DNA of 64,000 nt from Polyangiaceae bacterium (lineage in GTDB: Bacteria; Myxococcota_A; Polyangia; Polyangiales; Polyangiaceae): contig JANXOF010000012.1 in NCBI GenBank assembly GCA_025353725.1, positions 124,001 through 188,000 on the forward strand, given 5' to 3'. The notes below the pieces were generated by a model. That model was not told the DNA's origin and did no database searches. It worked only from the letters and a program-made list of their open reading frames with translations. A program made the position numbers and the translations under genes. Below, piece after piece: positions 1 to 64,000 of the stretch; positions within the stretch are counted from its first letter, which is position 1; each line of letters opens with the position of its first letter.

Positions 1-733
1 TCACTTCGTAGTGTAGGTGAACGAGTGACGGAGAACCCGTGTCGCCGACTGCGCCGACGATTTCGCCGCCCTTCACCTGAGCACCGCGCGCGATGCCAAC
101 GGCTATCGAATCAAGATGACCGAAAAGAACGACGTAATCGCGGAGGCGTCCGCCTTCGCGCAGCGTGTGTCGCGTCACGACTGTCGTTCCAAAAAGCGCG
201 CCCGTGAACAACACCTCAGCCTCGCCCTCTTGGTGCTCGAGTGTGACATTTTTGACGGGAGTGCCTTTAATTTGAGGCAAATCTACGCCGCCATGGCCGA
301 CGTGAGACAAGGTGGCTCCGCGGCGTTGCTCGGGGTCGGGTCGGTCGAGATCATAACCGCTGACGACATGGTGGCCGTTAGGAAGTCCCGGAGGGATCGG
401 ATAGCGATAGGCGTCGTAGTCTGAGGGGCGATCTGGCAGGCGGGGGATTTGCTCGTACTCAGCCCAATGCCCAGATTTGTCGCGATGGGCGTTCGCGACC
501 TCCGGCGGAAGAGGCCCAAACGCGCCGCGCCGCGTCAGGTGGATGCACGCGTCATGGTCTGGGGCCGTACCCGGGGCGCATGCTGTGCGCGCAAGAGTCT
601 GAGCCTCCGAGGCTCGCGCGCTGTCGATCGTTCCTGCTGCGGCCGTAGCGATTTGCAGCGGCTCAAGTGGTCGGCCCGCGCCGAACGCCACGCATGCGAG
701 CGTGACTGAGACTGCAAAAAACCATCGACTCAC
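1..733 (-). CDS. M23-family (LytM-type) zinc metallopeptidase, 3' end cut by window edge
   Basis: The frame stays open from the left edge to a GTG at 733, giving 244 residues in the window; the C-terminus lies outside. The N-terminus (VSRWFFAVSVTLACVAFGAG) looks like a signal peptide. The M23 signature is present: HGGVD with H147 and D151 as the first zinc ligands, GHLDS around H206, and HLHYE with H239 and H241. The stretch 'GAQVKGGEIVGAVGDTG' is the usual strand pair before the HxH motif. Known members cleave peptidoglycan cross-bridges in the periplasm; activity here is inferred from intact ligands. The GTG start is chosen because an in-frame stop lies just upstream; the ribosome site is weak. 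Confidence 0.82.
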   Translation of the reverse strand, partial: MSRWFFAVSVTLACVAFGAGRPLEPLQIATAAAGTIDSARASEAQTLARTACAPGTAPDHDACIHLTRRGAFGPLPPEVANAHRDKSGHWAEYEQIPRLPDRPSDYDAYRYPIPPGLPNGHHVVSGYDLDRPDPEQRRGATLSHVGHGGVDLPQIKGTPVKNVTLEHQEGEAEVLFTGALFGTTVVTRHTLREGGRLRDYVVLFGHLDSIAVGIARGAQVKGGEIVGAVGDTGSPSLVHLHYEV

Positions 734-796
734 TCGGCGAGCCTACCAGCCACAGTCGAAGTTTTTCTCAAAGACGTGATATGGCTGCACGCCCTC

Positions 797-1528
797 ATGT
801 CATCGACCTCCGCAACTCTGGCCGCAACTCTGACCGCGCTTTTTGACGCTGAGCGCACCGCGCGTAAGCTCCACGCTAGCCTTTTGAGTCGGAGCCGTGA
901 CGAGCTCGTCAAAGAACTACGCGAGGTAACCCACGCCGCACTTGCCAACGACGATGAAGAGGAGTCCTCGCTTCGGCTCGCGCGGGTCGCGGTTCTTCTC
1001 GGTGATCTCGACGGCGCGGAGGTCGTCGACCTCCTCGTGGACATTCTTGGCAGTGACTCCCCGGAAGCGCGCGTCCAAGCCGGTGAAGCTCTCGAGGGTC
1101 TCGCGTTCGACCGCTTCAAGGAGGTCGCTCTCGGCATCGAACGCGCTGTCGACCGATTGCCGAACGGAAGCCCGGCCCTCACCGAGTTACCCTTCTTGCT
1201 TGCCGAAGTCGGCGAGCCGGGGTGCGTCAAACTCCTCGGACGCTTCCTCAAGCACGCGGACGCGGAAGCCGTCGCCGCGGCCATTGAGGCGCTCGCCGAA
1301 CTCGGCGATCCTGCAGCGATCCCGCTGCTTGCTCCACTTGAAAAAGATTCGCGCCAAGTGCAGATGGACGAAGGCGAGGGGGAAGGGGAACGCGTCGGCC
1401 TGGGCGAGCTAGCCTTCGAGGCGCGAGAGATCCTTGAGGAGCTCTCGAAAGGCGCCCAAGCGGTTCAAAGTCATGCGGTAAGCAGCGGCGGCGGTCGCGG
1501 ACTTGGTTCCCCCAAAAAAGGCCGATGA
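797..1528 (+). CDS. HEAT-repeat protein
   Basis: 243 residues from the second Met; an upstream Met at 776 is possible but adds an unlikely MIWLHAL leader. The protein is helical throughout, with two-helix repeats such as RLARVAVLLGDLDGAEVVDL, PFLLAEVGEPGCVKLLGRFL and ALAELGDPAAIPLLAPL, the last a textbook HEAT unit. There is no signal peptide and no catalytic motif, so it is probably a cytoplasmic scaffold. The stop overlaps the start of the next gene (ATGA), so the two are translationally coupled and may act together. The C-terminus is a Ser/Gly/Lys tail. Confidence 0.75.
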   Translation: MSSTSATLAATLTALFDAERTARKLHASLLSRSRDELVKELREVTHAALANDDEEESSLRLARVAVLLGDLDGAEVVDLLVDILGSDSPEARVQAGEALEGLAFDRFKEVALGIERAVDRLPNGSPALTELPFLLAEVGEPGCVKLLGRFLKHADAEAVAAAIEALAELGDPAAIPLLAPLEKDSRQVQMDEGEGEGERVGLGELAFEAREILEELSKGAQAVQSHAVSSGGGRGLGSPKKGR

Positions 1529-2415
1529 CATTCACGCCGCCAACGCTGGCGGCGCCGCCCGCCGCGATGGATGAGCCCCCGTCGACCTCCGCACCCGTGG
1601 CGTTGCGCGCTCCTTTTGGGGTCAAAGACGCGGAAGAGTTCGAGGCGTCGGTGGTTCCTGACTATCTACGCCTCTTCGCAGAGCCACTCGTCGAAAGCAT
1701 CGCGCCGGGTACCGAGGCGCGCGTGTGTCACCTGGACTGCCGGACCGGGTACCCCGGCCAAGGGGTTCTTGCGAAGCTGCCCAACGCGCATCTGTATGGA
1801 TGTGATGTGTCGGCCGACGCGATCCAAACGGCTCGTTCCAATGCGGCTCGCTTCACGGGATGTCTCTCGGATTACCGTGTTCACGAGGCCAGCACGACGC
1901 CGTTTCCGGCAGGCGCCTTCTCTCACGCCTTTACGCTCTACGCGGCTGCGTCGCCGCCTTCGCGACGTAGGTTGCTCGACGAACTCGCACGCCTCGTCGC
2001 ACCTCGCGGTCAGGCTTTGGTCGGAATGCCGCTTCGGGAATCCTTCGTCGAACTGAGCGATTTGCTCTGCGAGTGCGGTCTCAAAAACGAGCTTGCCGCG
2101 CTAACGAGAGCCGTGGAAGCCGCGGCGCTGTTTCGTCCGACGGCCGCGCTCTTCGCGAACGAACTCGAGCATGCCGGATTTGAGTACGTCGACGTCCAAG
2201 AGCGGCGCTGCACGCTTCGTTTCAACGATAGCCGTGCGTGGTTCGAGGCCCCTGCGATGCGCCAACTCGTGATCCCCGAGCTTCGACAGGCGATCCCGCT
2301 CGTGAACCACGCCTCGCTCGCTTACGTGCGCGAGGCCATCGACAAGTACTGGAGTCGCGAACCCTTCGAGCTAACCGTTCATGTCGGCATCGTGAGCGGA
2401 CGACGCAAAAGCTGA
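1525..2415 (+). CDS. class I SAM-dependent methyltransferase
   Basis: 296 residues. After a Pro/Ala-rich leader of about 30 residues, residues 67-80 carry motif I (VCHLDCRTGYPGQG), followed by an acidic end-of-beta2 motif at YGCDVS (91-96) and a motif IV-like segment FSHAFTLYAAA. Then comes a Rossmann-type strand LVAPRGQALVGMP, as in ubiE/methyltransferase-11 proteins. The C-terminal third (FNDSRAWFEAPAMRQL) probably forms the substrate lid. The substrate cannot be told. The start overlaps the HEAT gene stop by ATGA, indicating one operon. Confidence 0.8.
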   Translation: MTFTPPTLAAPPAAMDEPPSTSAPVALRAPFGVKDAEEFEASVVPDYLRLFAEPLVESIAPGTEARVCHLDCRTGYPGQGVLAKLPNAHLYGCDVSADAIQTARSNAARFTGCLSDYRVHEASTTPFPAGAFSHAFTLYAAASPPSRRRLLDELARLVAPRGQALVGMPLRESFVELSDLLCECGLKNELAALTRAVEAAALFRPTAALFANELEHAGFEYVDVQERRCTLRFNDSRAWFEAPAMRQLVIPELRQAIPLVNHASLAYVREAIDKYWSREPFELTVHVGIVSGRRKS

Positions 2416-2487
2416 ACAGAGTGTGATGCTGAGAAGCCTGCCAACCGTAGCGATGTGGCGTTGCGGCTTGCCTTCGGACGAAGTTCG

Positions 2488-3651
2488 CTAGCGGCAGAAG
2501 CCGTCAATGCAAACCTGAGCGGCTTTGCAGACCTTCAGCTGCGTCGGGTCGCAGTCGCTGCCCAGGTTCGTGGCAGAGCCGCAAACCGCATGTGCACCGG
2601 ATGTTGTCATGACGCTTTTGCAGACGTTGAACGCGTCGGCGCTCTTGCATGCCTCGGGGCTGCTCGCCTCACATGCGATGTAGCAGCTGTGGCGGAGGCA
2701 AACGCTGCCCGCCTGGCACTTGTCTTGGACTCCGTCGATGCCGCACGTGAAGACGGGGCGCTCTTCAGGCGTGCAACCACCGTCGACGCACGTAAGCCCT
2801 GCGAGGCAGCTCGACCCGGCGCGGCATCGCTCGACGCAGTGCTCTTCGACACACACGCTATCGCTTGAGCACGGTGACGAGGCGGAGCAGGTTCCTTTTG
2901 AGCCCGTGCAGACCCCGGTAGCCACATCGCATCCGTACCCCGTTGGGCACGCCCGTGTGGCCGCGCAGGACGGGGTGCACGACCCTTGAACGCACTGCGA
3001 TCCAGCGGCGCACTGCGTGGCGTCGGCGCACTGATCGCCGGGCGCGACGCACGTGCCGGTGAGGCATTTCGAGCCTGCTGGCGCTCCCGCTTGCGATGAG
3101 CAATCGCGATCCGCCTTGCATTCGGAAACGCGGCCCAGCGGGAGTGTGGGCTCGCACGTGGCCGCGCCACTACCGACCTTACACACGAAGTCTGAGCTGC
3201 ACCCCCAGCGCGAGCAGTCGCCGCTGTGGCACGTATTGTCCGAACCGCAGACCGCGTCGGGGCTGGTACCGCAGTCCGAGCGCTGCTTGCAGGCCGTTGG
3301 CTGAGACGTAGGTGAGGTGCCCGAAGGAGCGCACCTCGAACGCGTGCTGCACTCGAAACCGGTCGGGCACTCCGCGTCGGCGGAGCAGGTGTAAGAGTCA
3401 CATTGGCTCGTTAAATACGGAGCCGGGCAGATGTAGCACTGACTGCTATCGCACACTCGGTTGTAACGGTCGTCGCTCTCATAGATGGGGCAACCGCTCA
3501 TGAGAGCCACGCCTAGGCCAAGGCCAGCACTGACCAAGCAGGCGAAGACTGGCGACCTTGTCGGAGGTGTCGCATGCGCCGCTCGCACGGGACGCAGGAT
3601 GGTTCGCAGCGCGGAGAGCTTCGTGTAGAGCAAGGGATTGGTCTTCTTCAT
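2488..3651 (-). CDS. Cys-rich secreted lipoprotein
   Basis: 387 residues from the ATG at 3651 (MKKTNPLLYTK), which has a strong GGAGGAA site about 7 nt upstream; the 27-residue extension of the open frame is rejected for that reason. A hydrophobic segment ends in the lipobox ALMSGC. The mature part is a string of short disulfide-type modules of the form DCGTSPDAVCGSDNTCHSGDC and CxxDxxCPTGxxC, spaced 8-15 residues apart, as in the Dickkopf-like/EGF-like Cys-rich lipoproteins common in Myxococcota. It is likely displayed on the outer membrane or secreted, with an unknown binding role. Divergent from the next gene across 227 bp. Confidence 0.8.
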   Translation of the reverse strand: MKKTNPLLYTKLSALRTILRPVRAAHATPPTRSPVFACLVSAGLGLGVALMSGCPIYESDDRYNRVCDSSQCYICPAPYLTSQCDSYTCSADAECPTGFECSTRSRCAPSGTSPTSQPTACKQRSDCGTSPDAVCGSDNTCHSGDCSRWGCSSDFVCKVGSGAATCEPTLPLGRVSECKADRDCSSQAGAPAGSKCLTGTCVAPGDQCADATQCAAGSQCVQGSCTPSCAATRACPTGYGCDVATGVCTGSKGTCSASSPCSSDSVCVEEHCVERCRAGSSCLAGLTCVDGGCTPEERPVFTCGIDGVQDKCQAGSVCLRHSCYIACEASSPEACKSADAFNVCKSVMTTSGAHAVCGSATNLGSDCDPTQLKVCKAAQVCIDGFCR

Positions 3652-3878
3652 GGCGCGTTCCTCCGCGACCGATTCAACGTCGTTTTGGGACGTTAGCAAT
3701 GGCCGTGCCATTAACCAAGCGCGCATCGGCACGCGGGATGACCGCAGAAGCCGTCGAACGTTTCGGAAATCGTTGACTGCGGTTCACGATGCCACGTGGC
3801 CAAGGCACAACGCTCGAACGGGTAGCCCACGGCGAAGGGCACCATGGTACGATCCCGCTGGAGGACTGACCTGACGAT

Positions 3879-6011
3879 ATGGACGTCAGATGTGAACGCT
3901 GCAGCACGGAGTACGAATTCGACGACGCGCTTATAAGCGGTCGCGGGACGACCGTGAAGTGCACGAACTGCGGTCATCGGTTCAAGGTCCGGCGGCCGGG
4001 GGCGGACGTCGGCGAAGACTTTTGGAACGTTCAAACGGCGGATGGTCGCCAGCTCATCTTCGGTTCTCTTCGAGAGTTGCAGCGCGGGATTCACGCGCAG
4101 GTCGTCGATCGAGGAGACTTTCTTTCGCGGCCCGGATTCGGCGAGCGATCCATCGGAAGTATCCCCGAGTTGGCGCCGTTCTTTCAGCCGGTTGACCGTG
4201 CGTCTCCCGTCGCGGAGGGCGCGATGCCTTCGGCGTCCTCGGCGAGGCCCTCCCAACCGCCGCCGGCACTCGACGGGGCTGCGCCCGAATTCGCGTCGTT
4301 TCCACCGGTGCGGCAACGCATGAGCACACAGACGGACTTTCCTCCTTTGCGGCCGGAGGGCCAGTCGCCGCTTGAGAGCGTTCTTTCGACGGAGCGCACG
4401 CTCTCGAACCGCCCCATCGAAGAACGAGCCGAAACGGCGACGGCGGAACCCGGACCCGCAGCGCCACACGCGGATCCTGGGGTACAGACGGTTCACGAAG
4501 GTGCGTCTGTCGACCTCCCGCCGACGACGTCGGGCGTTACGAAGCTCGCGCCGACCGATTCGCCCGAGCCCCGCAGCCCACCGGAGGCGGAGGATGCAGA
4601 ACGGATGCCATGGCCGTCCGCAACAGAATCTGAGGCGCTTTACGGCTCTGCCAACGTGGTCGGAGGGTCGAGACCATCGCTTTATGACAGTCTTCTACCC
4701 CCTCGGAAGAGTCGCACGGGCCTCGTGGCCCTCGCTGTCGTGGTGGGGGCCGGTCTCGCGGGCGCGGTGTGGTCACGCGAGAGTCTACGCAGCATGATCG
4801 CGTCGCGACGCGCATCGCCGTCCGCGCCATCTTACGCGCTCGACGGCCGTGTCGCTGGCTTGGTCGAGGTCGGGGAAAAGGCACTTGCCGACGGGAATTT
4901 TGAATCGGCCAAGGAAAGCTTCGACAAGGCGAGCGCTCTCGCTGAGCACGACCCTCGCGTGCTGCTCGACGCGGCTCGGCTCGCGTCAATTCGGGCAGAC
5001 ATCGTGTGGCTAAAACTCAAGCTGCTCCCGCCGGACGCAGTGACTGAGCATCGACTTGCGGCGGCGGAGCTGGCGGACCGCTTGGCCGCCGCGCGCAAAG
5101 CGGCGGACGATGCCTTGGCCGTCGCAGAAGGGGACCCGACGGCGCTACGCACCAAGCTTGAGACGTTGCGGATGGCAGGCAATACCGTCGGTGCACGCGC
5201 TCTCGCGTTGAAGCTCGTGCCGTTTGCCTCACAACCCGAGACGGCCTACGCGCTCGCAACGCTTGAGTTTATAGAATCCGCGCCCGTGTGGCCGAAAGTT
5301 ATCGAACCTCTTAGGCTTGCGGCGAAGAGCGAGTCGGGCCCCGGGCGTGCGCGGGCCATGCTCGTCTATGCGCTCTTAGGCTCGGGCGATAGGGAGCGCG
5401 CGCAAAGGGAACTCTCGGCGCTGGCTCAAATGCCTCGACCGCATCCGCTTTTACCGTGGCTCGTCAGCTTTGCGAACCGAACGAAGGGGACGGACAGCAA
5501 GGACGCGGGAGTCAGCGCTCAGGTCGCGGACGGTGGGCGTGTGTTCGCGGAGCGTGCAGACAGACAAGAATTCCGCCCGACGGACGCTCGACAGCTTGTG
5601 GCGCTGGGCGATGCCGCGCGCGCACGCGGTGACCTTGACCGAGCGCTGAAGTGGTTTTCCGCGGCACTCGAGCGAAGCCCAGGAGACGCGGAGGCTCTGA
5701 ATGGCGTCGCGTCGGTCGCGCATGCGCGGCGTGACCTGACTGGGGCTCGTGCGGCCTACAAGCGTGTACTCTCCGTCAACGCGAGCTACGTCCCGGCTCT
5801 CGTCGGCCTCGGCGATGTCGACTGGGACTCGGGGGATCGGGGGTCTGCGATGAAAACGTACAAGGAAATCGTCGACCGATTCCCCGAGAGTTCCTATCCG
5901 ATTCGGATCAAACGTCGCGTCGAGGCTGCAGGGTCGGCCCCGGAAGCTGTTGCTCCACCCTCTTTCTCGTCGCCTCGTTCGACTAACTCGCCTGCGCCGA
6001 GTGACCCGTAG
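3879..6011 (+). CDS. MJ0042-type zinc-ribbon / TPR membrane protein
   Basis: 710 residues. The N-terminus is an MJ0042/YjhX-like zinc ribbon with C5, C8, C28 and C31. Residues 48-102 (FWNVQTADGRQLIFGSL...) form a small GYF-like sensor-type module. A Pro/Ala/Glu-rich linker runs to 278, then one transmembrane helix (about 280-298, LVALAVVVGAGLAGAVW), then TPR-like repeats from about 310 to 690. This cytoplasmic zinc ribbon, membrane helix and periplasmic TPR order is a recurrent Myxococcota design for envelope machinery. It is the first gene of a four-gene operon; the next start is 2 nt downstream. Function is unknown. Confidence 0.8.
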   Translation: MDVRCERCSTEYEFDDALISGRGTTVKCTNCGHRFKVRRPGADVGEDFWNVQTADGRQLIFGSLRELQRGIHAQVVDRGDFLSRPGFGERSIGSIPELAPFFQPVDRASPVAEGAMPSASSARPSQPPPALDGAAPEFASFPPVRQRMSTQTDFPPLRPEGQSPLESVLSTERTLSNRPIEERAETATAEPGPAAPHADPGVQTVHEGASVDLPPTTSGVTKLAPTDSPEPRSPPEAEDAERMPWPSATESEALYGSANVVGGSRPSLYDSLLPPRKSRTGLVALAVVVGAGLAGAVWSRESLRSMIASRRASPSAPSYALDGRVAGLVEVGEKALADGNFESAKESFDKASALAEHDPRVLLDAARLASIRADIVWLKLKLLPPDAVTEHRLAAAELADRLAAARKAADDALAVAEGDPTALRTKLETLRMAGNTVGARALALKLVPFASQPETAYALATLEFIESAPVWPKVIEPLRLAAKSESGPGRARAMLVYALLGSGDRERAQRELSALAQMPRPHPLLPWLVSFANRTKGTDSKDAGVSAQVADGGRVFAERADRQEFRPTDARQLVALGDAARARGDLDRALKWFSAALERSPGDAEALNGVASVAHARRDLTGARAAYKRVLSVNASYVPALVGLGDVDWDSGDRGSAMKTYKEIVDRFPESSYPIRIKRRVEAAGSAPEAVAPPSFSSPRSTNSPAPSDP

Positions 6012-6013
6012 AC

Positions 6014-9000
6014 GTGTCGAAGGACGGCGGCTCGAATAGCCGAGGCGTCATGACCTCGCATGCCTCAGGCGCGCGGCTCGAGTCGGCGGATGGGGTGAGG
6101 CCTCGCCGAGTGCGATCAGAACCACGCGCTTCGTCGACCTCACGGGTGTCGATCGAGCGTCGGACTGGGCGCTTCGCGGAGGCCGCTCAGCTTCGCGCGC
6201 GGATGGACATGGCGCGCGAACTTGGCGACGTCACAGAGGAGCGCGTGGTGACTCGTGCGCTTGCGGTGCGCCTTGCCGCGCAGGGCTCCGCGATCGACGA
6301 GGCGATCGAACTTGCCTCGGCCGCTCTCGCGCGTGCCGAGGACGCTGAGCTGCGGGGCATGCTCGTCGGATGGCTTGAGGGGCTTGGTGAACCCGGACTT
6401 GCGGCCTCCGAATTGCGAAAGTCGACTTCGCGGGAAACCCTCGGAGGCTCGGCGTCGCGGTTCGTGCGAATCGGGATTCTCCACGCGCGCGCGGACGATC
6501 CCCTTGGCGCTCGAGACGCGTTTTTGGACGCGGCCGGATGCGACGAACGGGATGCGCGTCCACTTGAACTTCTTGGCGCCTATGTCGCTTCGGGGCGGAC
6601 AACGTTCGCGAGCGAGGTCGGTATAGAGGCCTACGTACGAGCGGCCGAGAGGCGCTCCCGGGCGGGCGACGTCGTGGGAGAGCTTGAAGACTTGCAGCGA
6701 GCGTTCGAACTCGGTCCTTCGAACGCGATCGCCGCGGCATCGCTCGTCGCCGCGTACACGGCGCGCGGAAACCTTCAAGCCACCGACGCAGTGCTTCGTC
6801 GGCACGGGTCGCTACTTTCTGACGGGAGCGCTCGGACAGAAGGCGAAACGGCTTCCGAATCAGAGGCCCCCTCAGTACGTGGCATTCATGCGCGACGGCG
6901 CGCGCGCGCGCTCGAACGGGGAGACGTTGCGCGCGCGTTGGCGGCTGCGTTCGACGATAAACTCGACTCGGAGTTCGACGGAGTGTGTGCCACTGAATTC
7001 GATGCGCTGCTCGCGCGTGCCGGCCTCTTCGAGATGCTCGCGGTACGCCTCTCGATGCGCGCGGGTTCCGAAGAGCCTGATCACGGTATTGTCGCTCGGA
7101 GGTGGGCAGACCTCGGTCGCTTGTTCGAGGGCCCGCTCGCGATGCCCGAGCGTGCGATCGAGGCCTACGCGCACAGTTTCGCAGCCGACGCGACCGACGT
7201 TGACGTCCGGCAAGCCCTCCTTGCGCTAAGCGTGACATGCGACGCTTCCTCCTCCGTGGTCGAGGCGTTTATCCGGGCGACCATGGGAGCTGACGCGAGC
7301 GGCGCGTCTCCGGTCGCTGAATCTCGCCTTGCGGGAGCGCGCGCGCTTGCGGATTACTCCGAACGTGCGGGCGACCTTGCGCTCGCTTCGTGGGCGTATG
7401 GAATGGTGGGTTTGCTGGACCCAGACGACTTTGATTCGGCGCTGTCGCGTGCTCGCCTGGAAGAGTCGGCGCGTTGCCATAGCGAAGCGGTCGAGCGCGC
7501 TGAGTGCCAGCTTGACGGCTTCGACGAAAGCGACCGTGCGGCGGGTCTTGAGCGATTGGCAGGTCTCTTACGAAGCGACCCGGCACGTTCCCAAAGACTT
7601 CTCACTGTATTGAAAGAGCTCGTTTCTCTTCGTCCCTTCGATGATGAACTCCGCGCCTACGCGCTTCGTATCGCCGAGCGGCACTCGGACTTTGACGGCA
7701 TGCTAGCGCTTTGCGAGACGCTTCCTATCGTCGGAAGAGCCTCTTCGCTGGTCGCGTTTTCACTCTTGTCCGCATCGAGTCGTTCGGGAGGGGCCGCGGC
7801 CGCGGCTAACGCGGCTACGCGCCTTTTCGATCCCCAAAGTGCTTTGGGAAGTGCCGTGGCTTGGGGGCGCGCCGTCGTCTCGCGCGACGTTACGATGCGC
7901 GGCCATGCTCTCGCGGCGATAGCGGCTTCGTGCTCAACGGACGTTGCGGGCGTTCTCTTCACGATAGCGTCCGAGCAGCTTGCCCACGTGGGCGAACCCG
8001 CGCCTGCGCGAAACGCCGCCGAGCGCGGCAGTCGAGCGAACGCCGAGGATGCTCGCGCGCTTCGTGCCCTCGCGGACTCCGCCTCGCCTACGGAGGATCG
8101 TGTTTTGATTGCGGCGCTGGAGCGCGAAGCCTCCGTCCTAGGGTCGTTGACGCCGTCGGCGTGTCGCCGCCTCGCGCAGGCCTATGAGCGGGACGGGCAA
8201 AGCGTCGCTGCCGTGAATTGGGCACGCCGCGCGGTTGTCTTTAGCCCGTCCAACGGCGAGGTCATCCAGTGGCTTATTGACCTTACCGTTCGTGTGGGCG
8301 ATTCCGCGGGCCTTGCCGATGCGCTTGAGTGGACGCTCGCGCAGGCAGTCTCCGCGCGCGATACGGCGACAAGCCTCGCACCCGCGCTAAAAGCCCTCGC
8401 GGCGCGCGACCTGATGCGATCGGTCGTTATCGCGCGCCTTGCTCTCGACACCCTTGGTCCGCGTGATGCATCGCTCCGCGAGGCGATCGAGGGCGTGGCC
8501 AAGGCCGCAAAAGATGATCGCTTGAGTGTGCGGTTGATCGAACGGTGGGTCGCCGCCGGTGCCTCCTTGTCTGATCGCGCGTCCCTCCTCGTGGCGCTTG
8601 CGACTCTGTATGCGGCTTCGGGCGACGTTGAGCTTGAACTCGCCGCCTACGCGCGCGCCTTGCGATGTGGGCTCGAGCCCGGAAGTCTTCGCGCGCGTGT
8701 CGACGCACTCGGCGCGTGCGATTTGTCGCCGGACGCCGAGCTCGCTCTCGCCTCCGTTCGCGCCGCACTAAGCGTGGAGCATGGCTCGAGCGCCGACGCC
8801 GTCCGTGATCTTCGAGCATGGGGAGCGGCCCTGTGGGACATGGCTTCCGATCGACCGCGGGCGTTGCAAGCTTGGTTGCATGCCGCCGAGCTCGATACCG
8901 CGGGCGGCTACGCGACCCTGCGGCATGACCTGTCGACGTTTGCCGATGTCGGGTACGCGGCCGATTGCCTCGCAGAACTCGTTCCTCGCGAAGCTGACAG

Positions 9001-12000
9001 CTCGAGAGCTTCCTCGATCGCCACGGAAGCCGCGTACGCAGCCATTCAATCGGGCTCGTTCTCGCGCGCCTTCTCCCTTGCTCGCCTGGCGCTTGGACGT
9101 CTCGCCTCGCATGCGGAGGCCCTCGCTATCGCGGAGGTCGCAAGCGATCGTTTGGACCTTCGCGAGGAGATGGCTCCTCTTTACGAGCGCGCGGCGCGAG
9201 GCGCGCTCGGTCGGTTCGGACGCCGCGCTGTGCATCGTCGGGCTGCGCGCTTCTTTGAGCTACACCTTCCGCGGCTGGCGTTGAAACACGCCGCCCAAGC
9301 TTTTATCGCCGTACCGTCCGAAGGGATGGCCCTGAGTCTCCTCGAACGAACGGCTGTCGGTGCGGGCCGCCGAGCCGTCGCCGTACGGACTTTAGAGTAC
9401 GTGGCGGATTTTGTCCGCGACCGCGAGGTCCGCGCGGAGTGGCTCGTCCGCGCGTCACGTCTGACGTCGCGCGACGTCGAGGGGGCACGCCAAAAAGTCG
9501 ACCTTCTCCTCAAAGCGGTTGTGGCCATGCCGGCGTCGGCCACGTTGGGCATGGTGTCGGTCGCCACGCGCGAGCTTGTTTCACTCGCGGCGGACGACGA
9601 TGAAGCTCTCGCGATTCGCCTGGAGCGAGCCCACGAAGCGCTCGCGCGTGTGGCCTCAGGACCTGACGGCGCCCGCATGGCGGTTACGTTTGCAACGATG
9701 GCACTCGAGCTCTTCGACGACCCCGCGTGGGCATGGCGCGCCATCGAACGGGCGCTCGCCGCGGACGGCGACGTGGACGAATACGCTCAGCTCCTCCCGT
9801 TTGCGATCCCACTCGCGCGAGCCAAGGGGGCCTCCGAAAGCCTTGCTCGTGTGGATGCGGCTTGTGCGGGGCCTTTTTGCAACGCTGGCAGTCCGCTCTT
9901 TCGTCTGGTCGGCGAGGTTGCGCGTCTGAGGGGCGACGACGCGCGGCGGGTGCGCGCGTCTGTCCGGGCTGCGGAAAAGGAGCCTGACGATGATCTGGCC
10001 ATCGTGCACGCCGATGCCGCCGTGGCTGCCTATCCCGAAGTCGAATTCGCCGAGCGCCTCGCACGGGTCGCGGATGGTGCGCGGCGCGTCGTGGCGCTCC
10101 GCGCAGTAGCCCGAAAACAATCGGAGTGTAGTGACTTCGTCGCCGCTGTGAGCTCCCTTGAGCGGGCCTTATCCCTCGCGTCGGGCGACCAGAAGCGTGA
10201 AGTGACGGGGGAGCTTGCCGACGCTCTCGAGAGCGCAGGTCGCGTCGAAGAGGCGCGCCTTTTAGAGATTGCGGTGCCTGAACGCGAACCCAAGGAGCGC
10301 GCGGTGCTCTGGTCGTCGCTCGCGCGCATTCGGCAGCGCCGCGGGGACACTGTGGGAGGTGTCGAGGCGTTGCTTCGTGCTGCGACCGACGACCCCTGTG
10401 CGGCCCGCTGGGCTGCGGTCGAGGGAGCGGCGCATTCCGCCGCCTGCCACCAGATCTGGATTCAAGCGTTGCGGAACCTCACGCAACTCCATGGCTTTGA
10501 CGGCCGTTTCGATGCCCTAAAGCGGCTCGCCCGTGCCGAAGGTGCTCACGGCTCGAGAGTCGCTTCGGAGAGCGTGTGGCGTGATGTCCTCCAAGCTTCG
10601 CCCGGAGACGTGGAGGCCGATGCCGCTCTCGAGGCCTTGCTTGTCGCGCGACACGGTTACGACGACTTGGCTGAGCACCTCGCCCGTCGGCTCTCGGCTC
10701 TTAAAGCTTCGGGTGTCGATCACGGCGCGTTGCGCGCGCTCCGTTTGCGACGCGCGGCTGTCCTCGAGCAGCGACTGGGTCGCTTCTTGGATGCGGCGGC
10801 GGAGCTCCGGCAAGTCCTCGTCGAAACGCCTAACCACCCAAGTGCCCTACGCTGGCTCGCCGATCTGCTCGAGCGCGCAAAAGAGCCGTCGCTCGCGCTC
10901 GACGCGCTCGAGCAGATTGCGGCGACCACGACGAATCCCGGCGAGCAGGTCACTGTCGGCTTACGTCGCGTGCGCGCGCTGCTTGAAATCGGCGAGGTCG
11001 TGCGTGCGTCCGATGTCATCGCACCGTTCCTTGGTCCCGAGGCTTCTGCGGAGGTGAGAGAAGTGAACGTCGAGCTTGCGCGGGCGGTCGGTGAGGCGGG
11101 TGGGCTTGGCTCCGCGCTCGAAGACCTCGCGCGGGTGTCAAAGAGTGATCCGCGGACGAGGAGCGAGATGCTCGTCGAAGCGGCGCAGGCTGCGGCTCGC
11201 GCCGGGGATGCCGCTGCCTCGCTAAGTCGTGCCAAGAACGCGGCGTCGCTCGCGCCAGACTTGGCACCGACGCAGCTCTTCGCCCGCGGACTCGACTACC
11301 GCCTTCGCGGCGTCGGTTCTGTGGAGAACGCTCGCGCGATGGTCGCCGAGCTCCGCGGTCTCGACGGCTTAGAAAGCCTCGAACCCGAAGATGTTGCGCT
11401 GCATGCCTTCCTTTTGGCCGAGGCGGAAGACGTGATTACCCCTGGTACGGGAGAAGCCACGCTCCGCGCGTGTCTCGGAGCGATTGGACCGCACGCGCTC
11501 GTCGCGCTGGGCCTTGCGGAGCGCGCGATGGTCGACCGTCGTAGTGACGATGCGCTTCGCTTTTTCGCAGGCGCACTCGAAGGCGATCTTCTCGGACTGC
11601 GCGTCCAGGGTCGCGTGGCGCTTTCTGCGGCGGAGGCCGCGGAGCACGCGTGCGACGGTGATGCGCTCCTTGGGTTCCTCGACCGCGCGGTGAGAGATCC
11701 GGAGACGCGTCGCGTTGCGATGAGTCGCCTGAACCAGTTTGGTCTGATTGTTCATGACGTCTCGCGCGCGCGTCACTTACTCCGGGAACTTGCCGGTGGG
11801 CTCGAGGGCTCCGACAAAGCCGAGGTTCTTTCACAGCTCGCGCGGATCTTGTTCGAGTCGATGTTGCCGAGCGAGCGAATCGAGGCCGACAGAACCTTCC
11901 GCGAAGCGATTGACCTCGCCCCTGACGAGATCGCGGGCCGTCTCCGCGATCAGCTCGACGGCTTTCGCTCGCGTCCGCCTTCGCTTTCTCGCGACGTTCA

Positions 12001-13213
12001 GGCGCCACGAAGTCATCCGCCCGAAGGGGAGTTGCTCGAGGATCGCCGACTGCCGACGCCGCCCCCGGGCTGGCCCGCGCCGCGCCAGGCTGAGGGCCAA
12101 GCGAACCCGAGCGCCGCACTGCGAGCGATGGCCGTTATCGGACAGGTTCGGTCTCTCCCGCCTCTCGCATCGCGGCTCAAGGAGCTTCGGCGGGCTATCG
12201 ATTCACAACCCTTTGATAGGTCCCGGCTCGTCGCGCTTCGCGATGCCGTGCAGGCGGACAACAACCCGAACTCCGTGCGTGCGATAGATCACGTACTTCG
12301 CGCGTTTGACCGTGCTGAGGCCGCCGATTCGGCGCCGGTCGCCATTCCGCCGCTGGGGATACAGAACGCGCAGCCCGGGATGTTCTCTTGGCTGACGAGC
12401 CACTCGAATGCTCCCGCCGGCGAGGCGCTTCGCGAAGTGTGGGATGGCGCGCGTGTGCTCCTCGCAAAGCCGCCTTCGGCCTATCGGATGACCGGGCTCG
12501 AGCGCGTGTCACCTGGGCCTTCGGGAACGCTCTCGCGACTCTCCGAAGTCGCGCGGAGGTTGCTCGCCACACCGCGATTCGACTTGTTTCATCGTCGCGC
12601 GGACCACCCTCTCGCGCTCCGTGTCGCCCTCCTTCAGCATCCCTCGGCGATCGTCGAGGGCCGAGCTGACGATGACAGCGCGACGCTGCGCTGGACCTTG
12701 GGGCATGCGCTCGCGATGTCGGTGCCTCAAATTGCGCTCACCCTCGGGGTCCCCTCTGGAGAGGCGCGCCGCACCTGGGAGACGCTCCTCGCCGCGTTCG
12801 GACCGAAGGGATGCGTCAAGCTTGACCGCGCGGATCCGCAGCTCGCCGAGTTTCTATGGCAGACGCTCCCTCCGCGTGCCCAAAAACGCATTGCGGATCT
12901 CCTCCTCGTGGATTCCCCCGCTTTCGACACCGTTGTCGAGCGGGCCGTGCTCAGCAGTCACCGTCTGGGCTTATTTCTTGGGGGAGACTTCGATGCGGCG
13001 GCGCGCGCGGTGCTCGCGGAGCATCCCGAGCTTGACCAAACCTGTCTCGACCGACCGGGCGGCCTGGCTAGCCTTTGCCACTCCCTTCCGGTGCTCACCG
13101 ACCTCTATCGCTTTGCCGTTACACCTGAATACGCCGACGCGCGATGGTACGCGCCCTCCGCGGTGTCGCTTCGCGCGCCATCGGTTTCGGGCGTGCCGAC
13201 GAGTGCGACTTGA
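6014..13213 (+). CDS. giant alpha-solenoid (TPR-like) protein, 2,399 residues
   Basis: GTG start 2 nt after the previous stop. The whole sequence reads as alternating amphipathic helices rich in Ala, Arg, Leu and Asp, with many TPR-like units (for example AFELGPSNAIAAASLVAAY and RAVVFSPSNGEVIQWLIDL). Residues from about 2000 form a Pro/Arg-rich linker followed by a different, more globular C-terminal domain of about 270 residues starting near MTGLERVSPGPSG. No signal peptide or membrane helix is visible, so it probably sits in the cytoplasm with the zinc-ribbon domain of the upstream protein. The frame is intact for 7.2 kb, which argues for selection. Biochemical role unknown. Confidence 0.85.
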   Translation: MSKDGGSNSRGVMTSHASGARLESADGVRPRRVRSEPRASSTSRVSIERRTGRFAEAAQLRARMDMARELGDVTEERVVTRALAVRLAAQGSAIDEAIELASAALARAEDAELRGMLVGWLEGLGEPGLAASELRKSTSRETLGGSASRFVRIGILHARADDPLGARDAFLDAAGCDERDARPLELLGAYVASGRTTFASEVGIEAYVRAAERRSRAGDVVGELEDLQRAFELGPSNAIAAASLVAAYTARGNLQATDAVLRRHGSLLSDGSARTEGETASESEAPSVRGIHARRRARALERGDVARALAAAFDDKLDSEFDGVCATEFDALLARAGLFEMLAVRLSMRAGSEEPDHGIVARRWADLGRLFEGPLAMPERAIEAYAHSFAADATDVDVRQALLALSVTCDASSSVVEAFIRATMGADASGASPVAESRLAGARALADYSERAGDLALASWAYGMVGLLDPDDFDSALSRARLEESARCHSEAVERAECQLDGFDESDRAAGLERLAGLLRSDPARSQRLLTVLKELVSLRPFDDELRAYALRIAERHSDFDGMLALCETLPIVGRASSLVAFSLLSASSRSGGAAAAANAATRLFDPQSALGSAVAWGRAVVSRDVTMRGHALAAIAASCSTDVAGVLFTIASEQLAHVGEPAPARNAAERGSRANAEDARALRALADSASPTEDRVLIAALEREASVLGSLTPSACRRLAQAYERDGQSVAAVNWARRAVVFSPSNGEVIQWLIDLTVRVGDSAGLADALEWTLAQAVSARDTATSLAPALKALAARDLMRSVVIARLALDTLGPRDASLREAIEGVAKAAKDDRLSVRLIERWVAAGASLSDRASLLVALATLYAASGDVELELAAYARALRCGLEPGSLRARVDALGACDLSPDAELALASVRAALSVEHGSSADAVRDLRAWGAALWDMASDRPRALQAWLHAAELDTAGGYATLRHDLSTFADVGYAADCLAELVPREADSSRASSIATEAAYAAIQSGSFSRAFSLARLALGRLASHAEALAIAEVASDRLDLREEMAPLYERAARGALGRFGRRAVHRRAARFFELHLPRLALKHAAQAFIAVPSEGMALSLLERTAVGAGRRAVAVRTLEYVADFVRDREVRAEWLVRASRLTSRDVEGARQKVDLLLKAVVAMPASATLGMVSVATRELVSLAADDDEALAIRLERAHEALARVASGPDGARMAVTFATMALELFDDPAWAWRAIERALAADGDVDEYAQLLPFAIPLARAKGASESLARVDAACAGPFCNAGSPLFRLVGEVARLRGDDARRVRASVRAAEKEPDDDLAIVHADAAVAAYPEVEFAERLARVADGARRVVALRAVARKQSECSDFVAAVSSLERALSLASGDQKREVTGELADALESAGRVEEARLLEIAVPEREPKERAVLWSSLARIRQRRGDTVGGVEALLRAATDDPCAARWAAVEGAAHSAACHQIWIQALRNLTQLHGFDGRFDALKRLARAEGAHGSRVASESVWRDVLQASPGDVEADAALEALLVARHGYDDLAEHLARRLSALKASGVDHGALRALRLRRAAVLEQRLGRFLDAAAELRQVLVETPNHPSALRWLADLLERAKEPSLALDALEQIAATTTNPGEQVTVGLRRVRALLEIGEVVRASDVIAPFLGPEASAEVREVNVELARAVGEAGGLGSALEDLARVSKSDPRTRSEMLVEAAQAAARAGDAAASLSRAKNAASLAPDLAPTQLFARGLDYRLRGVGSVENARAMVAELRGLDGLESLEPEDVALHAFLLAEAEDVITPGTGEATLRACLGAIGPHALVALGLAERAMVDRRSDDALRFFAGALEGDLLGLRVQGRVALSAAEAAEHACDGDALLGFLDRAVRDPETRRVAMSRLNQFGLIVHDVSRARHLLRELAGGLEGSDKAEVLSQLARILFESMLPSERIEADRTFREAIDLAPDEIAGRLRDQLDGFRSRPPSLSRDVQAPRSHPPEGELLEDRRLPTPPPGWPAPRQAEGQANPSAALRAMAVIGQVRSLPPLASRLKELRRAIDSQPFDRSRLVALRDAVQADNNPNSVRAIDHVLRAFDRAEAADSAPVAIPPLGIQNAQPGMFSWLTSHSNAPAGEALREVWDGARVLLAKPPSAYRMTGLERVSPGPSGTLSRLSEVARRLLATPRFDLFHRRADHPLALRVALLQHPSAIVEGRADDDSATLRWTLGHALAMSVPQIALTLGVPSGEARRTWETLLAAFGPKGCVKLDRADPQLAEFLWQTLPPRAQKRIADLLLVDSPAFDTVVERAVLSSHRLGLFLGGDFDAAARAVLAEHPELDQTCLDRPGGLASLCHSLPVLTDLYRFAVTPEYADARWYAPSAVSLRAPSVSGVPTSAT

Positions 13214-13215
13214 AC

Positions 13216-13815
13216 ATGACGAAGGTCGCCCGTGCCACTCTAGGCCGCGCGGTTGTGCCGCTGACGGTGGTGGCAGCTCTCGTGCTTTTTGTGGGTCAAG
13301 ATGCGTGCATTCTCGCCGCGCCTGTGGGTGAGCTTGCGCGGCTGCCGGAGTCTAGACCTACGATTCTGCACTCTTCTCTCGTGCCTTCAGGGCCGCTCAT
13401 TACGCAATTTCCCTCGACATTCCTCGTGCCGGTGGAGCTCTCTGACCCTCGCTCCCGTGTCGCGTATGCAGTATTTGTCGATTACAATCCAGATACAGGA
13501 AAAGGACTCGTCGATACGCCCGGGCATAGCGACCCTCCCTCCGCTTTGGCAGGTCTAAAAGATCGTGTTCGCGTCATTCCTATCTCCGTGCCGGCGCCGC
13601 TGGAGATTTTTCGTTGCCATAAGATTGAAATCGTCGTCGCACTTCGTCTGGAATCCGAAAAAGATCCGAAGCTCGCGCACACGCCCGCGGATCCGGGGGG
13701 CGATATTGCGACATGGCTCTATAATCCGGCAGGAGACTTGAAGGGGTGTCCCGCGCTCGACGTCGACGCTTCCGCGCCCGTGGACGCCGAAGCAGGTGAC
13801 GGAGCTGTTCGTTGA
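13216..13815 (+). CDS. exported protein of unknown function
   Basis: 199 residues from the ATG at 13216; the open frame extends 72 nt further into the preceding gene, but this start follows its stop directly. N-terminus MTKVARATLGRAVVPLTVVAALVLFVGQDAC is a signal-type hydrophobic segment; the Cys could be a lipidation site, although QDAC is a poor lipobox. The mature part includes a beta-rich segment (STFLVPVELSDPRSRVAYAVFVDYN) and an Asp/Ala-rich tail. I do not recognise a family. It overlaps the next gene (TTGA), so the two products are probably made together. Confidence 0.7.
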   Translation: MTKVARATLGRAVVPLTVVAALVLFVGQDACILAAPVGELARLPESRPTILHSSLVPSGPLITQFPSTFLVPVELSDPRSRVAYAVFVDYNPDTGKGLVDTPGHSDPPSALAGLKDRVRVIPISVPAPLEIFRCHKIEIVVALRLESEKDPKLAHTPADPGGDIATWLYNPAGDLKGCPALDVDASAPVDAEAGDGAVR

Positions 13816-15644
13816 CGCGTCGGAGCCGCTGCTTGGCGATTTTTGCTCTCGCCGGTACGCTCGCGGTGGTCTGTCCTGTTGCGGCGTGTGGGCCTATCCG
13901 CGGCGCCTCCCTCACCGAAGCTCCAAGAAACGAGGGGTGTCCTGACCGCAATCGCTGCACGGCGTACGCCGTAGTCCCCGGGGCGAAAACAGTTCCGCAA
14001 TGCAATCAAGGACGGTGCGAGTTCGGCCGCCCTGACTACCCGTTTAACGTCGTTGTCGACGTCCCGACGTCATCCGTATTTGCGCCGGGTCGGAGCTTTG
14101 TCCTAAGTCGCGCCGACCTCAGCGGCGACCCCGGAACCCCGATACGCGGCTCGTGTGTGGCGCCAGCATGCGTGACGTTGCCGCCGCTCGTGCGAGGTGA
14201 GGGGAAGTACCTCGTCAGCGCCCGCGCCGCGCGTGCGGTTGGCTTTCCGCTGCCGGACGGCACGTCGTTGCCGCTGCGCGTTTCGTTTATTCCGCTGGTA
14301 GAGGGAACCCTAAACGAGGCCGAGGCGTTCGGACTGCCCGTCGAGCCTTTACTGACCGTGTCGCGGTTCGTCCGTAAAGAATTGGCGAAGCCCGCCGAGG
14401 TCTCCTACGTTGACGCGCTTTCCGTCGGTAGCTATCTCCGCGTCGCGTATCCAGAGCCGCCGTTCGACGCGTACTTTCCTCCGGCTATGACCGGTATCGG
14501 TATTAGCGATACGTTCGTCGATAACTTCTTACTAGGCGATGTAAAAACGCCGTTAGACGATGAAACGGGGGAGTCGCGGCGCGCCGCCTTATCGCGCGCA
14601 GAAGGGCTCGATGGATGGCGCGTTTGGCTCGTCGATTCGCTTACGCAACGCCGCATATCGTCGATACACCAGCTCGCTGGAAAGTCCGAATCTGTCACGC
14701 TTCATACGGTCGGGTGGAGTCAGAGCACGTCACCCTCCCTCAAGGAGGACGTAGAGGTCGTCGTGGCGCCGCCCGAGGATTGGATTGCCGTGCCCCGGCT
14801 CCAAAGCAAACTTATCAATGGCCAGGGCCTTGAAAAGCTTGATATCCCGAGACTTCCTAAGCCAGCTTCTGCGTCGGGCATGGTGGTCGACGGCCTTCGC
14901 GTCGGGCTTGCCAGCCCAGGCGCTGGCGTTCCGTCGAGGCTGCTCTTTTCAAGCATCGGGCTTCGTACGCTCGAAGGTGCGCGAACGCCGCTGCTCGCGT
15001 ACAGCACGTCTGTCTCCACGGATTCCGTCGGTCGCTTTGCGACTGTCTTACCTCCGGGTCTTTATGATGTGGTTGTCGAGCCGAGTGAGGGGACTGGTTT
15101 CGCGAAGGCGAGAGCTACGTTCGATACGGCGCTTGGGCTTGTGAAAACGTATCCGTTGCCTCGCCGAACGGTGGTGACCGGCCGTGTCTCGCTCGGGGAT
15201 GGGCGCTCCTTGATTCGCACCGATGTCTTGGCGCTTCCGTCGGCGCGGCCGGCGGCCGTAACTCCGCTCGGGTCGCAGAGGCCGCTAGGACCGCGTCCAG
15301 CGAAGACGCGCACCGACGATGACGGTCGCTTCCGTTTCGAGGTCGATCAAGGCGACTATGAGCTTGTCGTACAGCCGGAGGGAGGCTTGGGATTTCCCTG
15401 GCTCCTGCGGCCTTTTACCTTCGCCGAGGGCGCCGCCGACGTCGGCCTCCTTGAAATCGGGCCTCCCGCTCGGCTTGCGTTTCGCCTCGTCGACCCTAGC
15501 GATCTCGGAAATCCGATCGTTCATTCGATGGTCCGCGTGTTCGCGCAACTCGACGACAAGGTCGTTCCTTCGTTCGAAGTCGGCCGTGCCATGACCGACG
15601 CTGCGGGCGAGGTCGAAGTGCTTGTGCCGTATCAGCCACGCTAA
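13812..15644 (+). CDS. lipoprotein with carboxypeptidase-regulatory-like domain
   Basis: 610 residues from a TTG overlapping the previous stop (TTGA). Signal segment CLAIFALAGTLAVVCPVAAC ends in the lipobox VAAC. The Cys-containing segment after it (CPDRNRCTAY, CNQGRCEFG) is followed by beta-rich sequence. The C-terminal half has two carboxypeptidase-D-regulatory-like beta modules: VVVEPSEGTG, and VVTGRVSLGDGRS with DDDGRFRFEVDQGDYELVV. Likely an outer-membrane or periplasmic structural partner of the solenoid system. Last gene of the 3879-15644 operon; it converges on the next gene with a 40 bp gap. Confidence 0.75.
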   Translation: MTRRSRCLAIFALAGTLAVVCPVAACGPIRGASLTEAPRNEGCPDRNRCTAYAVVPGAKTVPQCNQGRCEFGRPDYPFNVVVDVPTSSVFAPGRSFVLSRADLSGDPGTPIRGSCVAPACVTLPPLVRGEGKYLVSARAARAVGFPLPDGTSLPLRVSFIPLVEGTLNEAEAFGLPVEPLLTVSRFVRKELAKPAEVSYVDALSVGSYLRVAYPEPPFDAYFPPAMTGIGISDTFVDNFLLGDVKTPLDDETGESRRAALSRAEGLDGWRVWLVDSLTQRRISSIHQLAGKSESVTLHTVGWSQSTSPSLKEDVEVVVAPPEDWIAVPRLQSKLINGQGLEKLDIPRLPKPASASGMVVDGLRVGLASPGAGVPSRLLFSSIGLRTLEGARTPLLAYSTSVSTDSVGRFATVLPPGLYDVVVEPSEGTGFAKARATFDTALGLVKTYPLPRRTVVTGRVSLGDGRSLIRTDVLALPSARPAAVTPLGSQRPLGPRPAKTRTDDDGRFRFEVDQGDYELVVQPEGGLGFPWLLRPFTFAEGAADVGLLEIGPPARLAFRLVDPSDLGNPIVHSMVRVFAQLDDKVVPSFEVGRAMTDAAGEVEVLVPYQPR

Positions 15645-15684
15645 GGCGTGAAACGTGGAGGTGAGCGGAGCCGCGGGCGTACGC

Positions 15685-18183
15685 TCAACTGGCGTCGCGA
15701 GCCATTTTGAAGAGATCGGCTTCGGCGTCACGCCCTGCACTTCGCGCCTCGCGCTCGAGTGTCTCCAGGACCGTGCGATGCCTTGGCAAAAGAAGCTCGC
15801 GCCGACCTTCGGGCGCATCTTCGAGGCGTGCCGAAAGCAGCGCGAGGAGGTCCATACTTCGACCGAGCCGCGTGAGGAGGACGACGAGTTCGTCCACGAC
15901 GGCGTCGTTACTTGGATCGCCTTGGAGTGTGCGGGTCAGTGCCTCGACACGCATTGCCGCTTCGGCGTCATCCGACCCGACATCGCGCTCGGATTCAAAA
16001 GCAAAGGGCGCGGCGGCGCTTGCGGCCAGATCGCTTGTGGGCAGTTCGCCTGTGTCCAGATCGGTTGCGGCCGGTTCGGCCACTTCTTCTTGACGGGGCC
16101 ATGCAGGTAGCGGTTCGACCGGAGGCCTGAGGGCGTTGTGAGCGATGAGGGCGCTCACTTCGCGGTACGTCGCGGTCAATGTTTCGTCCTCGGGCGCTAT
16201 TGATATCGCCGCTGCGAGGTGGGCCTGGGCGGCTTGCATTTCAAAGCGATCACGCTCGAACTTTGCGGCCTCTTCGAGCCAAGGTCGTGCGCTCGGCTCG
16301 CGTCCTGCGCGTTCGCGCATCCGTGCGAATGCGAGCGAAGCACCGCTCACGTCGCCGAGTTGCGCTCGTAAACGACCTTCGAGACCGCGCGCTGCAACGG
16401 CTTGCGGCGCGTCATCCGTGACCGAGCGGAGGCGTGCCACGGCCGCAGGTCGATCGCCAAGAAGCTCGCCCAGAACTCGGCCGAGTTCGAGCTGCATCCA
16501 CGAGGTCGCGACGCCGCACGCCTCGCCGGCTTCGATGGCATGGGCAAGGATCGCCGCACCGCGAGCCGCGCGACCTCCCGCTGCGAGCGACGCGCCCAGC
16601 CCCGCGAGTGCCTCGGGATCGTCCGGTTGGTAAAGGAGCGCTCGCTCGTAAAGGGTCGCCGCGTCGGCGCCGAGTCCGGACGAGCGATAGGCGTCGCCTG
16701 CGCGTCGAAGCACGTCGTGGCGTTCGCGTGGTCCGTGGGCAAGCGCCTCGAGTTCCTGAAAATCCGCGCGCGCGTCAGCGAGTCGCCCTGCTCGCAAACG
16801 CCGCTTTGCGCGCTCCCAGCGAAGTTCCGCGAGGAGTGGCGCACGGCCAAGGGCCGCGTCGAGCCACGCGAGTGCGTCGTGAGGATCGGTCGCGATCTCT
16901 GCGGCCCGCGCGAAGGCGAGCGCGGCCACGACGGGTGACGGTTCCCGCTCGCCGGCGCGCACGAAAGACGCGATGGCTCCCGCGGCGTCGCCCGCCTCGT
17001 ACCGTAGCTCACCAAAGAGGAGTCCGAGATGTGCGGACCCGCCGCTCTCGCGCAGCGTGGCCGAGGCGGATTCGGCACGGCCTCCCACAATGTGGTCGAT
17101 TTCCGCGATGCGTCGAGCGATTTCAGGATGCCTCGGGGCACGCTGAAGCGCGCTCAGATCGTACTGCCGAGCGCGTTCGGTATCGCGTGCCATGCGCGCG
17201 TCGTCGCCGTCGCGCGTGAGTATGGCCGCCTCCAGCGCAAGGGTCGCGTCATCCGGAAGCGTCGCTAAGGCGCCTCCGCGTGTGAACGCGACAACAAGTA
17301 CGCCGTCACTCTCACCCGACGCCGAGACACGCACCTCATCCGAGCTCGGCACGCGCACGCCGGCGTCGGGCAGCAGCCAGCGCGCGATGAGTCCAGCGGC
17401 GTCCGCGACGATAAAGCGAGACCCTTCACGCCTGGCGCTCCCAGCAAGCAACGCGGTAAGCGCACGGAGAGCGAGCGTTGTCGCCGGTTCCGGCAAGTGG
17501 GCTCCGCGCGCTGATCCGACGACGAGCGCAAGTGCGTCGTGCGACGGCACGAGGGTGACCTCGAACGCGAGCGCGGCAACCCGCGCGTCATGTTCGTCAT
17601 GTGCGTGGAGGGTCGCTTTGGGCACGCGGCTTTGCGCGTGAACGGTCACCGTGGCGCCAAACGCTCTTGCGGTAAGGCTGACGGCGCATGGGTCGGGCGA
17701 AAGAAGGCCGCGAAGGCGAGATTCGGCCCAGCGGGCTGTGCGTCGGGCGTCGAGCTCGACCGTCATGCGATCGAGCTCACCACGCTTGTGGCGAAACCGC
17801 GCGACGCCGCCGCTGACTTCGAAGGGAAACCGCACTTGCGGCAAGCGCACGACGAGGTCGACGATGTCCAAGCACGCGAGGCGGACGGGGGCTGCGAGTT
17901 CGAGGCCTAGCCCCTCCTTTCCGATCGCGAGGCGAAGCTGGGCGACAGAACCTCCGCGATGGCTGTCGCTCTCGAACGAACGCGCGGCGGGCGGCTCAGA
18001 CGACGACCGGACCGAAGCGCGCGCGAGGGCCTGCGCACCCAATGGCAGCGCAATTTTCGGACGTACGAGGGAAGGCGGGCCAGTCCGGCTCAAGGGCCCT
18101 AACCCTACCAATCCGAGCGGCGCGACGCGACTTTGCGTGACTTTGCTCGACGCCGCTTGGGTCCCGTGGGTAGAGGCTGTCAT
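15685..18183 (-). CDS. TPR-repeat protein
   Basis: 832 residues from an ATG at 18183. The first 350 residues are low-complexity then beta-rich (LRLAIGKEGLGLELAAPVRL). From about residue 370 to 700 there are TPR-like repeats (for example ATLYERALLYQPDDPEALAGLGASLAAGGR). No catalytic motif is visible. The frame stays open to 18414, but that extension lies in front of the divergent helicase. As annotated, the two start codons share one CATG, so at least one true start is probably further in; GTG/TTG codons exist inside this frame before the conserved part. Start uncertain, gene itself clear from codon use. Confidence 0.75.
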   Translation of the reverse strand: MTASTHGTQAASSKVTQSRVAPLGLVGLGPLSRTGPPSLVRPKIALPLGAQALARASVRSSSEPPAARSFESDSHRGGSVAQLRLAIGKEGLGLELAAPVRLACLDIVDLVVRLPQVRFPFEVSGGVARFRHKRGELDRMTVELDARRTARWAESRLRGLLSPDPCAVSLTARAFGATVTVHAQSRVPKATLHAHDEHDARVAALAFEVTLVPSHDALALVVGSARGAHLPEPATTLALRALTALLAGSARREGSRFIVADAAGLIARWLLPDAGVRVPSSDEVRVSASGESDGVLVVAFTRGGALATLPDDATLALEAAILTRDGDDARMARDTERARQYDLSALQRAPRHPEIARRIAEIDHIVGGRAESASATLRESGGSAHLGLLFGELRYEAGDAAGAIASFVRAGEREPSPVVAALAFARAAEIATDPHDALAWLDAALGRAPLLAELRWERAKRRLRAGRLADARADFQELEALAHGPRERHDVLRRAGDAYRSSGLGADAATLYERALLYQPDDPEALAGLGASLAAGGRAARGAAILAHAIEAGEACGVATSWMQLELGRVLGELLGDRPAAVARLRSVTDDAPQAVAARGLEGRLRAQLGDVSGASLAFARMRERAGREPSARPWLEEAAKFERDRFEMQAAQAHLAAAISIAPEDETLTATYREVSALIAHNALRPPVEPLPAWPRQEEVAEPAATDLDTGELPTSDLAASAAAPFAFESERDVGSDDAEAAMRVEALTRTLQGDPSNDAVVDELVVLLTRLGRSMDLLALLSARLEDAPEGRRELLLPRHRTVLETLEREARSAGRDAEADLFKMARDAS

Positions 18184-20404
18184 GATTTCAGGCGGCGGTT
18201 TGCCCGCTGGCGTCGATCGTACCGATCCTACTGAGAACGATTTTGAGCCCTTCGAAGACCTCGTCCTGAGTTCTCCGGCACGGAAGGATTCGTCGTCGGG
18301 GCTAGGTTCCGACGTCGATGCTGGCGGATCGTCCGTGGATGACGTGTTGGGTCCGAATTCTCCGCTCGCGCGCAGGCTTGCTGGATACGAGCATCGCGAA
18401 GGCCAGCTTGCCATGGCGCGCGCTGTCTACAGGGCCCTCGCACGCGACGAACATCTGTTCGTGGAAGCTGGGACCGGAACCGGGAAAACCCTCGCGTACC
18501 TTATCCCCGCGATCCTGAGCGGTCGCAAAGTCGTTGTGTCGACGGCAACGCATGCGCTGCAGGACCAGATCTTTACCAAGGATCTCCCTTTGGTCCGCGA
18601 GGTTCTTGCCGAGCACGGCGTGGAATTCAAAGCGGCGTTGATGAAAGGGCTGTCGAACTACGTCTGTAAGCGTCGGCTCCAGGAGCGACTTCGCAGCGGC
18701 GACCTGGTGTCGCCTGATCTCGCGCGAATTCAGCAGTGGGCGCTCACGTCGATGGACGGCGATCGCTCCGAGCTCGCTTTCCTCGAGGAGAGCGCCGAGG
18801 CGTGGCGCGACGTCAATTCGAGTACCGAAACCCGAATCGGTGCAGGATGCACCTATTATGACGAATGCTTCGTCACACGCATGCGCCGCGAGGCTGAGGA
18901 CGCCCAGGTGGTCGTCGTGAATCACCATCTCTTCTTCGCGGACCTCGCGCTTCGGACGGGCAAATCCGCGGGGGGCGGTTCGGCGATTCCGAATTACGAC
19001 GCTGTCATTTTCGACGAAGCTCACCAGATCGAGAACGTTGCGACGGACTTTTTCGGCGTTCGAATCTCGAGCGCGCGCATCGATTCGCTCTTGCGTGATG
19101 CGCGTCGCGGCATCGCGTCGGTCAAGCTTCTCGACTCGACGTCGATGCAAGGCGTTGACGCTGTCGAGCTCGCGGCTCACGCGTTCTTCCGTGCGTGGCA
19201 GGAGACGGGCGGCCCTGGGCGCGCTTCCTTGGTATGCGAGCCGCTGTCGGCGCGCTTGCCAACGCGAGGCGTGGAGGACAGCCGACGCATTCTAGGTGCG
19301 GAAGACTGGACTCAAAGTCGCGTCGAAGCGACCTTTCGCCTCGACTCCGCTCTCGAGATGCTCGAGCTTTTTGCGACGGCGCACGATCGGGACGACGCGG
19401 TGGCCATACTCGCGCGGCGCGCCCGTGAAGTCCGTGCCGATCTCGCGCGCATTCGGGCTACGGGTCAAACGGAGCCGCGCCACTGGGAGGAGGACGATCC
19501 CGTTGCCGGAGCGCTCGCAAAGGCCGCGGAGTCGTTCAAAAACGGCGTCGTATGGATCGACTCGCGCGAGCGCACCGTGTCGCTAGGGGCAAGCCCCGTA
19601 GAGCTTGGGTCGCTGTTGAGAAGCAAGCTCTTCGAGCGCATTCCGAGTGTCATTTGCACGAGTGCGACGCTCGCCACGGCCACGTCCGTGGGGCCTAGCT
19701 TTCACTTCATTCGGACGCGCCTCGGCGCGCTTTCCGAGACCGTCGAACTCGTCGTTCCTTCGCCTTTCGACTTCGCGACGCGCGCCGCGCTCTACGTTGC
19801 CGAAGACCTTCCGGATCCCACAGCGCCGGGATTCGACGCCGCGTCGGCGCAACGCGTGGCCGAGCTCGTCGCGATTACGGGGGGCGGAGCGTTTGTACTC
19901 TGCACATCGAACCGCGCCATGCGCGCCATTCGCGGCGCGCTTCACGGGCGTGTACCCGGCCCTCTGCTAGTGCAGGGGGAAGCTCCGAAACATGTCCTGC
20001 TCGCGCGTTTTTGTGATTCTGGGGCTGCTGTACTCGTCGCAACGATGAGCTTCTGGGAGGGCGTCGACGTACCCGGGAGTGCGCTACGGCTCGTGGTCTT
20101 GGACAAGATCCCCTTTGCGGTTCCCAGTGATCCCGTGGTCGCGGCACGGTGCGCGCGCATCGAGGCCGAAGGCGGAAATTTCTTTACCCAGTACTCGGTG
20201 CCGAGTGCGGCAATCACGCTCAAGCAGGGGTTTGGGCGCCTCATTCGTACGAAGAAAGACGCCGGGCTGGTCGCGCTTCTCGACCCCCGCGCCGCGCGAA
20301 AAGGGTACGGCAAGTTGCTCCTCGCGAGTCTTCCGCCGGCGCGCCGCGTCCGTACGCTCGATGACGTGCGCGAGTTTTGGCACGACATCGACGTCGACGC
20401 GTAA
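18182..20404 (+). CDS. DinG/XPD-type superfamily 2 DNA helicase
   Basis: 740 residues from ATG 18182. Helicase motifs read clearly: motif I EAGTGTGKT (95-103), Ia STATHALQDQ, DEAH box IFDEAH (276-281), VVNHHLFFADL before it, and motifs V/VI near the C-terminus (WEGVDVPGSALR and KQGFGRLIR). Family members unwind DNA 5'-3' during repair. Cysteines that could hold the iron-sulfur cluster are C162 (NYVC), C223 and C229; a fourth is not obvious. The conserved part starts near residue 57, so a GTG near 18335 is an alternative start. The upstream open frame back to 17651 is read-through of the antisense TPR gene and is excluded. Confidence 0.88.
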   Translation: MISGGGLPAGVDRTDPTENDFEPFEDLVLSSPARKDSSSGLGSDVDAGGSSVDDVLGPNSPLARRLAGYEHREGQLAMARAVYRALARDEHLFVEAGTGTGKTLAYLIPAILSGRKVVVSTATHALQDQIFTKDLPLVREVLAEHGVEFKAALMKGLSNYVCKRRLQERLRSGDLVSPDLARIQQWALTSMDGDRSELAFLEESAEAWRDVNSSTETRIGAGCTYYDECFVTRMRREAEDAQVVVVNHHLFFADLALRTGKSAGGGSAIPNYDAVIFDEAHQIENVATDFFGVRISSARIDSLLRDARRGIASVKLLDSTSMQGVDAVELAAHAFFRAWQETGGPGRASLVCEPLSARLPTRGVEDSRRILGAEDWTQSRVEATFRLDSALEMLELFATAHDRDDAVAILARRAREVRADLARIRATGQTEPRHWEEDDPVAGALAKAAESFKNGVVWIDSRERTVSLGASPVELGSLLRSKLFERIPSVICTSATLATATSVGPSFHFIRTRLGALSETVELVVPSPFDFATRAALYVAEDLPDPTAPGFDAASAQRVAELVAITGGGAFVLCTSNRAMRAIRGALHGRVPGPLLVQGEAPKHVLLARFCDSGAAVLVATMSFWEGVDVPGSALRLVVLDKIPFAVPSDPVVAARCARIEAEGGNFFTQYSVPSAAITLKQGFGRLIRTKKDAGLVALLDPRAARKGYGKLLLASLPPARRVRTLDDVREFWHDIDVDA

Positions 20405-20449
20405 CGAAACCTTCACGGCTGACACGGCGACAAAGCGCCCGATCGATGA

Positions 20450-21763
<1,314 letters not shown>

Positions 21764-21766
21764 GCT

Positions 21767-23413
21767 TTAGGGCGCAAGCGCTGAGGACAACTGAGTCCTC
21801 AGCGCAGCCACGTTGGCAATCGTCAACGAGTCTCCCGCTAGGCCCTCGTGCACCCGCTGAAAGCCGAAGGTTTTGGCAACGGCAGGGACCATGGCTTTGG
21901 CGGTCGGACTGAGTGCCCCAAACTGTCGGTCTACTTGTTGGGAGAGCGCGCTCCACGCCATCGACATGCCTCCGCTGTCGTCGGCGACGCCCCACGCTAC
22001 GATAGTCATGAAGAGTTGATGGGCGACTTGGGTGGGGCTGAACGGAGTCCCGAACGCCTCGCGCTGCTTCGTGTCGCTTTCTCGAAAGCGCGTGGCGAGT
22101 GACTTGAGGAGCGTCGCGATCCATGGCTTCAGGGCCTGCATTTCGCGGTCAAGCGTGGCGGATGTGACAACGAGAACGGTCGTAGGCTCCGTCGCTACCA
22201 CCGTCGCAGTTCGCGGCCCCAACGTGAGGATGGCCATCTCACCGAACACAGCCCCAGGACCCACGGACATCAATATCTCAGGCCCGCTCGGCGTAGCTTT
22301 TTGGATGTCGCATCGCCCGGCGACAACAATGTAGGCGGCGTCGCCGCGATCGCCTTCGCGAACGATGGCCTCGCCGGCCTCAAAGGCTTTGCGAGGGAAG
22401 TCTCCGCCGCCTCGAATCATGCGAGTAAGGTCCTCCCGAAGCGCAGAAACACTTGGGTAGCGTTCACGAAGATCGCTTGCCATCGCGCGAAGGACGATGC
22501 GCTCCAGTTCGGGAGGAACATCGGCTTCCGGCGCGACTTCACGCGGGGGAGGGAACACTCCGGCAAGGGCGAGCTTCAGGGTCTCGGCGCGGTCAAGGCT
22601 CGCGTAGGGAGGGCGCCGCGCGAGGATTTCGTAGAGTAGCGAGCCGATCAGAAAAACGTCGGAGCGGACGTCCAGTGTTGCGCGTTCACCGCGCGCTTGC
22701 TCGGGCGACATGTAGCAAGGCGTCCCGAGTACCGCGTCGTCCGTGGCCGAACCGGGGTTCTGACGGGGCGTTGGCGTTTGCCCTCGGGCGAGAAGCGCTA
22801 GCGTTGGAGGATTAGGCGGAACGTCCGCGGCGCGCTCAGAGGCGAGCAGCCGCGCGATGCCCCAATCCATAAGGTAGACCTCACCAAACTCGCCGACCAT
22901 CACGTTGCTCGGTTTGACGTCGCAATGCAAAACACCACGGCTGTGAGCAAACGAGAGTGCGTCACAGACCTTTGTTACGATATCGAGTAGCGCGTAGAGG
23001 GTTGCGGTTTCGAGCGGCCCGCGCGGCAATTCGCGAAGGAGGTCCGCAAGCGTCCCGCCCTCGACCCATTTCATAGCGAAGTAAAGGTCGTCCGAATCGC
23101 GCTCTCCGACGTCGTAAATGGGAACGATATGTGGATGATCGAGAAGGCCGGTCAGCCGAGCCTCGCGAAGAAACATACGCACTGCGCTCTCGCTCGCGCG
23201 AAGGTGCGGGTGGAGCGTCTTCAGTGCGACGCGTCGGTCGAGCGCGCGATCGAACGCGAGATCAATCGCTCCCATCCCTCCGGAGTTTGCGCGCGCGAAG
23301 ACGCCAAGTCTTTCAGACGGCGAACGGCGCACTTCGGCAAGTACGTCAGCTACCGAGGATTCCGTCGCGACGATGACGTCGCGCGGACCCGACGGCGTGA
23401 AACGAGCGCTCAC
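21767..23413 (-). CDS. Ser/Thr protein kinase with C-terminal cyclic-nucleotide-binding domain
   Basis: 548 residues from a GTG 4 nt after the ABC-F stop; a longer start inside the ABC-F gene is open but unlikely. Kinase domain about 36-335: glycine loop ANSGGMGAID, VALK with the ATP Lys, catalytic loop HCDVKPSN where the usual HRD Arg is Cys, and DWG in place of DFG. The APE motif reads SPEQ. From about 340 to 425 there is a cNMP-binding/CAP-ED fold (VREGDRGDAAYIVVAGRCDI, GAVFGEMAIL). The C-terminus is a helical tail. Cyclic nucleotide could gate the kinase; the ligand and substrates are unknown. Operon with the ABC-F gene. Confidence 0.88.
   Translation of the reverse strand: MSARFTPSGPRDVIVATESSVADVLAEVRRSPSERLGVFARANSGGMGAIDLAFDRALDRRVALKTLHPHLRASESAVRMFLREARLTGLLDHPHIVPIYDVGERDSDDLYFAMKWVEGGTLADLLRELPRGPLETATLYALLDIVTKVCDALSFAHSRGVLHCDVKPSNVMVGEFGEVYLMDWGIARLLASERAADVPPNPPTLALLARGQTPTPRQNPGSATDDAVLGTPCYMSPEQARGERATLDVRSDVFLIGSLLYEILARRPPYASLDRAETLKLALAGVFPPPREVAPEADVPPELERIVLRAMASDLRERYPSVSALREDLTRMIRGGGDFPRKAFEAGEAIVREGDRGDAAYIVVAGRCDIQKATPSGPEILMSVGPGAVFGEMAILTLGPRTATVVATEPTTVLVVTSATLDREMQALKPWIATLLKSLATRFRESDTKQREAFGTPFSPTQVAHQLFMTIVAWGVADDSGGMSMAWSALSQQVDRQFGALSPTAKAMVPAVAKTFGFQRVHEGLAGDSLTIANVAALRTQLSSALAP
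21781..21802. terminator. possible bidirectional terminator hairpin
   Basis: Perfect 8-bp inverted repeat (CTGAGGAC / GTCCTCAG) with a 6-nt loop, 18 nt after the enolase stop and inside the last codons of the converging kinase gene. No T-run follows, so intrinsic termination is uncertain. Confidence 0.35.
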
Positions 23414-23417
23414 GCAC

Positions 23418-25124
23418 TCAACCCTTCTTCGCGGACTGTCGGCCCTTTCGCTCGAGGAACTCTTCGTAGTTGCCGCCGAAGTCATCAATCTCCGCGCCGA
23501 GGTCGCCTTCGCGCGTGCGCAGCTCGACTACGCGCGTCGCGAGTTCGGAGACCACGTGTCGGTCGTGGCTGACGAACACGATGGTGCCCGTGAAGCTCTT
23601 CAAGCCGTCGAGTAGGCCCTCGATGGACTCGATGTCGAGGTGGTTGGTCGGCTCGTCGAGGACAAGTACGTTGTGCTTGAGCACGAGAAGCTTCGCGAGG
23701 AGCAAGCGCGCGCACTCGCCGCCTGACATCGTCGCGGCCGCCTTCAGGCCCGCCTCTCCGCTAAACAGCAATCGACCCAGAATTCCGCGAATGTGTTCTT
23801 GCGGCGCGAGGGTGTCCCACTGGTAGAGCCACTGGAACGCGTTCATGCCGGACGCCGAGCGGTTGAGCGCCTCATGCGCGTCTTGGGTAAAGTACCCGAC
23901 GGACGTGTCGTGGCCCCAACGAATCTCGCCCGCGTCGGCTTGAACCGTATCGAGCTTCGTATCGTTATCGAGGCCGCCGAACGCGCCCACGATGAGCTTG
24001 AGCAACGTCGATTTTCCGGCTCCGTTTGGCCCCGTCACGGCAATCTTGTCGCCGCGGTTTACATGTAGACTCGCGCCCTTGTAGACCACGGTGACTTTGC
24101 CGTGTTCGTCCGTGAAGGCCTTCGAGGCGTTCTCCATCCGAACGACGTCGCGACCGCTAGGTTTGTCAAACTCGAACTTGATAAACGGACGAACGAGACT
24201 TGAACGTTTTGGGCCCCTTGCCTCGATATCGTCTTTGAGCTTGTCGATCTGTTTCACGCGCGACTGCGCCTGCTTGCTCTTTGACGCGTGAGAGCCGAAG
24301 CGCTGCACGAACTCTTGAAGCTCGGCGACCTTCTTTTTTGCGCTTGCGGCCTGCGATGCCGCGCGCTGGTTGTTTTCGTACTTCGCGTCGACGAAGTCCT
24401 CGTAGTTGCCCGTGTAAACCGTAATCGTCTGGTAGTCGACGTCGGCAATGTGCGTGGCGACCGAGTTGAGAAAGTGACGGTCGTGGCTGACGACGACAAG
24501 CGTGCCTTTGAACTCGTTGATGAGAAAGTGCTCGAGCCATCGGATCGATTCAAGGTCGAGGTGGTTCGTAGGCTCGTCGAGGAGCAGGACGTCGGGCCGC
24601 CCGTAGAGCACTTGCGCGATGAGAACGCGCAGCTTGTAGCCGCCGCTCAGCGCGTTCATCTTCGACTCGTGCTTGTCAGCCGGGATGCCGAGACCGACGA
24701 GAAGCTCTGCCGCGTCACCCTCCGCGGTGTAACCGTCTTCTTCGCCAATGGTCCCCTCGAGCTCACCGAGCCGAACGCCAACCTCGTCGGTTACCTCGGC
24801 GAGGAGCAGGCGCTCCTTCTCGGCCATCGCGCTCCACAGGGCTTTTTTGCCCATGATGACCGTGTCGAGAATCCGCTCCTGCTCGTACTCGAAGTGGTTC
24901 TGACGAAGCACTCCGAGGCGCAAATTGCCTGGGATCGTGATAGCGCCGGTGTCCGTATCTTCGTTGCCCTCGAGCATCTTGAGGAGCGTGCTTTTGCCGG
25001 CCCCGTTCGCGCCGGTCAGACCGTACCGCTTGCCCGGGTCGAATTGCATCGACACGTTTTCGAACAGAATTTTCGGGCCGAACCGCTTGGTTACCTTATC
25101 GAGGACGATCACGCGGCCGTGCAT
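23418..25124 (-). CDS. ABC-F family ATPase (YbiT/EttA-like)
   Basis: 568 residues with two ABC cassettes and no membrane segment. Walker A motifs: GANGAGKST near residue 38 and GPNGAGKST in the second half. Signatures LSGGYKLRVLIAQ and MSGGECARLLLAK; both Walker B motifs end LLLDEPTNHLD / LVLDEPTNHLD. The linker between cassettes (KYENNQRAASQAASAKKKVAELQEFV) is the charged P-site-type helix pair of ABC-F proteins, which act on ribosomes as translation factors or antibiotic-protection proteins. First gene of an operon with the downstream kinase. Confidence 0.93.
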   Translation of the reverse strand: MHGRVIVLDKVTKRFGPKILFENVSMQFDPGKRYGLTGANGAGKSTLLKMLEGNEDTDTGAITIPGNLRLGVLRQNHFEYEQERILDTVIMGKKALWSAMAEKERLLLAEVTDEVGVRLGELEGTIGEEDGYTAEGDAAELLVGLGIPADKHESKMNALSGGYKLRVLIAQVLYGRPDVLLLDEPTNHLDLESIRWLEHFLINEFKGTLVVVSHDRHFLNSVATHIADVDYQTITVYTGNYEDFVDAKYENNQRAASQAASAKKKVAELQEFVQRFGSHASKSKQAQSRVKQIDKLKDDIEARGPKRSSLVRPFIKFEFDKPSGRDVVRMENASKAFTDEHGKVTVVYKGASLHVNRGDKIAVTGPNGAGKSTLLKLIVGAFGGLDNDTKLDTVQADAGEIRWGHDTSVGYFTQDAHEALNRSASGMNAFQWLYQWDTLAPQEHIRGILGRLLFSGEAGLKAAATMSGGECARLLLAKLLVLKHNVLVLDEPTNHLDIESIEGLLDGLKSFTGTIVFVSHDRHVVSELATRVVELRTREGDLGAEIDDFGGNYEEFLERKGRQSAKKG

Positions 25125-25245
25125 AGCACGCGGTCACCGAAGCGGCAGACGGATCGCGCCTTTTGAAACGGCCGCCCGTCAGTCGACGAGCCAGCCCCTC
25201 GTGAAGGTTCAGAAGAGTCGAGAAAGCCTCATGCGAGCCGCTGTT

Positions 25246-26115
25246 CTACCTCCCGCAATCAAGCGTCGGGCACCGCGGCACTGGAGACGTCACGAGTGGC
25301 TCACGTATCCGACCTTTTGCCTGGCGGCAGGCACCCGAAAGGCCTTGCAAGTTTGTACTTGGCTGAACCTCGACGACCGCGCGACTGTCCGTCATCTTAA
25401 ACTTTGAAGCTTCCGTCTGGTGAATCGCGATCGAGTCCGAATCAATGTTAAAAGGTGTTCCAGACAGAAACTTGTCTCCCAAGCGAGTAAGTCCTTCACC
25501 AATTTCGGAGCGCCCATTACCCGACGGCTTTGGGTCGAAGTCCCAGTAGTCCGAGAAGGTCCCCGTTCCCGTAAAAAGGTAGCGTCCGTCGCGGCAGACT
25601 TTAAACCCACCTTGATAAGCTACCCAAAAATTGCCGAGCGTGGCTCCCGCGGTCGCATAAGCAAGTGCCTTTCCGGCGATAGCCGTTTCAAACTGCACTC
25701 CGCCTTTAGCCAACGAAGTGCGCGCGGTATTCATCGCAGAGGCGAATTCAGGACTTGTCGAAATATCAAACGTCGGGTGAATGTCCGCCATACCCTTCTT
25801 GGTGAGGTGCACCTTCGTGCCTGAGCAAGACAGATAGTTCCGCACGAGCAACTTCGCGACCGGATTCTCGAAACATGTCGACCAGAATGCGAGCTGCCCG
25901 AGAAGTACCGTTCCTGTTATCGGGTCTACGTAAGTCTTGTTGGGGCACACTTGAATGATTTTGCCCGCGACAAGCACGGGACACACGCTCGCAGGCACTT
26001 CGTCCGAAGCCTCGCTCCCGACGAGCTCACGCGACGCGTCTCCGCAGGCTTCGCTCGTTGAGTCACCCGAGCACGCCGAAAGCGCAGAGGAGGCGCCGAC
26101 GAGTGCTTTTTCCAT
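25246..26115 (-). CDS. putative lipoprotein of unknown function
   Basis: 289 residues from an ATG at 26115 with GGGGG immediately upstream; an in-frame TTG at 26133 is an alternative. A very short hydrophobic leader (MEKALVGASSALSAC) could end in a lipobox, but 15 residues is short for export. The body has several Cys (SVCPVLVAGKIIQVCP, STCFEN, YLSCSG) and a conserved-looking C-terminal segment SDYWDFDPKPSGNGRSE followed by LTRLGDKFLSGTPFNIDSDS. I do not recognise the fold. Base composition is lower in GC than the flanks, and its 5' end overlaps the upstream lipoprotein ORF in another frame. Confidence 0.6.
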   Translation of the reverse strand: MEKALVGASSALSACSGDSTSEACGDASRELVGSEASDEVPASVCPVLVAGKIIQVCPNKTYVDPITGTVLLGQLAFWSTCFENPVAKLLVRNYLSCSGTKVHLTKKGMADIHPTFDISTSPEFASAMNTARTSLAKGGVQFETAIAGKALAYATAGATLGNFWVAYQGGFKVCRDGRYLFTGTGTFSDYWDFDPKPSGNGRSEIGEGLTRLGDKFLSGTPFNIDSDSIAIHQTEASKFKMTDSRAVVEVQPSTNLQGLSGACRQAKGRIREPLVTSPVPRCPTLDCGR

Positions 26116-26707
26116 TCCCCCACATTGCAGCAAGGCTCGCGGCTCGTCGCCGAGGAGCGAGGAGCGAGGAGCCTCCCGGGTTGAGTAAGCTCGTTCGGAT
26201 ACGAACGTTCGTTGCCTTTGTTGGTGTCGAATCTGCTCCTTCTGTGGAAGGTAGCTTATCCGAGCCCCGCAGGTCGTTGGTGCTAGTGGAGAGCGCTAGA
26301 GCGATGTCATCCAATGACCCTTCAGGTCGGTCTATAAGGCCAGCCTCGCTCCACGCGAGATGCGCAACCTTTGGCACTCGAACGTCAACAGCGAACGAGC
26401 GCGCGGTTGTGTCAACCGAACTACGCGTGATGTCGGCTTGCCATAAAAGCTCGCCTCCCGCGGCTACACCTTCCCATTGTGTCACCGTATCATTGATAGC
26501 CGACGATTTCCATGTCACCACCCCAAGTGACGCTGCTGTTTCGGCGGAGGCGGACCATTCGATGGTCGTTGTTGGCAAATTCTCCGGCGTGCTGCTCCTG
26601 CAGCCGGCCGCGACCAAGACAGACGCGAGAATGGCGAAGCTCACCGCGTAGGAGAGATTCTTACCTTCCGTAACTCGCTTTTCACTCGGCTGCTGTTCGA
26701 TAGGCAA
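26063..26707 (-). CDS. lipoprotein ORF, possibly frameshifted at its 3' end
   Basis: 214 residues from a TTG at 26707 with GGAGG 6-8 nt upstream. Signal segment YAVSFAILASVLVAAGC carries a canonical lipobox. Residues 36-150 look like a genuine beta-rich exported domain, but the last 50 residues (SLLAPRRRAASLAAMWGNGKS) are Arg-rich and resemble out-of-frame sequence. The next ORF begins in another frame inside this tail. Either two overlapping genes or one gene broken by a frameshift fits. No family recognised. Confidence 0.55.
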   Translation of the reverse strand: MPIEQQPSEKRVTEGKNLSYAVSFAILASVLVAAGCRSSTPENLPTTTIEWSASAETAASLGVVTWKSSAINDTVTQWEGVAAGGELLWQADITRSSVDTTARSFAVDVRVPKVAHLAWSEAGLIDRPEGSLDDIALALSTSTNDLRGSDKLPSTEGADSTPTKATNVRIRTSLLNPGGSSLLAPRRRAASLAAMWGNGKSTRRRLLCAFGVLG

Positions 26708-26931
26708 CGTAATCCTCCGTTGGAGCTGTTTTTACCGGCGACCGAGATGCGAGCGTTGAGCCAGTGCCTACCGGTCCGCTAAGTCGGACAAGGCGGCGTG
26801 GCTCGGTATCGAATTCGGCCTCCTTTATAGATAAAACGTAGTCAAGAATGCGCGATGTGGTGCGTTGAGTCACGGAACTGCGATGGATCGAACGATCCGG
26901 TCGCGCTCAGTCGCGCTCAGTCGATTCCACG

Positions 26932-28335
26932 TTAGCGGCGGCGGGCCCGCGCTCGGATCATGCGCATGTAGCGCTCGCCAATGCCTGAAGCTGCGGCGGC
27001 CCGCGCGACGTCACCGCCGTAGACCTCGAGCAGGTGAGCTACAAACCTCCGCTCGAATTCACGAAGCACCAGGTCTCGCGCCTCAGCGAGCGGCAGGCTC
27101 TTCGAGATGACTTGGTCGATGTAACCCACGCTCGCGACTTCATTCGTTTGCGTCATCGTGAGCGGAGCTGGGACCCGCGCGCGCATTTCGCTGTAGGAGT
27201 CGTTCAACTCGCCAAGGGCGGCTAGGCGTGCAACGGTATTCGCGAGTTCGCGAACGTTGCCGGGCCAGGCATGCGCGAGGAACCGCTCGAGAATGGGTTC
27301 GGGAAAGAGGGCGGGATCGCCGCCGTAGAGCGACCAAAAATGCCGAGCGAGGGGCTCGATGTCTTCCCGTCGTTCTCGGAGCGGCGGTAGCGCTACGCGC
27401 GCGACCGCAAGGCGAAAGAAAAGGTCGTCGCGAAACCGACCGGCCTGTACCTCTACGTCGAGGTCGCGACGTGTCGCGGCGATGACGCGCACGTCGACTT
27501 TCTCCCAGCGACTACCGCCAAGACGACGCACCTCCGACTTCTGAATCGCGCGCAGGAGCTTCGCTTGAAGGGATAATTCGAGATCGCCGATCTCGTCGAT
27601 GAGCAGCGTGCCGCCGTTCGCTTCTTCGAAGACTCCCTCTTTCGAGGTCGCAGCTCCCGTGAACGCACCGCGCTCGTGGCCGAAAAGCGCGGCCTCGATG
27701 AGCGAACCCGGTACGGCCGTACAATCGAAAACCACGAATGGGCCCGCCGAACGCCGGCTCGCTCCGTGAATGGCTTCGGCAAAAACCTCCTTGCCCGTAC
27801 CTGTCGCACCCTCGATGACCAGTGGAACGTCCGACTGCGCCAGGCGATGACAAATTGGGTAAAGCCGCTGCATGGATAAGCTTTGACCGAGCACGGGCCC
27901 GAAGCTTGTGTCGCTCGAAACGGCGAACGGCTTCGACGTCGCCTCCATCTCGACGTTGACGACGGTTGAGCCCACCTCAATCTGTTCGCCCCCTCTAAGT
28001 AGCGCCTCAACCACCTGCGTCCCGTTCACAAACGTACCGTTCCGCGAGCCAAGGTCTCGTACGCGAAGCATCGGGCCGACGACCTCGACGCTCGCGTGCC
28101 TTCGTGACACCTCGCTATCACTGAGGCGCATGGCGCAAGCTTCGCTCGTACCCAGCAGGGCAGGGCACGCCGCGCTTCCGTCGATGTTGAAAAGCGCCCC
28201 CGCTTCGGGACCACGGGCGATCGTCAAACGGAAGGCTGCGGCTTCGGCTCGGTGCGTCTCAGGGCGACGCGGCTCCGGGCGCAACCTCGTGAGCTCGCTG
28301 TAGGAATCGTATTTTTTTCGAGCAGGTTTATCCAT
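26932..28335 (-). CDS. FHA-domain sigma-54 enhancer-binding regulator
   Basis: 467 residues from ATG 28335. An N-terminal FHA domain (about 33-130, with SRRHASVEV and DLGSRNGTFVNG) binds phosphothreonine peptides. The AAA+ domain has Walker A GATGTGKE, the sigma-54 contact loop GAFTGA, Walker B LLIDEIGDL, and FRDDLFFRL / WPGNVREL as in NtrC-type activators. A Fis-type helix-turn-helix forms the last 50 residues (DVARAAAASGIGERYMRMIRAR). It would activate sigma-54 promoters in response to Ser/Thr phosphorylation. Placed divergently to the Tad operon, with a small exported-protein gene upstream in the same transcript; control of the Tad genes is inference. Confidence 0.9.
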   Translation of the reverse strand: MDKPARKKYDSYSELTRLRPEPRRPETHRAEAAAFRLTIARGPEAGALFNIDGSAACPALLGTSEACAMRLSDSEVSRRHASVEVVGPMLRVRDLGSRNGTFVNGTQVVEALLRGGEQIEVGSTVVNVEMEATSKPFAVSSDTSFGPVLGQSLSMQRLYPICHRLAQSDVPLVIEGATGTGKEVFAEAIHGASRRSAGPFVVFDCTAVPGSLIEAALFGHERGAFTGAATSKEGVFEEANGGTLLIDEIGDLELSLQAKLLRAIQKSEVRRLGGSRWEKVDVRVIAATRRDLDVEVQAGRFRDDLFFRLAVARVALPPLRERREDIEPLARHFWSLYGGDPALFPEPILERFLAHAWPGNVRELANTVARLAALGELNDSYSEMRARVPAPLTMTQTNEVASVGYIDQVISKSLPLAEARDLVLREFERRFVAHLLEVYGGDVARAAAASGIGERYMRMIRARARRR

Positions 28336-28348
28336 GGTCAACGGCGGG

Positions 28349-29053
28349 TCAGAAGGTACTGATGGTCGGCGCGGGGGCGGCGCGAGGCGGGCGCTTCTTC
28401 GGGTCTTTGGTAAACGTCACCGCAAACACCTGGAGATCATCGTGCCCGGCCATCTCGAAGACGGACATGGGGTTTTGCGGGTGCGCCTTAGTGTATTCCT
28501 TTCCCTCGGTTTGAAGCGTGAGTTCGACACGCTCGTGGACATTCATTTCGAAGACCACATGGGCTGCACCAAACGCATCGGTGCGAGCGACTTCTTTATC
28601 GAGGTACATGACTGGCAGGTTGGGTCCGTTCTCCGCGCGGACGGCGACGACCAAGGAGTGCCTGAGCTTTACACAACGCACTTCGTACTCGGGCACTTTG
28701 GCTTTGGTCACGATGTCGAGACGTCGCACATCGAGCGCCTGCTCTGGTGAGCTATAAGCTGGCGGGCATCGCACCTGCAGCGAGAAGGACTCACCGTCTC
28801 GCCCTCGCACTTCGAGGTGCGCCACGCCCTGCCCGTCAGTCGTTGCGAGGAGGCTTGATCCAGAAAAAACCGAAGCTTCTGCGATGGGCTCGCCGGCATC
28901 GCTACGAACGCGAACGATGATCGGCGTCGGCGGTGAGGGAGGCGAAGGTGAGCAATGAGGCGCTAAGGTGAGCGCGCCTAAGAGGGTAAGCGAGCGTGCG
29001 GCGCGCTTCGACGATAGCGCCCGCGTCCACGCGCTACATTTGTCGCGCCACAT
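28349..29053 (-). CDS. exported protein with beta-sandwich (carboxypeptidase-regulatory-like) repeats
   Basis: 234 residues, ATG start. N-terminus has Arg/Lys then SLTLLGALTLAPHCSPSPP; the Cys after the hydrophobic run suggests lipidation although APHC is not a standard lipobox. The first repeat (IIVRVRSDAGEPIAEASVFSG, ATTDGQGVAHLEV) matches the carboxypeptidase-regulatory/Big-like fold; a second, weaker one follows (LDKEVARTDAFGAAHVVF). It is 13 nt ahead of the FHA/sigma-54 regulator, so the two are cotranscribed; perhaps an envelope input for the regulator or a pilus-associated protein. Confidence 0.7.
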   Translation of the reverse strand: MWRDKCSAWTRALSSKRAARSLTLLGALTLAPHCSPSPPSPPTPIIVRVRSDAGEPIAEASVFSGSSLLATTDGQGVAHLEVRGRDGESFSLQVRCPPAYSSPEQALDVRRLDIVTKAKVPEYEVRCVKLRHSLVVAVRAENGPNLPVMYLDKEVARTDAFGAAHVVFEMNVHERVELTLQTEGKEYTKAHPQNPMSVFEMAGHDDLQVFAVTFTKDPKKRPPRAAPAPTISTF

Positions 29054-29172
29054 CTTCTGGTAGGTTTACCATCTCTTTACGGCATGCGCGACGAAGCACT
29101 ACGACAGTCCTTCCTCGGCGCGGTGCGTGACGAGTTTCATGACACGTACGGCGTGTGGGTCGAGGCACTTCC

Positions 29173-29934
29173 ATGAAATTCCGAGCTGCGCTGATTGCTA
29201 TTCTTGTGGCAAGTGTAGGTAGTTTACTGCTTTGGGTTTACCTAAAGCGGTTCGAGGCGGAGGCTTCAGGCGGACCTCCCATTTTGGTTCTTATCGTATT
29301 GAAGACGCTCGAGCCGGGAAGCATTTTGAAAGACGAAGACATCGGCGAGCGACCCGTTCCTCAGGCGTACGTCGAGTCGCGAGCGGTGCGAGCGACAGAC
29401 CGCATGCGAATTGCAAACCTTCGCATCGCAGCGCCTCTCGAGGCGCAGCAAACGCTCATGTGGACGGATATTATCGTCGTCGCCAACGACCGTCGGGACC
29501 TGAGCGCGCTCGTGCAGCCGAGCATGCGAGCGACTACTGTTCACGCGGAGGGCAAGGCTGCGACGCTAGCTCGCCCAGGCGACCGCGTGGACGTGATTGC
29601 CACGTTCGCGCAGCCGGGCGCCGAGCACAGGACGGGCGTTGTTCTCATGCAAAATGTGCTTGTTTTGGGACGCGATCCGGGAACTGGGACCAATGGGTCC
29701 GCCGAGGGAGGAGATATGGCACTCAGTCTCTCGCTCCACAACGCGCAGCTGCTCGCCGTTGCCGCGGACAAGGGCAAGATTTCGATTGCGCTTCGCAGTC
29801 CCGACGACGTGAGAATCCAGGAGGGACTCGTCGACATCTCATCCGCGATTCTCGTCGAGGCCGAAAAGCGCGCGGCGGCACCGGTGCATAGCGGTCGCCG
29901 CGGTCCCGCGAAGATGGAGTCAGCGCCGCGATGA
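29173..29934 (+). CDS. cpaB: CpaB/RcpC-like Flp pilus assembly protein
   Basis: 253 residues from ATG 29173. One N-terminal membrane helix (RAALIAILVASVGSLLLWVYL), then a SAF domain (VLIVLKTLEPGSILKDEDIG) and the RcpC/CpaB segment VQPSMRATTVHAEGKAATLARPGDRVDVIATF, which is diagnostic. CpaB proteins sit in the periplasm next to the secretin in Tad pilus machines. First gene of an eight-gene plus-strand operon; it overlaps the secretin start (ATGA). Confidence 0.9.
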   Translation: MKFRAALIAILVASVGSLLLWVYLKRFEAEASGGPPILVLIVLKTLEPGSILKDEDIGERPVPQAYVESRAVRATDRMRIANLRIAAPLEAQQTLMWTDIIVVANDRRDLSALVQPSMRATTVHAEGKAATLARPGDRVDVIATFAQPGAEHRTGVVLMQNVLVLGRDPGTGTNGSAEGGDMALSLSLHNAQLLAVAADKGKISIALRSPDDVRIQEGLVDISSAILVEAEKRAAAPVHSGRRGPAKMESAPR

Positions 29935-31244
29935 AGCGCCTGCCTTTTGCGATAGTGGTCGCGACACTTGGCATCCAGGGGGCGCCGTCGCTCGCGCAAA
30001 CACGCCATTCGCCAGCGCCCGACGCCGCCGCGCCCGCGCGCGGGCCAACGCGAGCCTCAACCACGGATGTGAACCTTGTGGTCGGCGAGAACAAAACAAT
30101 CTCGGCGCAGGAGGTAACAAGCTACTCAGTGGGCGCGCCGGGCATCGTGGATGTCAAAGTCACGCCTGACATGTCGCAGTTCGTGTTCGTTGGGTTGCGT
30201 CCGGGTACGACGTCTATCCTGATGCTCAAGAAAAGTGGGCTCGAGGTTACGTATTCGGTAACCGTTTATGCCCGCGCCCCCAACGTGGTTGAGAGCGAGC
30301 TGGAGCAGCTACTCACGGGCTATACGGGCCTTCGTATCCGCAAAGTCGGCACGCGGTTTTTCGTCGAGGGCGGAGTCAGTACAGAGGCCGATGCAAAACG
30401 CGTGCAACTCATCGCAGGGCTCTATCCAGGGCAAGTTGAATCCCTCGTTGTCGTTGGCTCCGTCGGGGTCGAACACACGATCAACGTGCGCGTCGACTTC
30501 TACTTCGTTCAGTATGATAAGACCTCGAACTACGGTGTTGGAATCTCCTGGCCGAGTCGCATTGGGCCGGCCGCGCTTGCTCTTTCTCATGACTTCACCG
30601 CGAACGTGAATACGGCCTCCGGCTCGCTGAGTCAGCCTCTCCCCTCGCTCGACTTTGCGGCGACCCGAGGGTGGGCAAAGGTCCTCAAACATTCGACGGT
30701 AATCACGACCAGCGGGTCCGAGGCCACGTTCGACAACGGTGGAGAACAGAACTTTGCGGTCGCTTCAGGCCTCACGAGCAGCGTTCAGTCTATCAAATAC
30801 GGAACAAACGTCGTGGTGCTACCGCGCTACGATGCGTCGACGCGCGCCCTCGAAGTGAAGGTGCAAGCCAACGTGAGCGATCTTACGGCTCCCGCTGGAA
30901 CAACTTCACTCCCGGGGCGGAAGACGTCGCTTGTCTCGACGTTCGTGCACCTCAAGCTCGGCGAATCAATCGTCTTGTCAGGCATACGCTCCACCTCCGA
31001 GACACACTCTGTAACGGGTGTTCCGGGCCTGAGTGCTATTCCGATTCTAGGCCTACTTTTCGGAGGACATACAAATAGTGATACCGAAATTGAGGGCGCT
31101 GTGTTTATTATTCCAAGTATTGTCGAATCGGTCCCGCGGCGCGCCTACAATATTATCGAAGCGGCGTTGAAGGAATACGAACAGTTTAGTGGAAAGATAG
31201 AAGGCGTAGAGGCGTACCCGCACGCGCCTCCGGCGTACCGCTGA
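29931..31244 (+). CDS. cpaC: CpaC/RcpA-like secretin of a Tad system
   Basis: 437 residues with a signal peptide (LPFAIVVATLGIQGAPSLAQ). The N-terminal domain has the pilus/secretin motif (VNLVVGENKTISAQEV, VTPDMSQFVFVGLRPGTTSILML), a BON-like segment follows (TEADAKRVQLIAGLYPGQVESL), and the C-terminal secretin core ends with VPGLSAIPILGLLF. It forms the outer-membrane pore for the Flp pilus. Starts within the cpaB stop (ATGA). Confidence 0.92.
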   Translation: MKRLPFAIVVATLGIQGAPSLAQTRHSPAPDAAAPARGPTRASTTDVNLVVGENKTISAQEVTSYSVGAPGIVDVKVTPDMSQFVFVGLRPGTTSILMLKKSGLEVTYSVTVYARAPNVVESELEQLLTGYTGLRIRKVGTRFFVEGGVSTEADAKRVQLIAGLYPGQVESLVVVGSVGVEHTINVRVDFYFVQYDKTSNYGVGISWPSRIGPAALALSHDFTANVNTASGSLSQPLPSLDFAATRGWAKVLKHSTVITTSGSEATFDNGGEQNFAVASGLTSSVQSIKYGTNVVVLPRYDASTRALEVKVQANVSDLTAPAGTTSLPGRKTSLVSTFVHLKLGESIVLSGIRSTSETHSVTGVPGLSAIPILGLLFGGHTNSDTEIEGAVFIIPSIVESVPRRAYNIIEAALKEYEQFSGKIEGVEAYPHAPPAYR

Positions 31245-31256
31245 ACGCGAGGTATC

Positions 31257-33002
31257 GTGCAGATCCCGATCTCAATTACCCATCAGACCGCAGGGGTCCT
31301 CTCGGCGTTCGCGGTCACGGCGCCCGCGGTTGTGGTCATTGGGCGGCAGTCGGATTGCGACGTGTGTTTGCCCGGTGACAACGTCTCCCGTGTCCACGCG
31401 AAACTCCTGCTAGGTGCGGGAAGCTTTGTCGTTGAAGACCTATCGAGCAATGGGACAGGGCTTTCGGGTGGCGAGATTCTGTACGGTGGCTCGCGCGAGG
31501 TCGCCTACGGAACGTCAGTGAATATCGGCTTTTATTCCGTGCTCGTCGGAACAACTCTTGCGCCTGCGCATCCCACGGCTGGTGTGACCGGACCGACACG
31601 CGCGGCGCTCGCGCAGCCCTCGACCGCGCTGTCGGTCGCCGCGACGGGAGTCCGCGCCCGCAACGATGAACGCGAGGTCGTGCGGGCTGGTGTACCCGAC
31701 GCCGCACCCGCGCGAGTACTGCCGACGCCAGTGGCGTTCGACGCCGTGGGGCTCCGACGCCGAATCCACCAGGAACTGTTGAAGAACGTCGACCTCACCA
31801 AAATGGACGCCATGCGTTCGAACGACGCGGCGCTGCGGCCTCGGGTTATCACCGCTCTAAAGCGCATTGTGCGCGAGCTTGAATCAGAGATTCCTGCGCA
31901 CATCGTGCGCGATGCCTTTATTGGTGAACTGGTAGAAGAGGCGTTGGGACTCGGTCCCCTTGAGCCGCTGCTGGCAGATCCGACGGTGACTGAGATTATG
32001 GTCGTCGACCCGCAGACGATTTACGTAGAACGAGCGGGCCGTCTTGTGCTTACGGGCGCGATGTTCACGGACGACGAGCGGGTGCGGGCGGTCATTGAGC
32101 GTATTGTGACGCCGCTCGGGCGAAGGATTGATGAATCACAACCCCTTGTGGACGCGCGCTTACGTGACGGTTCGCGCGTGAACGCCATTATTCGTCCACT
32201 CGCGCTTCGTGGCACGTGCATTACGATTCGTAAATTTCCAAAAAGGCGCCTCACCGTGGAGGATATGACCGCGCTAAACTCGTTTACGCCAAAAATGGCC
32301 CGATTTCTTGCGCGTTGCGTCCTCGTAAAGAAGAACATCCTCATCTCGGGCGGTACAGGAAGTGGGAAGACGACGCTGCTGAATGTGCTTTCGAGCACGA
32401 TTCCGGCGGACGAGCGAATTGTGACGATTGAGGACGCGGCCGAGTTGCAGCTTACGCAGCCGCACGTCGTGACGCTCGAGACCAAAGCCGCGAACATGGA
32501 AGGAAAGGGCGCCTTCACGATTCGCGAACTCGTCAAAAACGCGCTTCGTATGCGTCCCGACCGGATCATCGTCGGTGAGTGCCGTGGTGGTGAGGCGCTC
32601 GATATGCTGCAGGCCATGAACACGGGTCACGATGGGTCGCTGACCACGATTCACGCCAACTCTCCTGTCGAGGCGTTAGGTCGACTCGAGACCCTCTCTT
32701 TGATGGCCGGCCTCGATCTGCCCGCGCGTGCCATTCGGGAGCAAATCTCTCGGTCGATCCATGTAATCGTGCAACAGACTCGACTCGGCGACGGCACACG
32801 AAAAGTGACCCACATCTCGGAGATCGACGAGCTCGACGAAAGCGGTCGCTTTGAGGTGCGGACCATCTTCGAGTTCGAGCGTACGGGCGTCGGCACTTCG
32901 GGGGAGGTGCTTGGCGAATTTCAAGCCACGGGCTACCTACCGAGTTTTCTCGACGAATTCTACATTCGCGGCGTGCTCAAGCCCGGGGAGCCATGCCTAT
33001 GA
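31257..33002 (+). CDS. cpaF: FHA-CpaF fusion: Tad secretion ATPase
   Basis: 581 residues from a GTG with GAGG just upstream. An N-terminal FHA domain (about 1-98; VVVIGRQSDCDVCLPGD, SRVHAKLLL, DLSSNGTGLSGG) is joined by an Ala/Pro linker to a full CpaF/TadA ATPase. The ATPase has the helical N-domain from about 168, Walker A GGTGSGKT (365-372), acidic box TIEDAAELQL, and the Walker B region RPDRIIVGECRGGEALDML with GHDGSLTTIHAN. CpaF energises Flp pilus extension from the cytoplasmic face. The FHA fusion suggests control by Ser/Thr phosphorylation. Confidence 0.92.
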   Translation: MQIPISITHQTAGVLSAFAVTAPAVVVIGRQSDCDVCLPGDNVSRVHAKLLLGAGSFVVEDLSSNGTGLSGGEILYGGSREVAYGTSVNIGFYSVLVGTTLAPAHPTAGVTGPTRAALAQPSTALSVAATGVRARNDEREVVRAGVPDAAPARVLPTPVAFDAVGLRRRIHQELLKNVDLTKMDAMRSNDAALRPRVITALKRIVRELESEIPAHIVRDAFIGELVEEALGLGPLEPLLADPTVTEIMVVDPQTIYVERAGRLVLTGAMFTDDERVRAVIERIVTPLGRRIDESQPLVDARLRDGSRVNAIIRPLALRGTCITIRKFPKRRLTVEDMTALNSFTPKMARFLARCVLVKKNILISGGTGSGKTTLLNVLSSTIPADERIVTIEDAAELQLTQPHVVTLETKAANMEGKGAFTIRELVKNALRMRPDRIIVGECRGGEALDMLQAMNTGHDGSLTTIHANSPVEALGRLETLSLMAGLDLPARAIREQISRSIHVIVQQTRLGDGTRKVTHISEIDELDESGRFEVRTIFEFERTGVGTSGEVLGEFQATGYLPSFLDEFYIRGVLKPGEPCL

Positions 33003-33898
33003 TCGCGGTCCTCGCATGGCTCCGCGCGGGTTGCCACGGCGCGCCGCCGCCCGCCGCTTTCGCCGTCGGCGGCCTCGCGCTCACTTGGGTCGGAATCGCT
33101 TGGTTCGTTTACGTGACGAGCACCGACCCTCGCGGAATTGCCCGCCGTTCGTCTGCCGATTATGCAGCAGGACTTGATACGAGTTTTAGAAGTATGTTTA
33201 TGCCGCCGCGCGGCGTGCCTCTCGCATGGGGCCAGCTTTGCGCGGCGCTCTCTTCTCTTGCGATCTACGGGTTCCTTCATATCGACGCGCTCGTCTACGC
33301 GGCAGTTGTCGCTCTTGTTGGACCGCCGCTTTATGTGCGCAGGCTGGTCGCCAAGAGACGTACGCGTGTCGATAATCAAGTCCATGGTTTTGCTCTCGCG
33401 TTCGCGAACGCGCTAAAGACCACTGCAAGCATTGGCGACGCGCTGTTCACCACGGTGAGTGTGAGTGCCGAGCCGCTTCGCAATGAGCTGGAAACCGCGA
33501 TGAAGCAGATGAAGCTCGGAAGCTCGCTCGACGAAGCTCTTCTCGCGATGTCGTCACGCGCGCAATCGGGAGCCCTCGACGTCGTCGTATCGGCCCTGCT
33601 AATCGGTCGTCAGACCGGCGGCGACCTCCCGCGCATTCTCGAAGGTACGGCAAATTCGCTGCGTGAGCTAAAGCGGTTAGAAGAGCACACGGATGGCGTC
33701 GCGACTGCAGCAAAACAATCCCTATTCCTGGCGGCCTCGATAACTGGCGGGTTTGTTGTGTTCTTGCCGTACGCGATGCCGGGATTCTTGGATCCAATGA
33801 AGGAGACGCTCAAGGGACAGTTGATCGCGGCGCAGTGCGCCGCGGCCTACTTTTTCGCAATTTTCTTGGGTTACCGCTTTACTAGAAAGTCGATATGA
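32999..33898 (+). CDS. tadB: TadB-like inner-membrane platform protein
   Basis: 299 residues. ATG 32999 overlaps the cpaF stop (ATGA) and has GGGGAG at a normal distance; ATG 32993 is too close to it. Two N-terminal membrane helices, then a T2SSF domain (VHGFALAFANALKTTASIGDAL, LIGRQTGGDLPRILEGTANSLREL) and a C-terminal helix pair. TadB and TadC form the platform turned by the CpaF motor. Confidence 0.9.
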   Translation: MIAVLAWLRAGCHGAPPPAAFAVGGLALTWVGIAWFVYVTSTDPRGIARRSSADYAAGLDTSFRSMFMPPRGVPLAWGQLCAALSSLAIYGFLHIDALVYAAVVALVGPPLYVRRLVAKRRTRVDNQVHGFALAFANALKTTASIGDALFTTVSVSAEPLRNELETAMKQMKLGSSLDEALLAMSSRAQSGALDVVVSALLIGRQTGGDLPRILEGTANSLRELKRLEEHTDGVATAAKQSLFLAASITGGFVVFLPYAMPGFLDPMKETLKGQLIAAQCAAAYFFAIFLGYRFTRKSI

Positions 33899-34833
33899 CC
33901 CTCACCTCGTTCGGCTTTCGACAGATGCGTATCGTTCTCATCGCGTTCGTAGCGATTCTCACTTGGGTCTTGGCATTTGTCGTTGCCGCGCGTCCGTCAC
34001 GCACGATGTCACGGCTTGGCATGCGGGGAAGCAAAAGACAGCAGGCGCTTCTTCGCCGACCAGTGTGGGCGACGTTTGAGCCTCTTGTAAGGTGGATGGG
34101 TGTTCGCGTGAGTGGACTCTTGGGGTCGGCGACTCACGCGAAGCTCGATGCACAGTTGACGTATGCCGGTGACTACCTCGGCCTTACGGCGGACGAGTAT
34201 TTTGGACTGATCGTTCTTGCTGCAGTCGCCGCGGGCAGCATCGCTAGTGCCGTGGCGCACATGACAGGGTCTGGTGTTGCGTTAGCAGCTATACCGGTTT
34301 GCATCGGAGTTGGTGCTAATCTCCCGTACATGGTGGTCGACGGCGCGCGCGTAGAGCGAATGTGCGCCATCAATCGGGGACTTCCTTCGGCGATAGACCT
34401 GATGTCTCTTTCGGTTAGTGCGGGACTCGACTTTCCAGGAGCGCTAGCTCAGGTCGTAGACAAGGCGAAGGCTAACGAGGCACTTCGCGAGGAGCTAGCA
34501 TACATTCTTCAGCAGTTGTCGCTTGGACGAACTCGGTCCCAAGCTTTACGAGAATTCGGGGCACGCGTTCCTATCGAGAGTGTTCGTGAATTTATGCAAG
34601 CCATCATTCAAGCGGAGGAGCGCGGCAATCCCGTGGCCGCGGTGCTCGAAATTCAAGCGGTAACGGCGCGAACTCGTCGTTCGAAGCTCGCCGAAAAGGC
34701 AGCGACCGATATGCGAGCAAATATGGTGCTGCCCACGATGATGCTGATTGGTGTCGGACTCATAATCATCGCTGTTCCAACGGGAATGATGATGGATAAG
34801 TTCACCGGAGCACCAGTTGGCGCGTCTAAATGA
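33895..34833 (+). CDS. tadC: TadC-like inner-membrane platform protein
   Basis: 312 residues, start overlapping tadB by ATGA. Membrane helices at about 12-31, 100-150 and 280-305; a cytoplasmic T2SSF domain between (NRGLPSAIDLMSLSVSAGLDFPGAL, FMQAIIQAEERGNPVAAVLEIQA). Partner of TadB in the pilus platform. The adjacent start overlap continues through the next gene, so the whole set is translationally coupled. Confidence 0.9.
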   Translation: MTLTSFGFRQMRIVLIAFVAILTWVLAFVVAARPSRTMSRLGMRGSKRQQALLRRPVWATFEPLVRWMGVRVSGLLGSATHAKLDAQLTYAGDYLGLTADEYFGLIVLAAVAAGSIASAVAHMTGSGVALAAIPVCIGVGANLPYMVVDGARVERMCAINRGLPSAIDLMSLSVSAGLDFPGALAQVVDKAKANEALREELAYILQQLSLGRTRSQALREFGARVPIESVREFMQAIIQAEERGNPVAAVLEIQAVTARTRRSKLAEKAATDMRANMVLPTMMLIGVGLIIIAVPTGMMMDKFTGAPVGASK

Positions 34834-35711
34834 GCGTTGAATCTCAAGTCGGGCTTCGTTTCGTGCTCCGCTGGTCCGATGGGCGATCTGAGCAACTCGT
34901 CGTCGATTCCGAGCGCGCACTCATCGGAAGCGCGGCTCACTGTGAAGTGCGGTTACCACCAGAGGAATCACCTTCGGAATATGCAGACGTATTCATAGAT
35001 AAGGGCGTCGTCTGCCTCTCGACCCGTGGCGGGGAGCCAGCGGCAGGTCTTGCCTCAGCGCCGGGCGCCGCGAGCGTTTGGCAGCCAGGGCGCTCGCTCG
35101 TGATCGGCAGCCTGTCGCTCACGGCCGAGGCGATCAACCTAGGAGCATCGCGAAAGGGGACTTCTCCCTTTCTACTTTTTCTTTCGGTTCCCCTCGTCGC
35201 GTTGGCGGCCGCTGTGATGTACGGCCGCGTTCCCCCTCCTAGTGAAGCGACAATTCCCGAAGCACCTCCGCTGTTCGATAGGGCGGTAGAAGCTTGCCCT
35301 TCGCCCCGCGGCGAACAACTTGTGGCCTTTGCCTCAGAGAAGCTACGCGTCGCACTTGCGAAACGTGAGCGAAGCCCGTTTTCACCACACGACGGCATCG
35401 AAGCGGTTCCGCTTTTTGAGCTCGCTGCCGTGTGCTTCCGTGTGGCGGGCTCGCACGAGGAAGAGCTTGAGGCGAGGGGGGCAGGCGATGCGTTACGTAG
35501 GCGCACGGAAGATGAATATCGTGCTCGGAGGGTGCGCATGGAGCACGCGTTTCGCGTGGGCGATCCATTTGGTGCGAAGAGGGAACTTGGGGTCCTCATT
35601 CCGATGACTTCTCACTTGCGGGGACCTTACATTGATTGGATGGTGTGGTTGGATCGGTACGCGTCGAAAGTTGTCGAGGAGCGAATGAGTAGTGGACTTG
35701 GTCGACGATGA
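34830..35711 (+). CDS. membrane protein with FHA-like N-terminal domain
   Basis: 293 residues, ATGA overlap with tadC. Residues 9-100 read as an FHA-like beta sandwich (LRWSDGRSEQLVVDSERALIGSAAHCEVRL) but the Ser-Arg-His and Asn-Gly contacts are degenerate. One membrane helix at about 113-131, then a helical region of about 160 residues. The position in the operon suggests a cytoplasm-to-periplasm linker of the pilus machine. No close family recognised. Confidence 0.7.
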   Translation: MSVESQVGLRFVLRWSDGRSEQLVVDSERALIGSAAHCEVRLPPEESPSEYADVFIDKGVVCLSTRGGEPAAGLASAPGAASVWQPGRSLVIGSLSLTAEAINLGASRKGTSPFLLFLSVPLVALAAAVMYGRVPPPSEATIPEAPPLFDRAVEACPSPRGEQLVAFASEKLRVALAKRERSPFSPHDGIEAVPLFELAAVCFRVAGSHEEELEARGAGDALRRRTEDEYRARRVRMEHAFRVGDPFGAKRELGVLIPMTSHLRGPYIDWMVWLDRYASKVVEERMSSGLGRR

Positions 35712-36277
35712 GAACGTCGCATCTATTCCTGGCTTTCATGTTGGGCGCGACCGCGTGCAGGACCCGAGTGTCCTCTAGCGTCGAAGGGCGGAATTCGGTA
35801 GCAGCGGCTGACCGCGATCCTGAGTTGCTTGTCGCGCGCGGTCGTGAGCACGCCGAGACGGGAGATCTCCTTCGCGCCGAGCAGTACTTTGCAGCGGCGT
35901 TAGGCGCCGGAGCTGACGATCGGAAGGTTCTCCCGCTGTTATTGCGTGTTTGTGTCGCTTCTAGCCATTATCGATATGCTATCGACCACGTTGAAGTAGC
36001 TCTTGCTCGCGATCCAACGAATTCACGGCTCCGCTTCGTAAGCGGTGCCCTGCATAGCCTTATCGGTGCCCACGCCGCAGCAAGAGAGAGACTCGAACGA
36101 ACCGCGCGTGAGCTGAATGCTGATCCTGAAATTCAATTTTCGGTCGGAACGTTCTTTCGAGACGATTTGGTGGATACGGTTGGCGCTGACCGCTACTTTA
36201 GGGAGTACTTACGCCTCGCTCCGAGCGGCGTTCACGCAGAGGAGGCCCGCGCATCCTCGATGGAGCGACTTCGATGA
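35708..36277 (+). CDS. TadD-like TPR lipoprotein
   Basis: 189 residues, ATGA overlap. Signal LFLAFMLGATAC with lipobox ATAC (Cys17). TPR-like repeats follow: ELLVARGREHAETGDLLRAEQYFAAAL, DHVEVALARDPTNSRLRFVSGALHSLIG, YFREYLRLAPSGVHAEEAR. Size, lipidation and location match TadD, the pilotin-like TPR lipoprotein that helps the Tad secretin. Confidence 0.75.
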   Translation: MRTSHLFLAFMLGATACRTRVSSSVEGRNSVAAADRDPELLVARGREHAETGDLLRAEQYFAAALGAGADDRKVLPLLLRVCVASSHYRYAIDHVEVALARDPTNSRLRFVSGALHSLIGAHAAARERLERTARELNADPEIQFSVGTFFRDDLVDTVGADRYFREYLRLAPSGVHAEEARASSMERLR

Positions 36278-37395
36278 TTCCCGAAATTGCGTTTTCCCAG
36301 ACGCTCCTTGAGTTTTTCGCTCCTATTCGGAGCTACCTTGATGATCCAACGGTCACCGAGGTCATGATCAATGGCCCCGGGATTATCTTTGTCGAGCGCC
36401 ATGGGAAGGTGGAGAGGGTACCCGACACCTTTCCGAATCAGAGGGCCCTCTTTGCGGCGCTCCGGAATGCGGCGCAGTACGTCGGTAAGCATGTGGATGC
36501 CGAACGACCTTTGCTCGAAGGTAGGCTCCCCGATGGGTCACGGCTCGCCGCCGTGTTGCCGCCCGCGGGCCCGGGGGGGCCCTACGTTGCGATTCGTCGA
36601 TTTTTTAGGGAAAAACTGACAGTTCAGCGCCTCGTAGACTTTGGTTCTATAACCCCCGATGCGGTCGATTTGTTGTCGACGCTCGTGATTTGTAAACAGA
36701 ATGTCGTAGTCGCTGGCGGGACTGCAAGCGGCAAAACCTCGTTTCTAAATGCTGTTTCCTCGTTTATTCCGGAGGATGAACGTGTCGTCGTTATCGAAGA
36801 TTCGCAAGAACTTCAGCTTCAACGAGAGCACGTCGTCACACTCGAGGCCCGCCCAGCAGACCCAAAAGGGCGCGGAGAGGTGACGATCCGACAGCTATTT
36901 CGAATTACCCTTCGGATGCGGCCCGATCGGATTGTGATGGGTGAGATTCGTGGTGGTGAAGCGCTCGACTTGATCCAAGCGATGACGAGCGGGCATGGTG
37001 GTTGCCTCACAACTCTTCACGCAACCTACCCGCGCGACGTGCTTGCTCGACTTGAGACGATGGCCATGATGAGTGACATTTCGATGCCGCTGCTCGCGCT
37101 TCGTGCCCAAATCGCTTCCGCTATCAACATCGTTGTACAGGTGGGTCGCATGCGGGATGGGTCTCGAAAAGTCACTCACATCTCCGAGATCGCAGGCTAT
37201 GACATCGTCCAAGGAACCTACATTATTCACGATCTTTTCGTGCGTCGGGTTCAAGGTCTTGACCGCGATGACAAGGTAAAAAGCACGTTTTTACCCACGG
37301 GCCTTCTCCCCTCGTCGCTCGAACATATTCAGGCTCAAGGCTACGAGCTCCCCGAGTCGATGTACGAAGCCGCGCGAGCGGTGTCCAGTCGGTAG
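36274..37395 (+). CDS. second CpaF-type ATPase of the Tad locus
   Basis: 373 residues, ATGA overlap with the TPR lipoprotein. Lacks the FHA domain and the roughly 60-residue helical segment that precede the core in the first CpaF; begins directly at the ATPase N-domain (LDDPTVTEVMINGPGIIFVERHG). Walker A GGTASGKT (148-155), acidic box VIEDSQELQL, Walker B RPDRIVMGEIRGGEALDL, and GHGGCLTTLHA are intact, so it should hydrolyse ATP. Homologous to, but clearly diverged from, the first ATPase. Last gene of the plus-strand operon; possibly a retraction motor or a partner subunit. Confidence 0.88.
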   Translation: MIPEIAFSQTLLEFFAPIRSYLDDPTVTEVMINGPGIIFVERHGKVERVPDTFPNQRALFAALRNAAQYVGKHVDAERPLLEGRLPDGSRLAAVLPPAGPGGPYVAIRRFFREKLTVQRLVDFGSITPDAVDLLSTLVICKQNVVVAGGTASGKTSFLNAVSSFIPEDERVVVIEDSQELQLQREHVVTLEARPADPKGRGEVTIRQLFRITLRMRPDRIVMGEIRGGEALDLIQAMTSGHGGCLTTLHATYPRDVLARLETMAMMSDISMPLLALRAQIASAINIVVQVGRMRDGSRKVTHISEIAGYDIVQGTYIIHDLFVRRVQGLDRDDKVKSTFLPTGLLPSSLEHIQAQGYELPESMYEAARAVSSR

Positions 37396-37442
37396 ATTGA
37401 ACTTTAGCGACGTTCTGCACAGACCGATTCGCCACGATTCGT

Positions 37443-38321
37443 TTACTCGAGGACGGCCGCGCGGGTTACCGGGTTTGAGCTTGGCGACGGCATCGGGGCG
37501 ATTGTGATTACAGCGCTTCCGCTAACGACTTGAAACGAAGCGACAATTTCTGTTGTGCCGTTTCTGTAAGCGCGTACGTCGTCGAGTGAGTTGGCCACTG
37601 CACTCGACCCAACGAGGCCCGCAGCCGCCATATCTTCATCGTAGCTGCGAAGAGCGGTGGCCAGCGATACACGGGTCTCGTAGATGCGAACGGCGTGGTC
37701 GCCAATGGTCGCGACGAGGGACCTCCGAGCCTCTCGCGGGCGCGGAATGCCTACGAAGTCTCCGCCTGGCGCGTCCGAAACGGCAGGAAACATGTCACTG
37801 AGAGACGTCTCGTCGATCGTCGAGATAGAGAGAACGCTTGTTGTCTTGTCGTCGATCCGCGTGGCCAGCACGTAGCGTACGCGCGGCGCGTGGTCTGTTT
37901 GGTCGTTATCGTTATCTCGTTGAAAAACGCAAAGCCCTGCCGACGCGCCCTCTGTCGCTTCGCGTCGCACGTGTTCGAGTTTCAATAAGTCTCGAGCGGC
38001 ACCCTCGCCCGTCGAACCCACGATTCCCAACGCTCGATCCCGATCACCCGCGGCGCACTCGTGAAGTACGCTCTCAACTGCCGCGGTCGTATTGCCCGCG
38101 ACGGTCGACGTGCGAAAAAACACGGCTGCGCCGTTGATGGTCACCCGCTCGCCGTCATGAAGAGTCGGCGCAATGAACTTTACGCTTTGGAGAAGCACCG
38201 TCATCGAAGCGCGATCGCTCTTCTCCCTACGCTTTTCAGTTACCGCACGGGCGACAGCAAAACCGCCGCACAGAGTCATGAGCGTTGTGCAAAGAATGGT
38301 GCGAGCGGCTGCGGAGACCAT
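37443..38321 (-). CDS. exported protein of the Tad locus, unknown function
   Basis: 292 residues from ATG 38321; the open frame upstream runs into the preceding gene and is not used. One N-terminal hydrophobic helix (TILCTTLMTLCGGFAVARAV) followed by Lys/Arg, then a soluble domain of about 260 residues with no recognised fold. Last gene of the minus-strand pilin operon and convergent with the second ATPase (47 bp gap). Its place suggests a pilus accessory role. Confidence 0.65.
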   Translation of the reverse strand: MVSAAARTILCTTLMTLCGGFAVARAVTEKRREKSDRASMTVLLQSVKFIAPTLHDGERVTINGAAVFFRTSTVAGNTTAAVESVLHECAAGDRDRALGIVGSTGEGAARDLLKLEHVRREATEGASAGLCVFQRDNDNDQTDHAPRVRYVLATRIDDKTTSVLSISTIDETSLSDMFPAVSDAPGGDFVGIPRPREARRSLVATIGDHAVRIYETRVSLATALRSYDEDMAAAGLVGSSAVANSLDDVRAYRNGTTEIVASFQVVSGSAVITIAPMPSPSSNPVTRAAVLE

Positions 38322-38331
38322 CGATAGTGCG

Positions 38332-38874
38332 TCAGAAGCCGGCGATGTTGATGTCGAAAATTGATTTCCGATACTGGTCGATGCTGGTCTGGGAGACATC
38401 TTTGGGCCGCTCTTGACAGGCGAGCGACCGTTCCGCGTAAAAGGTATGACTACCGCCGCCTACTGCAGCAGCACCTTGTACTCCGCCCTGCCCAATCCGT
38501 GACGTCGTGGCTTGAAGTGGAGCTGTATAGAGCGTCATCGTTCGCTGACTCCCTATCCCGAGGCCGGCGATCAGAGATAGTAGATTTTGGATATCGAGTT
38601 TCCCATTGGAGTGAACGCCGGTCGTTCCGGTCGGTGAAGCACCCGGAATCGTTGACGCGACGACGGCTTGTGATTCGCAATATTGCGCTGCAGCAGCGAC
38701 GCTCGACTGCTCCGCCGTGTCTTCGACCGACCGTCTCGCCGTCACGGAGTCGCTAAGGAGCTTCTCGCCCAGGATAAAGATAACGAACCAGCCGAGTACG
38801 GCAGCCGCTTCCAGCGTCGTTGTGATGTGAGAAAATCCGCGTTGACCGCGTCGCGAGCAGAAGCGTCGTCCCAC
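38332..38874 (-). CDS. TadE-like / pseudopilin-like protein
   Basis: 180 residues from a GTG at 38874 preceded by GGAAGGAAG; the much longer open frame overlaps the upstream gene and is excluded. N-terminus RRGQRGFSHITTTLEAAAVLGWFVIFILGE resembles a prepilin: basic leader, Gly-Phe-Ser junction and a membrane helix, but the Glu is at +9 rather than +5. The C-terminal domain is Gly/Ser/Thr-rich. Likely a minor pilin or TadE-family protein. Confidence 0.6.
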   Translation of the reverse strand: MGRRFCSRRGQRGFSHITTTLEAAAVLGWFVIFILGEKLLSDSVTARRSVEDTAEQSSVAAAAQYCESQAVVASTIPGASPTGTTGVHSNGKLDIQNLLSLIAGLGIGSQRTMTLYTAPLQATTSRIGQGGVQGAAAVGGGSHTFYAERSLACQERPKDVSQTSIDQYRKSIFDINIAGF

Positions 38875-38878
38875 TAGC

Positions 38879-40318
38879 TTACTTCCTTCCTGCCACGAGA
38901 GACCACTTCCACGCAGCCACGAACGGCTGGTGATCGTGAGAGACTTCGCTAAAATCGCTTCCTGGTCCGTCCGGAAAGTACCACTTACCGCAAGTTCGGT
39001 ACTCGCGCCGCTTCCGAAGCACGTTTGACGAAGCGGCCTGACCAAAACTAGCCAAATTACGCACCGCGTCTGAAAGGCCTGCGACCTTCTCGTCGACCGG
39101 TTTGGATGCATAGGCGCACGCGCGGAGGAGGTTTGAGTGATTCCAGTCTGCGTCGCTTGGCTCTCTCGTGCTTCCTCCGAGAGAAGAGAGATCAGGGATA
39201 GAGGGTAATCCGAGTTCCTGCAAATACGAGTCGGTGTTCTCAACGAGCTTGTCTGTGTCGCACTTGTCTCGGTCGAACGTGCATGTCACGAGAGCCCCGT
39301 TCGACGCCGCGCGGTACGTGTAGCCACCGCTCGCGAGTTGGCGCGGCGCCGATCCAAGGGTCATCGGAGCGCATTTGAGAAACGGTCGAACTTCTTTCGA
39401 GAATGTCGGTGTGCGCGTCGAGCCATCGTTGTCATCCTCCTCAAGCGAGGTTACTTCGCGCGCCTCGAACGCGCCGCAACCTCCCGAGCCTCCCCGCGAG
39501 GTGCGAGAGATCGAGCAGCGCATTTCTTCTTCGAGCGTCTTGCAGTCGGCGTCCGTTTGCTTGGCGACGCTTGGGACCTCAGGGAGTCGAATCGAGCCCG
39601 TGTTCGACAGTGCTCCACAGATGGCTTGTGGCAAGACTTGAACGAGTGCTTTCGGGAGTGCTGCCAGCAACGTTGGCATCATCATGGGAAAGGCCGCGCC
39701 CGGCATGGGCGACGACAGGGTATCTTTCTGCGCAAGCGTACAAGCTACCGTCGTGTTTGAACCGCCCCAAATGCTCTGGCGGGACGAGGGGTCGTCTATC
39801 CGTACGCTAACGTCGCTATCTGTTGAGCGAATTGCATTTGCTACTTGTTCAGCTGCGCTGAGCGACGCGACCTTATCCATGTCGCCGGACAACTTTCCCA
39901 GCGCAGACCACAGAAATAGCTGCTTGGCTCGAACCCACGTGAGTTTTGCAAGTGCGCGAGGCTTATTTTGCTGGTACCGCGAGCACACCATCGCCATATA
40001 GGGGTTGCCCCATTGCGGGCATGCGATCATGGCGTTCTGGTCCATCGTAATGTTGTCGGCTTCGACGGCAAATCGGGGCCCCATGATCGCTGCCGATATC
40101 GCGTTGTCGTTTGCGATAACGTTGGATGCGCGGGCGTGGTCGGCTGACATCTTCGAGGCCGCGTAGTTCGCGTGCCCCACGAGTGTCTCCTGGTGAAAGG
40201 ATACGTAGGCTTCCGTGCCTCGAAATGTGCCGATTCCGAACGTTATGGCTCCCAGAAAGAGCTGAGACATGGTGAGAGTCATCGTCCCGCGTTCACAGCA
40301 ACGAAGATTCTTGGCCAT
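38879..40318 (-). CDS. TadG-like protein of the Tad locus
   Basis: 479 residues, ATG start. N-terminus RCCERGTMTLTMSQLFLGAITFGIGTFRG is a single membrane helix after a short Cys/Arg leader, as in TadE/TadG proteins. The remainder is a large Cys-containing exported domain. No von Willebrand or other known motif is obvious. Between a TadE-like gene upstream (3 nt gap) and another downstream. Confidence 0.65.
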   Translation of the reverse strand: MAKNLRCCERGTMTLTMSQLFLGAITFGIGTFRGTEAYVSFHQETLVGHANYAASKMSADHARASNVIANDNAISAAIMGPRFAVEADNITMDQNAMIACPQWGNPYMAMVCSRYQQNKPRALAKLTWVRAKQLFLWSALGKLSGDMDKVASLSAAEQVANAIRSTDSDVSVRIDDPSSRQSIWGGSNTTVACTLAQKDTLSSPMPGAAFPMMMPTLLAALPKALVQVLPQAICGALSNTGSIRLPEVPSVAKQTDADCKTLEEEMRCSISRTSRGGSGGCGAFEAREVTSLEEDDNDGSTRTPTFSKEVRPFLKCAPMTLGSAPRQLASGGYTYRAASNGALVTCTFDRDKCDTDKLVENTDSYLQELGLPSIPDLSSLGGSTREPSDADWNHSNLLRACAYASKPVDEKVAGLSDAVRNLASFGQAASSNVLRKRREYRTCGKWYFPDGPGSDFSEVSHDHQPFVAAWKWSLVAGRK

Positions 40319-40321
40319 CGG

Positions 40322-40852
40322 CTAGCGACCCTCGTTCACGTCGCAGCCCATCGCGACCGTCGACCGCTTGGCCACAAAAACCACTCGCTTGGGCGAACCG
40401 GAACACATCAGGTCAGCAGCGATCGGTATATTGCACGGAAAGTCGCAGCGCAGTTCGACTTCAACAGCTCTTGTGCCCGGCGCTGTGCCGCCCGCGCCTT
40501 CTCGTACGTTTAGCTTGCACGCATCCCGTGATGAAGAAACAAGGCCAATCAGCGGTTCGATTGAGTCTCGTATTGCCGTTGCTCGCGCTCCCTTATACTC
40601 ACCGAGCGGAACCCCGCCGTAGTCCTTCGAGTCCGCGCAGAGAGTCTTCATCGTTGAGTCTGCTGCTACAGCCGTCGCATGGTCGACCATATCGCGCTGG
40701 ATGTAGTTTCGACCCAGCTGCATATTCATCATAAACACTCCGAAGACGACGAACCAGACCGGCGCCCATGAAATCAGCTGGGTCGTCGCATTGCCAAGCT
40801 CGTCATTTGCAAGTCGAGCGAGAAGTCTTGCTGCGGGGGACGGGACGCTCAC
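40322..40852 (-). CDS. TadE-like protein
   Basis: 176 residues from a GTG overlapping the prepilin peptidase stop (GTGA); the open frame extends upstream antisense to nothing but in another frame of the peptidase gene, so it is cut here. One membrane helix (LISWAPVWFVVFGVFMMNMQLG) followed by DMVDHATAVAADSTMK, the typical TadE layout, then a Cys-containing periplasmic domain. Confidence 0.7.
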   Translation of the reverse strand: MSVPSPAARLLARLANDELGNATTQLISWAPVWFVVFGVFMMNMQLGRNYIQRDMVDHATAVAADSTMKTLCADSKDYGGVPLGEYKGARATAIRDSIEPLIGLVSSSRDACKLNVREGAGGTAPGTRAVEVELRCDFPCNIPIAADLMCSGSPKRVVFVAKRSTVAMGCDVNEGR

Positions 40853-41400
40853 GGGAGCAACCCCCGACGCGCGATTGCGAGGCAGAGTCCGACGAGTATG
40901 GTCGGCCCCATGACTACCGGCGCGAGTTTTACAGCCACGATTTCGCGGCGCGAAGGCGTAGGACTGACCGCGTTGCAGGCTGAAATCCACGCGTTCCGCA
41001 GAGAGGGCATCAGGGCGCGTTGCCGAATAAGGCGCCACGGGAGAACGAAGGTGATGGTGACCAGAAAGGTCAGGGTTTGTGCGTCGAAGCCCATCGTCGG
41101 GCCGCACAGAGTCCCGATGGCTGCAAAGAGCTTGACATCACCGCCGCCCATTTCCCCGCGTGCGAAGCTGAAAAGAGGGAAGGCGCTGCACAGAATCAGG
41201 CCGAGGAGCGAGTGGCTTATGCCACGGATCAGCCCCTGCCACCCGGCATCGACGAACCCAACTGCGCCGTGAAGAGCTAGACCGACGACGATGCCGCCTA
41301 GCGTTAGCAGGTTGGGGATTTTACGAGTAGCGAGGTCTGACCCCGCTGCGACGGCGCACACGGCGAGGCAGGTCCAGACTGCACTGTTCAGACTCTCCAT
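40849..41400 (-). CDS. prepilin peptidase (CpaA/TadV type)
   Basis: 183 residues, the short A24 form without an N-methylation domain. Catalytic Asp in AAGSDLATRKIPN and the second in GGGDVK (GxGD); about five membrane helices. It would process the pilins encoded immediately upstream. GTGA overlap with the next gene. Confidence 0.93.
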   Translation of the reverse strand: MESLNSAVWTCLAVCAVAAGSDLATRKIPNLLTLGGIVVGLALHGAVGFVDAGWQGLIRGISHSLLGLILCSAFPLFSFARGEMGGGDVKLFAAIGTLCGPTMGFDAQTLTFLVTITFVLPWRLIRQRALMPSLRNAWISACNAVSPTPSRREIVAVKLAPVVMGPTILVGLCLAIARRGLLP

Positions 41401-41428
41401 CTATCGCTCCGCCGTGCGAGGTATGCAG

Positions 41429-41962
41429 TCAATTGGTAGATATCATATCTCCGTGACGTTGCGCCTTTGAGGCGGCGCTGCCGTTGAGGAGGTCTGGAGC
41501 TGAACCCAAGACCGCCCTCGCCTTCGTTCCTTCGGAACTTCCTCCTCCTGCAGTAGAGGCTCCTCCTCCTCCCGCAGTATGGGCTCCTGCTCCCGTTGAG
41601 GATTGTCCGGCGGCGCCGCTCGTGACGCCGCCAGATACGCCATTCTTCCCAATGGACACGGACCCCGACACACCGCCAACGGGACCCGATGCCTTAAGCC
41701 CGTCAGGGCCGAAACTCAGTTCCCACGGCGATTGACCGCCTCCCGATGCTCCGTTGGCGCTGCTACTGCCCCGTTCGAGCACTTTTACCTGGCCGTCAAA
41801 GGTGCGCGACGCGGACTCCGAAGACTTGAAGAGCACCGGGAGAGTGATTCCGACCATCGCAGCGCCAGCTGCGGTCAGCAGCAAGTTTACTGTCAGATCG
41901 CTGCTCCCGCGACGGTCTGCGATAAGAGACCGAAGATACTTTTTCAATGTTCGGAGTAGCAT
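41429..41962 (-). CDS. pilin-like protein with Gly/Ser-rich tail
   Basis: 177 residues. Basic leader and RRGSSDLTVNLLLTAAGAAMVGITLPVLF resemble a prepilin, and RG..DLT recalls the neighbouring Flp-like pilin, but there is no Glu at +5. Residues 68-165 are extremely rich in Gly, Ser, Ala and Thr, unlike any Flp pilin I know. Lies between the small pilin and the peptidase, all on one transcript. Confidence 0.65.
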   Translation of the reverse strand: MLLRTLKKYLRSLIADRRGSSDLTVNLLLTAAGAAMVGITLPVLFKSSESASRTFDGQVKVLERGSSSANGASGGGQSPWELSFGPDGLKASGPVGGVSGSVSIGKNGVSGGVTSGAAGQSSTGAGAHTAGGGGASTAGGGSSEGTKARAVLGSAPDLLNGSAASKAQRHGDMISTN

Positions 41963-41969
41963 AGGTCCC

Positions 41970-42242
41970 CTATTTTTTCCCTTGAAACGGATTGCTTACT
42001 TTTTCCGACGAGGTGACTTGGGCGCCGTTCGCGGCTGCAATGTCGTTCTGTGTCTTTTCCGATGTCGCGTTGCTGTTGTTAAGCGCAGTGACCGTTCCAG
42101 CAATAAGAGCAACCGCAGCGACCGCCCCACCGACTCCCTTTGCGGCGTTTGAAACTGCACTCGACTTTTCCGTGAGGTCTTCGCCGCGGGTGTCACGGCC
42201 GAGGGTCTTGACGAAGGAGAGCATTTTGCGGAAGGTGTTCAT
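41970..42242 (-). CDS. Flp-type pilin
   Basis: 90 residues with AAGGA upstream of the ATG. Leader MNTFRKMLSFVKTLGRDTRG, then EDLTE with Glu at +5 after the Gly cleavage site, and a hydrophobic helix GVGGAVAAVALIAGTVTAL. Tyr at +6, usual in Flp pilins, is Lys here. Probably the major pilin subunit: it is short, abundant-type in composition and next to the peptidase. Confidence 0.72.
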   Translation of the reverse strand: MNTFRKMLSFVKTLGRDTRGEDLTEKSSAVSNAAKGVGGAVAAVALIAGTVTALNNSNATSEKTQNDIAAANGAQVTSSEKVSNPFQGKK

Positions 42243-42307
42243 GTTTTATATTCCTTGTTGTTTGCTGTGGTTGATTTTTGAAAGCCGTTTCGAGAGTCCA
42301 CGTAAAG

Positions 42308-42496
42308 CTATCGTTTTTGCGCGAGGATGGTCGCGTGTGCGAGGTCCATCTCGCCTGCAAGACGTGCCCCTACGGAGCGGGCGGCGAGCGACAGTGGGTA
42401 TACGAAACACCCGAGTAATGCCGCTGCGGTTAGCAGTTCCTCAATGGCGGAGAATCCTCTCTGAGTTCCGCGCTTGAGTCGTACTGTTCGTTTCAT
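42308..42496 (-). CDS. small type IV prepilin-like protein, 62 residues
   Basis: From ATG 42496: a basic leader of 14 residues ending in RG, then FSAIEELLTAAALLG, which is a textbook prepilin junction with Phe at +1 and Glu at +5, and a membrane helix. The mature part is only about 48 residues. The open frame continues upstream to 42709, but the leader length favours this start; no clear ribosome site. First gene of the minus-strand Tad operon. Confidence 0.65.
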   Translation of the reverse strand: MKRTVRLKRGTQRGFSAIEELLTAAALLGCFVYPLSLAARSVGARLAGEMDLAHATILAQKR

Positions 42497-42818
42497 CGGT
42501 GGTGTGTAAAGAGAGTATCCACCATTCGTGCCAAGGGAATGCTGGCGCGCCGTCTGCGCGTTTTTGCGTCGCTTTTGCCGCTGGGGCGTAAGCTCCGATG
42601 TGTGCTTTGCCGGGTTTTGCGGAATGCACTGTTCCATGGTCGGAAGCGATCGATCCGCGGCGCGCTTGTCGACGCAGGTTTTGACGCCCAAGTCCGAAGT
42701 CGCTGACATTGACTTTTGTATCGTGCAGTGTGCGCGTCTTACGGACGATATGCCACTCGTTAGATGACCACTGAACGGGAAAGTGCTTCGCGAGTCGTTA
42801 ATCGCCTGAGAAAACGCG
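42497..42818. other. divergent intergenic region, 322 bp
   Basis: Separates the pilin operon from the DUF1287 gene. It holds the possible sigma-54 element above and short open frames in both directions without good codon use. No tRNA or hairpin terminator seen. Confidence 0.5.
42511..42534 (-). promoter_or_regulatory. possible sigma-54-type promoter for the pilin operon
   Basis: Minus strand reads TTGGCACG, a perfect -24 element, at 42534-42527, with the -12 position falling on GTGGA (consensus TTGCA; the C is missing). The predicted start is about 12 nt before the pilin ATG. Its interest is the FHA/sigma-54 activator encoded 14 kb away in the same locus. Confidence 0.25.
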
Positions 42819-43724
42819 TTGTCTCGCTACCGACTCAAGCTAGCCGGCGCTCGCGCAATAGGAGCGGACTCACGTGGTCGCTCTTCGAACCTGCGCGGGG
42901 CGTCCGCTGGCACCCGCATTGCGTGTACAATTCCAGTGATTTACGCGGCGCGGGTCAGACCCCAAGCGAACGATTCGCTCAGGCATGCCGTCTTCGGCGT
43001 GCTGTTCGGCTTTACGCTGGCGCTCATCGTCGTGTTTTCAACGCAAGCGCGCGCTTCCCTCCGCGTCTCTGACCACTCCTCACCGCAGCCACCCGCGCTT
43101 CCCATAGCGGCTTTGCCTTCCGTGAGTCCCGCGCCTACCTCCTCCCTCGAGCCGGTAGCGCCGAACATATCACCGAGTACGTTGCTTTCACCGCTCGAAG
43201 AGAGCGCGATCGTCGCGCGCGCGCGCCTCGAGATTGCGCGCGTCAATGTCTACGACAACACGTGGATGCTTACGTCATCGTATCCGCTTGGCGACGTCCC
43301 GAAGAACCGAGGCGCATGCACCGACGTCGTTGTCCGCGCGCTCCGCGAAGTCGGTGTCGATCTTCAGCCGCTCGTCCACGACGACGTCGCGCGGGACATG
43401 CACGCGTATGGAGTGAGCCTCGTCGATGCCCACATCGACCATCGGCGTGTGTCAACGATGTACACGTACTTTGCACGCAACGCCCTCTCGCTCACGCGCG
43501 ATCTCCGTGAAAAGGACGCGTGGCGCCCTGGTGACGTCGTCTTCGTGACCCCACGTCCAGCGGCACGCAGTGCGCCTCCGACGCACGTCGCGATTCTCAG
43601 CGACAAGCTCGGCCCGCGCGGTATGCCGCTCCTCATCGAAAACGGTGGCCCGCGAGCGGTGGAGCACGACTCCCTCGGTCGCGGTAAGGTGGTCGGGCAC
43701 TTTCGTGCTTTGCTCCGTCCGTAG
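42819..43724 (+). CDS. DUF1287 family exported protein, Cys-His hydrolase-like
   Basis: 301 residues from a TTG; a GTG at 42936 is an alternative that would place the signal helix (VFGVLFGFTLALIVVFSTQARA) nearer the N-terminus. The DUF1287 core is clear: SSYPLGDVPKNRGACTDVVVRALREVG with Cys167, then AHIDHRRVSTMY with His208, WRPGDVVFVTP and THVAILSD with His256. This is the NlpC/P60-like Cys-His arrangement, so a peptidase or amidase in the periplasm is likely. Confidence 0.82.
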   Translation: MSRYRLKLAGARAIGADSRGRSSNLRGASAGTRIACTIPVIYAARVRPQANDSLRHAVFGVLFGFTLALIVVFSTQARASLRVSDHSSPQPPALPIAALPSVSPAPTSSLEPVAPNISPSTLLSPLEESAIVARARLEIARVNVYDNTWMLTSSYPLGDVPKNRGACTDVVVRALREVGVDLQPLVHDDVARDMHAYGVSLVDAHIDHRRVSTMYTYFARNALSLTRDLREKDAWRPGDVVFVTPRPAARSAPPTHVAILSDKLGPRGMPLLIENGGPRAVEHDSLGRGKVVGHFRALLRP

Positions 43725-43753
43725 TCAAACGTGGGCAGTCTCGCGCGCCCGCG

Positions 43754-46700
43754 ATGCGTTGTGAGTCTTTGCGCGAAGCACACAGACCCGGGTACGCTAC
43801 CGTTCGGCCCTTGGTGCGAGATCCAACCTTCTACGTGTCGAGCCTCCTCGAGCTCGCGGATGCAAGCCCTGACGACCGCCGCGGCCTGTGGCGCCAAGCG
43901 ATGGCCGCTCTCTCGCGTGCGACGAACGAAGGCGGCCCTGGTCTCCTCGAGGGCCTTCGTCCTGATGTCCTACTCAAAGGGGTGCAAGTCGCGCTGACCA
44001 GCGGCTTGGTCGACGACCTCGATTGGCTCTCCGCCCAGGCCGCTGGTATTGCACTCTACACGCTTGCCTCCGCGCTGCCCTTCGGCACGGAGCAGCGGGA
44101 GCTTGGCCGCCGCGTGCTCGCGCGGATGCTCGCGGGGAACGCCGAAACGTTCACGGCGATAGCCACGATCATGGCTCAAACGGCAGGGAAGGGGCTTTCG
44201 GCACCCGCCATTCGGGCGCGCGTCGCGCTCGTGACGGAGCTACCGCTTGCTCATGGCATCGCCGACGGTCCGCTCGCCCTCGCGCTCATCAGCCGACGTG
44301 AATACGCCCGAGAGTGGATTGCCGCGGCATCGACCCGCTCGCTCCCGGCGCGCCGTCTCGCCGCGAAGATTCTCGAGCGCGCCGCGCGTGAGGCTGCGCA
44401 CCGTGCGCAGATGGGCGACACGCATGCGCTGCGCGTGTTCGCGGGCGACACGATACGTGTAGCTTACCAGCGTCTTCTCGCGGACCGCGAGTCCCTCGTC
44501 TGGCGTTACGTAGCCGCCGCGCGGGGTCTCTGCGCTCCTTGGGTGCCGTCGATGCTCGACGAAATTCACGCGAGTCTCAAAGAGGGCTTGAGCCCGACCG
44601 AATGGCGTCGCGGCGTGGCCTCCCTCGCGGCGTATGGCGCCGTGAAGCCGGACGAAGCCATCAAAGTGACGCAAGGGCTCGTCAAACGCGGGTTTTTCAC
44701 CCGCGAAGACCCTGCGAGCGCCGCCGCGTTCGTCTGGGGCATTGCGCGCACCATTGAGTCCGAGCCGGAGGCTGCTTCCAAGCTGCTCGACACGGTGCTC
44801 GCGGTGGCACGACCCGACGTCGCGGAAGCCGTGTGCGAGCTTCGGTTCGAGTACGGGCCGTCGAAGATTGTCGACCGCGCTTCGAAAAAGGCGCTGACGA
44901 TCGTTCAGGTACACGTGCGCGACACCCCGAGCGCGCGCGGCGACGACGGAGCCACCGCGCTCCTTCACGAAGTGGCCCTTGACCTCGACCTCGATCGCGA
45001 CGCCGCTGCCCGTGACGTCACGCCCGTCCGACTCCGGGTTGCCGCCGCGCTCGACGCGTTCGTGACAGACAGCTCGCTCGGAGCGTATACGAGCGCGCGA
45101 GCCTCACTGACCGCCGCGAAAACAGGGATGGATGCGCTCGAGGCCGTCGCTCACGACGACGATTCCGAATACGCGGCCGGAACGCTTGCGCGCAAAACGT
45201 CGATGGCAATCCTCCGCGATCTCGACGCCAGCTTGCTCGAGCGGCACGTGGTCGCCGATCTCCTTAAGTTGAGCGTGTCTAGCGAACAGGTGCGGGCGGC
45301 CGAAGACAGCCTTGACGCCATCCGGGAACGCCTCGCCGATTGGATCGTACTCCGCGAGGTGCCCATCGAGCTTGCGGTGTCGTCGGGCGCACCCACTCAC
45401 GCGACGTTGCGGCTACGACGCCTACGGGCTCAGCTTCACCTCGTCGACGGCGATTGGGGCGAGGGGGCGGACGCCGGGGCTCGGGGCGGACGGGCGAACG
45501 AGCACGACGCTTCGGAGGCCCCGCGCGCCAAACGCGTACGCGCGCTTTGGCAGCGCACGGCGAAAGCGCTGCTCCTTCATTTCGACAACGAGCCCGCGCC
45601 TTTGCTCAAGCGCACACTTCTCGCCTCGCTTGCGCGTGCACTCGACGCCTTGGTCCGACTTGGCGTGTGCGACCTTGCCGACGCGCTGCTCTCGCTTGCG
45701 CACCGTATTCGACAGCCAGGAGACTTCGACACGCTTGCCGAAGCGTCCATGGACCCCGACCTTCGCCACGTGCTGACGCAATATGCGCTTTTTCTTCGAG
45801 CCTCCGACGGGACTCGGCCTCTTCTCAAAAACGACGCGGATCCCGAAGACGCCCTCTATCCGCCCTCAGATGCTCCGCCGCGAGGTACGCCGTCCGAAGA
45901 GCGCCTGCGGGCCTTCGAGACGTTCGCGAGTGAGTTTGCCCCTGAAGCGTCGGCGCGCACGGAAGCGCTCCGAACGGTTTTTGTTCGGCTGCACGCGGCG
46001 CTCGTCGGCATCGCGAAAGCGGCGTCGCTTCGCGGCCTTGCGGGCACCGACGCAGCCTCCGAGCCCGATGTGTTGGCTGCGGTCGAAATGTGGGTGGGCT
46101 CACTCGCGCAGATGTGTCACGGCGCGCGAGGTCGCCTTGATCCCGTGGTCGCCGACTTGGAACTCGCGATGGCGCTTGCTCAACCAAAACTGCTCAGTGC
46201 GACCGTGTCCCGCGTGCTCGCAGGAACGGACTTGGTCCTCACGGAGGAACGATTGGCGCCGGCGATAGGCGAATTGCTCGCGGGGCTCCCGCACGGAGTC
46301 GCGCGTCTAACCGCGGGCATTCTGTGGTCGCTCAGTGAGCTGCCGATTGAGCGACCCTCGCGCGCGGGGACGCCGATGGCCGTGGGCGACACGCTCCCGG
46401 CATGGCTCTCGGCGAGGCGAACGCTCGGCGGATTTTACGTCGTACGCTCGCTTGGCGTCGGTGGGACGGCGTCCGTTTTCGTGGTCAACCGCGTCGAGGA
46501 TCGCCACGAGACGCGCGCCGAGCGGTTTGCGTTGAAGGTCCCCGATTACAACGCGACGGCCGCCCGCTCCCTCTCCCAGGACGAGTTTTTCAAGCTCTTT
46601 CGCGAAGAAGCCTCCGCGCTGATTATGCTTCCGAACCACGCGAACCTGGCGCGCTTCGTGACGTTCGATCTGGCCGCACGGCCTTTGCCGATCCTTGTCA

Positions 46701-47320
46701 TGGAGCTCGTCGAAGGCGTCACGCTCGAGCGCGTGATCGAGGCGAGAACGTTCGATACAAAGCGGTGTCTGAAGGCGCTCGATGACGTCCTCGCGGGCCT
46801 CGAGGCGATGCACGTCGCCGGCCTCGGTCACCTCGACATCAAGCCGTCGAATGTCCTCCTTCGGAAGGGTGAACAGGGCGTGCTCGTCGACTTTGGGCTC
46901 TCGGGAAGAAAAATTCGACCGGGCTGCGGGACGGGGCCTTACGGCGCGCCCGAGGTATGGGGCCTTGTGCCCGACGATCTTCCTCAGCCCTTGCCCATGG
47001 CGTCGGACATCTACTCTTTCGGCTGCCTCGCGTTCGAGCTGCTCACGGCGAGCGTGCTCTTCGACGCACCCAACGAGGTCGCACAAGTCTCGCTTCACGT
47101 CTCACACGATGGCTCGCCTCCGTCGATGCGCGCGCTCCTTGCGAACGCTGAGGTGAGTCCACTCGCGGAGGTGTTGGTCAAGGCACTACGCCGCGATCCG
47201 CGAGACCGTCCGACGGCCGAGGCGCTTCGGCGCGACCTTCGGGCCGTGGCGCCGATGGTCGAGGGAGCGGCGTGGCCCGTTTCCCTTTTCGGATCCCGTG
47301 CACCGGCAAACGGCGAGTAG
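43754..47320 (+). CDS. alpha-solenoid with C-terminal Ser/Thr protein kinase domain
   Basis: 1,188 residues. Residues 1-885 are helical, repeat-like and Ala/Leu/Arg-rich with no recognised domain. The kinase domain begins at 895 (YVVRSLGVGGTASVF), Lys928 in FALKVP, catalytic loop HLDIKPSNVLL (1026; HRD Arg replaced by Leu), VDFG at 1045-1048, GAPEVWG in the APE position and DIYSFGCLAFELLT. Kinase residues needed for catalysis are otherwise intact. Having the kinase at the C-terminus of a long solenoid is the reverse of usual bacterial kinases. The exact start is uncertain; a GTG at 43814 is possible. Confidence 0.85.
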   Translation: MRCESLREAHRPGYATVRPLVRDPTFYVSSLLELADASPDDRRGLWRQAMAALSRATNEGGPGLLEGLRPDVLLKGVQVALTSGLVDDLDWLSAQAAGIALYTLASALPFGTEQRELGRRVLARMLAGNAETFTAIATIMAQTAGKGLSAPAIRARVALVTELPLAHGIADGPLALALISRREYAREWIAAASTRSLPARRLAAKILERAAREAAHRAQMGDTHALRVFAGDTIRVAYQRLLADRESLVWRYVAAARGLCAPWVPSMLDEIHASLKEGLSPTEWRRGVASLAAYGAVKPDEAIKVTQGLVKRGFFTREDPASAAAFVWGIARTIESEPEAASKLLDTVLAVARPDVAEAVCELRFEYGPSKIVDRASKKALTIVQVHVRDTPSARGDDGATALLHEVALDLDLDRDAAARDVTPVRLRVAAALDAFVTDSSLGAYTSARASLTAAKTGMDALEAVAHDDDSEYAAGTLARKTSMAILRDLDASLLERHVVADLLKLSVSSEQVRAAEDSLDAIRERLADWIVLREVPIELAVSSGAPTHATLRLRRLRAQLHLVDGDWGEGADAGARGGRANEHDASEAPRAKRVRALWQRTAKALLLHFDNEPAPLLKRTLLASLARALDALVRLGVCDLADALLSLAHRIRQPGDFDTLAEASMDPDLRHVLTQYALFLRASDGTRPLLKNDADPEDALYPPSDAPPRGTPSEERLRAFETFASEFAPEASARTEALRTVFVRLHAALVGIAKAASLRGLAGTDAASEPDVLAAVEMWVGSLAQMCHGARGRLDPVVADLELAMALAQPKLLSATVSRVLAGTDLVLTEERLAPAIGELLAGLPHGVARLTAGILWSLSELPIERPSRAGTPMAVGDTLPAWLSARRTLGGFYVVRSLGVGGTASVFVVNRVEDRHETRAERFALKVPDYNATAARSLSQDEFFKLFREEASALIMLPNHANLARFVTFDLAARPLPILVMELVEGVTLERVIEARTFDTKRCLKALDDVLAGLEAMHVAGLGHLDIKPSNVLLRKGEQGVLVDFGLSGRKIRPGCGTGPYGAPEVWGLVPDDLPQPLPMASDIYSFGCLAFELLTASVLFDAPNEVAQVSLHVSHDGSPPSMRALLANAEVSPLAEVLVKALRRDPRDRPTAEALRRDLRAVAPMVEGAAWPVSLFGSRAPANGE

Positions 47321-47335
47321 GTTCGCTTTCGCGTC

Positions 47336-47701
47336 ATGCCGCTTACCCCCGTTTCCGGTACCCCTGATCCCGATGGCAACGACTGCGTCGCTTGCGGGCG
47401 TTGCTGCCACCACGGTCCTCGTACGGTCCACTTGCTCGAGTCCGATGAAGGACGCATGGGCAAGCGACTCCTTGCACTTTACACGGACTTCGACGCGAAG
47501 CCACCGTGGATGCGCTTTGTAAAAAACGAGGGTTCTCGCTGTGGCGGACTCGACGTGTCGGTCGAAGGGCGCTACCCATGCTCGGTCTACGACGTGCGCC
47601 CAGAGGATTGCCGCATCGTCGAGGCCGGGTCGCCGGCGTGTCTCGAGGCGCGGGCTCTCGGCCACCTCGGTGACAGTATCGCGTACAAGCGCGTTCGCTA
47701 G
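47336..47701 (+). CDS. YkgJ-type cysteine-cluster protein
   Basis: 121 residues. The signature CVACGRCCHHGP at the N-terminus, plus further Cys in EGSRCGGLD, RYPCSVYDVRPEDCR and PAC, matches the YkgJ/CxxCxxCC zinc- or iron-chelating family. Small, cytoplasmic, role unknown. Convergent with the next gene, overlapping by a few nt. Confidence 0.85.
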   Translation: MPLTPVSGTPDPDGNDCVACGRCCHHGPRTVHLLESDEGRMGKRLLALYTDFDAKPPWMRFVKNEGSRCGGLDVSVEGRYPCSVYDVRPEDCRIVEAGSPACLEARALGHLGDSIAYKRVR

Positions 47702-48078
47702 GTCGCTCGCTGCCTCAGTTTCTCGATACAAGCGGCGGCCAGCATGACCTCCAGCTCGCGCGCTGAGGCCATAAGCTGCTCGCCGTGCGGTGGGTCAATG
47801 CGGACGACGCGCGGGCGCTGTTCGGGCGTCATGGGCTCGAGCGTGAGCAGTACGCGACCCTTTGCGCTGTCGGCGACCAGTGACCGAAGCAACACCCCGG
47901 GCTCCCGCTCCTCGATCCACGCACGGTAGGGTCCGGCGAGCGTGAGGATCGTCGTTGCCTCGGCGCCTCGCAGATCGACCCCAGGCCCCTTGAACGTGCG
48001 CCCTGCCTCGTCGCAAACGGGGACAGCGCGCACGTGCGATTCGTGAAATCGGAGCTTATAGGAGACGAAAAGGCTCAC
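47698..48078 (-). CDS. gene C of a small duplicated operon, unknown function
   Basis: 126 residues from a GTG that overlaps the stop of the degenerate upstream copy (GTGA). The longer frame to 48195 is rejected because it runs through the pseudogene. Starts VSLFVSYKLRFHESH and has a mixed alpha/beta pattern. A truncated copy of its first residues (VNLFVSSTFRFHESH) lies at 49042-49107 after gene B, which shows the original gene order A-B-C. Confidence 0.6.
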   Translation of the reverse strand: MSLFVSYKLRFHESHVRAVPVCDEAGRTFKGPGVDLRGAEATTILTLAGPYRAWIEEREPGVLLRSLVADSAKGRVLLTLEPMTPEQRPRVVRIDPPHGEQLMASARELEVMLAAACIEKLRQRAT

Positions 48079-48262
48079 GCTTTCGCTGTAGCTGGAGGTT
48101 CGAACACGGCGCTTATGAGCTTGCCCGAGACGTGCCACTCGCTGAGATGAATCCGCTGAGGCCGCCCGGCTCTCCACGGCCAGACGGCCAGCCAACGACG
48201 CGCCACGTCTCCTTCGCGGCGTCGAGGTCGGCTTCCGCCCACGTTTGGCGAAAACCCCGCAC
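48075..48262 (-). pseudogene. decayed fusion of gene A 3' part and gene B 3' end
   Basis: Minus-strand sequence matches gene A from FRQT to ETWRVV.WP and then, after a frameshift, WPW..PQRI. It continues directly into the end of gene B (EW.VSGKL.SAVF.PPATAKA). Everything between the two is missing, so an internal deletion removed the A end and most of B. A near-duplicated block of about 8 bp (GGCCGTCT followed by GGCCGTGG) breaks the A frame. Its stop overlaps the start of intact gene C. Confidence 0.72.
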
Positions 48263-48278
48263 GTTGCGCCATCGGCCT

Positions 48279-48295
48279 CCTTACGTTAAGTAAGG
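48279..48295. promoter_or_regulatory. palindromic operator candidate of the toxin-antitoxin module
   Basis: Perfect inverted repeat CCTTAC-N5-GTAAGG just upstream of the antitoxin start. AbrB-fold antitoxins bind such palindromes to repress their own operon, so an autoregulatory site is likely but unproven. Confidence 0.45.
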
Positions 48296-48309
48296 AGCAG
48301 AGGTGTACC

Positions 48310-48558
48310 GTGGCTACTGCAACGATGACGACCAAAGGGCAAATCACGATTCCACGGGAGACGAGAGAGCGTCTCCGGCTCGTCGCTGGCTCACGCGTGG
48401 ACTTCGTGGAGAACGAAGATGGTGACATCGTACTTCGACCAAAAGTGGGCGACATTCGCGGTTTGCGCGGGTTAATCCGGTACGCAGGTCCCCCCGTAAC
48501 CCTTGAAGAAATCGACCACGCGATCCAACGTTCGGTAGCGTTACGTGGGCGACGGTGA
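48310..48558 (+). CDS. AbrB/SpoVT-fold antitoxin (VapB-like)
   Basis: 82 residues from a GTG with GAGG 6 nt upstream. TMTTKGQITIPRETRERLRLVAGSRVDFVENEDGDIVLRP is a typical AbrB-like swapped-hairpin DNA-binding domain; the C-terminal tail would wrap the toxin. Overlaps the toxin gene, as expected for a coupled pair. Confidence 0.88.
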   Translation: MATATMTTKGQITIPRETRERLRLVAGSRVDFVENEDGDIVLRPKVGDIRGLRGLIRYAGPPVTLEEIDHAIQRSVALRGRR

Positions 48559-48947
48559 TGATCGCGCTCGATACGAACGTGATCCTTCGCTATCTCGTTC
48601 AAGACGACGCCGAGCAGTCGGCCGCGGCCACGCGCCTCTTTGAGCGTCGCCTTTCTACGGCGGAGCCTGGATTCGTGTCGCTCATTGTCGTTTGCGAGGT
48701 CGTGTGGACACTGACCTCGGCCTACCGTCAGACTCGAGCGGCCATCGCCGAGGCCCTCACTTTGCTCATCGCCGCAAAGGAAATTGAGGTCGAATTTTCG
48801 GACATCGTCTCGCAAGCGTTAGGGGATAGACCCACGGGCATCGTCGACGCCATTATCCATCGGCGCGGCCTCGCGCGAGGTTGTGAGACAACGCTGACGT
48901 TCGACCGAAAATTTGCGCAGCTAAAAGGTGTAAAGCTTCTTCGCTGA
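48558..48947 (+). CDS. PIN-domain toxin (VapC-like ribonuclease)
   Basis: 129 residues from an ATG overlapping the antitoxin stop (TGATG). PIN acidic residues: ALDTNVILRYL with the first Asp, CEVVW with Glu, GIVDAIIHRRG with Asp, and TFDRKF with Asp. VapC toxins cleave tRNA or rRNA until bound by antitoxin. All four positions are intact, so it should be active. Confidence 0.88.
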   Translation: MIALDTNVILRYLVQDDAEQSAAATRLFERRLSTAEPGFVSLIVVCEVVWTLTSAYRQTRAAIAEALTLLIAAKEIEVEFSDIVSQALGDRPTGIVDAIIHRRGLARGCETTLTFDRKFAQLKGVKLLR

Positions 48948-49041
48948 GTGGACGCTCGCCGGCTGGAACCCAAACAATGTTAAGCTTGGTCCGCCCGGGC
49001 CTCTCGATCACGAACGCATCGTTTACATAAGTGTTGTTTGA

Positions 49042-49107
49042 TTAAACGTCACTCGAAGGCTCGTGCGACTCGTGGAAGCGGAACGTCGAGGAGACGAAAA
49101 GGTTCAC
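49042..49107 (-). pseudogene. truncated 5' fragment of gene C
   Basis: GTG overlapping the gene B stop opens 21 codons beginning VNLFVSSTFRFHESH, a match to the start of intact gene C, then diverges at about 49053 where the sequence unique to the toxin-antitoxin segment begins. Confidence 0.7.
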
Positions 49108-49616
49108 GCTTTCGCTGTAGCTGGAGCTCCGAACACGGCGCTCAAAAGCTTACCGGAGACGTCCCACTCGACGAGGTCCGTGTATCCGCCAACGGGCGTC
49201 GTCGCCACGAAGACAATGGGAAGCTCGTCCTCTTTGCACTTCGATTCGCGCATCACGAAGTCTTTCGTAGCCTCGTCCACCTCGAGCGCGGTAAACGCGA
49301 TCGAACGAGCCTCGAGCGTTTCGCGAATGCGGCCAAGAAGCCGCTCGTTGCGGTCTTTTTCAAAGTAGACGGTGACAGGGGAGGGAGCTCGCGGTGTTAG
49401 AACCGACGTCATGCCTTGGGCAGCGCCGACTCGCAGTGAGGCGAGCTGCTCGCGTGCCGTGCGGCGTCTCGTCAACTCCTCCGTGGAACACGCCGGCCTA
49501 CCGAGCACCGTGTTGACGCGCCGCGCGATGTCTTTGGGTACACGGATGGGAAAAAAGCCGTCTCCGAAAGGCGTAGTGAGCGCGTGATGACAAGCCACCC
49601 GTACACGGTCAAGCAT
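49104..49616 (-). CDS. gene B: glutaredoxin-fold protein without CxxC
   Basis: 170 residues from ATG 49616, overlapping gene A. The C-terminal 90 residues follow the glutaredoxin pattern (VTVYFEKDRNERLLGRIRETL, SIAFTALEVDE, ELPIVFVATTPVGGYTDLVEW) with the cis-Pro ELP, but FEKDRN stands where the CPYC redox site would be. It is therefore probably a non-redox relative. The N-terminal part (GDGFFPIRVPKDIARRVNTVLGR) is helical with a Cys. Confidence 0.68.
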   Translation of the reverse strand: MLDRVRVACHHALTTPFGDGFFPIRVPKDIARRVNTVLGRPACSTEELTRRRTAREQLASLRVGAAQGMTSVLTPRAPSPVTVYFEKDRNERLLGRIRETLEARSIAFTALEVDEATKDFVMRESKCKEDELPIVFVATTPVGGYTDLVEWDVSGKLLSAVFGAPATAKA

Positions 49617-49905
49617 GTCGGGCCTCCTCGTCGGCCAGATTGGGTAAGCCGTGTGCGTCGCGGTCAAGCGCCTCGACCGAGCGGACCTGCATGGTCCGGG
49701 GTTCGGACGCTTGGAGCCAAATCCCGCCTTCGCCCATGGTGATAGACGTCGCACCGTGAAGGTCATTCTCGAGCAAAATCCGCTGAGGCAGCTCCGCGGT
49801 CCACGGCCACGCGACGACACGCCACGTCTCCTTCGCGGCCTCGAGGTCGGCTGCCGCCGACGTTTGCCGAAAACGCCGCAGGGCGTCGCGGCTCGCGGGT
49901 TTCAT
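49609..49905 (-). CDS. gene A of the small operon, unknown function
   Basis: 98 residues from ATG 49905 with GGAAGAG upstream; ATG 49932 and the frame to 49980 are alternatives. Includes RRFRQTSAAADLEAAKETWRVV, then a Trp/Pro segment and a beta-rich half (RILLENDLHGATSITMGEGGIWL). Stop overlaps gene B. A decayed partial copy lies at 48.1-48.3 kb. No family recognised. Confidence 0.6.
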   Translation of the reverse strand: MKPASRDALRRFRQTSAAADLEAAKETWRVVAWPWTAELPQRILLENDLHGATSITMGEGGIWLQASEPRTMQVRSVEALDRDAHGLPNLADEEARHA

Positions 49906-50202
49906 CGGGTTCTCTTCCGGCCAAACGATCATCTGCGTGCGTTCTCCACCACTACCATTCGAGTGGAGGCACCCTACCACTGCATCGCGACGAAGCGCGG
50001 CCTTCGACCGAACCTTCGCGCGGGCTGACGTGTGTCGTCGCGGCTCCCTCCTTCTTCGCTTGCGCTGGCTTCCGCGCGGAGGCTCGGTCCGTTTTTGTAC
50101 AAGGCCGCGAAAGTGGTGCGTCTGCTAAGCGGAATCGGCGCCGTTTTAGGGTCGGCCATCGGGGGTGCGCAACGCTCTTTGGTGAGCGAGGTTGAACCCG
50201 TC

Positions 50203-50394
50203 ATGAGCAAGTCTACGAGCGTCCGCTAAGGCGCCCCGGTTGACCCCGCCACGAACGCGAAGCCCGTGCCCGCGCTTCATCAGGTCGACGAATCTTCAGC
50301 GACGCATCGAGTGGCGGACAATGCCGATATGCTCAAGGTGATGAAGCGCATTCGTCGCGACCACAAGGCACTCATCGAAGCGATAGCCAAGTAA
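50203..50394 (+). pseudogene. possible small gene with an in-frame stop
   Basis: ATG 50203 opens MSKSTSVR, then TAA at 50227, then in the same frame 54 codons with plausible composition (VPALHQVDESSATHRV, DMLKVMKRIRRDHKALIEAI) to TAA at 50394. Could be a broken 63-residue protein or chance. Confidence 0.22.
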
Positions 50395-50480
50395 GCGCTA
50401 TCCTGCTTCGTGCGGAAGTCAAGTTTCTCACGACGGCTCACGTGCTCTTGCTGCATGCAGAAGCTGCAGAAGCTATCGAG

Positions 50481-50510
50481 GTTCGCGTTCGCGTTCGCGT
50501 TCGCGTTCGC
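50481..50510. repeat. hexanucleotide microsatellite (GTTCGC)x5
   Basis: Five perfect tandem copies of GTTCGC in the gene-poor stretch upstream of tRNA-Lys. In antisense it would encode Ala-Asn repeats. Confidence 0.95.
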
Positions 50511-50739
50511 GTGCGAGGCACGAAAACGCTGGCTTCGGCGACCACTCGCTAGAGACCCTCGCGTCGCTTGCCCCGGCATCCCTACGACCGCCCTTGAAAA
50601 CGACCCCCGAGCCGACCGACGATGCCGTGCGCCTTTTGTACACAGCCCCGATTTCATCCGGAGAAACAGCGAACGATTTTGAGTGAAGGTTCCAGCCCCC
50701 TAGCGGACGCTAACTACCCCCAAAATTCCGACGGTTTAG

Positions 50740-50812
50740 TGGGCCGAGCGGGACTTGAACCCGCGACCTACGGATTAAAAGTCCGCAGCTCTACCGACTG
50801 AGCTATCAGCCC
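50740..50812 (-). tRNA. tRNA-Lys (anticodon UUU)
   Basis: 73 nt. Acceptor GGGCTGA pairs with TCGGCCC (one G-U), D-arm GCTC...GAGC, anticodon stem GCGGA/TCCGT around CTTTTAA (anticodon TTT), T-arm GCGGG-TTCAAGT-CCCGC, discriminator A. CCA is not encoded. Confidence 0.96.
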
Positions 50813-50897
50813 CACAACAAGCCTTCTCCTACCTTTCCTTGGGCAGCGCGTCCACATTCGTCTTTGGGCCGCCTGTCGGTTCTCGCCGGGGAGTGGC

Positions 50898-51569
50898 CTA
50901 CTTGAAGCCTGTGAGGTGCACGACGTACCACTCGCCGCGCCAAGAAATAAGCGAGCTCACGTCAAAGCTTCGTCGTTTGCCGTCGCCATCGACTTCGTAA
51001 ATAAGGCGCGATCCATACACGCGGTAGTAGCCGAGCTTGTTGGACTCCTCATCTGTCTCGACCCACCGCGCGCGCTCCTGCGGGATCTCCACGCGTAGAA
51101 GCTTTGACTGAGCTGCGTGGGCGCCGAGACGCTTGTGGAGTGCATGAATGTCTCGTGCGTACGCGGCTACGAGGCGCCGTTTCCAGTCCGATGGGGCGTT
51201 GGGAATAGCCTTCACTTGTTCGTAGGCCGTTACGGGGAAGAAGAACGGCATGGCTTTGTCCGGGTCGTCGCTCGCGATGCCGTCCCAAAGCGCGGAGGCG
51301 CGACTCGCGAAGGCGTCGTTAGACGACGAAGGCTTTTCCTGAGTTTGCGGCAACGTTCCGGGGTCGACGCCCGCGTCGCTGTTGCCCTCGCCCGCATCCG
51401 TTGGTGAACTCGCGTCGTTGCTACGTGTGGATGGCCTACGAACGTCGTCGGCGCGGTCCGGAGAGGGCATCGGCGCGACGGACGGTTCGACCGCGCTCGG
51501 TGCGGGTGGCTCGCCATGGCAAGCGCTCAGACTTAATGCGGCGATCGTCGCCCAACGAAGACAATGCAT
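50898..51569 (-). CDS. lipoprotein of unknown function
   Basis: 223 residues from ATG 51569; the longer open frame runs antisense to the next gene. Signal WATIAALSLSAC with lipobox LSAC, then a Pro/Ser/Asp-rich linker of about 70 residues and a compact C-terminal domain (SALWDGIASDDPDKAMPFFFPVTAYEQV to LISWRGEWYVVHLTGFK) that resembles NTF2/SnoaL-type or DUF-type periplasmic folds. Divergent from a second lipoprotein gene across about 155 bp. Confidence 0.72.
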   Translation of the reverse strand: MHCLRWATIAALSLSACHGEPPAPSAVEPSVAPMPSPDRADDVRRPSTRSNDASSPTDAGEGNSDAGVDPGTLPQTQEKPSSSNDAFASRASALWDGIASDDPDKAMPFFFPVTAYEQVKAIPNAPSDWKRRLVAAYARDIHALHKRLGAHAAQSKLLRVEIPQERARWVETDEESNKLGYYRVYGSRLIYEVDGDGKRRSFDVSSLISWRGEWYVVHLTGFK

Positions 51570-51724
51570 CGGCGAGACCTTAGCGCAGCAAGGTGCGTGC
51601 GGAAGGGAAGCGTGTGGCTCACTCCGACGCAGAGGCGTTGACGGTCGGGGTACTCGTCGATAGGTGTAGTTGTCACCCGCAGGGCCGAAGAGGTGCTGAT
51701 TCGGGCTGTAGCTTGGAGGACCGT

Positions 51725-52165
51725 ATGCGAAAGTTTTCTTCTGTGATCGTCGGAGTGGTGGCCGTCGCGAGCGTCGGTCTCGTGATTCTCGTGTCCGCCT
51801 GCAAAAAGGATGAAACGCCGCCCCCGAACCAGGCTGGCTACGGCCAACCAGGTTACGGCGCACCGCAGCAAGGAGCCTATCCGCAACAAGGGGTGCCTCA
51901 GCAGGGATACCCGCAGCAGCCGCAGCCGGGTGGCTACCCGCAGCAGCCGCCCGCCGTGGCGCCCGCCGCAGGTCAGCTTTCCGTTCCCGGACCGACCGCG
52001 TTGCCCTGCCAAAACGACGCTTCGTGCATGACGCATAAGTGCAACGTGCAGTACGGAAAGTGCGCGTTCCCTTGCCAGAACGACGGAGACTGCATTCAGG
52101 GCTCGACGTGTTTCCTCGCGGGAGGCGCGCTTGCCGCGTGTATCCCGAAGCCGCCCGGAACCTGA
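51725..52165 (+). CDS. Pro/Gln-rich lipoprotein with Cys modules
   Basis: 146 residues from ATG 51725 with GGAGG 6 nt upstream. Signal VIVGVVAVASVGLVILVSAC, then a low-complexity run of GYGQP/YPQQG repeats (about 30-75), then two Cys-rich modules CQNDASCMTHKCNVQYGKC and CQNDGDCIQGSTC similar to those in the 2488-3651 protein. Probably an extracellular adhesive or binding lipoprotein. Confidence 0.8.
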   Translation: MRKFSSVIVGVVAVASVGLVILVSACKKDETPPPNQAGYGQPGYGAPQQGAYPQQGVPQQGYPQQPQPGGYPQQPPAVAPAAGQLSVPGPTALPCQNDASCMTHKCNVQYGKCAFPCQNDGDCIQGSTCFLAGGALAACIPKPPGT

Positions 52166-52239
52166 CCCTCAACAAAGAGAACGATGCGTCGCGCGTGAGT
52201 TCGACGCGTCGTTCCGCTCCGCGTGATTCGAGCGTTGCG

Positions 52240-53817
52240 TCAGTACGTTGTGGTCAAAAAGTCCATCGTGGCGTTAGCTGGCCACGAGAGGCCCCGCACG
52301 TGGCGGTCGACACACTGCGCGACGGCTGGGTTCGGAGGGTTCGGGTACACGCTCACCCCGAAGGCTCGTCCGTTCTTCACCGCGATGCGAACCGTTACTT
52401 TCATGCTCTCAGGCGCTCCGCAGCCGCTTATGAAGGAGGCGTTGCGCATCGGCGCTCCGAGCTGATTCTCGGTGAGATCGGGGCCGCTTTTCGCGCCGAC
52501 GCTGATCTCTTGATTGTTGCCGTTAAGAGCGGCTTCGTAGCTGCCTCCGCCGGCGCCTCCGCCTCCGCCTCCGCCCGCTCCCGCACCGCCCCCGCCGCCT
52601 TTACCGCCCGCGTTTGCTTTTTTACCGCCTTTGAGTGAGCCGCCCCCCGAGAGGTCCATGGCGTTTGGGTCGCCTTCGAGATCGCTGCTTGCTCGACGTT
52701 CGCCGACCTTGTGCATCACGAACAGCGCACCGCCCGCGACGAGCGCGAAAGCGAGAATACCGCCCACAATGAATTTCGCCGCGCCCGCTTTTTTTTCGGC
52801 GCTTTCGACCTTCGCGACGTCCTTTTTTTCCTGCGCGAGGTTCCGGTGAAGCCCCGCGTGTTGAGCAAACGGCGAGAATTCATCCCACTCGTTGATTTTC
52901 TGAGAGACGCCCGTGAGCTCGTCGCGCAGAACGTCGTCGCCGACAAACTGGTTCGAGGCGACCTGCTGGAGCACCTCGACGGCGCTGAACGGACCGTGGT
53001 CCATGCGGTCCTTGTTCACGACGTAGCGTGGCCGGGTGTCCGCTTCGAGGCGCGCCTTTAGCTGCGCCAGATGGCGTGTCGGGTCGCGCGTCGCGCGTGC
53101 TTCGGGGACGGCGGCGGCATTCAACGCAGCCGTCGCCTCCGGACCCAAACGCGGGACTGCGTTCTCAGGCGGTGCGAGCGAGAACTGGATCTCGATGGGC
53201 GGCAGCAGCGACAATCGAATGTCGACAGGCTGGCCGTTCGCACGGTCGAGGCCCGCCATGTCGGCGTCCGGCGGCGGGACGGTCTTCATCGGTGCCAAGT
53301 GGTGCATCGCGTTGGCAAGCGCGCCAAGGTCGTCGGGGCGATGCAACGGATTGGCCATGAGCGCTTTGCCCAAAAGCGTTTCGAGCGCCTCGGGTAAGGA
53401 AGGGTCGACGTCGCGCGGGCGGCGCATGCCGGGCCCGACAGGGCTTCCCGTCACGGCCTCGTACAGCATAGCGCCGACGGCGAAGACGCTTGCGCGCGCG
53501 GTTCCAGGCGCTCCCGTCGCGACGAGCTCGGGGGCGAGAGCCGCGCGGTCACGTGGCGCTATGGGGGGCACGGAGAGTGCGGGCGCGACTCGCATCACCC
53601 CGTCCGGCCCGCTCGCAAGGGCGGAAGGATGAACGTAAAGCGCTTCGCCGCGTTCGTGCCGCGCTTTCAAATCCACGCATACAGGGACGAGCACCGCGAT
53701 GGCGTCGTCTAGCGCGAGACGGCCGTTGGCCGCGCGCTTGGCTTCGAGGAGGGAACGAAACGTTTTCGACGACGGCGCGGTATACGCGCCCGCTGCTGGC
53801 GCAGCTACGGCAGTCAT
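52240..53817 (-). CDS. pseudokinase-like / GYF-like / AgmX-PglI membrane protein
   Basis: 525 residues. Residues 15-175 look like the C-lobe of a protein kinase (APELVATGAPGTARASVFAVGAMLYEAVTG) with no N-lobe Lys or HRD loop. Residues 264-320 form a GYF_2-like domain (YVVNKDRMDHGPFSAVEV). One membrane helix at 347-369, a Gly-rich tract, then an AgmX/PglI-type C-terminal domain (about 430-525) ending NPAVAQCVDRHVRGLSWP. AgmX relatives are gliding-motility proteins in Myxococcus; this role is inference. Confidence 0.8.
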   Translation of the reverse strand: MTAVAAPAAGAYTAPSSKTFRSLLEAKRAANGRLALDDAIAVLVPVCVDLKARHERGEALYVHPSALASGPDGVMRVAPALSVPPIAPRDRAALAPELVATGAPGTARASVFAVGAMLYEAVTGSPVGPGMRRPRDVDPSLPEALETLLGKALMANPLHRPDDLGALANAMHHLAPMKTVPPPDADMAGLDRANGQPVDIRLSLLPPIEIQFSLAPPENAVPRLGPEATAALNAAAVPEARATRDPTRHLAQLKARLEADTRPRYVVNKDRMDHGPFSAVEVLQQVASNQFVGDDVLRDELTGVSQKINEWDEFSPFAQHAGLHRNLAQEKKDVAKVESAEKKAGAAKFIVGGILAFALVAGGALFVMHKVGERRASSDLEGDPNAMDLSGGGSLKGGKKANAGGKGGGGGAGAGGGGGGGAGGGSYEAALNGNNQEISVGAKSGPDLTENQLGAPMRNASFISGCGAPESMKVTVRIAVKNGRAFGVSVYPNPPNPAVAQCVDRHVRGLSWPANATMDFLTTTY

Positions 53818-53931
53818 CGCACTACGGTACCCGAGCTGTCCGGCCGCGCCTAGTCACCACCCTGCCGGCCGCTCTCATGGCCGCTTCCAGGCGTGGTGAC
53901 ACGTGAGTGGACGTCGGGTTACCGCTCAGAG

Positions 53932-56577
53932 CTACGGCCTGTCTCGGGCGTGCTCAGCTACCACTGTCCGACCGCCGAAGACTTGGCCTGCAAGGATCTC
54001 GATGGCCCGTTCCGCCAGCTCCTTTTTTACGGTGACAAAGGTGATCCGGTCGCGAATTCGAATGTTACTCGTCTCCGTTTCTGGGATTCCGCCGGTCTCG
54101 GCGAGGAGCTTTTGGAGATCGCCCGGGTTCACCCCGTCACGACGTCCAACATTGAGGAAGATGTTCGAGAGGCTTGCGTCATCGCGCGCGTCTGGCACGT
54201 CTCGCACGTCGAGGTCGCGCGGCGGCCGCTGGACAACCACGGCGGCGTCCGTTCGTGGCCGCTCGAAGCGCTCCGTCTCGAGACTTGGTCCGTTCTCTCG
54301 CGGACGCTCAGCGCCTCCTCCGCGGACTCGCTCACGCTCCCGTGTCGGACCGCGCCCTGCGCCGCGTCGGGCGGGTGCCGCCGCCGGCAGAACCTCACCC
54401 TCGGTGATGCCAGGTAGGTTCGGAAGAAGGGGACGCTCCGCGATCGCGGGACTGCGTGGTGCACGCGTGTCGCTTACGTTTCCGTTGTTGCGCGCTCGCG
54501 ACTCGCGACTGACACGGCTTTCGTCCGTGCCCGAACTGAGAGAGCCCTGCGGTAGGTCGTCGGGCAGTCCGACGGCCGTGAGCGCTTCGTCCATCGACAC
54601 CGACATCTCGGAAAGCGACGTGCCCCCGCGACGCGACCCACCTGCGAGGATAGGGCGATCGTCGTCCTCATCCATCGGTGGCTCCCAATCGGAGAGCGTG
54701 GCTTGAGCGACTCCCTCACGTCCAGGCGCTCGCGCATGAATGCGTGGTGCTTCGGTTCGCGCACCGGCCTCGCGTTCGCGCGGGCCCATTCCCCGATCGC
54801 GCGGGACGCCCTGTCCGGAGGTGTCGCGCGGTCCATCGCGCCTTGCGTCGCGCGCACCACCCCGTCGTGGCCCTCGACCGTCGCCAGGCAGCTCACCGTC
54901 GCGTAACGTGCGCGGGCCCTGAGGAAGAGGCGCGCGTTCTTCGGTCTGGCTCCGATCGGGGGCATGAGCTGCGCGGGAGACGCGCGGCGGTTCAGCCGCA
55001 GAGGCGCTTGGGCCGCTGACGCGCGGAGCGGCGTCGCGAGGCGCAGGCCCGTCGTTTCGAAGCCGACTGTCTCTCGAGGTGTTTCTCCCGCCCCTCCGGC
55101 TATCGGTAAGAGTATGTTCCTGACGCGGGCTCTGGGACACATTCGCCTCGGCAACGACCGCGGGAGGGTTCTTCGCGCGTCGGGTTTCCGCGGCATCCTG
55201 GAGCGGATCGGTCGTAGCGCTGGCCCCCAAGTGGTCTGCCAACAGACCCGCCACGATGGACTCGGCTTGGTCGTGGGTGAACAGTCGCCGCGCCACACCA
55301 CGGTGCGTGGGGCTAGCCGTGCGGCCCGCGTATGCCTCGACGAGGAAGTTCACCATGTCCGCTTCGGCGCGCGTCTTGATCTCTCCCTGCGTCGGAAGCA
55401 TCCGCTCGATGGGGCGGATCTTATAGGTGAGCCGCAGCATGTAGAGGTGGCCGACGTCCTTCGGTCCGACGACGGAAATCGCCGTTCCGGTGCGGCCCGC
55501 GCGGCCCGTCCGACCCGTGCGGTGTACATACTGCTCGGCCGATTCTGGAAAATCGGCATTGATAACGTGTGTCAAGTGCGAAATATCAATTCCGCGTGCG
55601 GCCACGTCCGTGGCTACGAGAAAGCGCAGTTTTCCCTCTCGAGTGGCCGTCATGACGCGCTCGCGCTCTTTCTGCTCGAGATCGCCGTTCAACCAATCGG
55701 CGTCGTAGCCGCGGTTCTTCAGGGCTTCGGCGACGCGTTCGGTCTCGTCTTTCGTGTTGCAGAAAATCACTGCGCTTTGCGGGTCCTCCACCTCGATGAT
55801 CGAGAGGATGGCCTGTCGCTTGTCGCCCTCGCGAACGAGATAAACGAAGTGCGCGAGCTGCAGCGCACCGACCTGATCGCTCGAAAGTGTTACGTATTCA
55901 GGGTCGTTCAGATGCTTTTTCGCCAGCCGCTCGACATCGGGCGGCAGCGTGGCGCTGAAGTAAAGGCCCTGGCGTTCGCCTGCCGGAAGGTGCTCGATGA
56001 TCGCATGGAGCTCTTTCGCGAAGCCCATCGACAGCATCTCGTCGGCCTCGTCGAGCACGAAAATGCGGATGTTTTTCGGGTCGAGCGTGCCGCGGCGAAG
56101 GTGGTCAAGAACCCGGCCTGGCGTGCCGACAACGACCTGGGCGCCGCCTTCAAGCGCTTCAATTTGCTTGCCCATCGGAGCGCCGCCGTAGATCGGAACG
56201 ACCTTCGTCCCACGGAATTGACCGAGCTTTTCGAGCTCGCGACCGACTTGAAGTGCAAGCTCGCGCGTCGGCGTGAGGATCAGCGCCTGGACGTTGGGCT
56301 GTGACTTTCGGATGAGTGAGTCGATAATCGGGAGGCCGAAGGCGGCCGTTTTCCCTGTCCCTGTCCGTGCCTGGACCACGAGACTTTTACCGCGTACTGC
56401 CGGTTCGAACACGGCGAGCTGTACGGGCGTCGGGTTAAGGTAGCCGAGGGCGTCAATGGCTTTGCGGACGTCCGCGCTGAGCGGAAGTGCGTCGAACGTG
56501 ACGGCTGGGGGCGCGCCTGTCCCCGCGCTCGCGGGAGATTCTTCAGATGCTGGCAGGGAGGCGGAGAGCTGTGTCAT
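53932..56577 (-). CDS. DEAD-box RNA helicase with long tail and DbpA-like RNA-binding domain
   Basis: 881 residues. Core motifs complete: Q motif region PTPVQ, ARTGTGKT, PTRELALQ, TPGRVLD, DEAD (VLDEADEML), SAT, ATDVAARGID and HRTGRTGRAG. After the core (about 440) comes an unusually long Arg/Asp/Pro/Gly-rich disordered tail of about 330 residues, and the last 80 residues match the DbpA RNA-binding fold (IFLNVGRRDGVNPGDLQKLL, IRIRDRITFVTV). Family members remodel rRNA during ribosome assembly and cold response. Confidence 0.92.
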   Translation of the reverse strand: MTQLSASLPASEESPASAGTGAPPAVTFDALPLSADVRKAIDALGYLNPTPVQLAVFEPAVRGKSLVVQARTGTGKTAAFGLPIIDSLIRKSQPNVQALILTPTRELALQVGRELEKLGQFRGTKVVPIYGGAPMGKQIEALEGGAQVVVGTPGRVLDHLRRGTLDPKNIRIFVLDEADEMLSMGFAKELHAIIEHLPAGERQGLYFSATLPPDVERLAKKHLNDPEYVTLSSDQVGALQLAHFVYLVREGDKRQAILSIIEVEDPQSAVIFCNTKDETERVAEALKNRGYDADWLNGDLEQKERERVMTATREGKLRFLVATDVAARGIDISHLTHVINADFPESAEQYVHRTGRTGRAGRTGTAISVVGPKDVGHLYMLRLTYKIRPIERMLPTQGEIKTRAEADMVNFLVEAYAGRTASPTHRGVARRLFTHDQAESIVAGLLADHLGASATTDPLQDAAETRRAKNPPAVVAEANVSQSPRQEHTLTDSRRGGRNTSRDSRLRNDGPAPRDAAPRVSGPSASAAEPPRVSRAAHAPDRSQTEERAPLPQGPRTLRDGELPGDGRGPRRGGARDARRDGPRDTSGQGVPRDRGMGPREREAGARTEAPRIHARAPGREGVAQATLSDWEPPMDEDDDRPILAGGSRRGGTSLSEMSVSMDEALTAVGLPDDLPQGSLSSGTDESRVSRESRARNNGNVSDTRAPRSPAIAERPLLPNLPGITEGEVLPAAAPARRGAGRGPTRERERVRGGGAERPRENGPSLETERFERPRTDAAVVVQRPPRDLDVRDVPDARDDASLSNIFLNVGRRDGVNPGDLQKLLAETGGIPETETSNIRIRDRITFVTVKKELAERAIEILAGQVFGGRTVVAEHARDRP

Positions 56578-56583
56578 TCAGGG

Positions 56584-57129
56584 CTACCTTATAAACGAGT
56601 CGACCGCGCGACGCACGGGTCCAAGCTCGTCGGTTTGTCGGCGAATCGCGCCTTCAGCGGCGCGATCAAATCGGGTGACGGCGGCCACAGCGTCTAAGCC
56701 GTGGGAATCGGACGTACACGGAAAGACTAAGTCACGCTGTTTCGCCTCGTCCCACTCGGGGCTCAGGGCGGTCCGGTAACGGTGCTCGGCGTCGGTTCGG
56801 TCGGTCGCGGCCGCCGCCGCGAGGATTCCGCGGTCGACGGCGACTGCGAGACTTCGGATGCCGCTCGCGCAGGACGCGCTTTGGCGAATCGAGCCCGAGA
56901 CGTCCGACATGTTCGAGACGTTCGACACGGTCGATGAGTTTGCAACGTTGACGGGGTTGACGATGACAGAGGTGTCTGACGGAACGGAAGCTATGGAGGA
57001 AGGTGAAGCGTCGAGGCGCGGGGCTGCGAAGACACCCACAGTAATCTGATAAATGCTGGAAACTACAAAAGCAGAGGCGAGCAACGTGAAGCTCGCGTAG
57101 ATCGCGCTCATCGTGCGCTTTGGATTCAC
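56584..57129 (-). CDS. small membrane-anchored protein of unknown function
   Basis: 181 residues from a GTG; ATG 57111 is an alternative. NPKR then IYASFTLLASAFVVSSIYQITVGVF forms a membrane helix, followed by a Ser/Asn/Val linker with SNVSNMSDVSGS and a helical C-terminal domain. No family recognised. Six nt after the helicase start on the same strand order; head-to-head with the SDR gene. Confidence 0.55.
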   Translation of the reverse strand: MNPKRTMSAIYASFTLLASAFVVSSIYQITVGVFAAPRLDASPSSIASVPSDTSVIVNPVNVANSSTVSNVSNMSDVSGSIRQSASCASGIRSLAVAVDRGILAAAAATDRTDAEHRYRTALSPEWDEAKQRDLVFPCTSDSHGLDAVAAVTRFDRAAEGAIRRQTDELGPVRRAVDSFIR

Positions 57130-57176
57130 GTAACGGGTGTAGCGCCCGGTCGCTGCATGCGTCAATCTCCGCCGGC

Positions 57177-57806
57177 ATGAAGAGCTTGGAAGGTCAGGTC
57201 GCAGTCGTCGCGGGGGGAGGCTCCGTCCTTGGGCGTGCCGTCGCGCTCGCACTCGCCGCGCGAGGGGTACGAATCGTCGTCACGGGCCTTGACGAGAAGG
57301 CACTTGGTGTAACGGTGGGCGAAATCGTTCACGCAGGTGGGAAAGCCCGTCACATCACGGGCGACGTTCAAGCGGGCGCGCACGCCGCGGCGGTAGTCGC
57401 ACGAGCTCACGAGACGTTTGGGCGCCTCGACATTGCCGTTGCGTCGGACGTGGTTGATGTAATGTGCATGTTGAGCGCCGCCCGCTCGTTTCCTGGCTTT
57501 CACGCTCGGTCGGACGTCCCCATGCGTGGCTTGGTCGCTGTCGTCGACGCGACCTCGGCGTCTGCCGAGCAGATTGTCGCGCTCGCACGAACGCTGGACG
57601 GGGAGAAGACGACATGCAACGTGCTCGCGGTGGCCGACGAGGTCGCGGCCGAGGACGCGTGTGAAGACGTGGGTGCGCTGGCGGTGTTTCTTTGCTCGCG
57701 GGCCGGATCACGCATCACGGGTCAGACCATCCGCGTCGCTGAGTGTTTCTCGAGGACCGGGCAAAGCTCCCCCGTACCGATGGGGGCGACTCCTAAAAGC
57801 GCGTGA
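57177..57806 (+). CDS. short-chain dehydrogenase-like protein, active site lost
   Basis: 209 residues from ATG 57177. The Rossmann start is normal (VAVVAGGGSVLGRAVALALAARG, nucleotide Gly loop) and the overall SDR layout holds to the C-terminal FLCSRAGSRITGQTIRV. The catalytic Tyr-x3-Lys is replaced: the matching segment TSASAEQIVALARTL has Thr and Ala in those places. Likely a pseudoenzyme or binding protein. Confidence 0.7.
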   Translation: MKSLEGQVAVVAGGGSVLGRAVALALAARGVRIVVTGLDEKALGVTVGEIVHAGGKARHITGDVQAGAHAAAVVARAHETFGRLDIAVASDVVDVMCMLSAARSFPGFHARSDVPMRGLVAVVDATSASAEQIVALARTLDGEKTTCNVLAVADEVAAEDACEDVGALAVFLCSRAGSRITGQTIRVAECFSRTGQSSPVPMGATPKSA

Positions 57807-57872
57807 GGCGCGTTCCAAGCGGTCATCCGGTCATTGCATCACTCGGTACTCGGTCGCCTGCAGACCCGAACC

Positions 57873-57901
57873 TTGACCGGTCCTATCGCGGAGCCCATAA
57901 C
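57873..57901 (+). promoter_or_regulatory. possible sigma-70 promoter for the polyprenyl synthase gene
   Basis: TTGACC, a 17-nt spacer and CATAAC (4 of 6 to the -10 consensus) in an AT-richer gap, about 100 nt before the start codon. Confidence 0.3.
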
Positions 57902-58010
57902 ATTCTCTGGAGTTATTTAGCGACGAGCCAGGCTATGACCCGAGCCTTATTCCTCCATGGGCGCTCACAGACAGAACGCTTGCACGACGAGTTTTGGATG
58001 AGCTTTCTAG

Positions 58011-59045
58011 ATGAGCTTTAGCAGTGCCGTTTCTGGACTCCACGACGCAGCCGTTCCGGAGCGGGTGGGCGACCACGCCGCCCAGCGGCTTGACGACGTG
58101 CGAAGTCTCATGGCTCGTGAACTAAGCGAGGTCGAAGCGCTCATCGCTGCGCGTATTGCGATGGGAGTGGCCCCGGCCACGCACTCTGCTGCGCATCTCT
58201 TCAAGGCCGGCGGAAAGCGCGTGCGCCCCATGGGGCTCCTCCTGGCCCACGCATGTTGGTCGCCGATAGACGACAAGGCTCGAGGGCTTGCCGCGGCTGC
58301 CGAGCTGGTGCACATGGCGACGCTTCTGCACGACGACGTCGTGGACGACGGCGATAAGCGTCGCGGACTCCCGACGTCGCGTCGACTTTGGGGCAACGCG
58401 GTGAGCGTGCTCGCAGGAGACCTCCTCCTCGTCGAGGCGTTGCGTCTCGGAAGCACGGCGGACCCAACGACGTGGCGCGAGCTCGTCGAGACGCTCGGGC
58501 GGTTGGTCGAAGGTGAGGTTGTTCAGCTTCGCGGGCGCCTCGAAGTGTCGCTCGATGAGGCGACGTACTTCGAAATCATTCGAGGAAAGACGGCGTCGCT
58601 GTTCGAGTGGGCGCTTCGTTCCGGGGCTCGTGAAGGAGGCGCTCCCGAGGCGGCAGTGATGGCACTCGGTGAGCTTGGCGGCCATCTTGGGGTGGCGTTC
58701 CAGCTTGTGGATGACGCGTTGGACTACGAAGGAGACCCGCGCGCGACCGGGAAGTCGATGCTCGCCGACCTTTGCGAAGGCAAAGTCACGCTGCCGCTCA
58801 TCCGCGCGGCCTCTGTCGATTACGACGGCGTATCTAAGCTGGTGTCCGATGTGCGTGAGGGGGACGCGCAAGCTGCGCAAACCCTTGCCGCTCGCGTTCG
58901 TTCGTCCGGTGCGTGCGAGGAGGTCCGCGCCCGCGCGCTCCAGGAAACGGCGCGCGCACTCGCGTGCCTTGAGGGTGTACCTGACTGCCGCGCCCGCGAC
59001 GTACTCGCGGATGTCGCGCGCGGACTCGCCGCCCGAGTCTCGTAG
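58011..59045 (+). CDS. polyprenyl (long-chain isoprenyl) diphosphate synthase
   Basis: 344 residues. GGKRVRP substrate motif, first Asp-rich motif LLHDDVVDD (107-113) and second LVDDALDYEGD (232-242), both intact. A small residue profile before the first motif fits long products, used for quinones or undecaprenyl-type lipids; chain length cannot be read with confidence. ATG 58011 lies in a repeated ATGAGCTTT; the upstream copy at 57998 is out of frame. Confidence 0.92.
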   Translation: MSFSSAVSGLHDAAVPERVGDHAAQRLDDVRSLMARELSEVEALIAARIAMGVAPATHSAAHLFKAGGKRVRPMGLLLAHACWSPIDDKARGLAAAAELVHMATLLHDDVVDDGDKRRGLPTSRRLWGNAVSVLAGDLLLVEALRLGSTADPTTWRELVETLGRLVEGEVVQLRGRLEVSLDEATYFEIIRGKTASLFEWALRSGAREGGAPEAAVMALGELGGHLGVAFQLVDDALDYEGDPRATGKSMLADLCEGKVTLPLIRAASVDYDGVSKLVSDVREGDAQAAQTLAARVRSSGACEEVRARALQETARALACLEGVPDCRARDVLADVARGLAARVS

Positions 59046-59094
59046 ACGACGGCTAGGCCGCGTGCCCCCCCCCACACACTCCGCGCAGAGGGAC

Positions 59095-60120
59095 CTAACG
59101 CCTTGAGTCGACCGCCTGCCTTGCCCACTCCGCGGGTAAGCCAATCTTCAAGAAGACCGGAAAATGGTGCCGCGGATACGCCGCAAGAAGGGCACCTTCG
59201 ACGCGAGCAAGCGCGGCCTCGCGCGCTGCGTCTTGGGTTCGCTCGGAAGGCTTCTCCGCCGCGACGAGAGCGATGACCGTCTTCAAATAGGTCTCTTCGT
59301 CGTCGAGTAGCGATGCGGGGCCGGGTGCGCCGCGACCAGGAAAGATGCGCGACGGCTTGAGCGCCCGTAGCTCGACGAGCCGCTTGAGCCAGGCATCGGT
59401 CTTCCCGATTTCGAGCCAGGAATGAGCTTCATTGGCGACGAGATCTCCGACGAATAGGTTTTGGCTATGTTCGACGACCACGTGGTGTTCGCTACAGCCG
59501 GCGCCGAGGACATGCAGCGTCAGCGTCATTCCCGCAGCGCGTAACGTGGTGGACCTATCGCCGAAGACGTCCGGGGCGGGTAACGCGGCCGGGTAGTCCG
59601 GAGCGTAACGGTCGTAAAAGGCGCGCACCCGCTTTTCGTGTACGTCCGGGAGCTGCGCGACAACCTGCGCCGAGGTTACGACTTTCACGCCGTGGCGTTG
59701 AAACGTGGCTGTTCCGTTAAACTTGTCCGGATTCGCATGCAGGACGATCGCCAGCACAAATCGCTTTTTCGTCGCGGCTTCGGCGCGAGCGATCATCTCC
59801 TCGGTCGCCGACGGGAGAAACTGCGTATCGATCGCCACGAGCCCGTCAGGGCCTTCAAGAACGTAGGAGGCGGTAGAAAACCCCCACGGCGAGGAAACGT
59901 ACGAGCTCACAGCTCCGTCGCGACGGAACGTCCCGTGCTGCGGTTCCTCGGTCGGGGACGTTGCCGGCACGGGTCTCGACGCTTTGGCTGCGGGCAGCGC
60001 CGGGTGCGAAACCGTTGCACCGCACGCACCAAGAGCGAGCGCGAGACTCCACCCCAGTCCGACGCCCACGCACGAGCGCGAGCGTGAAAAAGAGGCCACG
60101 GTCGGGCGCGCGCGAATCAA
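59095..60120 (-). CDS. metallo-beta-lactamase-fold lipoprotein, degenerate metal site
   Basis: 341 residues from a TTG overlapping the upstream TPR gene stop (TTGA). Signal LGWSLALALGAC with lipobox LGAC. Fold landmarks are present: GLVAIDTQFLPSATEEM, then HANPDKFNG where active enzymes have HxHxDH, SEHHVVVEHSQNLFVGDLV for the later His/Asp ligands and PGRG where PGHG is usual. Two or more metal ligands are missing, so hydrolase activity is doubtful. Coupled to the TPR gene. Confidence 0.75.
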   Translation of the reverse strand: MIRARPTVASFSRSRSCVGVGLGWSLALALGACGATVSHPALPAAKASRPVPATSPTEEPQHGTFRRDGAVSSYVSSPWGFSTASYVLEGPDGLVAIDTQFLPSATEEMIARAEAATKKRFVLAIVLHANPDKFNGTATFQRHGVKVVTSAQVVAQLPDVHEKRVRAFYDRYAPDYPAALPAPDVFGDRSTTLRAAGMTLTLHVLGAGCSEHHVVVEHSQNLFVGDLVANEAHSWLEIGKTDAWLKRLVELRALKPSRIFPGRGAPGPASLLDDEETYLKTVIALVAAEKPSERTQDAAREAALARVEGALLAAYPRHHFPVFLKIGLPAEWARQAVDSRR

Positions 60121-61157
60121 TTGAGGCTATGTTTTTCGGCCGCCGCGGCCACGGGCTCCCGCTCGAGGAAGACCGCCGTAATCTCGCGATCGAGAGCCTC
60201 CGAGAGCTCGGTTTCGAGGGCCGCCACGGAGCCCGCGCCGCGCTCGACGTTGCGCTGATAGATAAAGAGGCGCGCCTGCATGCGCTGCGGCAAGTCGGAC
60301 GCCGTGGCTCCGACTTCCTCCTCGTCATCTTCGGGTGGGCGCGCGTCAACGATCACCATCGCGCGCGGGTCGACGCCGTCAACGACGAGCTCCGCGCCGG
60401 GCAAATCGACGATGAAGACGTCTGCTTCACGAATCCACCGGCTGAGTAGCGCATCGAGCCCATTGATCACGCTTCGGACGGTCTCGGCGAACGCGTCGGG
60501 GGAAGGAGCCCACGCGGGCGCGGGGGTCGCGAGATCGAGAGCGCGCGCACGAAGGAACGACTCAATCGCGCCACGAACGTCGCCGGCGTCGTCGCGTAAC
60601 AAGCCGAGGTAATAGTGGGCGTCGGCGTGGTTCGCGTCGCATCGTACGGCCTCCTCGATATAGGGCTGCGCCTTTGACGACTCGCCCATTTCATAGAACG
60701 CCCGCCCGATAAGGAACACGTAGCTCGAGTTTTCGAACGGTGGCTCAGGGAGTCGCGCCATACACCTCTTTGCCTCCTCAACGTCGCCCTTACCAAGCAA
60801 AGCATCGACGCGTAGCAGAAGGCAATCGGCGACCTCCTCCTTCGACTCCGCGTAGTCCAGTGCGTCATCGCACAATCCCACGGCCTCGTCCCACTCCCCA
60901 AGCGGGTGAACGAGTACCTCAGCGGCATTCAGCATCGCCTCGAGATAGGTTTCGTCAAGCGCGACAGCTTGGCGATAGTGTTCGAGTGCCTCTTCAGAGT
61001 CACCGCCCAGCGCTGCGGTGTACCCGAGGAGGTTATGGACCTCCGGCGACTGCGGCTCGAGCTCGAGCGCTCGCTTTGCGCATGCAGTAGCCCCAGGAGC
61101 ATCACCCTTTTGGGCGAGGTCCCAGCCCCGGTCGAGATGCGCTGACAACTGGTCCAT
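60117..61157 (-). CDS. TPR protein with degenerate zincin-like (DUF1025) C-terminus
   Basis: 346 residues, ATG start. TPR units about 5-200 (GATACAKRALELEPQSPEVHNLLGYTAALGG). The last 120 residues follow the DUF1025 zincin layout (ADVFIVDLPGAELVVDGVDPRAMVIVD, QARLFIYQRNVERGAGSV) but the HExxH site is replaced by ITAVFLERE, so no protease activity is expected. Upstream of, and coupled to, the metallo-beta-lactamase lipoprotein gene. Confidence 0.72.
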   Translation of the reverse strand: MDQLSAHLDRGWDLAQKGDAPGATACAKRALELEPQSPEVHNLLGYTAALGGDSEEALEHYRQAVALDETYLEAMLNAAEVLVHPLGEWDEAVGLCDDALDYAESKEEVADCLLLRVDALLGKGDVEEAKRCMARLPEPPFENSSYVFLIGRAFYEMGESSKAQPYIEEAVRCDANHADAHYYLGLLRDDAGDVRGAIESFLRARALDLATPAPAWAPSPDAFAETVRSVINGLDALLSRWIREADVFIVDLPGAELVVDGVDPRAMVIVDARPPEDDEEEVGATASDLPQRMQARLFIYQRNVERGAGSVAALETELSEALDREITAVFLEREPVAAAAEKHSLN

Positions 61158-61296
61158 ACGTTCTTCCTACTCTAATCGACAAGACGCGGCGGCGCGCGTC
61201 AAGACCGCGTGACAAGCCCCTCTTTACTCGCTTTTGTCTTCCGGCGGGTGCGATCGCGAACGCTCTCGTCGCCCAGCGACGTGGTACTCATCAACG

Positions 61297-62382
61297 ATGC
61301 AACGTTCGCGGTCGCGCGGGCTCAAAGCGTTCGCACGAACTTTTTCGTGGCTGTTCGTGTGTGGAGTGTTGACCGCACAGGTTGGTTGTGTGTCAGGCGC
61401 CAGCCTGCACTACGTGACACAAGCCGCGGCCGGTCAAGAAAAGCTAAACGGTCGGGGGATCGACATCCAAGAGGTCGTTGAAAACGGCTATCTCGATAAG
61501 CGAACGCGAACGCTCCTCGCGGCCGTGCCTGGGATAAAGTCGTTTGGCGAAAAACTCGGGCTCCGGGCGACGAAAAACTACGAGCGCTATCTGTGGATCG
61601 GTCGCCCTGCCGTGATGTGGGTGGTGTCCGCCTGCGAGCCCTTACGCTTTCGCCCGAAAACGTGGTCGTTTCCGGTCGTCGGGAGCATTACCTACACGGG
61701 TTGGTTTGACCGCGCCGAAGCCGACGCTTACGCCAAAGAGCTTGCGGGGAAGGGTTGGGATGTCGACGTGCGGGGCTCGCAGGCGTACTCCACTCTTGGT
61801 TGGTTTAACGACCCGATTCTCTCGACGATGCTCGGTGGCGGTGACGACGCGCTAGGGGACCTCGCCGACGTGGTGCTGCACGAGTCTCTTCACGCGACAT
61901 TCTACGTTCCGGGTCAAAGCACGCTGAACGAGAGCATGGCGTCGTTCGTGGGCGACAAACTCGCCGAGGACTACCTCGCGAACCTTAAGGGACCAGAATC
62001 GGCCGATCGCATTCGTTTTGTGGCGCTCCGAAAAAGGAGCGAGATTCGCGGAAATCGGATGAAAGAGGCCTACGCAGAGCTCGAGGTGCTTTACGCGTCC
62101 GCGCGTTCGCAAGAGGAAAAACACGAGGAAAAGAGGCGTATTACTGAGAAGCTTCGGGCGGATCTCCGGATTCAGCGACCGGTGACGAACGCGACGCTGA
62201 TTCAGTATAAAACCTACGGTTCGGGGCACGACGAGATGGCGCAGCTTTTCGACGCCTGCGGGCGTAGCTTGCCGCGGATGCTCAAAGCGCTGGAGCGCGT
62301 GCGTCCGCTCGCGAAGCAGTCAAAGCCGCACACGGATCCGGGCCTCCTCCTGCGTCCAGTTCTTGCGGAGGGCTGTTCGTAA
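61297..62382 (+). CDS. putative aminopeptidase lipoprotein (DUF2265)
   Basis: 361 residues from ATG 61297. Signal TFSWLFVCGVLTAQVGC with lipobox. The family core is clear: AVMWVVSACEPLRFRPKTWSFPVVGSITYTGWFD, AYSTLGWFNDPILSTML, then LADVVLHESLHATFYVPGQ with His195, Glu196, His199 and Glu212 in the following NES. This is the zinc site of the DUF2265/COG4324 predicted aminopeptidases. Lipidated, so probably periplasmic. Confidence 0.9.
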   Translation: MQRSRSRGLKAFARTFSWLFVCGVLTAQVGCVSGASLHYVTQAAAGQEKLNGRGIDIQEVVENGYLDKRTRTLLAAVPGIKSFGEKLGLRATKNYERYLWIGRPAVMWVVSACEPLRFRPKTWSFPVVGSITYTGWFDRAEADAYAKELAGKGWDVDVRGSQAYSTLGWFNDPILSTMLGGGDDALGDLADVVLHESLHATFYVPGQSTLNESMASFVGDKLAEDYLANLKGPESADRIRFVALRKRSEIRGNRMKEAYAELEVLYASARSQEEKHEEKRRITEKLRADLRIQRPVTNATLIQYKTYGSGHDEMAQLFDACGRSLPRMLKALERVRPLAKQSKPHTDPGLLLRPVLAEGCS

Positions 62383-62479
62383 CGCTGTTTACAGATGCCT
62401 CTAAGGCTTCTCGTGTGACGCTCGGCGGAGTCGTCATAATTCGCTCAATGCAGAGGTGCGATCGGCGTATCGTCTTGCG

Positions 62480-63247
62480 ATGCTGAGGCGTACGACAAAA
62501 TCCTACCGCGAGGCCCGTATCGCGAGCGCTGGGGTAGTGAGCGCCCTCTTCGCGTTGGCGTGTGCGCAAGGAAGCACAGACCTGGGCGGCGAAGCCGCAC
62601 CGGTAGGTATCCCCGACGGTTCGTTGAACGTGTTCGATTCCGGATCGTCAGGTGGGGATCGCGACACCAGCCGCGACTCCGGTGTTGACGGCGGCGCGGG
62701 CGCACACGACGCGGGCCTTGGGACGGATGCGAACGATTCGTCGACAGATTCAGGGGATGCGGGCTGTACGGGCCACGTCGTGATCAACGAAGTTCGTGCC
62801 GAAGGGACGCAGAATGCCGCGGACGAATTCATCGAACTCTACAATCCGACGCCTTGTACCGTGTCGGTCGGCGCTTGGGAGGTGGCGACTCGCCGTCGGA
62901 CTGGCACCCCCAAAACAGTGATTTACGCATTTCCGGCTGCGGCCGTTATCGCAGCGAATGGCTTTTTCCTTCTTGGCGGCGTGAGCTTCGTTGGGCAGAA
63001 AGATGGGTCCTACTCGGTGCTGCTCGACGCTACGCACGACCAGATTGCGCTTCTTGACAATGCCGCCAACGTCGTCGACGCGGTGGGCTATGGGACCTAT
63101 ACAGCCGGCGTGTTCGTCGAGGGCGCGCCCGCGATATCCCCCGCGGGCGGGGCCTCGATTTCGCGAAAGTCGCCGGGCATGGATACGAACAGCAACGTGG
63201 CTGATTTTCTACCGAGCGCTTCCACGCCTGGCGCCGTCAATCCGTGA
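62480..63247 (+). CDS. lamin-tail-domain lipoprotein
   Basis: 255 residues from ATG 62480. Signal SAGVVSALFALAC with lipobox LALAC-type. A Ser/Gly/Asp-rich linker of about 60 residues follows. The lamin-tail-type beta domain is read from VVINEVRAEGTQNAADEFIELYNPT to VLLDATHDQIALLDNAANVVDAVGYG. Such domains are common in surface proteins of Myxococcota. Convergent with the next gene. Confidence 0.82.
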   Translation: MLRRTTKSYREARIASAGVVSALFALACAQGSTDLGGEAAPVGIPDGSLNVFDSGSSGGDRDTSRDSGVDGGAGAHDAGLGTDANDSSTDSGDAGCTGHVVINEVRAEGTQNAADEFIELYNPTPCTVSVGAWEVATRRRTGTPKTVIYAFPAAAVIAANGFFLLGGVSFVGQKDGSYSVLLDATHDQIALLDNAANVVDAVGYGTYTAGVFVEGAPAISPAGGASISRKSPGMDTNSNVADFLPSASTPGAVNP

Positions 63248-63307
63248 GGCCTTTTTAGGACCGGTCGTGCAAGGCGTGTGTGTCCGCAGCGAGACGAGAA
63301 CGCTGCG

Positions 63308-64000
63308 CTACGGCGTTGGGCACGTCCATGTGACCCGGACTCGCATCCGGTTCACGAACGCCCAATCGTTTCCGGCGGGAAAAGTATACGTAACAGCGAG
63401 GCCAACTCCAAAGGTGACGTCGTTGACGTCGGCGGGCGACCACGCGGCGCTCCAGAGATCGTTCGTCGTTCCGTAGGTAACTACCTGTGGCTGATTGTTC
63501 CATACGCCGACGGCCTTCCTATCTGCACCGACGATGCCCGCCGCTCGCGTGAGGCGCACCGAATAGTCCACAAGACCTCTGCTTTCCCCTGGTGTGACGG
63601 GTTCGCTAAGAGAATTCCGCGCGATATCAGCCTCGATCCCCGTGATTTTGGCGGTTGACGGCACGCCTAAACGGAAATCTCGGACCACAAGATAGGTGGA
63701 GACAGCTGTGTTGCTCAAGCCACTTGCGGATGCACTTTCGGCGTCTAGGACGAGCGCCGAGCTGACACCACCCCAAGCGTTCGTCCCGACGCCCGCGCGA
63801 TTTTCTCCGACGTGGCCTTCCGCCCATCCGCTGCTTCCAGGAATACAGCGTCCGGCGTCGGCCAAGGGTCCGGCGTCGGCCGAGGGTCCGGCGTCGTCGT
63901 TTGCGACTTTATCGGCCGATTTGTAAGCTACTCCCCCGCATCCCGCTACGACTAAGCCTAAACTGGTTAGTTGAATATACAGTATAGTTCTGATTCGTCG
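63308..64000 (-). CDS. lipoprotein, 5' end cut by window edge
   Basis: The frame is open to the right edge (230 codons); no start codon is in view. Near the edge LTSLGLVVAGCG is a signal with lipobox VAGC, so only the first few residues are missing. A repeated ADAGP(S/L) linker follows, then a beta-rich domain (AVSTYLVVRDFRLGVPSTAKITG, VTWTCPTP). No family recognised. Confidence 0.7.
   Translation of the reverse strand, partial: RRIRTILYIQLTSLGLVVAGCGGVAYKSADKVANDDAGPSADAGPLADAGRCIPGSSGWAEGHVGENRAGVGTNAWGGVSSALVLDAESASASGLSNTAVSTYLVVRDFRLGVPSTAKITGIEADIARNSLSEPVTPGESRGLVDYSVRLTRAAGIVGADRKAVGVWNNQPQVVTYGTTNDLWSAAWSPADVNDVTFGVGLAVTYTFPAGNDWAFVNRMRVRVTWTCPTP
63850..63897. repeat. 18-bp tandem repeat coding ADAGPx
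   Basis: Two and a half copies of an 18-bp unit (GTCCGGCGTCGGCC core) in the linker of the edge-cut lipoprotein; it encodes the six-residue repeat Ala-Asp-Ala-Gly-Pro-x. Confidence 0.85.

Follow-up and report, generated by a model that had tools for sequence, protein, structure and literature searches.

The window analysed here is a stretch of 64,000 nucleotides on one contig (C64) of a Polyangiaceae assembly of 6.6 Mb in 98 contigs, whose closest named relatives are Labilithrix and other Myxococcales/Polyangiaceae MAGs. Its gene cluster encodes an inner-membrane protein, a giant protein and two exported proteins (Table 1). The giant frame is uninterrupted through its 2,399 codons. Long spurious frames are common in high-GC DNA, so the length of an ORF alone is little proof; the giant could also be aligned with 20 homologous giants at 27-58% identity across residues 1010-2160, one of these being clipped by a contig end (L071) and one short (L072). 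Within its own genome the giant matched itself alone (E 0.001). The zinc-ribbon gene stops 2 nt short of the giant and the two exported genes share 4 nt. The small exported gene is listed as an ORF from 13144, and the ATG at 13216, which leaves a gap of 2 nt after the giant, was preferred because the relatives and the signal peptide indicate it. The preliminary description of this DNA had reported an unbroken 7.2 kb helical-repeat gene, tightly packed with 2-nt gaps or overlaps between a zinc-ribbon/TPR membrane protein and two exported proteins, and these claims were borne out: the frame is open from end to end, the upstream neighbor has the zinc ribbon, TPRs and membrane segment described below, each downstream protein carries a signal peptide, and the repeats were recovered both as a period of 34 residues and as matches to TPR structures.

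Table 1. Position of the genes and features of the cluster, in nucleotides of the window.
Position	Strand	Feature	Basis or remark
3879..6011	+	Inner-membrane protein with zinc ribbon, GYF-like domain, one TM and TPRs, 710 aa	Family profiles, TM prediction
3879..3986	+	Zinc ribbon, residues 1-36, predicted cytoplasmic (side inferred)	PF13717, MJ0042 models
4017..4184	+	GYF-like domain, residues about 47-102	Profile comparison
6012..6013	.	Junction of 2 nt; position of the sppA (S49) lipoprotein gene in relatives	sppA absent from the window genome
6014..13213	+	Giant TPR solenoid protein, 2399 aa, GTG start	Paralogue of GltI-like giants
12206..13210	+	C-terminal module: terminal TPR-like stretch and likely M48-like domain without active site	Model, VIA, profiles
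12680..12715	+	Degenerate active-site helix with an LGxALA-like sequence where M48 has HExxH	Residue counts in 27 sequences
12923..12982	+	Counterpart of the M48 helix that bears the third zinc ligand; Glu of this ligand in 0 of 27	Model, profile alignment
13216..13815	+	Small exported protein, no Pfam family	Signal peptide; start chosen by comparison with relatives
13812..15644	+	Exported lipoprotein with carboxypeptidase-regulatory-like domain	PF13620 1.8e-8; lipobox VAAC
15645..15684	.	Site where 10 of 11 same-genus relatives carry a TerB-like gene; absent here	Comparison with relatives

The sequence evidence supports well that the giant is a TPR solenoid with a repeat of 34 residues. The hydropathy autocorrelation, averaged over a 21-row alignment of the window giant and its 20 relatives, was highest at lag 34 (0.12 versus a maximum of 0.08 in block shuffles), so that the period of the helix-pair repeat stood above all 200 shuffles. 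When four successive stretches of ~500 residues were taken separately, lag 33 or 34 ranked top in three, tied in one of them with lags 37 and 50, and took second place in the remaining stretch. A 20-row profile of residues 690-1840 matched engineered TPR structures at E 1e-48, OGT and SKI3 near 1e-12, and LapB near 1e-6. The Pfam TPR_16 family was matched in 14 of 20 family members (E 0.01), and the support for the window giant alone was weak (best 27 bits). No signal peptide was predicted for the giant, and no convincing transmembrane segment was found, two stretches barely exceeding the hydropathy threshold. The length of the solenoid is loose in evolution, because shortened giants occur in G008 (L029, 1,630 aa, which also lacks the C-terminal domain) and in G010 (L032, 1,668 aa).

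The C-terminal end of the giant likely has an M48 fold, as suggested by profile comparisons and a structure model. An M48 domain without HExxH was proposed from the residue pattern ahead of the model. The structure prediction of the C-terminus, which the preliminary description had named as a check, was run on residues 2065-2399 with an input of 27 sequences, two of them nearly identical (L079 and L089), and gave a confident model (pLDDT 90.7, pTM 0.88). In the VIA structural comparison, BepA occupied row 1 with an rmsd of 5.0 over 156 aligned residues and a Z of 6.0, which lies in the range under 8 where a common arrangement may be reflected; Ste24p occupied row 3 (Z 4.6). By their titles, we take 22 of the top 30 rows to be zinc metallopeptidases, and five further rows are entries of anthrax lethal factor that align through their N-terminal part. 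Four alignments of the domain were used for profile-profile comparison, namely A2 (window-type, 27 sequences), A3 (10 giants), A4 (23) and A7 (six giants linked to GltG-like genes). Against seven same-clade M48 peptidases, the probability was 95.0 for A3 (E 3.8e-8), 95.0 for A4 (E 3.6e-8) and 93.9 for A7 (E 1.5e-7); the window-type A2 matched weakly (14.3, E 0.0019), and its alignment keeps the same register as the others at both motif helices. Against 16 diverse M48 sequences, A3, A7, A4 and A2 reached 89.1, 70.3, 56.7 and 0.6, respectively. Six decoy families gave at most 1.9 with the same four queries, the solenoid profile gave 0.1, and the best of 120 column shuffles (40 each of A2, A3 and A7) gave E 0.018 and probability 2.6. 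The low probability of A2 and the Z of BepA count against the M48 assignment, as does a Foldseek search of the C-terminal model against the PDB, which returned nothing at E 0.001. PDB sequence-profile searches with the domain named no peptidase, the best matches of one being TPRs at the first ~50 positions, and Pfam scans of the 27 and 10 members found no peptidase and no family common to two or more members.

To judge from its residues, this M48-like domain is likely catalytically dead. The catalytic Glu of HExxH was present in 0/27 sequences of A2 and 0/10 of A3, and in A2 the second His and the Glu of the third ligand were each found in 0/27 and the first His in 4/27. The giant was therefore not classed as a peptidase, since HExxH and the third Glu ligand are absent, and the idea of an active peptidase at its C-terminus was dropped on these residue counts.

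A scan with the A2 profile, scoring up to 8 candidates per genome, gave a match in 119 of 283 Myxococcota genomes (E 0.001); among the matches listed, most lie within ORFs of about 1,500-4,200 residues, giants of ~3,800 residues included. One giant of ~3,800 residues is preceded by a GltG-like gene that scores 305 bits with NF033760 (cut-off 650), and five more pairs of a GltG-like gene and a giant with the same C-terminal domain were read. The window genome has a GltG-like gene (273 bits) upstream of a 3,891-residue giant on contig C9, where locus L193 (921-17347) comprises the GltG-like gene, an exported-looking gene (3448-4440), a TPR lipoprotein-like gene and the giant. The window-type C-termini and those of the six GltG-linked giants matched each other over 234 columns (hhalign, probability 97.0, E 9.6e-11), and this common domain after a TPR solenoid is what marks a homologue of the GltI class. 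In a tree of the C-terminal domain with 45 rows, the window-type and GltG-linked sequences formed separate groups (100/99 each), with 12 rows outside both groups, one of which (L055) fell inside the GltG-linked branch. Because the C-termini match and the GltG-linked giant of the same genome is a separate gene, the kinship of the window giant to the GltI-like giants is well supported, and it is a paralogue of the GltI-like giant, not its orthologue. It has no linkage to a GltG-like gene and does not belong to the GltG-linked clade by its C-terminal domain, and it was rejected as the GltI of this genome since the GltG-linked giant is a different gene on contig C9. The label GltI-like rests on the GltG-like neighbor, the size and the TPRs, and the GltI of M. 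xanthus was not in the comparison. On the other side, matches to the GltG profile (15/15 genomes) and the GltJ profile all stayed below the curated cut-offs, which counts against the kinship to the Glt system.

In the accessible text of Luciano et al. (PMC3169522), GltI/AgmK (MXAN_4863, Myxococcus xanthus) is described as a 4,132-residue TPR protein with neither signal peptide nor transmembrane segment, features that the window giant has in common with it, and the group A genes including gltI are placed only in Myxococcales and Bdellovibrio, sometimes in multiple copies. A 2026 review (PMC13104615), in the portion available, presents GltI as the large intracellular scaffold of the gliding machine, which together with GltG couples motor and MreB. 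The same C-terminal domain is found in the window giant and in the GltI-like giants that neighbor GltG-like genes. On the other hand, the window giant has 2,399 residues as compared to about 3,400-4,100 for GltI, it falls in a separate clade while a GltG-linked giant is present elsewhere in the same genome, and the neighbors of window-type giants in relatives are sppA, terB and exported proteins, unlike those of GltI.

The zinc-ribbon protein matched PF13717 (5.9e-14) and TPR_19 (6.3e-14), and one transmembrane segment was predicted at residues 279-300. GltJ of the gliding machine also carries a zinc ribbon; the match of the window protein to the GltJ profile NF033761 is weak (18.5 bits over 45 positions, the curated cut-off of 450 not being reached). 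The GltJ profile matched in 29/29 genomes, never above the cut-off, and also in 4/14 control genomes, and was dropped as a marker because it is too unspecific. The second domain of the zinc-ribbon protein, which we call GYF-like, was similar to that of 10 proteins from loci retrieved with the GltJ profile (hhalign, probability 63.5, E 6.8e-5; seven decoys at most 2.7), and no match to the Pfam GYF family was found in the protein at E 0.1. No lipobox was found in the window copy of the small exported protein, and one is present in its homologues at L115 and L037. In more distant members of the order (L039, L040, L043, L045), the exported pair lies behind an FHA-GAF-sigma54 activator gene. Family-profile scans, in a set without a dedicated motor profile, recognized no motor family among the neighboring proteins, and no gltA-H-like gene was recognized among the neighbors of the giant.

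The preliminary description held that the genes would be scattered in close relatives if its grouping were wrong, which is not seen in the genus, where all 11 relatives keep the giant and the two exported genes side by side. The zinc-ribbon gene lies upstream in seven of the eight same-genus loci whose contig extends there and is absent at the G008 locus. The idea of a four-gene set did not hold, because relatives add further genes: sppA stands between the zinc-ribbon gene and the giant, or ahead of the giant, in all 9 same-genus loci extending there, and a TerB-like gene comes next in 10 of the 11 relatives. The SppA of the relatives has PF01343 (8.2e-49) and a lipobox, and a TerB-like protein of one relative has PF05099 (1.3e-7). 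Neither gene was found in the window genome, where the best match to the operon-type sppA is a general paralogue with 32% identity, and a search of the window for an sppA remnant gave none (best E 0.048). A TPR-containing protein of 909 aa (15685-18414, minus strand) stays beside the cluster in many relatives. The open-access literature, of which a part was covered and to which subscription journals do not belong, gave no description of this gene combination.

We see an even chance that the products form an envelope-spanning complex built on a GltI-class TPR scaffold, with a dead M48 end, held at the membrane and coupled to lipoproteins; the proposal draws on sequence, the structure model and analogy. 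The giant would be the cytoplasmic scaffold, a long solenoid capped by a zinc-less M48-type fold, and the dead peptidase domain would serve as the protein-docking end of the rod. The zinc-ribbon/GYF-like partner, with its single membrane crossing, might hold the scaffold at the inner membrane, and its periplasmic TPR array would couple the scaffold to the exported lipoproteins of the operon, so that the complex would span the envelope in analogy to GltI with GltG/GltJ in gliding. In relatives, SppA (S49) and the TerB-like protein may be part of the same set; both are considered accessory because they are absent here. The topology fits, with a giant devoid of a signal peptide, a zinc-ribbon protein with one transmembrane segment and two exported proteins with signal peptides, and the linkage of the genes in relatives also favors the model. 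A scaffold or envelope-organizing complex seems likelier than a complete gliding machine because no motor gene was recognized in the operon, and a role across the envelope, which the preliminary description had also proposed, is our best guess. Counting against this model, the giant of G008 lacks the C-terminal domain and its locus lacks the zinc-ribbon gene, and the giant is dispensable, since G022 and G172 keep the zinc-ribbon gene, sppA and both exported genes without it.

Alternatively, the cluster could serve envelope quality control, with the zinc-ribbon/TPR sensor, SppA, the giant and the lipoproteins acting in proteolysis or lipoprotein handling like BepA plus SppA, and the dead M48 domain binding substrates without cutting them; we consider this unlikely, if worth weighing. 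It is favored by the adjacency of sppA and the zinc-ribbon gene, which holds within the genus and also where the giant is elsewhere (L198, L199, L200, L201 and L202), and by BepA of E. coli, which heads the VIA list for the C-terminal model and, in the available sections of PMC7950410, likewise joins an M48 domain to TPRs. In BepA, however, the M48 domain with its HExxH precedes a C-terminal domain made of four TPRs, and the protein is periplasmic (PMC8423444, as far as its accessible text goes), whereas the window giant has about 2,000 TPR residues first, no signal peptide and no active site, the catalytic Glu missing in every sequence counted. As the giant lacks a signal peptide, it and SppA are expected on opposite sides of the membrane, and the window genome retains the other genes despite the loss of the operon sppA, which is not part of the window cluster. 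Of 42 genomes sampled from the family, 39 have an operon-type SppA (E 6.4e-162 or better), the exceptions being the window genome and two fragmented assemblies. In the 48 genomes that best matched the domain of the giant (E 2e-44 or better), an SppA of at least 519 bits occurs 39 times; the distance count covered 46 genomes (G025 and G294, both without such an SppA, lay outside it), and the giant and SppA are within 12 kb in 21/39 and not within that distance in 18/39, several of these 18 on short contigs. This spacing also counts against the scaffold model.

Co-occurrence of the genes across Myxococcota, the other comparison that the preliminary description had called for, gave a mixed answer, in that the block stands in the genus, that L112, L114 and L115, which come from two other genera, likewise have the zinc-ribbon gene, sppA, the giant and the lipoprotein gene together, and that elsewhere in the family the block is split into modules. 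The zinc-ribbon/sppA and giant/lipoprotein loci are on different contigs in G131, G023 and G014 and about 17 kb apart on one contig in G086, the giant is on a contig other than zinc-ribbon/sppA in G143, and in G035 a zinc-ribbon/sppA/giant block is 3.3 Mb from the exported pair, which lies beside an FHA-GAF-sigma54 gene. The separations in G035, G131, G023 and G014 would suit two or three independent modules (zinc-ribbon/sppA, the giant, and the exported pair, elsewhere with an FHA-sigma54 regulator) that are neighbors in some lineages without a joint function, a reading that we hold to be quite improbable because the modules re-join in differing combinations, all at one locus in the genus as well as in L112, L114 and L115, as zinc-ribbon/sppA/giant in G035, as zinc-ribbon/sppA/exported pair in G022 and G172, and as giant/lipoprotein elsewhere, which favors a functional link.

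The scaffold complex is thus preferred. The window giant is of a known type, the GltI class, in a gene setting different from that of the gliding cluster, and GltI-class giants would thus be used outside that cluster. More tentatively, and somewhat short of an even chance, the scaffolds of the GltI class in Myxococcota, including that of the gliding machine, may end in a dead M48 docking cap, and Polyangia may possess a second, motor-less envelope-spanning complex with its own zinc-ribbon anchor, lipoproteins and optional SppA. Giant Myxococcota proteins with weak TPR matches hereby gain a family, and the confidently modelled terminal domain may serve as a handle for finding the binding partners of GltI-class scaffolds. 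The natural losses rank the parts: operon sppA and terB are lost here, the giant in G022 and G172, and the C-terminal domain in G008.

Two other loci were noted in the window. At 29931-37392 lies a Tad-like or related secretion/pilus cluster, with genes for a secretin (PF00263 1.7e-26), a fusion of FHA with a T2SSE ATPase (7.9e-63) and another T2SSE ATPase (2.8e-49). The gene at 43754-47317 encodes a protein of 1,188 aa whose C-terminal part is a Ser/Thr kinase domain (PF00069, 4.5e-27).
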